Made by a program: the position numbers and the translations under genes
The notes under the pieces: generated by a model
Told to the model about the DNA's origin: nothing
The model's database searches: none
The model's input: the letters and a program-made list of their open reading frames with translations, nothing else
Part shown: positions 1-35,814 of the stretch, piece by piece
Position numbering within the stretch: the first letter of the stretch is position 1
How the letters are laid out: each line of letters begins with the position of its first letter
Source of the DNA: an uncultured Mollicutes bacterium
GTDB taxonomy: Bacteria > Bacillota_I > Bacilli_A > Acholeplasmatales > Anaeroplasmataceae
DNA: 35,814 nucleotides
Assembly (NCBI GenBank): GCA_947174785.1
Contig: CAMWKG010000018.1
Span: 1-35,814 of the forward strand
Direction of reading: 5' to 3'

Positions 1-91
<91 letters not shown>

Positions 92-160
92 TTACCACCT
101 CGAAATCGAATTTTACCACAAACAGAAATTATATTCAACTCTAATCTTTTGAAAACAAAA

Positions 161-200
161 TTAAAAAAGGGGTAAATTCGCCTTAAAAATACTACCCCTT
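161..200 (-). terminator. Rho-independent terminator after the DUF523 gene
   Basis: On the minus strand an 8-bp stem AAGGGGTA/TACCCCTT (193-200 with 167-174) encloses an 18-nt loop and is followed by a T-rich tail (TTTTTTAA). It lies just past the end of the DUF523 gene and closes the mnmE-purA-DUF523 unit. Confidence 0.7.
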
Positions 201-232
201 CATAAAGCTTTCTTTATTTATAAAGAAAAATA

Positions 233-1968
<1,736 letters not shown>

Positions 1969-3309
1969 CTACTTTCCTAAACAAAATTTTGTAAATAAAG
2001 CTGTAATCAGTTCTTCAGGTGTTGATTCCCCTGTTATAGCCCCTAAATCATCAAATGCTTGCTTTAAGTCGATTTCTATTAAATCTACATCTAGCCCATC
2101 TAAACAGGCTTGATATGCTTGTTTCAATGCGACTTCTGCGCGCTCCATCAAATGAATTTGTCGCTGATTTACTAAGAATTTTCCTTCATCAATGTCAATT
2201 TGATCAAGGCTGGTTTCTTTTATTATGGCATCAGCTAAAGCTTCTACACCTAATTTTTCTTTTGCTGAAATCAATACCATATTTTCTAAAAATAATTTTT
2301 GAGTTTTATCTATTTTATTTCCAACAAGAATTCTGGATTTATCTTCTGTTAATTTTAATAAGCTTTTATCTTCTTCATCTAACGGATGAGAAGCATCAAA
2401 TACAACTAAAACAAGGTCTGCTTGTTCTATTGCTGCTGCACTTCTTTCTATACCAATCTGTTCAACAATATCCTCACTCTTGCGAATACCTGCTGTATCA
2501 ATCAAATGAAGTGTCAAATTTCCAATTGTTAAAGACCCTTCTACTAAATCTCTAGTTGTTCCTGGTATGTCTGTTACAATAGCCTTATCTTCCTCAAGAA
2601 GCATATTTAACAGGCTAGATTTTCCTACGTTTGGTTTTCCAACAATTGCTGTTTTTATTCCGTGTATCGCAAGATTTGTTATGCTTGAATTTTTTAAGAT
2701 TTCGTTCATATCTTTTTGCATTTCAATTAATACTGGTAAAAGATATTCTTGAGTAACTGTTATACTATCTTCATATTCAGGATAATCAATATTCACTTCT
2801 ATTTTTGCTAATATATCTAATAATTGGTCTCTAAATTTGTGAATCAATTTCGTAGTAGATTGTTTTAATGAATTTTGTCCCGCTTTTAATGCAATGCTAT
2901 TTTCGGCATGAATAATATCCATAATTGCTTCTGCCTGAGTTAAATCTACTCGCTTATTTAAAAATGCACGCTTAGAAAACTCTCCTGGTTCAGCAAGGCG
3001 AAATCCATTTCGTAATAGCACTTGTATAATTTTATTAGTGACTAATATTCCACCATGACAATTAATCTCTACCATGTTTTCTCCATCAAAGGATTTAGGT
3101 GAAATAAACACATTACACAAGACCTCATCTACAACCTCTTTACCATTCATAATATGTCCATAATGAATGGTATGAGACAACACCTTGGTCAAATCTTGTC
3201 CCTTAAATATTTTGTTTACTAGGCTTATAGCCTCTGGTCCACTACAGCGTATAATGGCTATAGCGCCAGTACCATAGGGAGTAGCTAAAGCACATATGTT
3301 ATCTGTCAT
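1969..3309 (-). CDS. mnmE: tRNA-modifying GTPase MnmE
   Basis: MnmE with MnmG installs the (carboxymethyl)aminomethyl group on wobble uridine U34 of certain tRNAs. The N-terminal tetrahydrofolate-binding domain, central G domain (GKPNVGKSS about 224-231, DIPGTTRD about 247-254, DTAG, NKID) and C-terminal CLGK tail, which holds the catalytic cysteine, are all present; length about 446 aa. I place the start at the ATG at 3307-3309, giving MTDNICALATPYG as in homologues. The longer reading starts at a GTG (3316-3318) that lies within the Shine-Dalgarno sequence GAGGTG. Its usual partner mnmG, often next to mnmE beside khpB near the origin, is not in this window. It heads the mnmE-purA-DUF523 unit. 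Confidence 0.97.
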   Translation of the reverse strand: MTDNICALATPYGTGAIAIIRCSGPEAISLVNKIFKGQDLTKVLSHTIHYGHIMNGKEVVDEVLCNVFISPKSFDGENMVEINCHGGILVTNKIIQVLLRNGFRLAEPGEFSKRAFLNKRVDLTQAEAIMDIIHAENSIALKAGQNSLKQSTTKLIHKFRDQLLDILAKIEVNIDYPEYEDSITVTQEYLLPVLIEMQKDMNEILKNSSITNLAIHGIKTAIVGKPNVGKSSLLNMLLEEDKAIVTDIPGTTRDLVEGSLTIGNLTLHLIDTAGIRKSEDIVEQIGIERSAAAIEQADLVLVVFDASHPLDEEDKSLLKLTEDKSRILVGNKIDKTQKLFLENMVLISAKEKLGVEALADAIIKETSLDQIDIDEGKFLVNQRQIHLMERAEVALKQAYQACLDGLDVDLIEIDLKQAFDDLGAITGESTPEELITALFTKFCLGK

Positions 3310-3335
3310 AAATAACACCTCACAAACACTCTTCT

Positions 3336-3364
3336 ATTATATATGATTTTTCTAATTTTTTCCA
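3336..3364 (-). promoter_or_regulatory. Probable mnmE promoter
   Basis: On the minus strand, TGGAAA (4 of 6 to the -35 consensus), 17-nt spacer, then a perfect TATAAT -10. The predicted start falls about 20 bases upstream of the mnmE start codon and leaves its GAGGTG ribosome binding site intact. Confidence 0.55.
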
Positions 3365-3459
3365 CCACCAAAAGAAAAAACAATTTATTATATAGGAAGG
3401 AGATGTTTTATCAAAATGTTTATAAACCATAATTACCTACCGTCCCAGCTGAATTTTAA

Positions 3460-3545
3460 AACAAAAAGTGACTTGAAGAAGTCGCTCGTCTTAAAACTGG
3501 ATATTAATTTGTTCTTGCTCCTTATAAAATTTAGCCTACGGCTTT
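3460..3545 (-). ncRNA. Candidate small RNA or leader RNA (unrecognised)
   Basis: A minus-strand promoter (CTGACA, 17 nt, TATAAT; 3577 to 3549) would start a transcript near 3542. About 60 bases later there is a small hairpin (GACTT/AAGTC with a CTTC loop, extended past one mismatch) followed by TTTTTGTTTT at about 3469-3460, which could end it. The RNA would be about 80 nt, opening with an AGCC-GTA-GGCT mini-hairpin and containing TAAGGAG with no normal start codon after it. It matches no riboswitch or housekeeping RNA that I recognise. If the hairpin is not a terminator, this would be a long upstream leader for mnmE. Confidence 0.3.
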
Positions 3546-3548
3546 TAA

Positions 3549-3577
3549 ATTATAGCATAGTAATATTTTTTTGTCAG
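3549..3577 (-). promoter_or_regulatory. Strong orphan promoter upstream of candidate sRNA
   Basis: CTGACA, exactly 17 nt, TATAAT on the minus strand, a near-consensus vegetative promoter. No recognisable gene follows it until mnmE, which has its own promoter. Confidence 0.55.
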
Positions 3578-3733
3578 TGCCTTTTTATTATATATTTTTT
3601 AAATGCCATTTTAAATCTGTCAAAGCATTTCATACCATTTTGATTTTCAACTTTAGCACAAACAATGACATCTGTCTTACAACTAAACGAAAGTATAAAA
3701 TACTATGAAGAGGTTTTATCAATCTCTTTATAA

Positions 3734-3765
3734 ACAAAAAAGGTTAATCTTTTGTAGATCAACCT
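3734..3765 (-). terminator. Terminator of tRNA-Gln
   Basis: A 9-bp stem AGGTTGATC/GATTAACCT (one G-U pair; 3757-3765 with 3741-3749) with a 7-nt loop, followed by TTTTTTG on the minus strand, starting 13 bases after the tRNA 3' end. Confidence 0.85.
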
Positions 3766-3778
3766 GATATGTTTAAGA

Positions 3779-3853
3779 TGGCAGGACTAACAAGATTCGA
3801 ACTTGTGCATGAGGGAGTCAAAGTCCCTTGCCTTACCGCTTGGCTATAGTCCT
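3779..3853 (-). tRNA. tRNA-Gln (anticodon UUG)
   Basis: A complete cloverleaf with encoded CCA. The acceptor stem is AGGACTA/TAGTCCT, the D arm GCC..GGC, the anticodon stem AGGGA/TCCCT with loop CTTTGAC (anticodon TTG, reading CAA and probably CAG), the T arm ACAAG-TTCGAAT-CTTGT, and the discriminator base is G before CCA. It sits alone between fprA and its own terminator. Confidence 0.95.
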
Positions 3854-3855
3854 AT

Positions 3856-3882
3856 AAAAAGGCTCTTTTTTTGAGTCCTTTT
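3856..3882 (-). terminator. Weak hairpin between fprA and tRNA-Gln
   Basis: On the minus strand, AAAAGG-a-CTC pairs with GAG-CCTTTT around a poly-A loop, followed by a short T run. It may end the nrnA-fprA transcript. It also lies in the 5' leader that the tRNA promoter at 3885-3913 would produce, so it could instead be part of the pre-tRNA leader. Confidence 0.4.
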
Positions 3883-3884
3883 CT

Positions 3885-3913
3885 ATTTTACTTTATTTAT
3901 AACCGAAATGCAA
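3885..3913 (-). promoter_or_regulatory. Probable tRNA-Gln promoter
   Basis: TTGCAT, 17 nt, TAAAAT on the minus strand, about 30 bases upstream of the tRNA 5' end and overlapping the end of the fprA gene region. Confidence 0.45.
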
Positions 3914-3929
3914 GAAAATTTTATTACTT

Positions 3930-5063
3930 TTAAATACTTTTTAGTTTAGAAGCTAAATTTTTAATCTGCATTTTACTAGATTCATCCAGACTAGATTTAA
4001 CTGTAACTGTTTCCTCTAATATCGTTATATTTTTAGAATTTACAAAGTATTGTTCAATATATTTTTTAGCAGTAGGAGACCATGATCCATTTTCAATGAT
4101 TCCCACAATTCTATTTTGATAACTACGTTCTACTAAGCCATGTAAAAAAGCTTCTACAGGTGGAAATACACCATTATTATACGTTGGAGAGGCAATGACT
4201 AGCTTTGAATATTGGAAAGCTTTACTGATAGCTTCTGCCATATCACACCTTGCCAAGTCAAAGATTTCAACTTTACAATCTGTTAATTTAGTAGCTAATT
4301 CCTCTACTGCATGTTTGGTATTTCCGTAGATAGATGCATAGGCAATGCATACTCCTTCTTCTTCAGCTTGATAGCTAGACCAAATATTATATAAATTTAA
4401 GTAATAATTCAAATTTTCAGTTAGAACAGGTCCATGCAAAGGATAGATAGTATTTATCTCTATACCTGCAACCTTTTTAAATAAGTTTTGTACAGGAAGC
4501 CCATATTTCCCAACAATACCTATATAGTATCTTCTAGCCTCTTCCTTCCAATCCTCTTCTACATCTAAAGCGCCAAATTTTCCAAAGGCATCTGCAGAAA
4601 ACAAGGATTTTGTTATAGTATCATAAGCTAGCATTACCTCTGGCCAATGAATCATAGGAGCAAACACAAATTTTAAATTGTGAGCTCCCAACTCTAAAAC
4701 ATCTCCCTCTTTTACTATCATTTTATTATTGATTTTTAAACCTGGGAAAAATTGTTCAATCATAGGAAAAGTTTTATTATTTCCTACTACCGTAATGTCA
4801 GGATATACTTCTAACAGGTTTTGAATACTTGCTGAATGATCTGGCTCCATATGTAAAACAATTAAATAGTCAGGAAGTCTTTCTTCCAAAGCATTATGAA
4901 TGTTTCTTAACCATTCCTTCGTGAAATGGATATCTACAGTGTCCATAATTGCTATTTTTTTATCATAAATTACATATGAGTTATAGCTCATGCCATTTTT
5001 TACTCGATATTGCCCTTCAAACAAATCAACCTGATGATCATTTACACCAACATATTTAATCAT
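3930..5063 (-). CDS. fprA: Class A flavodiiron protein
   Basis: A soluble flavodiiron protein that reduces O2 to water and/or NO to N2O, used by anaerobes for oxidative or nitrosative defence. Residues 1 to about 230 are the metallo-beta-lactamase-like diiron domain. All expected ligands are visible: His71, Glu73 and Asp75 in HMEPDH, His139, Asp158 and His210, spaced as in the family. The C-terminal flavodoxin domain begins around residue 238 with ASIYGNTKHA, the FMN phosphate loop. No rubredoxin or flavin reductase domain is fused, so an external electron donor is needed. At 377 aa it is slightly shorter than the usual ~400. The start is backed by GAGGG six bases upstream. It follows nrnA by 13 bases and is probably co-transcribed. 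Confidence 0.95.
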   Translation of the reverse strand: MIKYVGVNDHQVDLFEGQYRVKNGMSYNSYVIYDKKIAIMDTVDIHFTKEWLRNIHNALEERLPDYLIVLHMEPDHSASIQNLLEVYPDITVVGNNKTFPMIEQFFPGLKINNKMIVKEGDVLELGAHNLKFVFAPMIHWPEVMLAYDTITKSLFSADAFGKFGALDVEEDWKEEARRYYIGIVGKYGLPVQNLFKKVAGIEINTIYPLHGPVLTENLNYYLNLYNIWSSYQAEEEGVCIAYASIYGNTKHAVEELATKLTDCKVEIFDLARCDMAEAISKAFQYSKLVIASPTYNNGVFPPVEAFLHGLVERSYQNRIVGIIENGSWSPTAKKYIEQYFVNSKNITILEETVTVKSSLDESSKMQIKNLASKLKSI

Positions 5064-5076
5064 ATAAAACCCTCTA

Positions 5077-6021
5077 TTATTTTGCCTTATATTTTTTCAC
5101 CAATTCGTCTGCTTTATTCACAAAGCCATCTAATTCATTCCAGTCTAGTAAAGTGGCTCCACTTGCCTTCGCATGACCACCGCCACGATATTGTTCTGCA
5201 AGTAAATTAATGACTGGTCCACGTGAACGTAAACGCACACGAATTTCCTCTTTAGAATACTCTAAAAATAATGCCCATACTGGACAACCCTCAATCGTAG
5301 AAATTGTAGATACCTGTGCAGCTGCATCTTCATAGCTAACACCAAATGTCTCTACATCCTTCATAGAAAGTGTTGCATAAGCAAAACCGTGTTCTGTCAT
5401 CTTAAAATTAGATAAGATATGTCCCTTTAATTTTAAAGATGCTAGGCTTTCTACTGAAAGATGATTATCAATATAACCCAAATCTACACCAGTCTCTACT
5501 AAGGTTGCTGCCACCTGGAATGTTCTAGAGGTAACAGAATCAAATTTAAATCTTCCTGTATCTGTAGAAATACCAACATATAATGCTTGAGCAGCTTCTC
5601 TTGGTAATTCCCATTCATTTCTAAACATCAAATATAATTCTGTAATGATTTGAGAACATGCTGGTGCTGTAACATCTACATATTGATAATCCCCATAATC
5701 ATCTACAGGAATGTGATGATCAATTTTAATATATTCCTTAGCTAAATCTACTCTTGGATCTGATAAACGATCTTTTGTTGCACAATCCACACAAATAGAT
5801 AGTGCATCTTTAAATAAGGATTCATCTACAAGTGTAGGTCTTCCAATGAATCCAACAAAGTCACTTGTTTCTCCTGTAACATAAACATTTTTATTCGGAT
5901 AATTTTCTTTAATCAAATAATATAAACCATATTGGCTACCAATACAATCCCCATCAGGACGGATATGCCCATGAATAATGATTGTATCATATTTTTCAAT
6001 ATATTCCTTTATTACTTCCAT
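5077..6021 (-). CDS. nrnA: DHH/DHHA1 phosphoesterase (NrnA-like)
   Basis: A cytoplasmic bifunctional oligoribonuclease / pAp phosphatase-type enzyme that degrades nanoRNA to mononucleotides; some relatives also cleave pApA. The DHH domain shows motif I HGHIRPDGDCIGS (about 17-29), motif II CVDCA, motif III IDHHIPVDD and motif IV STDTGRFKFD; the C-terminal DHHA1 domain carries RGGGHAKASGA. I choose the ATG at 6019-6021 (MEVIKEYIEKYD), preceded by AGAAAGGAA; a longer reading from 6081 would extend into the promoter region. The length, 314 aa, is typical. It is the first gene of nrnA-fprA. Exact substrate preference cannot be told from sequence. Confidence 0.92.
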   Translation of the reverse strand: MEVIKEYIEKYDTIIIHGHIRPDGDCIGSQYGLYYLIKENYPNKNVYVTGETSDFVGFIGRPTLVDESLFKDALSICVDCATKDRLSDPRVDLAKEYIKIDHHIPVDDYGDYQYVDVTAPACSQIITELYLMFRNEWELPREAAQALYVGISTDTGRFKFDSVTSRTFQVAATLVETGVDLGYIDNHLSVESLASLKLKGHILSNFKMTEHGFAYATLSMKDVETFGVSYEDAAAQVSTISTIEGCPVWALFLEYSKEEIRVRLRSRGPVINLLAEQYRGGGHAKASGATLLDWNELDGFVNKADELVKKYKAK

Positions 6022-6052
6022 AGTACAATTCCTTTCTTCATATCTATTTTTT

Positions 6053-6061
6053 ATTATACCA
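6053..6061 (-). promoter_or_regulatory. nrnA promoter, extended -10
   Basis: TGGTATAAT on the minus strand is an extended -10 element with a perfect TATAAT, about 30 bases before the chosen nrnA start. The -35 region is poor. Confidence 0.5.
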
Positions 6062-6104
6062 CGAGATATAGAAAAAAGCACTAAATTTGTTAAGTGGATT
6101 TACG

Positions 6105-6145
6105 AAAAAGAAAAAAGAAGTTATGCAAAATTCATAACTTCTTTT
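6105..6145 (-). terminator. Terminator after the ComEC-like gene
   Basis: A perfect stem AAGAAGTTATG/CATAACTTCTT (6133-6143 with 6115-6125) with a 7-nt loop, followed by TTCTTTTT on the minus strand. It ends the endonuclease I / ComEC-like operon. Confidence 0.85.
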
Positions 6146-6186
6146 CAAGGATTAAATAGAATATATTAGGTTCTAAAAGAAATTTC

Positions 6187-7722
6187 TCATTTTCCATCAG
6201 AAGGCCATATACGCATTTTTCTTTCTACTCCATCTAAAGTAATAGAAGAATTAAACCATGCAGTGTCTTTTAGTATTGTATCATTGTTAGTACAGGTTGT
6301 AATGACATTCCCCGTACTATCTAATGTAACTACAATCGTACCATTCATAGATTCAAACCCATTTACCTTTGGATATTCATTCCCATTCTTATTTTTAGCT
6401 ATTTCATATTTTGCTAAAGTTGTTACATACACACGATTTGTATATTTGGCAACTCTATTTATAAAATCCTGTGTTGGAAACATATTATCTACATTATCTG
6501 TATATTCACTTGATCCAGCACAACAGCACACACAAACAACCTCTGGTGTTATTTTAGATAATAGAGCTTCATTAGAGGAGGTTTTAGATCCATGATGTCC
6601 TCCCTTAAATACTTTACAATGAGGAAGATCATTCTTTTCTACTAAAGATTCTTCTCCCTCTTTTTCTAAATCCCCTGTAAATAAGAAATGATTATTACCA
6701 TAGTTCAACATCATACAAACAGAATAATTATTTTCGTCTGAAGATTTCTCATAATAATATTTTTGATTTAAAATCTCAAAATTAATAGTGTCAGTTAAAT
6801 TAAATCTAGAAGCTGCACCGTTTGTGCCTTCCATACAATCCTTTGCAGTATAATGCTTAGCTCCTAATGTAACCTCGTTATCTCGTTTAGATTCATAATT
6901 TTTAGAAATTTGGCTTGAAGTGTTTTTAAATGCATAATCAATAATAACCTCACATTCATACAAATCAAATATACCTGGATTAGAATTTGTTCCAACAAAT
7001 CCAGAAATATGATCCTCATGAGCATGTGTTGCAATAACATATTCTAATTTTCCATCTGTACAATAATCCTTAATATAATTATGAATGGTTGTAGAACTAG
7101 AAGCTCGAGAACCTGCATCAATTAAAATATCAATATCTCCAGCCTTAATATATACACTATCACCAGCATAATAATTTCCAAGTTCTAAGAAATGAATGGA
7201 TAATTCATCAGTTTCTATAACTGTAGATTTTATTTCTTCCCACTTGGCATAAAGCTTTGTATCCTTAGAAATAGGATCCCCTGGTTTAGCAGCTGTCTTA
7301 AAATTTTCATCTAAATACCAACCCTTAAATTCCCAACCTTCTACATTTTCTAATATTGGAAGGGGATCAGGTAAAGTATTTACTTCTTTTATTTCTGTTG
7401 GTGCAACACCATGTCCATTATCTTCAAATTCAATGGTGTAGACCTCTTCTTTAGGCAATTGAATTTTAATTTTTCCTGTGGCAAATAAAAATAGCACTAC
7501 TGCAAGAACAATCAATAAAATAATTGCTAATATAATCCATAACTTCTTTTTAGATTTACTACCTAAAGAATCTTCTACCCGAAAAGATGTATTCTCATCC
7601 TTGCTCTTTTTGGTGGCATATGCTATTGCCTCTACCTTAGACTCAAAAGATTTGCTTGCTCTTTTGTTTCCTTCGGCAATAACTATCCATTTGTTTTGCT
7701 TATTCTTTTTTACAACATACAT
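6187..7722 (-). CDS. Membrane-anchored ComEC-like metallo-beta-lactamase
   Basis: A 511-residue multidomain protein. Residues 1-54 resemble the DUF2188 fold (MYVVKKNKQNKWIVI...EAIAYA), followed by a basic stretch and one transmembrane helix at about 61-82. Next come a Listeria-Bacteroides (InlB B-type) repeat at about 95-161 ending in GWEFKGWYLDEN..LYAKW, and a metallo-beta-lactamase domain from about 174. The latter has the metal-binding HAHEDH at 233-238, FTGDLEKEGE and GGHHGSKTSS, as in the C-terminal domain of the competence protein ComEC. The DNA channel of ComEC is absent. The expected topology is N-domain inside and hydrolase outside. The start follows AGGAGTG, 13 bases after the endonuclease I stop. 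Phosphodiester or nucleic-acid hydrolysis is likely from family and context; the substrate is unknown. Confidence 0.85.
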   Translation of the reverse strand: MYVVKKNKQNKWIVIAEGNKRASKSFESKVEAIAYATKKSKDENTSFRVEDSLGSKSKKKLWIILAIILLIVLAVVLFLFATGKIKIQLPKEEVYTIEFEDNGHGVAPTEIKEVNTLPDPLPILENVEGWEFKGWYLDENFKTAAKPGDPISKDTKLYAKWEEIKSTVIETDELSIHFLELGNYYAGDSVYIKAGDIDILIDAGSRASSSTTIHNYIKDYCTDGKLEYVIATHAHEDHISGFVGTNSNPGIFDLYECEVIIDYAFKNTSSQISKNYESKRDNEVTLGAKHYTAKDCMEGTNGAASRFNLTDTINFEILNQKYYYEKSSDENNYSVCMMLNYGNNHFLFTGDLEKEGEESLVEKNDLPHCKVFKGGHHGSKTSSNEALLSKITPEVVCVCCCAGSSEYTDNVDNMFPTQDFINRVAKYTNRVYVTTLAKYEIAKNKNGNEYPKVNGFESMNGTIVVTLDSTGNVITTCTNNDTILKDTAWFNSSITLDGVERKMRIWPSDGK

Positions 7723-7735
7723 GCGTTATACACTC

Positions 7736-8734
7736 CTAGGCTTGTGGATATAAATAATTTACCCATTCAGGATAATCAACAAAAGGATTTCTATTTCCTT
7801 GGATAGAATATACCTTTTCGTTTCTTGTTTTTTCTTCCTCACTAACAGGGTCTAATATATTCCATTCAAGAAGCACAGAAAGTATTCCTAATTGACCTGT
7901 CTTATTTGATGAAGAGGATGTAGCAGTTTCACTTAATTCTAAATCTAATTCGTTTGGATCATCATATCGTACGACCAAATAAAACATAGCTCTTGCTAAA
8001 TCTCCTTTAACTTCATCTCTAGGCTCAAAGAATGTATTATCCCATTTATTGCCATACTCATCATGATTTCCATTTTGAACATTATTAAAATCTTTATTTC
8101 CGCGAGTAGCATTTATATTCTTTTCAGAGGCAAACAAATGATGTATATCTGTGTAAGCTGCATAATCTTTAGAACTAAATCCATGACTGTTTGGCCAAGC
8201 ATGCTCCCGATTCCAAATGTTATTCCCAGCAGTTCCCTTATCTTGGTTAGCGATAGGAATAGATCTTCCTGTATAAATACATAATACATTCTCGCTATTC
8301 TTAGGGTCTTTATCTATCTGCTTTAATGCATCCCAAACCTCTGCATAAGAAAGCTTCTTACTATGTGTATCTTTTAATAATTTATGTAAAGAGTTTTTAA
8401 AAGAATTGTCTAAATGCCCATTCATAGGTTCATAGTAGCCTGTCAATGTATTTTTATCTTTAGACCATTTTGCAACTAATTTTACATCACTTGTAATTTC
8501 TTTTGTAAAATCAAATTCCTTATCATTCCAAAACCATCCTTCAAATACATAACCTTTTCTAGTAGGATCTTCAGGCTTTGTTGCAAAATCACCACTCAAA
8601 ACATTCTGTATATCAATAGATGATCCCCCTGCAGAATCAAAGCGTATAGTATATTCTATTTTAGAATTGCCTTTGCAAGATGCTAAACTAAAGGATAAAA
8701 ATATTAAACACAAAAACGATAATAATTTTTTCAT
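7736..8734 (-). CDS. Secreted endonuclease I lipoprotein
   Basis: A 332-residue surface lipoprotein. The signal peptide ends in the lipobox LASC, so Cys20 is the predicted lipidation site. Residues about 27-91 form an InlB B-type repeat (YTIRFDSAGG ... GYVFEGWFWND ... KLVAKW). From about 97 there is an endonuclease I (EndA/NucM-type) domain with WNREHAWPNSHG at 174-185, containing the His-metal active site (His178), and TDIHHLFASEKNINATRGN at 195-213. Such enzymes are sequence-nonspecific nucleases for DNA and sometimes RNA. GGAGG lies five bases before the ATG, with an extended -10 upstream. It is the first gene of a two-gene operon with the ComEC-like hydrolase, and both carry the same repeat type. 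Confidence 0.93.
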   Translation of the reverse strand: MKKLLSFLCLIFLSFSLASCKGNSKIEYTIRFDSAGGSSIDIQNVLSGDFATKPEDPTRKGYVFEGWFWNDKEFDFTKEITSDVKLVAKWSKDKNTLTGYYEPMNGHLDNSFKNSLHKLLKDTHSKKLSYAEVWDALKQIDKDPKNSENVLCIYTGRSIPIANQDKGTAGNNIWNREHAWPNSHGFSSKDYAAYTDIHHLFASEKNINATRGNKDFNNVQNGNHDEYGNKWDNTFFEPRDEVKGDLARAMFYLVVRYDDPNELDLELSETATSSSSNKTGQLGILSVLLEWNILDPVSEEEKTRNEKVYSIQGNRNPFVDYPEWVNYLYPQA

Positions 8735-8760
8735 AACTGCCTCCGTTCTTTTATAAAACG

Positions 8761-8769
8761 ATTATAACA
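8761..8769 (-). promoter_or_regulatory. Promoter of the endonuclease I operon, extended -10
   Basis: TGTTATAAT on the minus strand (perfect TATAAT with the TGn extension), about 27 bases upstream of the start codon. No good -35 is visible because the preceding terminator's T run occupies that position. Confidence 0.5.
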
Positions 8770-8773
8770 TATT

Positions 8774-8816
8774 TTTGAAAAAAAAGAAAAGAGATAAAGC
8801 ATTAAGCCTTATCTCT
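8774..8816 (-). terminator. Terminator of the importer-thermonuclease operon
   Basis: On the minus strand AGAGATAAGGC pairs with GCTTTATCTCT (one G-U pair) around a 5-nt loop, then TTTTCTTTTTTTT. It separates the Ig-like lipoprotein gene from the endonuclease I promoter. Confidence 0.85.
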
Positions 8817-8834
8817 AATTCATATTTTATCAAA

Positions 8835-10451
8835 TTATGCTACTTGAGAAAGTACGAAATCAACTTGAACAATCCAAAGCTGATGGCTTGATTCAGTTGC
8901 AACATTCTTTATAGTAACAGAATTTCCGTTTACTGTGTAAACTCCATTTTCACCAGCAGTTAAGATGTTTGATGCTGTTGTGTATACTTGTAAAGTACCA
9001 CTATTCTTAGTATCTGTTGAAGTAGATAGAGTTACAGTTATAGAATCAATTCTATAGCCTTCAATTACTGTAAATGTTAAAGAGTTTCCTTCGCCTTCAG
9101 TATTGTTATATAAACGAATTGTACCATCTTTATTTAAGCCTGGTTGATTAGTATTTTTTCCTGCTGTACATCCTGTAAAAGTTACATCAAAAACATAATC
9201 ATTTAAGCCTAATGCTGTAACTGGATCATCTACTTTATCAATATTTGTTGTTGCAGCCTCAGAATGCTTTGCAGTTGCAGATTTTAGAGGCTCTGCTGGA
9301 GCTACTGGTTTTGGTTTTTCAGGAGTTTCCTGAGTAGGTGCCTTACCTTTTTCACCATAAGTGAATGCTAAGCTATATAAATCAACTTTATAAGTAGATG
9401 AGTTATCAAAATATACATTTGTAGCGTCGCTTAATGTATAAGTATAAGATGTACCACTAGCACCCTTGCCAACAGCAGGCTTGATTGCTGTTCCTGTAGC
9501 ATCTTTTCCTTGATATGTCTTCATATTGTCATATGTTCCATAAACATCTGAAATTAATGAATAGATTACATATGCATCGCCCTCAACTGTAAGGCTTACA
9601 TGAGAACTCTTGTTAATACCGATTTCTTTATACTTAGAATCATCAACATAACCTGTCCATTCAACAACTACAACTGTATCTTTTCCTAAAGAAATGCTGT
9701 ATTTGCCATCAGCAGTTATTGCATCATAAGGAATAGTTACCTTGCCATCCTTAACTGTACATTTAGAAGTGATATCAGTTGGACCATTTACTGTAATTAC
9801 AACAGTGATGTCCTTTGTTAAGCTTCCAGATTTTGCAGTTACTTTTAATTCAGCTTTTTCTTCTGCACCAGTAGTTGGATCAATAGTTAATTTATCCCCG
9901 TCTACTTTTACAGATGTATAAGTTCCTAATGTATAAGTTAATGCAATTTCATCGCTATACTCAGTAGACTTGCTAGGTAAAGTAATTTCAACTGGGCTTG
10001 TTACTTTATCTTTATTATAAGAGTTAGCAATACCTATTGCCTTAACAGCTGCTTGAGCTGCTGCATCAAATGCAATTGCTTCAACAGTTGTTTTATAACT
10101 AGCTGATGCTTTTCCACCATCAGCAGATACTGTTGCAGTAAAAGTTACTTCTTTATTTGCTGCTTCATCACCAAAAGGTCTCTTTACATCTGCTGTATAT
10201 TTAGAAGCGTCTAAATCTACGAAATCCAAAACAGATGTATCACTTGAAGTCCAAGTAACATCATATTGATTTGAATTATGAAGAACTTTCTTAGGAACAG
10301 TAAAGTCTGCACTTACTTTTCCTCCATCTTGTGTTACTAAAACCTTATCTAATACTTCTTTTGCTGTGCCATTATTAGCACAAGAAGCTGCTGTTGTTAA
10401 ACCTAATGTAGCTACTAGACCACACAAGGCAAATTTAGTTATCTTTTTCAT
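8835..10451 (-). CDS. Ig-like domain surface lipoprotein, function unknown
   Basis: A 538-residue lipoprotein (signal peptide with lipobox TAASC, Cys24). The N-terminal half contains two repeats resembling 'atrophied bacterial Ig' modules, each with a pattern of V..P.......VTWTSSD..VLDF then EVTFTATVS..; the first is about residues 30-130 and the second about 130-230. The region to about 370 looks like a beta-rich surface module, followed by a Pro/Lys linker (about 372-390). The C-terminal ~140 residues (DGTIRLYNNTEG ... LTFTVIEGYRIDSITVTLS) resemble beta-sandwich modules that I associate with secreted nucleases. No catalytic motif is seen. It lies 25 bases after the thermonuclease gene, before a terminator. 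It may bind nucleic acid or polysaccharide; this is inference. Confidence 0.75.
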   Translation of the reverse strand: MKKITKFALCGLVATLGLTTAASCANNGTAKEVLDKVLVTQDGGKVSADFTVPKKVLHNSNQYDVTWTSSDTSVLDFVDLDASKYTADVKRPFGDEAANKEVTFTATVSADGGKASASYKTTVEAIAFDAAAQAAVKAIGIANSYNKDKVTSPVEITLPSKSTEYSDEIALTYTLGTYTSVKVDGDKLTIDPTTGAEEKAELKVTAKSGSLTKDITVVITVNGPTDITSKCTVKDGKVTIPYDAITADGKYSISLGKDTVVVVEWTGYVDDSKYKEIGINKSSHVSLTVEGDAYVIYSLISDVYGTYDNMKTYQGKDATGTAIKPAVGKGASGTSYTYTLSDATNVYFDNSSTYKVDLYSLAFTYGEKGKAPTQETPEKPKPVAPAEPLKSATAKHSEAATTNIDKVDDPVTALGLNDYVFDVTFTGCTAGKNTNQPGLNKDGTIRLYNNTEGEGNSLTFTVIEGYRIDSITVTLSTSTDTKNSGTLQVYTTASNILTAGENGVYTVNGNSVTIKNVATESSHQLWIVQVDFVLSQVA

Positions 10452-10476
10452 TTAAGCTTTCCTTTCCTCTTGTTTG

Positions 10477-11772
10477 TTACTCTATAAAAGTAACATCATT
10501 AATAGAAACAATTTTAATTTGTTTTGTGTTATTATAAGTTTCAATTAAACCTACTACTGTAATCGTCTTATCCAAGAAATAATCTTCTGTAACAATATCA
10601 TAGTTTTCTAATCTTAATATAACTGTACGAAGAGTAACTGTCTTTCCATCTGGAGTAACACCAGTAATTGTCATAGCTCCTGCGCTACTACCAGAAGTTG
10701 TAGTGTAAACTTTGGTAACTTTAACTTTTTCAAGTTTTACTAATAATCTTTCAGTGTCATCAGAAGCATTTAATAATTGCTCTCCAGTAATGGTTGTTGT
10801 AATGATTTCATAATTCTTTTCTAATAATTGTATATTTTTTAAGGTTTGAACACCAATATCTTGCATATTAGAAATTTGAACTTGATTATTATATTCTTGC
10901 ACATTACCATAGATAGAAACACGATTTCCTGGTTCCAATTTAGCTGTATTTAAATTGTATCCCTTATATAACATTAGAGAATAAACTTTATTATCTTCTG
11001 CATCATAGTCTTGTACATAAACATAAAGTCCTTCTACTTTCGTTACAGTGCAATCAAATTTAACAGCTACACCACCTTCAATAAGTTCCTTTTGGTTTTC
11101 AATAATGTATTTTATAGTTGTTTCTTGAGCCTTTCCATAATAATAGTTAGGATCTTTTTCTTTACCTTTACTAAAAACCTTATGTCCTTCAATAACTGCT
11201 TGACTATTAGCCGCTTCAAATTGTGAAGAGTATAGGACAATTGTTGAATATTTTCCATAGGACAATCCTTCTTGAACTAATTCAAGATTTAATAATCTGA
11301 AGGCTGCTCCTGCTTCTGGTTGATACCAAACATAAGTCAGATATCTGTTTCCAGTTGAATCAACTTGTGCAGGACCTCCATCTGTTTGAACTACAATAGC
11401 ATTTGCTGTTAAAAGTTTGCTAGCAGTAAATTTTGAAGCTGTTTTTCCCCATTCTTCTACTTGTCCAGTAGATTCAGGTGTATCTACTCCTAAGAAACGT
11501 GCTGTAAATTCTTGATCATTTGCTATAAATACAGCCGTATCTCCATCTACGCAACGTACAAGAGTAGCGATTGCTATTCCATCTTGTCCAAAAAAGCTAT
11601 GAGCAGCAGTTACATCTACACTCAATTTTGTTTGTGCAACATAGTCAATAGATTCTGTTGGGGTTGGAGTAGGAGTAGGAGTTGGTTCAGGATTTTCCTC
11701 TTTACAAGATGCAAAAATTCCTAAACACAATACAAAACACAAAACCAATAATATTTTGCGTATATTTTTCAT
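10477..11772 (-). CDS. Thermonuclease (SNase-like) lipoprotein with OB-fold tail
   Basis: A 431-residue lipoprotein with lipobox FASC (Cys23) and a Pro-Thr repeat linker (about 30-39). The staphylococcal-nuclease domain at about 65-205 keeps the catalytic set: Asp78 in VDGDT, Arg92, Asp97 and Glu100 in ARFLGVDTPE, and Arg143 in GNRYL. This predicts Ca-dependent cleavage of DNA and RNA outside the cell. Residues about 230-310 form an OB-fold of the kind seen in YhcR-type nucleases (VKFDCTVTKVEGLYVYVQD...NRVSIYGNVQEYNNQVQISN), and the last ~110 residues look like a second such module (TVVGLIETYNNTKQIKI). It begins 22 bases after the binding-protein stop and is evidently transcribed with the ABC importer. 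Confidence 0.92.
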   Translation of the reverse strand: MKNIRKILLVLCFVLCLGIFASCKEENPEPTPTPTPTPTESIDYVAQTKLSVDVTAAHSFFGQDGIAIATLVRCVDGDTAVFIANDQEFTARFLGVDTPESTGQVEEWGKTASKFTASKLLTANAIVVQTDGGPAQVDSTGNRYLTYVWYQPEAGAAFRLLNLELVQEGLSYGKYSTIVLYSSQFEAANSQAVIEGHKVFSKGKEKDPNYYYGKAQETTIKYIIENQKELIEGGVAVKFDCTVTKVEGLYVYVQDYDAEDNKVYSLMLYKGYNLNTAKLEPGNRVSIYGNVQEYNNQVQISNMQDIGVQTLKNIQLLEKNYEIITTTITGEQLLNASDDTERLLVKLEKVKVTKVYTTTSGSSAGAMTITGVTPDGKTVTLRTVILRLENYDIVTEDYFLDKTITVVGLIETYNNTKQIKIVSINDVTFIE

Positions 11773-11794
11773 TTAAATCAACTCTTTTTTTATT

Positions 11795-13225
11795 TTAGTC
11801 TTCGCACTCGCGAATTGCATCCTTGAATGCTTTATCAATAGTAGCTGCATTTGTAACAGCAGCAATGAATAATGAACCTACTTGATCACGTGCTTTAGAA
11901 GATCCATTAAATGCTGGAGAAGTATAGAAGTTATCAACAAATTCAGCTGACATCTTTGCAGTTAAAGCTGTTAAACCGTCTTTTGACTTTCCATCTCCAG
12001 AGTTTAACCACTCTTGGTAAGTCATACCTTTAGCAGGTAAGTTTCCTTTTGTATAAGTAGAATTTAATACTGGGTTATAACCACTTGCATTAGAGAATGC
12101 AGCTTGGAAATCACTTGTTAATAAGAAATCCTTAATGAAAATCCAGCTTGCTAAAACTCTTTGAGGATTATCTTTGTTGAATAAACATAAGCTTGGTCCT
12201 TGAGAAATAACCTTTAAGTCTTTATCCTTGTCCCATTTTGGAACTGCAGCTACACCTACTTCAAATGCACCACTAGCTGGGTATTGGTGAGCAGCTCCAC
12301 CTGTTGAACCAATTGACATAAAGCTATACTTGTCAATTTTTTCTACATCAGATTCTTTTAATTTAGCTGGATCATATGCAGTAAATAAAGATGAAGTATA
12401 AGTAGTTAAAATTGTTTGAGTTGTATAATTTCCAGCATCAAACCACTCTTTGAACTTTTCAATATAGCTTCTATTTTCTTTATTATCAAATAAATAATGA
12501 TTGCCTGTAGCAGAAGTATATTTAGATCCTGTTTGTTCACATAAAGTGATAAATAAGTTTGCTTCACTATCGATTCCTAATGGAATAACCTTAGGATATT
12601 TAGTTGAACCATCATCATTTTTAGCAAGTCTAATTGCTTCACATAATGACATCATCTCATCCCATGTTGTTGGTATAGGCCAATTATTTTCATCAAATAC
12701 AGTCTTGTTATAGTATAAAACCTCTGTAGATTTTGAGAAAGGAAGTGTATACATAAGATCATCACCGAATTGTCTTCCTTCTGCATAATAACCAGGAATA
12801 AAGTCATCTAATTGTTCTTTTGTAAATCCATAAGTAGGGTCGCTAATTAGGTTATCTAATTGAACTACTGCTCTTGCTCTATTATAAAGAGCAACATGGT
12901 CTGGATAACAATATGCAATGTCTGGCTCCAATCCTTGAGGGATTTCTGTAGAAATTTGGTTTCTTACAGCATCATAATTACCAATTTGCTGTGCATTTAC
13001 TGTGAAGTTTGGATACTTCTCTTCAAATGCATCAATTGCTGTTTGTAGGATATCCTGTAAATTGGTTCCCATTGTGTGATAGAATTCGATTTCGATTTTT
13101 TGTGTTTCATCGAGACCTTCCTCTGGTACTACATAGTTTGCTTCACGTTTGCCATTTGTACAACTTGTAACAGCTAAAGCTAAACCTGCAGTTAAACCAG
13201 CTAATAAAAACTTTCTTGCTTTCAT
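11795..13225 (-). CDS. CUT1-family solute-binding lipoprotein
   Basis: A 476-residue extracellular binding protein of family 1, lipid-anchored at Cys22 (lipobox VTSC). Features typical of the UgpB/MalE branch include IEFYHTMG at the start of the mature domain, PFSKSTEVLYYNKTVFDE around residue 165, and ASGYNPV near residue 395. It captures the ligand for the two permeases encoded upstream. A clear AAAGGAG precedes the ATG. The 60-base gap from the preceding permease gene is the largest within the operon. The ligand cannot be deduced: glycerol-3-phosphate- or sugar-like is the default for the family, but the operon partner is a nuclease, so nucleosides or phosphorylated products should be considered. 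Confidence 0.9.
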   Translation of the reverse strand: MKARKFLLAGLTAGLALAVTSCTNGKREANYVVPEEGLDETQKIEIEFYHTMGTNLQDILQTAIDAFEEKYPNFTVNAQQIGNYDAVRNQISTEIPQGLEPDIAYCYPDHVALYNRARAVVQLDNLISDPTYGFTKEQLDDFIPGYYAEGRQFGDDLMYTLPFSKSTEVLYYNKTVFDENNWPIPTTWDEMMSLCEAIRLAKNDDGSTKYPKVIPLGIDSEANLFITLCEQTGSKYTSATGNHYLFDNKENRSYIEKFKEWFDAGNYTTQTILTTYTSSLFTAYDPAKLKESDVEKIDKYSFMSIGSTGGAAHQYPASGAFEVGVAAVPKWDKDKDLKVISQGPSLCLFNKDNPQRVLASWIFIKDFLLTSDFQAAFSNASGYNPVLNSTYTKGNLPAKGMTYQEWLNSGDGKSKDGLTALTAKMSAEFVDNFYTSPAFNGSSKARDQVGSLFIAAVTNAATIDKAFKDAIRECED

Positions 13226-13285
13226 TTGTTTTTTTCTCCTTTGTTTTTTTGTTTTTAAAGCTTGAAATTTATATTAAAGGTTTTT

Positions 13286-14188
13286 TTAACCCTTAATACC
13301 ACTCTTAGATACACCCTTCATAATATATTTTCTGAAGAATATAAAGATAATAATCAATGGCAAGGACACCATAACAACACCCGCCATTTTCATAGGGAAG
13401 TGTGTCATATTTGTTTGCTCATCAACAAAACTATTTGTCAACCAGTTAGAAATCAACTGGAAGTTTTTATCCTTGTTAACTAATCTTGGCCAAATGTATG
13501 AATTCCATGAACCCATAACTTTAAGAATACCAATAGAAGTTATTGTTGGACTTGCTAAAGGAATCATAACCTTCATCAAGTATTTCATATCACTTGTTCC
13601 ATCAACCTTTGCAGCATAATACAAAGAATCTGGAATTTGCATAAATGCATTTCTTAACAAATATACATAAAATATTGAAACCAAGAATGGCACAATTAAT
13701 ACCGTGTATGAATTTGTCCATCCTAATGATGCTACAGTCGCAAAGTTTGAAATAGTAAACAATTCTCCTGGAACCATCATTGTAGCTAATAAAATTGTAA
13801 ATACTAAATTCTTACCCTTAAATTCCAATCTTGCAAACGCAAAGGCTGCAAAAATGATAACCACCATAGAGAGTGCTGTAGAAACAATTGCTATTAGAAC
13901 TGTATTTAACATATCTCTAGCAAAATAATTTACCTGTGCAGCATTCACATAGTTTTCAAATACAAAATTTCTAGGAAAATAAGTTGGAACTAATAATAGG
14001 TATTCATCCATTGTTTTAAAGGATGTATTTAACATCCAATAAAATGGGAATAGTGTAGTTATTGCAACAATAACCAAGAATATATAAATGAATACCTTTA
14101 AAATGATTCTAATAATATTTTGACGTTTAATTTCGGCTTGTACTTTTTCAACAGAATCAAATACAGGTGCTTGTAAATTGTTTTCCAT
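13286..14188 (-). CDS. CUT1 ABC importer permease, MalG/UgpE type
   Basis: A 300-residue inner-membrane permease with six predicted membrane segments, the first at about 27-50. The cytoplasmic EAA loop that docks the ATPase is visible as YAAKVDGTSDMKYLMKVMIP near residue 190. It ends in a short basic tail (KGVSKSGIKG) typical of the MalG side. It starts 12 bases after the other permease gene and is preceded by AGGAGGAAGA. With the partner permease it forms the transmembrane channel of the importer. Confidence 0.92.
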   Translation of the reverse strand: MENNLQAPVFDSVEKVQAEIKRQNIIRIILKVFIYIFLVIVAITTLFPFYWMLNTSFKTMDEYLLLVPTYFPRNFVFENYVNAAQVNYFARDMLNTVLIAIVSTALSMVVIIFAAFAFARLEFKGKNLVFTILLATMMVPGELFTISNFATVASLGWTNSYTVLIVPFLVSIFYVYLLRNAFMQIPDSLYYAAKVDGTSDMKYLMKVMIPLASPTITSIGILKVMGSWNSYIWPRLVNKDKNFQLISNWLTNSFVDEQTNMTHFPMKMAGVVMVSLPLIIIFIFFRKYIMKGVSKSGIKG

Positions 14189-14200
14189 ATCTTCTTCCTC

Positions 14201-15142
14201 CTAAAAATGTACTTTTCTTTTATTTACTTGGAATTGAACTATTGTTAGTAACAATATAATCACAAATAAAACCAACGCCATTGCTGAAGCACGACCATAG
14301 TTCGTATCTTCTATAAATTCATAAACTCTTGCAACAACAGTATTCATTCTTCCTTGTGCTCCAATAGGTCCCATTTGTTTTTCACCAAATACACCTACTA
14401 CAGAAGAATACTCTTTAAACGCTCCAATAAAGCCTGTAACAAATAAATAAGAAATCATTGGAGAAAGTAGTGGTACTGTTATTTTTGTTAACACTCTGTG
14501 TCTTGGAGTACCATCAATCTTTGCTGCATCATAATATTGCTTATTCACAGATTGTAATGCACCAGACAAAATTAAAATTTTAAATGGCAATGCACTCCAT
14601 ACAATATATACTACCATAACTGTAACGTTTGCTGCATAAGTTGAACCTGGACCCATCCAGTTTACTGCAGGAATTCCAAACCATCCTAAGAAAGTGTTTA
14701 TAATTCCTTCTGCGCCAGAAGATCCTTTAGATATAGATTGGAACATCAATGCAAATACTGATCCAATAGCCAATGCATTTGTTACATAAGGCAAAAAGTA
14801 AATAGTTTGAAATGCCTTTTGTAGCGGCTTAATACTATTTAAAGCAACTGCTATTAATAACGCAATGATAATAGATAGAGGAACTGTAAATACAACTAAA
14901 ATCGCTGTGTTTCCTAAAGCCTGAAAAAACTTTATAGAAGAAGATGACATATTAAACAGCTTTTTATAGTTTTCAATTCCTATACTAAAATTAACATGTC
15001 CAGAAGCTGCATCCATTCCGTTATAATCATTTAAAAAAGAATAAATGATTGTTGATATCATTGGATAGAATGTAAAGACAGCCATTAAAACCAAACATGG
15101 TGCTAGAAAGGCCCATGCCTTTTTGGTGTTTAAACCTTCCAT
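14201..15142 (-). CDS. CUT1 ABC importer permease, MalF/UgpA type
   Basis: A 313-residue permease, six predicted membrane segments, of the MalF/UgpA branch. The first membrane segment is at about 10-33 (FLAPCLVLMAVFTFYPM). The EAA loop is YYDAAKIDGTPRHRVLTKIT near residue 205. It begins 12 bases after the ATPase gene, with GAGGTGG just before the ATG. It pairs with the downstream MalG-type permease. Confidence 0.92.
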   Translation of the reverse strand: MEGLNTKKAWAFLAPCLVLMAVFTFYPMISTIIYSFLNDYNGMDAASGHVNFSIGIENYKKLFNMSSSSIKFFQALGNTAILVVFTVPLSIIIALLIAVALNSIKPLQKAFQTIYFLPYVTNALAIGSVFALMFQSISKGSSGAEGIINTFLGWFGIPAVNWMGPGSTYAANVTVMVVYIVWSALPFKILILSGALQSVNKQYYDAAKIDGTPRHRVLTKITVPLLSPMISYLFVTGFIGAFKEYSSVVGVFGEKQMGPIGAQGRMNTVVARVYEFIEDTNYGRASAMALVLFVIILLLTIVQFQVNKRKVHF

Positions 15143-15154
15143 TTAAACCACCTC

Positions 15155-16297
15155 TTATTCTGCTGTTGAGGCTTCAACAACCTCTTCTGTTTGTTCTTCG
15201 TTTTGTGTTTGTTTTATAAAATGATCTTCTTTACCTAATCGGATTTCAGTTTCACGATTAAATAAGAATACCTTGTTAGGTTTTAAGTTAAATTTAACAA
15301 TTCCAGTAGCAGGTATCTTTGTATCAACTTCTACAATTGCACGAAGCGTTGGCTTTTCGCAATTTTCGTTCTTTGCAACAATAGAGATATCTCTACCCAT
15401 TACTTCTAATTGTTGAACCTGACAAGATAATACACCCTTGTCTGCAACAATAAAGCCCTCTGGACGAATACCAACATAGATTTCTTGATCATCATATTCA
15501 GTATCCATAATTGCTTCATTTCCTATATAAACCTTGTGATTCTTAATTTCACCTAAGAATGTATTGATAGGAGGTGTTCCTAAGAATTTTGCAACAAATA
15601 GATTCAATGGATCATCATATACTTTTTGTGGTTCATCTACTTGTTGAACAACACCCTCTTTCATAACAACGATAAAGTCAGAAATACTCATAGCTTCTTC
15701 CTGGTCGTGTGTTACGAAAATTGTTGTAACTCCGGTTTCTCTTTGAATTCTTTTAATTTCTTCTCTTGTTTGTAATCTTAGACGCGCATCTAGGTTAGAT
15801 AGTGGTTCATCTAGCAATAATACGTTTGGATTCTTTACAAGAGCACGTGCAATTGCAACACGTTGTTGTTGACCACCAGATAACTCAGCTGGTTTTCTGT
15901 CTAACAACTGGTCAATTTGAACTAACTTAGCTACTTCAACTGCTCGGTCATTTGCTGCCTTTTTACTAACCTTTTGGTTTGTTAGTGGGAATGTGATGTT
16001 TTTCAAAACTGTCATATGTGGATATAACGCATAGTTTTGGAATACCAATCCAATTCCTCTTTTTTCGGCTGCAAGATGTGTAACCTCTGCATCACCGAAG
16101 AAAATTTGTCCAGAAGTAGGAACTTGTAAACCACTAATCATAAACAAAGTAGTAGATTTTCCACAGCCAGATGGTCCTAATAAACCAACCAATTTGCCGT
16201 CAGGAATCTCAATGTCTAGATTATCAACTGCTCTAACTTCTGATTGTGTCTTTTTGTTTGTAAAGACCTTAGTTAAATTCTTAAGTACAATCTTCAT
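15155..16297 (-). CDS. CUT1 ABC importer ATPase, MsmK/UgpC type
   Basis: A 380-residue ATPase that powers the importer from the cytoplasm. It has Walker A GPSGCGKST (about 41-49), signature LSGGQQQRVAIARAL, Walker B LLLDEPLSNLD and the switch His in THDQEEAM. After about residue 240 comes the C-terminal regulatory (TOBE/MOP-like) domain of MalK/UgpC/MsmK proteins (IYVGIRPEGF). Such ATPases are often shared among several sugar importers, but here the gene is operonic with one permease pair. It ends in a Glu/Thr-rich tail. It is the first gene of a six-gene unit through the Ig-like lipoprotein, with AAGGGG before its start. Confidence 0.95.
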   Translation of the reverse strand: MKIVLKNLTKVFTNKKTQSEVRAVDNLDIEIPDGKLVGLLGPSGCGKSTTLFMISGLQVPTSGQIFFGDAEVTHLAAEKRGIGLVFQNYALYPHMTVLKNITFPLTNQKVSKKAANDRAVEVAKLVQIDQLLDRKPAELSGGQQQRVAIARALVKNPNVLLLDEPLSNLDARLRLQTREEIKRIQRETGVTTIFVTHDQEEAMSISDFIVVMKEGVVQQVDEPQKVYDDPLNLFVAKFLGTPPINTFLGEIKNHKVYIGNEAIMDTEYDDQEIYVGIRPEGFIVADKGVLSCQVQQLEVMGRDISIVAKNENCEKPTLRAIVEVDTKIPATGIVKFNLKPNKVFLFNRETEIRLGKEDHFIKQTQNEEQTEEVVEASTAE

Positions 16298-16401
16298 TTT
16301 TAAACCCCTTATTTATTTTTTCTTAAAAAGAATTTTATCGGTGTGAACCATACATTAAAACACACAAAGGAAACACAAAACTAAAAATTCTCTCTATTCT
16401 A

Positions 16402-16410
16402 ATTGTATCA
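16402..16410 (-). promoter_or_regulatory. Possible promoter of the ABC importer-thermonuclease operon
   Basis: TGATACAAT on the minus strand could be an extended -10 about 105 bases upstream of the ATPase start, leaving a long AT-rich leader. No convincing -35. I see nothing else in the 16320-16500 gap. Confidence 0.35.
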
Positions 16411-16502
16411 TAGGAAGGCAAAAAAGAAAATAGAAAAAAGTATTTTTACCAAGGTTTTTTTATAAAATTTTAGAATAAAAAAACAAATTGTAATTTTTCG
16501 GC

Positions 16503-16532
16503 GAAAAAAAAGCCCTTTCTTAAGAAAGAGCC
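16503..16532 (-). terminator. Terminator of asnS
   Basis: On the minus strand GCTCTTTC/GAAAGGGC (one G-U pair) with a TTAA loop followed by TTTTTTTT. Confidence 0.9.
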
Positions 16533-16544
16533 TTTAAAATAAAA

Positions 16545-17927
16545 TTAAAATTCACAATTTTTAGGGGTTCTAGGGAATGGAATAACATCTCTGATATTTT
16601 CTATTCCTGTTAGGTACATTACTAGTCTTTCAAAACCCATACCAAAGCCTGAGTGAACACACCCACCAAATCTTCTCGTATCTAAATACCAGTCAATTCC
16701 TTCTTGGTCAATATGCAATTCTTCCATACGATTTAAAAGCTTATTTAAATCCTCTTCTCTTTGAGATCCGCCCATTAATTCTCCGGCTTGAGGAACAACT
16801 AAATCTACTGCTGCAACAGTTTTTCCGTCTGGATTAAGCTTCATATAATAGGCTTTAATATCTTTAGGCCAGTTTGTAATAAATACAGGTCCATTAAAAT
16901 ATTCTGTAATATACTTTTCGTGTTCCTTGGCAATATCATCATCATAACTTGGTAAAAATTCCCATTTTACTTTTGCGTTTTTTAATATGTCAATTACATC
17001 ATGATGAGAAATTCTTACAAATTTAGATTTTAATAAATCTGAAAGTTTTTGTTTCAACCCTTTCGCAACAAATTGATCACAGAATTGAATTTCTAGAGGA
17101 CATTCTTTTAACACATAATCCACTACAAATTTAAGCATTTCTTCCTCAATATCCATTAAACCCTCTAAATCACAAAATGCCATTTCAGGCTCTATCATCC
17201 AAAATTCATTTGCATGTGTTTTTGTGTTCGAATTTTCGGTTCTAAAGGTTGGTCCGAAGGTGTAAATATCACTAAAAGCCATAGCAAAGGTTTCTCCATG
17301 CAATTGTCCAGAACCTGTGATAAAGGCTTGTTTTCCAAATAAATCTTTTGAAAAATCTACCTTGCCATTTTCTAGAGGTAAATTATTGAAATTCAAGGTT
17401 GAAATTTTAAACATTTGGTCAGAGCCTTCACAATCTGCACAAGTAATTAATGGCGTATGTACATATAAATACCCATTATCCTGAAAATATTTATGAATTG
17501 CCATAGCCGCAACACTTCTTATGCGGAAAACTGCGCTAAACAAATTTGTTCTTGGTCGTAAATGAGCAACATCTCTTAAAAACTCTCTTGTATGACGTTT
17601 TGGTTGAATTGGATACGTTTCAGGACAATCTCCTAACATTTCTACAATGCTTGCATGTATTTCAAGTGGTTGCTTCATTTCAGGTGTTAAAACAACCTTT
17701 CCTACAACCTTCACAGACATTCCAACACGATATTTAGATATGTCTTCAAAATTACTTAATTTATCATCATAAACAATCTGAAGATTATCAAAATAAGTAC
17801 CATCATTTATATTCAAAAATCCAAATTGAGCTTGGGCTCTATTCGTTCTGACCCACCCCATTATAGTTACTTCTTTACCTTGAAGTTCTTGTGATTTACT
17901 AAATAATTGTTTTACTTTTGTTCTCAT
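16545..17927 (-). CDS. asnS: Asparaginyl-tRNA synthetase
   Basis: A 460-residue class IIb synthetase that charges tRNA-Asn. The N-terminal OB anticodon-binding domain (EVTIMGWVRTNRAQAQFGFLN) is followed by the catalytic core: GSGQLHGETFAMAFSDIYTFGPTFRTE, with motif 2 in its last part, and C-terminal motif 3 GFGMGFERLVMYLTG. The ending DVIPFPRTPKNCEF is the usual one for bacterial AsnRS and differs from AspRS, and no insertion domain is present. AGGAGG lies just ahead of the ATG. Expression is controlled by the T-box leader immediately upstream. It is monocistronic, with its own terminator. Confidence 0.97.
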   Translation of the reverse strand: MRTKVKQLFSKSQELQGKEVTIMGWVRTNRAQAQFGFLNINDGTYFDNLQIVYDDKLSNFEDISKYRVGMSVKVVGKVVLTPEMKQPLEIHASIVEMLGDCPETYPIQPKRHTREFLRDVAHLRPRTNLFSAVFRIRSVAAMAIHKYFQDNGYLYVHTPLITCADCEGSDQMFKISTLNFNNLPLENGKVDFSKDLFGKQAFITGSGQLHGETFAMAFSDIYTFGPTFRTENSNTKTHANEFWMIEPEMAFCDLEGLMDIEEEMLKFVVDYVLKECPLEIQFCDQFVAKGLKQKLSDLLKSKFVRISHHDVIDILKNAKVKWEFLPSYDDDIAKEHEKYITEYFNGPVFITNWPKDIKAYYMKLNPDGKTVAAVDLVVPQAGELMGGSQREEDLNKLLNRMEELHIDQEGIDWYLDTRRFGGCVHSGFGMGFERLVMYLTGIENIRDVIPFPRTPKNCEF

Positions 17928-17940
17928 ATTTTTCCTCCTA

Positions 17941-18180
17941 AAATATAAAAATCCCTAGCCTAAGCTAAGGACGAAATTTCCGTGGTACCACCTTAATTCT
18001 ATAGATATAAATATCTATAGCACTCTTGTTCCTTAACGCGGAAAGACGTATGGTTCTACTCAAATTTCTTCCATCTCTCAAAGGTGTTTCGTTCTATTTT
18101 ATGTTATCTATTTTCACCTAACATAGACTCTCTAAAAACAATGCCAAATAGAACAATCCTTATCACAGATTTTATTATAT
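17941..18180 (-). promoter_or_regulatory. T-box riboswitch of asnS
   Basis: The leader senses uncharged tRNA and controls readthrough into asnS. The T-box sequence AAGGTGGTACCACGG is at 17980-17994 on the minus strand. It is followed by the terminator stem TCCTTAGC/GCTAGGGA (17964-17971 with 17952-17959, TTAG loop) and a T run at 17947-17951. An AAC triplet in AGAACGAAACACC (around 18085) is a plausible Asn specifier codon in stem I, agreeing with the gene; I did not fold stem I in full. Confidence 0.93.
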
Positions 18181-18186
18181 AATCCT

Positions 18187-18214
18187 ATTTTATAACAAAT
18201 CTTAAAAAAGTCAA
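18187..18214 (-). promoter_or_regulatory. asnS promoter
   Basis: TTGACT, 16 nt, TAAAAT on the minus strand, placing transcription start near 18180 at the 5' end of the T-box leader. A TATAAT at 18174-18179 is an alternative -10 but has no -35 at the right distance. Confidence 0.6.
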
Positions 18215-18477
18215 TTGTTTCCTTGATTTTTTATAATATATCAATTTAAAATTCCAACTCTTTTTAATCAGTTATGGAATACAAAACCAGATGAAACTAC
18301 CTCGCCCTATTTTACAGTTTACTTTTGTTCTTCTCTTGTTTATGTTATGAAATAATTGCAGTTAATATACTATATATCCGTATTTCATATAACTTTCATA
18401 AATTTTATTTATCCTTTAATTTTAAGTTATATTTTTCTTCTAATTCACATATCGTTTAGATGTAAGGAGTGATTCAA

Positions 18478-18897
18478 CTGGCAAGAATAGCTTATACCGA
18501 TAAGGAATTACAGCTACTAGCAAGGTTAATGCGAGCAGAAGCCGAGGGTGAAGGACAAAAAGGAATGCTATTGGTCGGCAATGTTTGTGTAAATCGAGCT
18601 GTTGCAAATTGCCTTGATTTTAAAAAAATTAATACGGTTGAAAAAGCGGTTATGCAAAAGCCCGGAGGATTTGAAGCAACATCAAAAGGATATTTTTATC
18701 AAGCAGCTCGTTCTGTAGATAAAAAACTTGCTAAACGTATTCTCGAAGGTGAAAAATTTCCTCCAGCCTCACACGCATTATGGTTCTATAATCCTCATGG
18801 TCAGGAATGTAGGAAAACCTGGTGGAACCAACAGCATAGTGGAACCTATAAACAACATTGCTTCTATGCTCCAAGTGAAAACGAAAATTGTTATTAA
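18478..18897 (+). CDS. cwlJ: Spore cortex-lytic enzyme CwlJ-like hydrolase
   Basis: A cell wall hydrolase of the SleB/CwlJ family, with the catalytic-glutamate motif RLMRAEAEGEGQKGMLLVGN near the N-terminus, then GGFEATSKGYFYQAAR and HALWFYNPHG. Length (139 aa) and domain make-up match CwlJ, which lacks the peptidoglycan-binding domain of SleB. In Bacillus, CwlJ sits in the spore coat and degrades cortex during germination, depending on GerQ, which is encoded next here. The likely start is a CTG at 18478, eight bases after AAGGAG, giving M-ARIAYTDKE. The only in-frame alternative, GTG at 18469, overlaps the Shine-Dalgarno sequence, and a TAA lies two codons upstream of that. It runs against the direction of replication, unlike its neighbours. 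Confidence 0.9.
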   Translation: MARIAYTDKELQLLARLMRAEAEGEGQKGMLLVGNVCVNRAVANCLDFKKINTVEKAVMQKPGGFEATSKGYFYQAARSVDKKLAKRILEGEKFPPASHALWFYNPHGQECRKTWWNQQHSGTYKQHCFYAPSENENCY

Positions 18898-18912
18898 GAA
18901 AGGAAAAAACAA

Positions 18913-19263
18913 ATGAATTATTTTTACCCAAATCCAAATCCATATGGCTATTACGGTGGAGGCTATACTGGCGGATATTATCCATATCAACAACAAAACA
19001 CCGATATGTCCGATGAACAATCCTATATTGAAAATATTTTACGTTTAAATCTAGGAAAAATGGTTTCTGTTTATATGAATTTTGAAAATTCACAATGGGG
19101 ATCTAAAATATTCAAAGGCAAATTAGAGGCTGCTGGAAAGGATCATATTATCATTTCTGACCCTTCTAACAATATGCGTTATTTATTACTTACAATTTAC
19201 TTAAATTATGTAACATTTGATGAAGAAATTAATTACTATTATCCTTATCAAAACACAAAATAA
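18913..19263 (+). CDS. gerQ: Spore coat protein GerQ
   Basis: A 116-residue protein with a Tyr/Gly/Pro/Asn-rich N-terminus (1-30) and the conserved GerQ domain at about 37-107: SYIENILRLNLGKMVSVYM, then KLEAAGKDHIIISDP and the ending YVTFDEEI. In Bacillus, GerQ is a coat protein cross-linked by transglutaminase and needed for CwlJ localisation. It starts 15 bases after cwlJ with AAAGGA as ribosome binding site, so the pair is a bicistronic unit. Its presence suggests the organism sporulates or descends recently from spore formers; no other sporulation gene is in the window. Confidence 0.93.
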   Translation: MNYFYPNPNPYGYYGGGYTGGYYPYQQQNTDMSDEQSYIENILRLNLGKMVSVYMNFENSQWGSKIFKGKLEAAGKDHIIISDPSNNMRYLLLTIYLNYVTFDEEINYYYPYQNTK

Positions 19264-19284
19264 AATCCTTAAATTGAAATAACA

Positions 19285-19330
19285 ATAAAAGCCAAAATAC
19301 ATTGATTTTTCAATATATTTTGGCTTTTAT
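19285..19330. terminator. Bidirectional terminator between gerQ and khpB
   Basis: A 15-bp perfect stem ATAAAAGCCAAAATA/TATTTTGGCTTTTAT continued by four more pairs after one mismatch, with a 6-nt loop. T-rich on both strands, it serves the convergent gerQ and khpB genes. Confidence 0.85.
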
Positions 19331-19349
19331 CATTTTATATTTTTTTCAA

Positions 19350-19952
19350 TTAAACATTCTTTGGTTTAATTACAATAGCACGTGTTTCTCCTTCGCCTTC
19401 TGACTCGGTATAAACATCACGCCATTCACTTAATTTCTCATGAATTACACGTCTTTCATATGAATTCATTGGTTTTAATTTTACACTTATTTTTGTTTTC
19501 GCAACCTCTTTAGCTGTTTTAGTTGCAAGTATTTCTAGCTGATGGGCTCTATTACTTTTATAAGCTCCAATATCTAGAGTAGAAACAAGCTTATCCTTTG
19601 TATATGTTGAAATTAAGGTTCTTACTAAAATTTGTAAAGCATCCAACGTTTTTCCTTTTACACCAATTAGTAAAGGATTTTCGTTACTATCAATATTGAA
19701 ATAGATTTGAGAATCTCCTACTGTTCTTGCTTCTATTTGGTAACCAACATTTAATGCTATTAAAATGTTTTCTAAATATTTCTTACCCTCAAGTGCAAGA
19801 TTCACATCAACCAAAGCCTCACAATTTAAGCCTTCTGGTAATTCTCCTAAAACATTAATAAATATTTTGTCACTTGATAGATGTAATTTTTTTACTGCTT
19901 CCTCTAGAGCTTCCTCTGTTGTTTTTGCAATTATTTCTACTTTCTTTTGCAT
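19350..19952 (-). CDS. khpB: RNA-binding protein KhpB (Jag)
   Basis: A 200-residue RNA-binding protein with three parts: a Jag N-terminal domain (1-50, VEIIAKTTEEALEEAVKKL), a KH-II domain at about 75-135 with the loop LIGVKGKTLDALQ, and an R3H domain at about 140-200 (YERRVIHEKLSEW). KhpB proteins bind RNA with KhpA and affect cell elongation and division in streptococci; the precise role here is unknown. It lies 12 bases after yidC, the conserved rpmH-rnpA-yidC-jag order of Firmicutes origins. Confidence 0.95.
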   Translation of the reverse strand: MQKKVEIIAKTTEEALEEAVKKLHLSSDKIFINVLGELPEGLNCEALVDVNLALEGKKYLENILIALNVGYQIEARTVGDSQIYFNIDSNENPLLIGVKGKTLDALQILVRTLISTYTKDKLVSTLDIGAYKSNRAHQLEILATKTAKEVAKTKISVKLKPMNSYERRVIHEKLSEWRDVYTESEGEGETRAIVIKPKNV

Positions 19953-19964
19953 AATACACCTCTT

Positions 19965-20960
19965 CTATATTACAGTGCTCTTTTTTTGAGCCTTGTAATA
20001 ATTAATTTCATTCAGTTTACGTCCTACAAAACTCTGGAATATTTGATAAATTGCTCCAATTAACCAATACAAAGCCAAAGATGTTGAAGATAAAGACATA
20101 AATACAAACATAATTGTCATAACATAACTCATCATCTTCATTTGCTTTTGTTGTTGTTCTTGTTGAGAATTTGTAGCTCGTGGATTCTTATAATCCTTTA
20201 AATATTTTGGTTTTCTTTGTGCTAATTTTTGAGATAAGATTGTCAATGCACCAAAGGCTACTGCAAGTACCACTGCAAAAATCTTATCTTGAATTGCTGT
20301 TGCATCAAAGAATGATGTATTTAACTCAAAGAAATTAAATATTTTTGTATTTTGTAAGGCAAATGTTCCATATTGGACTACATCTACACCATTTACATTT
20401 GTTGATGAAGTTGCATTAATACGTCTTACAACCTCATACATTGCCATAAAGATTGGAAATTGGATAAACATAGGTAATATACATCCTATTGGATTTACCT
20501 TATATTTCTTATAAAGTTTCATCATTTCCATTTGCATTTGCTGTTGAGATTGAGGATCCTTACGATTTCCATACTTTCTTTGAATTCGAGTCATTTCTGG
20601 TTGCATTAAAGTCATCTTCAAACTCATACTGTTTTGTTTAGAATAAATTGGCCATGCTATAGTTCTTACAATTAATGTTGTAAATAATATACCCCAAAAG
20701 AAAGAATTTCCTAAGCCTTTACCAATGTGTGAACAAATCCATGCAATTGGCCAAGATAAAATAGATACTGGCCATCCCCACATCGCCTCCCATGAAGAAT
20801 CAAAACGGAAGTCTTGTGAATACCCTGCCCAATTATCTACATATGGTCTATTTGTCCAGCTATTAGAATTTGTTCTACAACTCGTTAAACCTAGTAGTAA
20901 AACGAACAAAAATCCCAGCATCATAAGCTTATGCTTATGCCTATTTAAAAATTGAATCAT
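19965..20960 (-). CDS. yidC: Membrane protein insertase YidC (lipoprotein type)
   Basis: A 331-residue YidC/SpoIIIJ-type insertase that integrates proteins into the cytoplasmic membrane alone or with SecYEG. It has a signal peptide with lipobox LTSC (Cys28), the Gram-positive form, and lacks the large periplasmic domain of Proteobacteria. Membrane segments follow at about 80-105, 165-185 (GCILPMFIQFPIFMAMYEVVRR), 230-250 and 290-315. The C-terminus is basic. Its first codons overlap the end of rnpA by 20 bases, with AAAGGAG inside the rnpA frame, pointing to coupled translation. Confidence 0.95.
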   Translation of the reverse strand: MIQFLNRHKHKLMMLGFLFVLLLGLTSCRTNSNSWTNRPYVDNWAGYSQDFRFDSSWEAMWGWPVSILSWPIAWICSHIGKGLGNSFFWGILFTTLIVRTIAWPIYSKQNSMSLKMTLMQPEMTRIQRKYGNRKDPQSQQQMQMEMMKLYKKYKVNPIGCILPMFIQFPIFMAMYEVVRRINATSSTNVNGVDVVQYGTFALQNTKIFNFFELNTSFFDATAIQDKIFAVVLAVAFGALTILSQKLAQRKPKYLKDYKNPRATNSQQEQQQKQMKMMSYVMTIMFVFMSLSSTSLALYWLIGAIYQIFQSFVGRKLNEINYYKAQKKSTVI

Positions 20961-21303
20961 TTTTTTCTCCTTTCACAAGTAATTTTTGCTTTCGAAATAG
21001 GTGTTGTAATTCTCTTTCAATACCTTGAAAATCTAATTCTACAACCTTTCCTCTAGCAACAATAAAAACGTCCACATTAGGAATTACATTTAAAGTTCTA
21101 ATTACTGCTCTAATTTGACGTTTTAAATGATTTCTCACTACTGCATTACCTATTTTTTTTCCGACACTCATCGCATAACGAAAATGGTTGGTTTCGTGTT
21201 GTTCTTTCATGTATATTGTAAAGTAAGGATTGCTCGAAAAACGATGATTTTTTAGTATTTCTTCTATTTCCTTACTCTTCTTTACGCGATATTGTTTTTT
21301 CAT
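20941..21303 (-). CDS. rnpA: Ribonuclease P protein component
   Basis: A 120-residue basic protein that assists the RNase P RNA in 5' maturation of tRNAs. The family's RNR-type motif is clear in GKKIGNAVVRNHLKRQIR (about 48-65), and the start MKKQYRVKKSKEIEEIL is typical. It lies between rpmH and yidC, overlapping yidC by 20 bases. A hairpin between rpmH and this gene (21333-21378) may reduce its expression relative to L34. The ribosome binding site, AGGG, is weak. Confidence 0.97.
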   Translation of the reverse strand: MKKQYRVKKSKEIEEILKNHRFSSNPYFTIYMKEQHETNHFRYAMSVGKKIGNAVVRNHLKRQIRAVIRTLNVIPNVDVFIVARGKVVELDFQGIERELQHLFRKQKLLVKGEKNDSIFK

Positions 21304-21332
21304 AGATTATACCCTGCAGATTCTTATAATAA

Positions 21333-21378
21333 ACAAAAAAGTACAACCAAAAATCACTATATATTGTTCTGGTTGTAC
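21333..21378 (-). terminator. Hairpin terminator/attenuator between rpmH and rnpA
   Basis: A 9-bp perfect stem GTACAACCA/TGGTTGTAC with a ~20-nt loop followed by TTTTTTG on the minus strand, 27 bases after the rpmH stop. Since rnpA follows without a clear promoter of its own, partial readthrough is likely. Confidence 0.7.
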
Positions 21379-21404
21379 AAGTTTTGTCAATATTTATTAT
21401 AAAA

Positions 21405-21539
21405 TTATACAGTTAATTGTTTTCTACCTTTTTTACGTCTACGAGCTAAAACTTTACGACCATTCTTAGTAGCCATTCTAGCACGGAAACCATGAGTAAC
21501 TTTTCTTTTACGTCTATTAGGTTGATAAGTTCTTTTCAT
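21405..21539 (-). CDS. rpmH: 50S ribosomal protein L34
   Basis: A 44-residue very basic protein starting [20 protein letters not shown] and continuing [15 protein letters not shown] to the ending GRKQLTV, the near-universal L34 sequence. It is a component of the large ribosomal subunit. It is the first gene left of the origin, with a strong promoter (21579-21607) and heading rpmH-rnpA-yidC-khpB. Confidence 0.98.
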
Positions 21540-21578
21540 AATTTCATACCTACCTTTCTTACGAAACCACGCTATAAT

Positions 21579-21607
21579 ATTCTAACAAAAAAGAACATGT
21601 ATGTCAA
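21579..21607 (-). promoter_or_regulatory. rpmH promoter
   Basis: Consensus TTGACA, 17 nt, TAGAAT with a TGT extension on the minus strand, about 40 bases upstream of the L34 start codon. Confidence 0.8.
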
Positions 21608-21844
21608 ATATTTTTTTATAATAATTAGAACAATTTTTTTAGAAGAAAATATTTTGATAAAAATGTTAAAAATTTTTTATTAAATGTGGATAACTTATAG
21701 ACAAATTTATCCACTTGTATATTTGTAGAAAAATTAAAAAAATGGCTAAAAATAGGGCTTTTTTCTTGATTTTATCCACATTTTTATGAAAAATTAGACA
21801 AAAACTCTCCAAAGTTATCCACATTTTTTGTGGAAAAATAAATC
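21608..21844. other. oriC: Origin of replication, upstream DnaA-box field (oriC part 1)
   Basis: This gap between rpmH and dnaA holds three perfect DnaA boxes, TTATCCACA at 21772-21780 and 21815-21823 (plus) and 21685-21693 (minus). There are also two one-mismatch boxes at 21707-21715 (TTATCCACT, plus) and 21829-21837 (TTTTCCACA, minus). The flank at 21608-21684 is almost pure A/T. Gene strand orientation flips here, consistent with the bidirectional origin. With the dnaA-dnaN gap it makes a bipartite Bacillus-like origin. Confidence 0.93.
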
Positions 21845-21872
21845 TTGTCAAATCAAAAAATTATGCTATCAT
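21845..21872 (+). promoter_or_regulatory. dnaA promoter
   Basis: TTGTCA, 16 nt, TATCAT immediately after the DnaA-box field, starting transcription near 21879. Its closeness to the box at 21829-21837 would allow autoregulation by DnaA, as known in other bacteria. Confidence 0.65.
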
Positions 21873-21894
21873 ATTTAAGAATGTGGGTGTTATT

Positions 21895-23205
21895 ATGGAA
21901 GAGTATCAAAACTTATGGAATCAAACAAGAGATAAATTATCATCTTACTTTGCAGAAGAAACTTTTGAAGAAATTTTTTCTGATGTAAAAAAGGTTATAC
22001 AAGAAGAAAATGGAATTATTTATGTTTTAACTCCATCCACTTATATAAAAACAAAGATAAATAATATTTATGCTCGAAAAATTGGAGAAATCGTAGCCAG
22101 TCTTACTGATAAACGTGTAAAATTTAAGTTTGTTTGTGATGGTGAAATTCAACCAAAAAAGATAAAGGAAATAAAATTGAATAAGAATAATTTGAAAAGT
22201 AATTATACCTTTGAATCTTTAGTAGTTGGAGATTCTAATCGCTTAAGCTACTTAACTAGCTTAAAGGTTGCAGATCAGCCTGGTGAATTTGTTAACCCGC
22301 TTTACATTTTTGGAGGAGTTGGACTTGGTAAAACCCATCTAATGCATGCTATTGGTAATCAAATTGTTGAAAACAATATAAATAATAATGTTTTATATAT
22401 TCAGGCTTCTGATTTCGTTTCTGATTATGTAAATGCTGTTCAAGCCCATAATACAGCTGCGTTCGCTGAAAAATATGAAAATTTAGATGCGTTGTTAGTC
22501 GACGATATTCAAATGCTTGCTCAACGTACAAAATCACAAGAAGAGTTTTTCAAATTATTTAATGATTTAATAGGGAGACAAAAACAAATTGTTATTACTT
22601 CTGATTGTCCCGCTAAAAAGCTTACAGGAATTATGGATCGTTTAACTTCTAGATTTCAAATGGGAGTAAGTGTAGATATCCAACAGCCTGATTTATCTCA
22701 AAGAGTTAATATACTAAAAAGAAAACTAGCAGAAAACTCTAATAAACAATTAGATGAGAGAATTTTATCCTATATTGCAGAAAATTTTGTAGATAATGTT
22801 AGAGAGCTTGAAGGTGGTTTGAATCGCGTTTTATGGTATAGTGAGGTTTATAATAAAGAACCAACTTTAGAACTTGCAAAAGAAGCTTTAGAAGTGTTAA
22901 TTAAAGCTCAACAGGCACAAGGAAAAAATAACTATGAAGCGGCAATTAGTGTAATTTCTAATACTTATAGTATTAGCAGTGCAGATTTATTAGGAAAAGC
23001 TAGAAATGCGAAGTATGTTTTACCTAGACACATTGCTATGTATATTTTGAAGAATCATTACGATTTGACTTACTCAAAAATTGGAGCAATTTTCAATGGA
23101 AGAGACCATACAACAGTAATGAATGGATGTACAAAAATTGAAGAAGAATTAAAATCTAACGCCCAACTAAAAATGGCGATTGATACAATTTTAAAGAAAA
23201 TATAA
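21895..23205 (+). CDS. dnaA: Chromosomal replication initiator DnaA
   Basis: A 436-residue AAA+ initiator that binds DnaA boxes and opens the origin. Domain I is at 1-80 (YQNLWNQTRDKLSS), with a short domain II linker. Domain III has Walker A GGVGLGKTH (about 140-148) and Walker B LLVDDIQML. The C-terminal domain IV carries the DNA-binding signature GRDHTTVMNGCTKIEEEL. I prefer the ATG at 21895 (MEEYQNL) over an in-frame GTG at 21883, because GGGTG five bases before the ATG acts as the ribosome binding site. The 15-nt leader in front recurs identically before yaaA. Confidence 0.97.
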   Translation: MEEYQNLWNQTRDKLSSYFAEETFEEIFSDVKKVIQEENGIIYVLTPSTYIKTKINNIYARKIGEIVASLTDKRVKFKFVCDGEIQPKKIKEIKLNKNNLKSNYTFESLVVGDSNRLSYLTSLKVADQPGEFVNPLYIFGGVGLGKTHLMHAIGNQIVENNINNNVLYIQASDFVSDYVNAVQAHNTAAFAEKYENLDALLVDDIQMLAQRTKSQEEFFKLFNDLIGRQKQIVITSDCPAKKLTGIMDRLTSRFQMGVSVDIQQPDLSQRVNILKRKLAENSNKQLDERILSYIAENFVDNVRELEGGLNRVLWYSEVYNKEPTLELAKEALEVLIKAQQAQGKNNYEAAISVISNTYSISSADLLGKARNAKYVLPRHIAMYILKNHYDLTYSKIGAIFNGRDHTTVMNGCTKIEEELKSNAQLKMAIDTILKKI

Positions 23206-23350
23206 TTTTGTGGATAAAAGCAATAGATTTCCACAAAGAATTATGATATAATTTTATTGATATTTCGTGATATTTAAGACTTATCCACATATCCACTCTC
23301 CTAATAATAACTATTAAGAGTAATAAATATAATTTTTTAAAAGAAAAAAG
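23206..23350. other. oriC: Origin of replication, downstream DnaA-box field and unwinding element
   Basis: Between dnaA and dnaN there are perfect DnaA boxes at 23209-23217 (minus) and 23281-23289 (plus), and weaker ones at 23227-23235 and 23289-23297. The tandem pair TTATCCACA-TATCCACT is followed by CTCC and then CTA-ATA-ATA-a-CTA-TTA (23301-23316) and an AT-rich tract (23317-23350). This arrangement of boxes, short GC-containing gap, 3-nt repeats and AT-rich DNA mirrors the Bacillus subtilis basal unwinding system, where DnaA-trios load DnaA on single strands. Confidence 0.75.
23244..23252 (+). promoter_or_regulatory. Possible dnaN promoter, extended -10
   Basis: TGATATAAT between DnaA boxes in the dnaA-dnaN gap; no strong -35. 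It would start transcription about 100 bases before dnaN, through the unwinding element. Confidence 0.45.
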
Positions 23351-23361
23351 GAGTTCCAATT

Positions 23362-24501
23362 ATGAATTTTACAATTGACCGCGAAGTCTTACTAGAAAAT
23401 TTAAATGTTATCTCTAGAGGTTTGCCAGCTAAGAGCCCTATGCCTATATTAACTGGTATAAAAATGGAAGTAACAACCACGGATTTATATATGACATCAT
23501 CCAATACAGATATTTCTGTAGAAACTTTTGTATCAGATGCATCTTTACATGTGGAAAAACCAGGAAAGACAGTTGTTCCAGGAAGATTCTTCATTGATAT
23601 TATTAGAAAAATTAATTCTAAAACAGTTAGTTTTTGTTTAGTGGAAGATAAAATTCTTGTCATAAAAGCTGATCGTGGTGAATACAAGCTTCATATTATG
23701 GATCCTCTAGATTATCCTAATATAGATTTTGTTACATTAGAAAATCCTTTAGAGTTACCAGCAGAAAGAATTAAAGCCTTAATTAAACAAACAAGCTTTG
23801 CCACTGCACAAAGTGAAAAGAAACCAATTTTAACTGGTGTACATCTAACTTTAAATGATGATAGACTAACTGTAACCGCAACAGATTCTTTCAGATTAGC
23901 TCAGGTTTTATTAGATGTACCTACTTATAGACCATTTAGTATTACTATTCCAAATAAATCTTTAGATGAACTTGCAAAAGCTATTGATAATTATAATGAG
24001 AATGTAACATTATATTTTGCTGTAAATAAATTATTAGTTAAATTTAAAAATGTATTATTCCAAACAAGATTATTAGATGGAAATTATCCAGACACTTCTC
24101 GTATCATTCCTTCATCTTTCCCTATCATTTTAAAATTTGATAAGGATGAGATGCTAGATGCAGTAGAACGTGTATCCTTACTTTCTCCAAGAGAAAAAAT
24201 GAGTGCTAGTGAATTATCTTATAGCATTATAAAATTGACTGTAACTCAAGATAGAAGTGTTGTGTTATCTACAACAAATGCTTCTATAGGTGATGCACAA
24301 GAAGAATTGATTCCACTTGAAACAAAGATGAATGGACCTTTAACAATAGGTTTCTCTTCAAGATATTTAGTTGAAGCTTTACGTAGTTTTGATTCTAACG
24401 AAATTTCTCTAAATTGTTCTGAAGGTATTCGTCCATTTGTTATTACAGGCGAAAAGGATCCTAATTTAACTCAGTTAATTTTACCAGTTCGAATGGATTA
24501 A
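23362..24501 (+). CDS. dnaN: DNA polymerase III sliding clamp (beta subunit)
   Basis: A 379-residue clamp composed of three similar domains (about 1-120, 130-250, 255-379) that dimerises around DNA and tethers the polymerase. The N-terminus MNFTIDREVLLENLNVISRGLP and the C-terminal QLILPVRM match the family. AAGGAG lies eight bases before the ATG. It is followed by a terminator and then an ABC exporter, instead of the usual yaaA-recF, so in this genome it is separated from recF. Confidence 0.97.
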   Translation: MNFTIDREVLLENLNVISRGLPAKSPMPILTGIKMEVTTTDLYMTSSNTDISVETFVSDASLHVEKPGKTVVPGRFFIDIIRKINSKTVSFCLVEDKILVIKADRGEYKLHIMDPLDYPNIDFVTLENPLELPAERIKALIKQTSFATAQSEKKPILTGVHLTLNDDRLTVTATDSFRLAQVLLDVPTYRPFSITIPNKSLDELAKAIDNYNENVTLYFAVNKLLVKFKNVLFQTRLLDGNYPDTSRIIPSSFPIILKFDKDEMLDAVERVSLLSPREKMSASELSYSIIKLTVTQDRSVVLSTTNASIGDAQEELIPLETKMNGPLTIGFSSRYLVEALRSFDSNEISLNCSEGIRPFVITGEKDPNLTQLILPVRMD

Positions 24502-24517
24502 TATAGAGTAATGTGAT

Positions 24518-24552
24518 GAGGCTAATTTGAAATATAATTAACCTCTTTTTTT
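24518..24552 (+). terminator. Terminator after dnaN
   Basis: GAGG-c-TAATT pairs with AATTA-a-CCTC (one C/A mismatch) around an 8-nt loop, then seven T. The AGGAG ribosome binding site of the next gene begins right after the T run. Confidence 0.7.
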
Positions 24553-24566
24553 AGGAGAGCATAATT

Positions 24567-25568
24567 ATGATAGAAATAAATCATTTAGTTAAAGAATTTA
24601 AAAGACCTGTTCGTAAGCAGGGATTACTTGGTATGTTTAAAACACTTTTTTCTAGAAAATATGAAACCAAAATAGCTGTTAATGATATATCCTTAAAAAT
24701 AAATGAAGGAGAAATTGTTGGATATATAGGTTCTAACGGTGCAGGTAAGTCTACTACAATCAAAATGATGTGTGGTATCCTTACTCCAACTTCAGGAAAT
24801 GTTTATATTGATGGACTAGAACCTTATAAAAAGCGTAAAAAGGTAGTTCAAAATATAGGAGTTGTATTCGGTCAAAAAACGCAATTGTGGTGGGACATTC
24901 CTTTAATTGAATCCTTTAAGGTCTTAAAAGAAATTTATCAGGTAAGTGAAGAAGATTATCAAGAACGTATGTCTTTTTTGTGTGAAATTTTAGGGATTAA
25001 TGACTTTATTAATCAACCTGTAAGGACTTTGTCCTTAGGTCAAAGAATGCGTGCAGATTTAGCTGCATCTTGGATTCATAATCCTAAAATTTTATTTTTA
25101 GATGAACCGACCATAGGATTAGATGTTTTTGTGAAGGAAAAGATAAGACAAGCTATTAAATCAATGAATCAAAAATACCATACGACTGTCTTACTTACAA
25201 CACACGATATGCAGGATATAGAAAATCTATGTTCTCGTATCATAATTTTGGAACAAGGAAACATTATTTATGATGATTCTTTAGAAAAAATTAAGAATCA
25301 ATTTGGAAATATTAAAACAATTAGTATTAAATTAAAGGATAAAATTAACATTGATGATTTAAATGATTTTGATAATGAGGTAACCTACGAACAAAAAGGT
25401 GAAGATTTAATTTTAAAATTTAATGCAGATCATGTATCATTAGAATCTGTTATGCAATATGTATTTAAAGAATTTTCTTTGACAGATTTAAATATAAAAG
25501 GAATCGGAATAGAAGAAGTTGTGAAGAATCTCTTAGCTTCTGAAGAAATGGAGAAAAACAATGTTTAA
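24567..25568 (+). CDS. ABC-2 exporter ATPase (COG4586 type)
   Basis: A 333-residue ATPase of an ABC-2-type exporter. An N-terminal extension (about 10-30, RPVRKQGLLGMFKTLFSR) precedes Walker A GSNGAGKST; this insert is characteristic of the COG4586 branch. The signature is LSLGQRMRADLAA in place of LSGGQ, also typical of that branch; Walker B is LFLDEPTIGLD and the switch is THDM. A C-terminal ~90-residue domain follows. The substrate is unknown. Genes of this kind travel with two permeases, which follow directly. Its start is eight bases before the end of the next gene's overlap, so translation is coupled. Confidence 0.9.
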   Translation: MIEINHLVKEFKRPVRKQGLLGMFKTLFSRKYETKIAVNDISLKINEGEIVGYIGSNGAGKSTTIKMMCGILTPTSGNVYIDGLEPYKKRKKVVQNIGVVFGQKTQLWWDIPLIESFKVLKEIYQVSEEDYQERMSFLCEILGINDFINQPVRTLSLGQRMRADLAASWIHNPKILFLDEPTIGLDVFVKEKIRQAIKSMNQKYHTTVLLTTHDMQDIENLCSRIIILEQGNIIYDDSLEKIKNQFGNIKTISIKLKDKINIDDLNDFDNEVTYEQKGEDLILKFNADHVSLESVMQYVFKEFSLTDLNIKGIGIEEVVKNLLASEEMEKNNV

Positions 25569-26394
25569 AAAATATAAACCTTTTTTCCGTGCTGGAGCTA
25601 TGGATATTTTAGCTTTTAAATTTAATCTTTTCATATGGCTTTTTGTTACTGTATTTGAAGTAGCATGTATTTTATTTTTATGGATAGCAGTGTATAAAAA
25701 TTCACCAAATGGATTGGACTCTATAATTAATGGATATACATTCAAAGAAATGATTTGTTATTTAGTTATGATAAATATCTTTACTTTTGTAGTATTTTCA
25801 AATAATACAATGTGGCAAATTAAAGAAGAAATTAAGGATGGAACAATAGCTATGGCTTTTGTAAAGCCAATATCCTACAGAATGCGATTTATCTTCACAA
25901 ATTTAGGTAATGTTTTTATGCAAACTTTACTCATTGGACTTCCTTGTTTTAGTATTGCATATATCATATTTATTTGTATTGGATATATACAAATAGCATC
26001 TTTTTGGATATTTCTTTTACATTTAATTTTATTTATTTTAGCTTTATTTTTTGCAACAATGTTAAATGATGTTATTGATTATATCTTTGGTATTTTTTGT
26101 TTTTATACATCCTCTGGATGGGGAATAAGTCAAATCAAAACTGTAATCATAGGGTTTTTTGCTGGTACTTTATTACCTTTATCTTTCTTTCCAGGAATAT
26201 TTGGAGAAATTATTCAATATTTACCTTTTGCAGGAATAGCCCAAAATCCAGTTTTAATCCTTCTAATGAAGGTAGATCCTATTGAATCATTGAGACTTAT
26301 CGGATTAAGCTTTCTTTGGTTGATTGTATTAGAAGGCTTGGCTGCATTATTATTTAGACATGCCAGCAAAAAAGTTACGGTACAAGGAGGATAG
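25561..26394 (+). CDS. ABC-2 exporter permease 1 (COG4587 type)
   Basis: A 277-residue membrane protein with about six membrane segments (first at about 22-45, then about 60-80, 110-140, 145-170, 195-215, 240-265) of the ABC-2 permease fold. It overlaps the ATPase gene by eight bases. The substrate is unknown. It is expected to form a heterodimeric channel with the next protein. Confidence 0.87.
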   Translation: MFKKYKPFFRAGAMDILAFKFNLFIWLFVTVFEVACILFLWIAVYKNSPNGLDSIINGYTFKEMICYLVMINIFTFVVFSNNTMWQIKEEIKDGTIAMAFVKPISYRMRFIFTNLGNVFMQTLLIGLPCFSIAYIIFICIGYIQIASFWIFLLHLILFILALFFATMLNDVIDYIFGIFCFYTSSGWGISQIKTVIIGFFAGTLLPLSFFPGIFGEIIQYLPFAGIAQNPVLILLMKVDPIESLRLIGLSFLWLIVLEGLAALLFRHASKKVTVQGG

Positions 26395-26397
26395 AAT

Positions 26398-27189
26398 ATG
26401 AGATATATTTCCTTGTATTTTACTTGTATTAAGAGATCAATTATATCTAGATTAGAATATAAAAAAGATACATTTGTTGCTATATTTTCCTTTTTGTTTT
26501 CTAATTTAGCTTCTATTTTATCTATTTATTTTATTGTAAATTCTATTCCATCATTAAATGGTTGGAGTATATATCAATTAGGTTTTTTGTATGGTTTTTC
26601 TATGCTGCCTGTTGCAATAGATCATTTATTCAGTGATGATTTATGGTTAATTGCTTATCATAAAGTAAGAAATGGAGAAATGGATCGTTATTTTTTAAGA
26701 CCATGCCCTATTTTATTTCAATCCCTAGCTGAAACATTTCAACCTGAAGGTTTTGGAGAACTTATAGTAGGCTTAGTTATGTTAATTCTTTGTGGAACTA
26801 CAATTCAATTAAATTGGACATTTTCAATGGTAATATTAATGATTATTGCTACTATTTTTGGAGCCATGATTATTACTTCTTTAAAAATAATATTTGCCTC
26901 TTTAGCCTTTAAATTTAAAAGAAGTGGGCAATTGTTACAAATTGTTTATAATTTTATATCCTATACAAGATATCCTTTAAAAATATTTCCTAAGTTTATC
27001 CAAGGATTATTAATATTTATAGTTCCTTTTGCAGTTGCTATTTCCTTTCCAGCAGAAGCTATATTATTTCAAAATACTTCCATATGGCTATTATCATTAG
27101 AAATCATAGGAGTGTCTATATTGTTTTTACTTCTTGCTATTGGTATATGGTCTTATTTTATAAGAAAATATGAGTCTACAGGAAGTTAA
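26398..27189 (+). CDS. ABC-2 exporter permease 2 (COG3694 type)
   Basis: A 263-residue permease with about six membrane segments, sharing the COG3694 trait of a charged cytoplasmic loop YHKVRNGEMDRYFLRPCP near residue 90 and PEGFGELIVGLVMLI near 120. GGAGG lies before the ATG, three bases after the first permease ends. It completes the ATPase-permease-permease operon, closed by the terminator at 27245-27270. Confidence 0.87.
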   Translation: MRYISLYFTCIKRSIISRLEYKKDTFVAIFSFLFSNLASILSIYFIVNSIPSLNGWSIYQLGFLYGFSMLPVAIDHLFSDDLWLIAYHKVRNGEMDRYFLRPCPILFQSLAETFQPEGFGELIVGLVMLILCGTTIQLNWTFSMVILMIIATIFGAMIITSLKIIFASLAFKFKRSGQLLQIVYNFISYTRYPLKIFPKFIQGLLIFIVPFAVAISFPAEAILFQNTSIWLLSLEIIGVSILFLLLAIGIWSYFIRKYESTGS

Positions 27190-27244
27190 AAAAATATAAT
27201 TATATTTGTCATTTTTGATTAAAATTCTAAATAGACTTCAAAAT

Positions 27245-27270
27245 CGCCTGAATAAGGCGTTTTCTTTTTA
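27245..27270 (+). terminator. Terminator of the ABC-2 exporter operon
   Basis: CGCCT-GAATA-AGGCG followed by TTTTCTTTTT. Confidence 0.8.
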
Positions 27271-27321
27271 TCAATATAGGTATTCCACCCAAAAATTAAA
27301 GTGATTTTATGATACTTTTTC

Positions 27322-27350
27322 TTGATAAAAAAAACTCTATATGATATAAT
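27322..27350 (+). promoter_or_regulatory. Promoter of yaaA-recF-gyrB-gyrA
   Basis: TTGATA, exactly 17 nt, TATAAT with a TGA extension. It would start transcription near 27357, leaving a ~17-nt leader before yaaA. Confidence 0.85.
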
Positions 27351-27357
27351 CATATAG
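27337..27357. repeat. Inverted repeat covering the yaaA -10 box
   Basis: CTATATGAT, 3-nt centre, ATCATATAG: perfect 9-bp arms spanning 21 bases and covering the -10 hexamer. This is the position of an operator that would block RNA polymerase, though AT-rich chance cannot be excluded. Confidence 0.6.
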
Positions 27358-27374
27358 AATGTGGGTGTTAAAAA

Positions 27375-27577
27375 ATGGAACGTTTAAAATTAAATAGTGA
27401 ATACATAACCTTACGACAATTTTTGAAAATAGAAAATATTATTTCCAGTGGTGGAGAAGCCAAATATTATCTAGCAGAAAATAAGGTATATGTGAATCAA
27501 GAATTGGAAACACGAAGAGGTCGTAAGTTATACCCTAAAGATGTTGTACGTATAGATGGAAAAGAGTATGAAATGGA

Positions 27578-27581
<4 letters not shown>
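27375..27581 (+). CDS. yaaA: S4-domain RNA-binding protein YaaA
   Basis: A 68-residue S4-like protein of the YaaA/RlbA family conserved between dnaN and recF in Firmicutes. The core ITLRQFLKIENIISSGGEAKYYL then VYVNQELETRRGRKLYPKDVV is the S4 RNA-binding motif. Its cellular role is not firmly established; ribosome assembly has been suggested. It overlaps recF by four bases (ATGA), so it is co-translated. Its promoter carries a palindrome and its leader is shared with dnaA. Confidence 0.95.
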
Positions 27582-30527
<2,946 letters not shown>

Positions 30528-30544
30528 GAAGTGGGGTTTAGAGT

Positions 30545-33091
30545 ATGGATAAGGATAAAGAAAATTTTGTCGAATTAGAAAAACAAGAATTTGATAGAAT
30601 TGAAAAATTAGATATTAATAACAAGGTAAAAACCTCATTTTTAAACTATGCAATGTCTGTTATCATTGCCAGAGCTTTACCAGATGCTAGAGATGGTTTA
30701 AAGCCAGTTCAAAGACGTATCTTATACGGAATGAACGAACTTAAAATTTTCTCTAATGTGGCACATAAAAAATCAGCTCGTATTGTCGGCGATGTAATGG
30801 GTAAATATCACCCTCATGGTGACTCTTCTATTTATGAAGCAATGGTTCGTATGGCTCAGCCATTTAGTTATCGTTATACACTAGTTGATGGTCATGGTAA
30901 CTTTGGTAACATTGATGGTGATGGTGCTGCAGCAATGCGTTATACCGAAGCACGTATGAGCAAGATTGCAATGGAAATGCTTAGAGATATTGATAGAAAT
31001 ACAGTTAATTTTGGAGACAACTATGATGCTACTGAAAGAGAACCATTAGTTTTACCTTCTCGATTCCCTAACTTGCTAGTTAATGGAGCTACAGGTATTG
31101 CTGTTGGTATGGCTACTAATATTCCACCACATAATCTAGGAGAAGTTATTGATGGTGTAATTGAAGTAATTCATAATCCTGAGATTACAAGTGAAGAATT
31201 AATGCAATATATTCAAGGTCCAGATTTTCCTACAGGAGGCCAAATTTTAGGTCGTACAGGCTTAAGAAATGCATATACTACTGGAAATGGATCTATTGTA
31301 ATACGTTCTAAGGCTGAAATTGTACACTTAAAGAATGGTAAGAATGAAATTGTCGTTACTGAAATTCCTTATATGGTGAATAAGACAAAATTAATTGAAC
31401 GTATTGCTGAGGTTGCAAAAAATAAAATTGTTGAAGGAATTACAGATTTAAGAGATGAATCTGGTCGTGCAGGAATTCGTATTGTTATTGAACTTCGAAA
31501 AGATGTAAATGCAGAGGTTATGCTAAATAATTTATATAAATATACTCAACTTCAAACAGGTTTTGGTATGAATATGATTTGTTTGGTAGATAATCAACCA
31601 AAGGCCATTACCTTAAAGGAAGCTTTAGAAGTTTATTTAAAACATCAAATGGAGGTTATTACTAGAAGAACTCAATTTGATTTAGATAAAGCATTAGCAC
31701 GTATTCATATTTTAGATGGTTATATTATTGCTCAAAATAATATTGAGAAAGTAATTAAGATAATTCGTCATACAACGGATGGAACTGAAAAAGAAAAATT
31801 AATGGAGCATTTTAAGCTAGATGAAATTCAAGCTCAAGCTATTCTTGATATGCAATTAAGAAGATTGTCTGGATTGAATAGAGAAAAAATATTAGCTGAA
31901 CATGCAGACTTAACAAAAGCTTGTGCAGAATATCGTGCTATATTAGCTGATGATAATAAGAAGAAATCTATTATTGAAACAGAATTGTTAGAAATCAAAA
32001 ATAAATATAACGATCCTCGTAAATCTGAAATTTGCTTAAGTCAAGATATTAGTATTGAAAACGAAGATCTAATTCCACGTGAGGATGTTGTTATTACAAT
32101 TACAACGAACGGCTATGCAAAGCGTATGAAACAGGATGCTTATAAGGCTCAGAGCCGTGGTGGTGTTGGTATGAGCGGTATTAAAACCCATGAAAATGAT
32201 GATGTTGAATTCATCATTCCAACCTGTACGCATAATTATTTGTTATTCTTTACAAATAAAGGTAGAGTATATGCAATTAAAGGATATTTTATTCCTGAAG
32301 CATCTCGTACTGCAAAGGGATTACCACTGGTAAATATTTTAACCTTCCAGGAGGATGAAAAACTAGCTGCTATCACAGCTGTACCAAATTTAGAAGATGA
32401 TAATTCTTATTTGTTCTTTGCAACAAAGAAGGGTATTGTAAAAAGAACCAAATTGTCTCAATTTAAAAATATTAGAACAAATGGTATTATTGCTATCAAC
32501 CTACAAGATAAGGATGAGTTATTGCAAGTATCATTAACTGATGGTAATAGAGATATTATCTTAGGATCTTCTAGTGGTAAAGCAATTCACTTTAAAGAAT
32601 CAGAAGTTCGTCCTATTGGAAGAAGTGCAGCCGGAGTAAAAGGTATAGCTTTAGCTAAAAAGGATTACCTAGTAGGTATGGCCATAGTTACAGAAGAAAA
32701 GAATGAAGTTCTTATTGTAACAGAAAAGGGATATGGTAAACGTTCTTCAGCTGAAGAATATCGTGTTCAAGGCCGTGGTGGTATGGGTGTCAAAGCCTTC
32801 AATGTAACCGCAAAGAATGGTAAGCTTGTAGCCTTACGTAGTGTAAATCCGGATTTAGATTTAATTATAACAACAGATAAAGGTGTTATAATACGTATGC
32901 ATATTGATAAAATATCTTTAGCTGGCAGAAATACACAAGGTGTTATTCTAATAAAATTAAAGGATGATCAATCTATTGCTAATACAGCTATTGTAGATAG
33001 ACAGATTGATGAGGATGAACCAACTCCTGAGAATTCTACTTCAACAGAAACTGTTGAAAAAAATGAAACCAGTCCTATAGTGGAAGAATAA
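30545..33091 (+). CDS. gyrA: DNA gyrase subunit A
   Basis: An 848-residue breakage-reunion subunit. The catalytic Tyr133 is in [10 protein letters not shown]. The quinolone region reads [17 protein letters not shown], with Ser94 and Glu98 at the classic Ser83/Asp87 positions, i.e. the sensitive-type residues. The C-terminal beta-pinwheel follows from about 525; its first GyrA box is degenerate (QSRGGVG at about 535, usually QRRGGRG) and a second similar block is QGRGGMG (about 742). The order after recF and gyrB identifies it as gyrase and not ParC. It ends in an acidic Glu/Thr tail. Confidence 0.97.
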
Positions 33092-33106
33092 ACTGAAGAA
33101 TAAAAA

Positions 33107-33142
33107 TAAAAAACGACCTTTTCTGGTCGTTTTTATTTTTTT
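33107..33142. terminator. Terminator after gyrA, likely bidirectional
   Basis: AAAAACGACC-TTTTCT-GGTCGTTTTT followed by ATTTTTTT. The opposite strand is also followed by a T-rich run, so it can end the convergent lysR transcript. Confidence 0.9.
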
Positions 33143-33189
33143 AAATTTAACATTCTAGTTGAGTTATTATAAATAAAAGATAGTGTGCA

Positions 33190-34089
33190 CTATGCATCTT
33201 GTTTTTTCTCGTTTTGATACATTGATACGATTTCACTTAAAATATCTACATGTGAAAAGTCCTTATGATATACAATATTTAATTCACGTATCATACTAAG
33301 ATTTTCAATAGAAATACTTTTAAAATGATTTTTTTCGATATCTCTTAAGCAAGTACTTTTTGCCAATATAGAAACACCATAATTATTACGAACCAAATCC
33401 TTTATCATAGCGATATTATCAATCTGCATCATGACTTCAAAATTGTGAATAGATTCACCCATACTTTGTAATTGATTTTCAAACAATTCAGTAGTTCCTG
33501 ATTCTTCAGAGCGAAGAATTAGCTTCTCTTTTTTTAACTCATTTATAGAAATAATTTTTTTCTTCGATAAAGGATTGTGATTAGAAACTGCAAGAACTAA
33601 CGAATCTGTATCTAATAAAATATAATTTAAATGATCATCCAATATTTTACCATCTACAAAAGCGACATCTATCTCAAAATTCTTTAATTTGTTATAAAGA
33701 TTTTTTATAGTATCAGAAATAATTGTTATATGTAAGTTTTCTTTTTCTAAAGAGAATTTAGCCAAGATTCTACTGATGATACTACTTTCAGCAGATGGTG
33801 TTAGACCTATAGTTAGACGTTTAATATTTTGCTGATTATCTAACAAGGATTGTTGAAGGTTTGCATAGATATTATTCAATCTAATGGCATATTTTACTAC
33901 AATATTGCCCTCATTTGTTAATTCCACATTATGATTTGTCCTTCTAAACAGCTTTACATTTAATTCCTGTTCCAGCTGTTTAATATGTAAACTTACTGCA
34001 GGTTGAGTCAAATTCAACTCCTCTGCAGCCTTAGTATAATTTTTAGTTTCTGCGACTTTAAGCAGTGTCTGTAATCTTTGAGTAATCAT
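33190..34089 (-). CDS. LysR-type transcriptional regulator
   Basis: A 299-residue LysR-family regulator. The winged helix-turn-helix is at 1-65 (VAETKNYTKAAEELNLTQPAVSLHIKQLEQEL), and the effector-binding domain runs from about 90 to the end. GGAGG lies four bases before the ATG. It is divergent from the cation/proton antiporter gene, the usual arrangement for a LysR protein and its target; a dyad in the gap is a plausible operator. The effector is unknown. It is transcribed against replication. Confidence 0.93.
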   Translation of the reverse strand: MITQRLQTLLKVAETKNYTKAAEELNLTQPAVSLHIKQLEQELNVKLFRRTNHNVELTNEGNIVVKYAIRLNNIYANLQQSLLDNQQNIKRLTIGLTPSAESSIISRILAKFSLEKENLHITIISDTIKNLYNKLKNFEIDVAFVDGKILDDHLNYILLDTDSLVLAVSNHNPLSKKKIISINELKKEKLILRSEESGTTELFENQLQSMGESIHNFEVMMQIDNIAMIKDLVRNNYGVSILAKSTCLRDIEKNHFKSISIENLSMIRELNIVYHKDFSHVDILSEIVSMYQNEKKQDA

Positions 34090-34113
34090 AGAACCTCCAG
34101 ATATAAGTAAAAT

Positions 34114-34137
34114 TTATAACTATACAATTAATTATAA
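34114..34137. promoter_or_regulatory. Possible LysR operator
   Basis: TTATAA, 12 nt, TTATAA in the lysR-antiporter gap, containing a LysR-like ATAA..TTAT dyad. It lies directly upstream of the antiporter -35 box, as expected for an activator site. AT-richness makes this tentative. Confidence 0.35.
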
Positions 34138-34138
34138 G

Positions 34139-34167
34139 TTGATTTTAAACCAATTTAGGAATAAAAT
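34139..34167 (+). promoter_or_regulatory. Promoter of the cation/proton antiporter gene
   Basis: TTGATT, 17 nt, TAAAAT, about 40 bases before the GTG start. Confidence 0.6.
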
Positions 34168-34207
34168 CAAGAGCAAGAAAAAGATTTTGTTGTGAAGGGG
34201 TTTTATT

Positions 34208-35614
34208 GTGGTAGATTTTCAGTTTTATCAAGACTTGACAAATACATCTAAAGTGTTAATTTCTTTAAGTATAATGCTGCTGACAGGGTTCTTAATGACA
34301 AGAATAACAAAGCTATTTAAGCTTCCAAATGTAAGTGGATATATTATTGGTGGAATTCTCATAGGTCCTTATTGCTTGAAGCTAGTATCAGAAGAAATGG
34401 TTGGTCATATGGATTTTGTGAGTGATATAGCGCTCAGCTTTATTGCTTTCGGAGTCGGTAAATTTTTTAAAAAAGAGGTTTTAAAAAAAGCAGGAGCTAA
34501 GGTAATAATCATTACGGTTTTTGAAGCTTTAATGGCTATGCTGTTAGTTACACTTTCTATGCATCTATTCTTTAAAATGTCATGGCAATTTTCTTTAATA
34601 TTAGGTGCCATAGCCTCAGCAACAGCACCAGCTTCTACTATGATGACTATAAAGCAATATAAAGCTAAAGGAGAATTTGTTGATGTTTTATTACAAGTAG
34701 TAGCTTTAGATGATATTGTATGTTTGTTGGCGTTTAGTGTTGCTACTGCAATAGCGACGGCCTCAGATGGAAGCTTTCAGGCAATGGATATTATAAAGCC
34801 AATAGGATTTAACTTGTTATCTATTGCAATCGGGGTTGGTCTTGCAATTTTATTACGTTTAATCCTGAATCCAAAAAGAAGTAAAGAGAATCGTTTAATT
34901 TTAGTCATTATGGCATTACTTTCCTTATGTGCAGTTTGTTCTATATTAAATGTTTCCCCTCTACTTGCATGTATGATATTTAGTACAGTTTATGTTAATA
35001 TAACTGATGACACATATTTATTTCATCAAATTGATAACTTTACCCCACCAATCATGCTATTATTCTTTGTTTTATCAGGTATGAAGTTGAACTTAAAAAC
35101 ATTGCTTAGTGTAGGTATCATAGGAGTATCTTATTTCTTTATTCGTATTGTAGGTAAATATTTAGGATCCTTCTTAGGATGTCTAGCTACAAAGCAAAAC
35201 AAAGATGTTAAATATAATTTAGGTTTAGCGTTAATTCCCCAGGCAGGAGTTGCAATTGGATTATCTGTACTCGGACAAAGACTATTGCCTACAGATTTAG
35301 GAAACCTATTATCTACTATTATTCTTGCTTCCTCCGTTTTATATGAATTTGTAGGACCATCCTGTGCTAAAGCGTCATTGTTTTTATCACACTCTATTGA
35401 ATGGGATAAAAAGAAGAGAAGTGAAGCAGATGTTATTGATGAAGAAACTAGAGAGAATTTGGAAAAACTTGTAGAAGAATCCAATAGATTGTATAAAGAG
35501 AATTTACAACTCAATCTTCAGACTGCAGGAGAAACACCTGTAGTTGAAGAAAAAATAGAACCCAATTACGGAGTTAGACTGAATAAAAATAAAAGAGATA
35601 GAAAAAGGGAATGA
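34208..35614 (+). CDS. CPA2-type cation/proton antiporter
   Basis: A 468-residue membrane antiporter with about 12 membrane segments up to residue ~395 and a hydrophilic C-terminal tail with a short coiled-coil-like stretch (EETRENLEKLVEESNRLYKE). It shows NVSGYIIGGILIGPY in the second segment, ASATAPASTMMTIKQYKAKG near residue 140 and the conserved acidic pair in VALDDIV near 169, as in Na+/H+ antiporters of the CPA2 family. No TrkA-N nucleotide-binding domain is attached, unlike KefB/C. Exchange of Na+ or K+ for H+ at the cytoplasmic membrane is likely; the ion is not determinable. It starts with GTG seven bases after AAGGGG. Confidence 0.9.
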   Translation: MVDFQFYQDLTNTSKVLISLSIMLLTGFLMTRITKLFKLPNVSGYIIGGILIGPYCLKLVSEEMVGHMDFVSDIALSFIAFGVGKFFKKEVLKKAGAKVIIITVFEALMAMLLVTLSMHLFFKMSWQFSLILGAIASATAPASTMMTIKQYKAKGEFVDVLLQVVALDDIVCLLAFSVATAIATASDGSFQAMDIIKPIGFNLLSIAIGVGLAILLRLILNPKRSKENRLILVIMALLSLCAVCSILNVSPLLACMIFSTVYVNITDDTYLFHQIDNFTPPIMLLFFVLSGMKLNLKTLLSVGIIGVSYFFIRIVGKYLGSFLGCLATKQNKDVKYNLGLALIPQAGVAIGLSVLGQRLLPTDLGNLLSTIILASSVLYEFVGPSCAKASLFLSHSIEWDKKKRSEADVIDEETRENLEKLVEESNRLYKENLQLNLQTAGETPVVEEKIEPNYGVRLNKNKRDRKRE

Positions 35615-35637
35615 TTTCAACAATCATTCCCTTTTTT
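35602..35637. terminator. Bidirectional terminator after the antiporter gene
   Basis: A perfect 15-bp stem AAAAAGGGAATGATT/AATCATTCCCTTTTT with a 5-nt loop. The antiporter stop codon (35612-35614) lies within the left arm. It serves the convergent gene to the right too. Confidence 0.9.
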
Positions 35638-35641
35638 CATA

Positions 35642-35814
35642 TTAAAAAATAAGAGAAAACATACAATATGCAAAAACAATAATGAATAGAATCCAGGTAG
35701 CAAATTTTAAAAATCTTAAGAGTCTTATTTTCTTTTTTAGCTTTTCATCTAAAGTATATTGATTTTGAAGAATCTCATATGAACAATCGCCTTGTAATTC
35801 TATGGCTTCTTTAT
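35642..35814 (-). CDS. C-terminal end of an unknown single-pass membrane protein
   Basis: An open frame of 56 codons enters from the right edge on the minus strand and ends with TAA at 35642-35644, just past the shared terminator. It reads KEAIELQGDCSYEILQNQY, a basic segment KLKKKIRLLRF, then one hydrophobic helix (FATWILFIIVFAYCMFSLIF) reaching the C-terminus. This suggests a tail-anchored or C-terminally membrane-bound protein. I do not recognise the family, and the start lies outside the window. Confidence 0.6.
   Translation of the reverse strand, partial: KEAIELQGDCSYEILQNQYTLDEKLKKKIRLLRFLKFATWILFIIVFAYCMFSLIF

Follow-up and report, generated by a model that had tools for sequence, protein, structure and literature searches.

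The window, a 35,814-nucleotide stretch of DNA from an uncultured Mollicutes bacterium, a wall-less inhabitant of the gut, contains a block from 5077 to 16533 in which all genes lie on the minus strand. The importer genes lead into the SNase and Ig-like lipoprotein genes, which are followed by endA–MBL and then by nrnA. The features of the block are as follows:

16508..16533, minus strand: terminator (hairpin/T-run) 3' of asnS, just before the importer operon (fold −13.4 kcal/mol, z −2.1; sequence kept in relatives)
16385..16445, minus strand: probable promoter of the importer–SNase operon, a conserved TATGATACAATTA block, from a leader alignment with 6 relatives
15155..16297, minus strand: ABC importer ATPase, UgpC/MalK type (PF00005; best NCBIfam label UgpC PRK11650)
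14201..15142, minus strand: ABC permease 1, UgpA-like (PF00528)
13286..14188, minus strand: ABC permease 2, UgpE-like (PF00528)
11795..13225, minus strand: substrate-binding lipoprotein (SBP) with lipobox ..AVTSC (SBP_bac_8; nearest PDB entry a UpG-binding protein, presumably from Thermus)
10477..11772, minus strand: SNase lipoprotein with an OB-fold-like C-terminal region (PF00565; catalytic triad; aligns with staphylococcal nuclease)
8835..10451, minus strand: Ig-like/beta-sandwich lipoprotein (sub-threshold aBig_2)
8790..8816, minus strand: intrinsic terminator closing the importer–SNase operon (z −4.3; kept in relatives with a TATAAT-like box downstream)
7736..8734, minus strand: EndA lipoprotein (Endonuclease I, EndA/NucM family) with an N-terminal Listeria-Bacteroides repeat (PF04231, PF09479)
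6187..7722, minus strand: membrane-anchored MBL-fold hydrolase composed of DUF2188, a membrane helix, a Flg_new repeat, and the MBL domain (PF00753, PF09954, PF09479)
6112..6146, minus strand: intrinsic terminator 3' of the endA–MBL unit (z −4.5)
5077..6021, minus strand: NrnA-like DHH/DHHA1 enzyme, predicted to be cytoplasmic, in its own transcription unit (PF01368 and PF02272; start ATG at 6021 from the sequence)

The four ORFs from MBL to SNase had been described in a sequence-only reading as an island of surface proteins. Their boundaries and adjacency were confirmed, as were the three lipoboxes (SNase, Ig-like, and EndA) and the one membrane anchor, a helix of the MBL protein. However, the island was cut too short, as the ABC importer was omitted, and its four genes belonged to two transcription units. 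SNase and the Ig-like lipoprotein were the last genes of an operon at 8835–16297, which was opened by a complete CUT1-type ABC importer and had the co-directional order ATPase–permease–permease–SBP–SNase–Ig-like with short gaps; the importer genes ran into SNase with gaps of 12–60 nt. The second unit, endA–MBL, was divided from this operon by the terminator at 8816–8790, the conservation of which ruled out a single operon for all four genes. No riboswitch was detected in the leader of the importer operon at the Rfam gathering threshold, with matches at chance level only.

The SNase domain (PF00565) was detected at 41.3 bits (cut-off 21), and its catalytic residues R92/E100/R143 were intact in 17 of 17 sequences. 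Similarly, Endonuclease_1 (PF04231) was detected in EndA at 154 bits (cut-off 25), and the NREH motif, with its conserved REH core, was found in all 10 sequences. The lipoboxes read from the sequence were ..GIFASC for SNase, ..SLASC for EndA, and ..TTAASC for the Ig-like lipoprotein. The Ig-like assignment was based on an aBig_2 match of 22.1 bits, below the cut-off of 27, and this slot was variable among relatives, in which OB-folds were found (e.g., L052:7148-9226).

The MBL protein matched Lactamase_B (PF00753) at 52.4 bits (cut-off 22.7). It had no lipobox and one membrane helix, located at residues 57–81 in the model after KKK and the DUF2188 domain; therefore, the hydrolase domain should face outward. 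Its metal motifs were intact in 8–9 of 9 sequences, with HxHxDH as motif II in eight and the motif III Asn (N331) in all nine. The best fold match was the MBL domain of ComEC (9ic4, Z 27.2), and the next was the phosphorylcholine esterase Pce (Z 24), a Pce-like phosphorylcholine esterase being a possible alternative identity for this protein. The earlier label of ComEC-like thus held by fold, and the motif III Asn, the HHGS motif, and the outward orientation were also shared with the C-terminal MBL nuclease domain of ComEC. However, the protein is not ComEC. The channel was absent, only model positions 450–659 of TIGR00361 were matched, and motif II was HxHxDH instead of the form described for ComEC, in which Asp replaces His while motif III carries Asn (PMC8579336). 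Because of this difference in motif II, the metal and activity of the window protein may differ from those of ComEC. A full ComEC was encoded separately in the host genome on another contig (G000:C52), which ruled out the MBL protein as the ComEC of the host. In one relative (L052), EndA and MBL were fused into a single 992-aa protein. This fusion makes the earlier proposal of sequential cutting followed by hydrolysis at the membrane plausible, but the role of MBL in it is putative, and the proposal leaves out the ABC importer, which is the main partner.

The conservation of the cassette was evaluated in gut Bacilli and Clostridia, using 80 loci of the SNase family. The SBP gene was directly upstream of SNase in all 72 loci with enough flanking sequence, and the ATPase and permeases were upstream of SNase in 63 of 63 loci. 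Across 60 relative genomes, 42 had both SBP and SNase, 10 had neither, and 8 had one (Fisher p 5.6e-6, with no correction for phylogeny). The SBP–SNase arrangement is not a product of chance. Moreover, the importer was conserved with SNase more tightly than EndA or MBL were, and EndA–MBL was absent from most Clostridial loci.

The NrnA-like enzyme of the window contained both DHH and DHHA1 domains and scored 265 bits against NF053633 (cut-off 350). Outside Anaeroplasmataceae-type genomes, NrnA homologues were found within about 10 kb in 29 of 66 loci and SurE in 26 of 66, compared with 0–1 of 66 for six housekeeping genes used as a neighbor control (purA, mnmE, yidC, dnaA, jag, and asnS). NrnA adjoined the cassette repeatedly and in several different arrangements, and four Clostridial loci (L093, L106, L126, and L129) carried SurE–NrnA–Udp–DeoB–DeoD–DeoC. 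Both NrnA and SurE lacked a signal peptide and act on phosphorylated substrates. The neighbor control spoke against coincidence; hence, the earlier suggestion that nrnA may lie here by coincidence is probably wrong, though in the window it forms a separate transcription unit.

The best NCBIfam labels of the importer were UgpA, UgpE, and UgpC, and every Ugp match was below the family cut-off; for the ATPase, 350 bits were obtained against UgpC PRK11650 (cut-off 432). By sequence, the PDB entry nearest to the SBP was a 7C0F-type dinucleotide-binding protein with UpG bound (phmmer E 7.4e-14), which we take to be from Thermus. The same protein was nearest by fold (Z 36.9, rmsd 3.1, 380 residues), with UgpB-type structures close behind (Z 35.8 and 34.7), and its identity to the window SBP was only about 20–22%. 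This structure and its mutants are cited as FEBS J 288:4614 in PMC12718374. The eight mutated sites, for which ligand contact was deduced from the mutation, were Y56, F79, N81, S127, Y224, T240, Y246, and Q274, and their equivalents in the window SBP were Y84, Y107, D109, S166, Y276, S307, H313, and Q342, respectively. In the profile alignment, four of the eight were identical (Y56, S127, Y224, and Q274, with the Y224=Y276 pairing seen in the HMMER alignment only), and three were conservative swaps (F to Y, N to D, and T to S). The remaining Y246 was replaced by His, this position being His or Tyr in 32 of 35 sequences. Most ligand-site positions of this closest solved structure were thus identical or conservatively replaced, while the window SBP had additional insertions. 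Within the SBP family, the putative phosphate-site residues Y84, S166, S307, and Y383 and the predicted dinucleotide-site residues Y107, D109, and Q342 were kept.

The UgpB–UgpAEC importer also belongs to the CUT1 family and has phosphate-binding Tyr/Ser positions in common with the window importer. However, the glycerol-contacting Glu and Trp clamp of UgpB (E66, W169, and W172; ligand sites from PMC12718374) was lost in the window SBP, in which P108, A222, and F225 were found and the invariant D109, H110, and Q342 were in place. Family-wide, these three positions were P, A/D/S, and F, and Glu or Trp was kept in 0 of 35 sequences. The pocket motif was not confined to SNase-linked SBPs, as a paralogous SBP of the host genome (contig C32) encoded away from SNase also had it. 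From sequence, fold, and pocket residues, the predicted ligands of the SBP are dinucleotides or short phosphodiester-linked nucleotides. The literature searched, which covered few subscription journals, contained no report connecting an ABC protein that binds dinucleotides with a nuclease locus.

In the host genome, which was 96% complete, purH and pyrB were not found by family searches, and de novo synthesis of purines and pyrimidines appears to be beyond the host. The genome contained deoC–deoD and SurE. As a lipoprotein 5'-nucleotidase was encoded elsewhere in the genome, external nucleoside production is possible. Among 21 genomes, the association of the cassette with loss of pyrB or purH was in the right direction and not significant (p 0.16 and 0.35). 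Strong support for the earlier claim of extracellular nucleic-acid breakdown came from the domains and catalytic residues, from the auxotrophy markers of the host, and from the conserved gene context.

Nucleic-acid scavenging with coupled import is very probable, and a locus combining surface nucleases, an importer, and NrnA-type enzymes for this purpose is, as a whole, the probable explanation. Given their intact catalytic sites, the surface SNase and EndA would degrade extracellular DNA and RNA to very short pieces, probably with the assistance of the outward-facing MBL hydrolase. The products would be captured by the lipid-anchored SBP and taken up through the CUT1-family importer, whose genes share an operon with SNase. 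The binding pocket and the recurrent cytoplasmic partners lead us to infer that the likeliest cargo would be dinucleotides or similarly short phosphodiester-linked pieces, still phosphorylated, over free nucleosides. A phosphorylated substrate, not a nucleoside, is likely, and dinucleotides have an even chance of being the main one. In the cytoplasm, NrnA-type phosphoesterases would convert the imported pieces to mononucleotides, after which SurE, nucleoside phosphorylases, DeoB, and DeoC would release the bases, and the sugar would be burned or salvaged. The host would need such scavenging because it apparently does not make purines and pyrimidines de novo.

Alternatively, the locus may serve scavenging with dephosphorylation outside the cell and an importer for nucleosides or nucleobases, as Wasmund et al. 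proposed for the Izemoplasma DNA loci (PMC8289736). The lipoprotein 5'-nucleotidase of the genome is consistent with this, but the cassette itself contains no such enzyme, and the recurrent NrnA and SurE point to phosphorylated substrates inside the cell. Moreover, a PnrA-type SBP serves the nucleoside importer that has been proven in mycoplasma (PMC12892991), whereas the SBP here is CUT1-type with the phosphate-binding quartet kept. Thus, nucleoside import is considered unlikely.

The Ugp labels and the closely scoring UgpB-type structures would suit a transporter of glycerol-3-phosphate, glycerophosphodiesters, or sugars (UgpABCE/MalEFGK type) that is adjacent to nucleases incidentally. However, the sub-threshold scores, the family-wide replacement of the glycerol site, and the near-universal SBP–SNase pairing in the sampled loci make this improbable. 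EndA-type nucleases serve competence in pneumococcus, and the nearest relative of the MBL domain is that of ComEC; accordingly, MBL and EndA could be part of competence-type DNA uptake, with the cluster serving transformation. This is the most improbable of these readings, as the MBL protein spans the membrane with a single helix and lacks a channel, the genuine ComEC lies on another contig, and most cassette-bearing loci have no MBL. A chief role of the nucleases in defense or colonization, in which they would degrade DNA nets of the host, DNA in biofilms, or incoming DNA and nutrition would come second, would agree with the degradation of neutrophil nets and the virulence role of mycoplasma surface nucleases (PMC12115388), but the tight linkage to the importer and nucleotide-catabolic genes and the apparent nucleotide auxotrophy render it distinctly improbable.

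Beyond the scavenging locus itself, we tentatively consider, at slightly less than an even chance, a widespread, polysaccharide-locus-like form of nucleic-acid utilization in gut Bacilli and Clostridia, in which intact dinucleotides would enter via a dedicated ABC importer and be cleaved inside by NrnA, bypassing external dephosphorylation. To our knowledge, phosphates are usually assumed to be removed from nucleotides before uptake. If the proposal is true, DNA and RNA would be edible as phosphorylated dimers for many gut bacteria, NrnA would gain an obvious nutritional role, the mycoplasma SNase–ABC operons would have a concrete candidate substrate, and gut DNA/RNA foraging would be testable with defined genes.

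As in the window, a surface SNase lipoprotein adjoins an ABC importer with a lipoprotein SBP in the mycoplasma SNase–ABC operons (M. agalactiae MAG_5030-5070; M. bovis MBOVPG45_0307-0311; M. gallisepticum MslA). Import of nucleotide precursors was proposed for these operons (PMC3585158, PMC4045577), and in M. bovis, deoC and pdp (0300 and 0301) are located a few genes from the operon (PMC4045577). However, the mycoplasma order is SBP–SNase–ATPase–permease–permease (PMC3585158), whereas that of the window is ATPase–permease–permease–SBP–SNase. The window adds EndA, MBL, and NrnA, the Clostridia add SurE/deo genes, and the window SBP differs in its dinucleotide-protein-like pocket, with only a weak match to the P68-type lipoprotein (NF045826; P80/MslA/P68; E 5e-6, 25 bits, cut-off 200). 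The 'DNA-degradation loci' of Izemoplasmatales (PMC8289736, PMC8397711) and the nucleic-acid locus of Hujiaoplasma, which includes NrnA (PMC10470597), are likewise clusters from wall-less Bacilli in which ABC transporters accompany several extracellular nucleases, and growth on DNA was shown for cultured strains (PMC8289736, PMC8397711, PMC10470597). A lamin-tail nuclease, a phosphate transporter, and phosphohydrolases are present in the Izemoplasmatales loci but not in the window cluster, and nucleoside/nucleobase transport was the function proposed for the importer of those loci; among the ten proteins encoded at 3930–16297, a domain search detected neither a lamin-tail-domain nuclease nor a phosphate ABC transporter. 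On the best reading, the locus, with its predicted importer ligand, is a variant, not described before, of the known mycoplasma and Izemoplasma systems.

The sequence-only reading had described an island of four surface proteins for extracellular nucleic-acid breakdown. All four genes were found side by side on the minus strand, and the three lipoboxes and one membrane anchor were borne out, the fourth protein (MBL) having one membrane helix. However, the island was larger than described and was split into two units, with an importer operon upstream and a terminator inside.

5077-6021, minus strand, nrnA, NrnA-like DHH/DHHA1 enzyme
6146-6112, minus strand, terminator hairpin 3' of endA-MBL (z -4.5)
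6187-7722, minus strand, MBL protein
7736-8734, minus strand, EndA
8816-8790, minus strand, strong terminator hairpin (z -4.3) ending the importer-SNase operon after the Ig-like lipoprotein
8835-10451, minus strand, Ig-like lipoprotein
10477-11772, minus strand, SNase
11795-16297, minus strand, binding protein with its own lipobox (11795-13225), two permeases and ATPase

The importer genes immediately precede SNase in the same orientation, with gaps of 12-60 nt, and, judged by sequence, 11795-16297 encodes a complete CUT1-type ABC importer. Relatives share the terminator at 8816-8790 together with the TATAAT-like box that follows it. Since the second terminator follows endA-MBL, nrnA represents a third transcription unit. 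Alignment with relatives revealed a conserved TATGATACAATTA block in the leader 5' of the ATPase gene, and no known riboswitch was found in this leader by Rfam search. A T-box leader (17964-18175, minus strand, 123.5 bits) lies upstream of asnS, adjoining the importer operon, and a tRNA gene (3782-3853, minus strand) lies between mnmE and an FprA-type flavoprotein gene. A switch in GC skew at about 21300-21900, between rnpA and dnaA, marks the likely replication origin. The cassette (the importer-SNase operon and its counterparts) is ~5-15 kb from this switch, and in several relatives it fills the same slot between asnS and nrnA.

The domain search recovered the domains noted for SNase, EndA and MBL, whereas the Ig-like assignment was sub-threshold. 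Active-site residues were intact and conserved, namely, R92, E100 and R143 of SNase (17/17 sequences), the NREH motif of EndA (10/10), and HxHxDH, N331, D351 and HHGS of MBL (8 to 9 of 9). From the domain search and predicted model, the MBL protein carries a DUF2188 domain (7570-7720), predicted to be cytoplasmic, then a single membrane helix, and a Flg_new and MBL region that should face outward. Its closest fold was the ComEC MBL domain (9ic4, Z 27.2), a proven Mn-dependent nuclease (PMC8579336), followed by Pce phosphorylcholine esterase (Z 24). With motif III Asn and HHGS also shared, the label "ComEC-like" was fair, the nuclease role being putative. The protein is not ComEC itself, as it keeps His in motif II where ComEC has Asp, and the host genome encodes a separate complete ComEC. 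In a relative (locus L052, 4005-6983), a single 992-aa lipoprotein combines a beta-sandwich region, also present in the Ig-like protein, with Endonuclease I and MBL domains, which suggests that EndA and MBL are functionally linked. Within the cassette, the Ig-like position varies most: relatives have lipoproteins of about 500-1900 aa there, with OB-folds or beta-sandwiches.

The closest named relatives indicate an Anaeroplasmataceae-like genome. Among 60 relative genomes, 42 had both binding protein and SNase and 10 had neither (Fisher p 5.6e-6, which overstates certainty because the relatives are not independent). When 84,980 species genomes were scanned, 426 SNase-family loci were obtained, of which the best 80 were used; these came from Anaeroplasma, other Bacilli, Clostridia, Lachnospiraceae and Oscillospiraceae, mostly as gut or rumen MAGs. 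Among these 80, the binding-protein gene was directly upstream of SNase in all 72 loci with enough flank, and the ATPase and permeases were upstream in 63/63. As the loci were chosen by SNase similarity alone, the conserved neighbours are an independent result. An RDD-family membrane protein gene directly precedes the ATPase gene in about 48 non-Anaeroplasma loci (e.g., L093:4754-5518).

Adjacency of nrnA to the cluster had been considered possibly coincidental. This is unlikely, as NrnA homologues recurred in 29/66 loci outside the Anaeroplasmataceae type, in varying layouts (downstream on the same or opposite strand, or upstream), vs 0-1 for control genes (mnmE 1; purA, yidC, dnaA, jag and asnS 0). 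SurE was present in 26/66. Moreover, SurE, NrnA, Udp, DeoB, DeoD and DeoC follow the cassette in L093, L106, L126 and L129, the families being assigned for L093, with DeoC recognised by eye from a truncated gene end. Many loci, in Clostridia, carry upstream a guanylate-kinase fusion (e.g., L093:3625-4737) whose deoxyribonucleotidase-like half was read by eye. In the 96%-complete host genome, family searches that match nearly all control genomes did not find purH or pyrB; deoC adjoining deoD, and SurE, were present. A lipoprotein 5'-nucleotidase was also encoded, so external dephosphorylation is a possible parallel route.

The binding-protein model was of high confidence (mean pLDDT 91). Its nearest solved structures by sequence were a dinucleotide-binding ABC protein from Thermus and its mutants (E 7.4e-14, the family profile agreeing), crystallised with UpG. 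The same protein was nearest by fold (Z 36.9, 380 residues), but UgpB-type proteins were close behind (Z 35.8 and 34.7); thus, fold alone was not decisive for cargo and residues were more telling. At the UgpB phosphate-site positions, the window protein has Y84, S166, S307 and Y383, the last three invariant in 35 sequences and the first 31 Tyr and 4 Trp. The glycerol-contacting Glu66 and Trp169/Trp172 of UgpB are replaced by P108, A222 and F225, with Glu or Trp in 0/35. The positions mutated in the Thermus study, F79, N81 and Q274, correspond to Y107, D109 and Q342 (each 35/35), that of Y246 is His/Tyr in 32/35, and S127 and T240 correspond to S166 and S307; in UgpB, the positions of N81, Q274 and Y246 are occupied by V, G and N, respectively. 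Because phosphate-site residues are kept, Thermus-type residues are kept or conservatively substituted, and glycerol-site residues are lost, a phosphodiester-linked nucleotide is predicted from sequence and model as the ligand, the simplest candidate being a dinucleotide.

Six loci (L086, L098, L104, L105, L114, L138) carry two tandem binding-protein genes, both with the pocket pattern. The pattern is mostly retained in a host paralogue on contig C32, but not in two on contig C5. The C32 locus (L165, 3914-10056) encodes two permeases, the binding protein, an OB-fold lipoprotein and a CotH-kinase lipoprotein; lacking an ATPase, this importer may share that of the window and take related cargo. 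The C5 genes are in tandem (L164, 7106-9836), with no permease genes recognised alongside.

As far as the available passages describe them, the SNase-ABC operons of mycoplasmas (PMC3585158, PMC4045577) and the nucleic-acid loci of Izemoplasma and Hujiaoplasma (PMC8289736, PMC8397711, PMC10470597) work similarly, and the Hujiaoplasma locus (PMC10470597) likewise includes NrnA. The import proposed there is of nucleotide precursors or nucleosides/nucleobases; dinucleotide import is not proposed in those passages. The window system differs in gene order and in its EndA-MBL unit, lacks the lamin-tail and phosphate-transport parts of the known loci, and is set apart by the evidence for phosphorylated cargo. 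It is a variant within known systems, to which it adds a sharp, testable substrate prediction.
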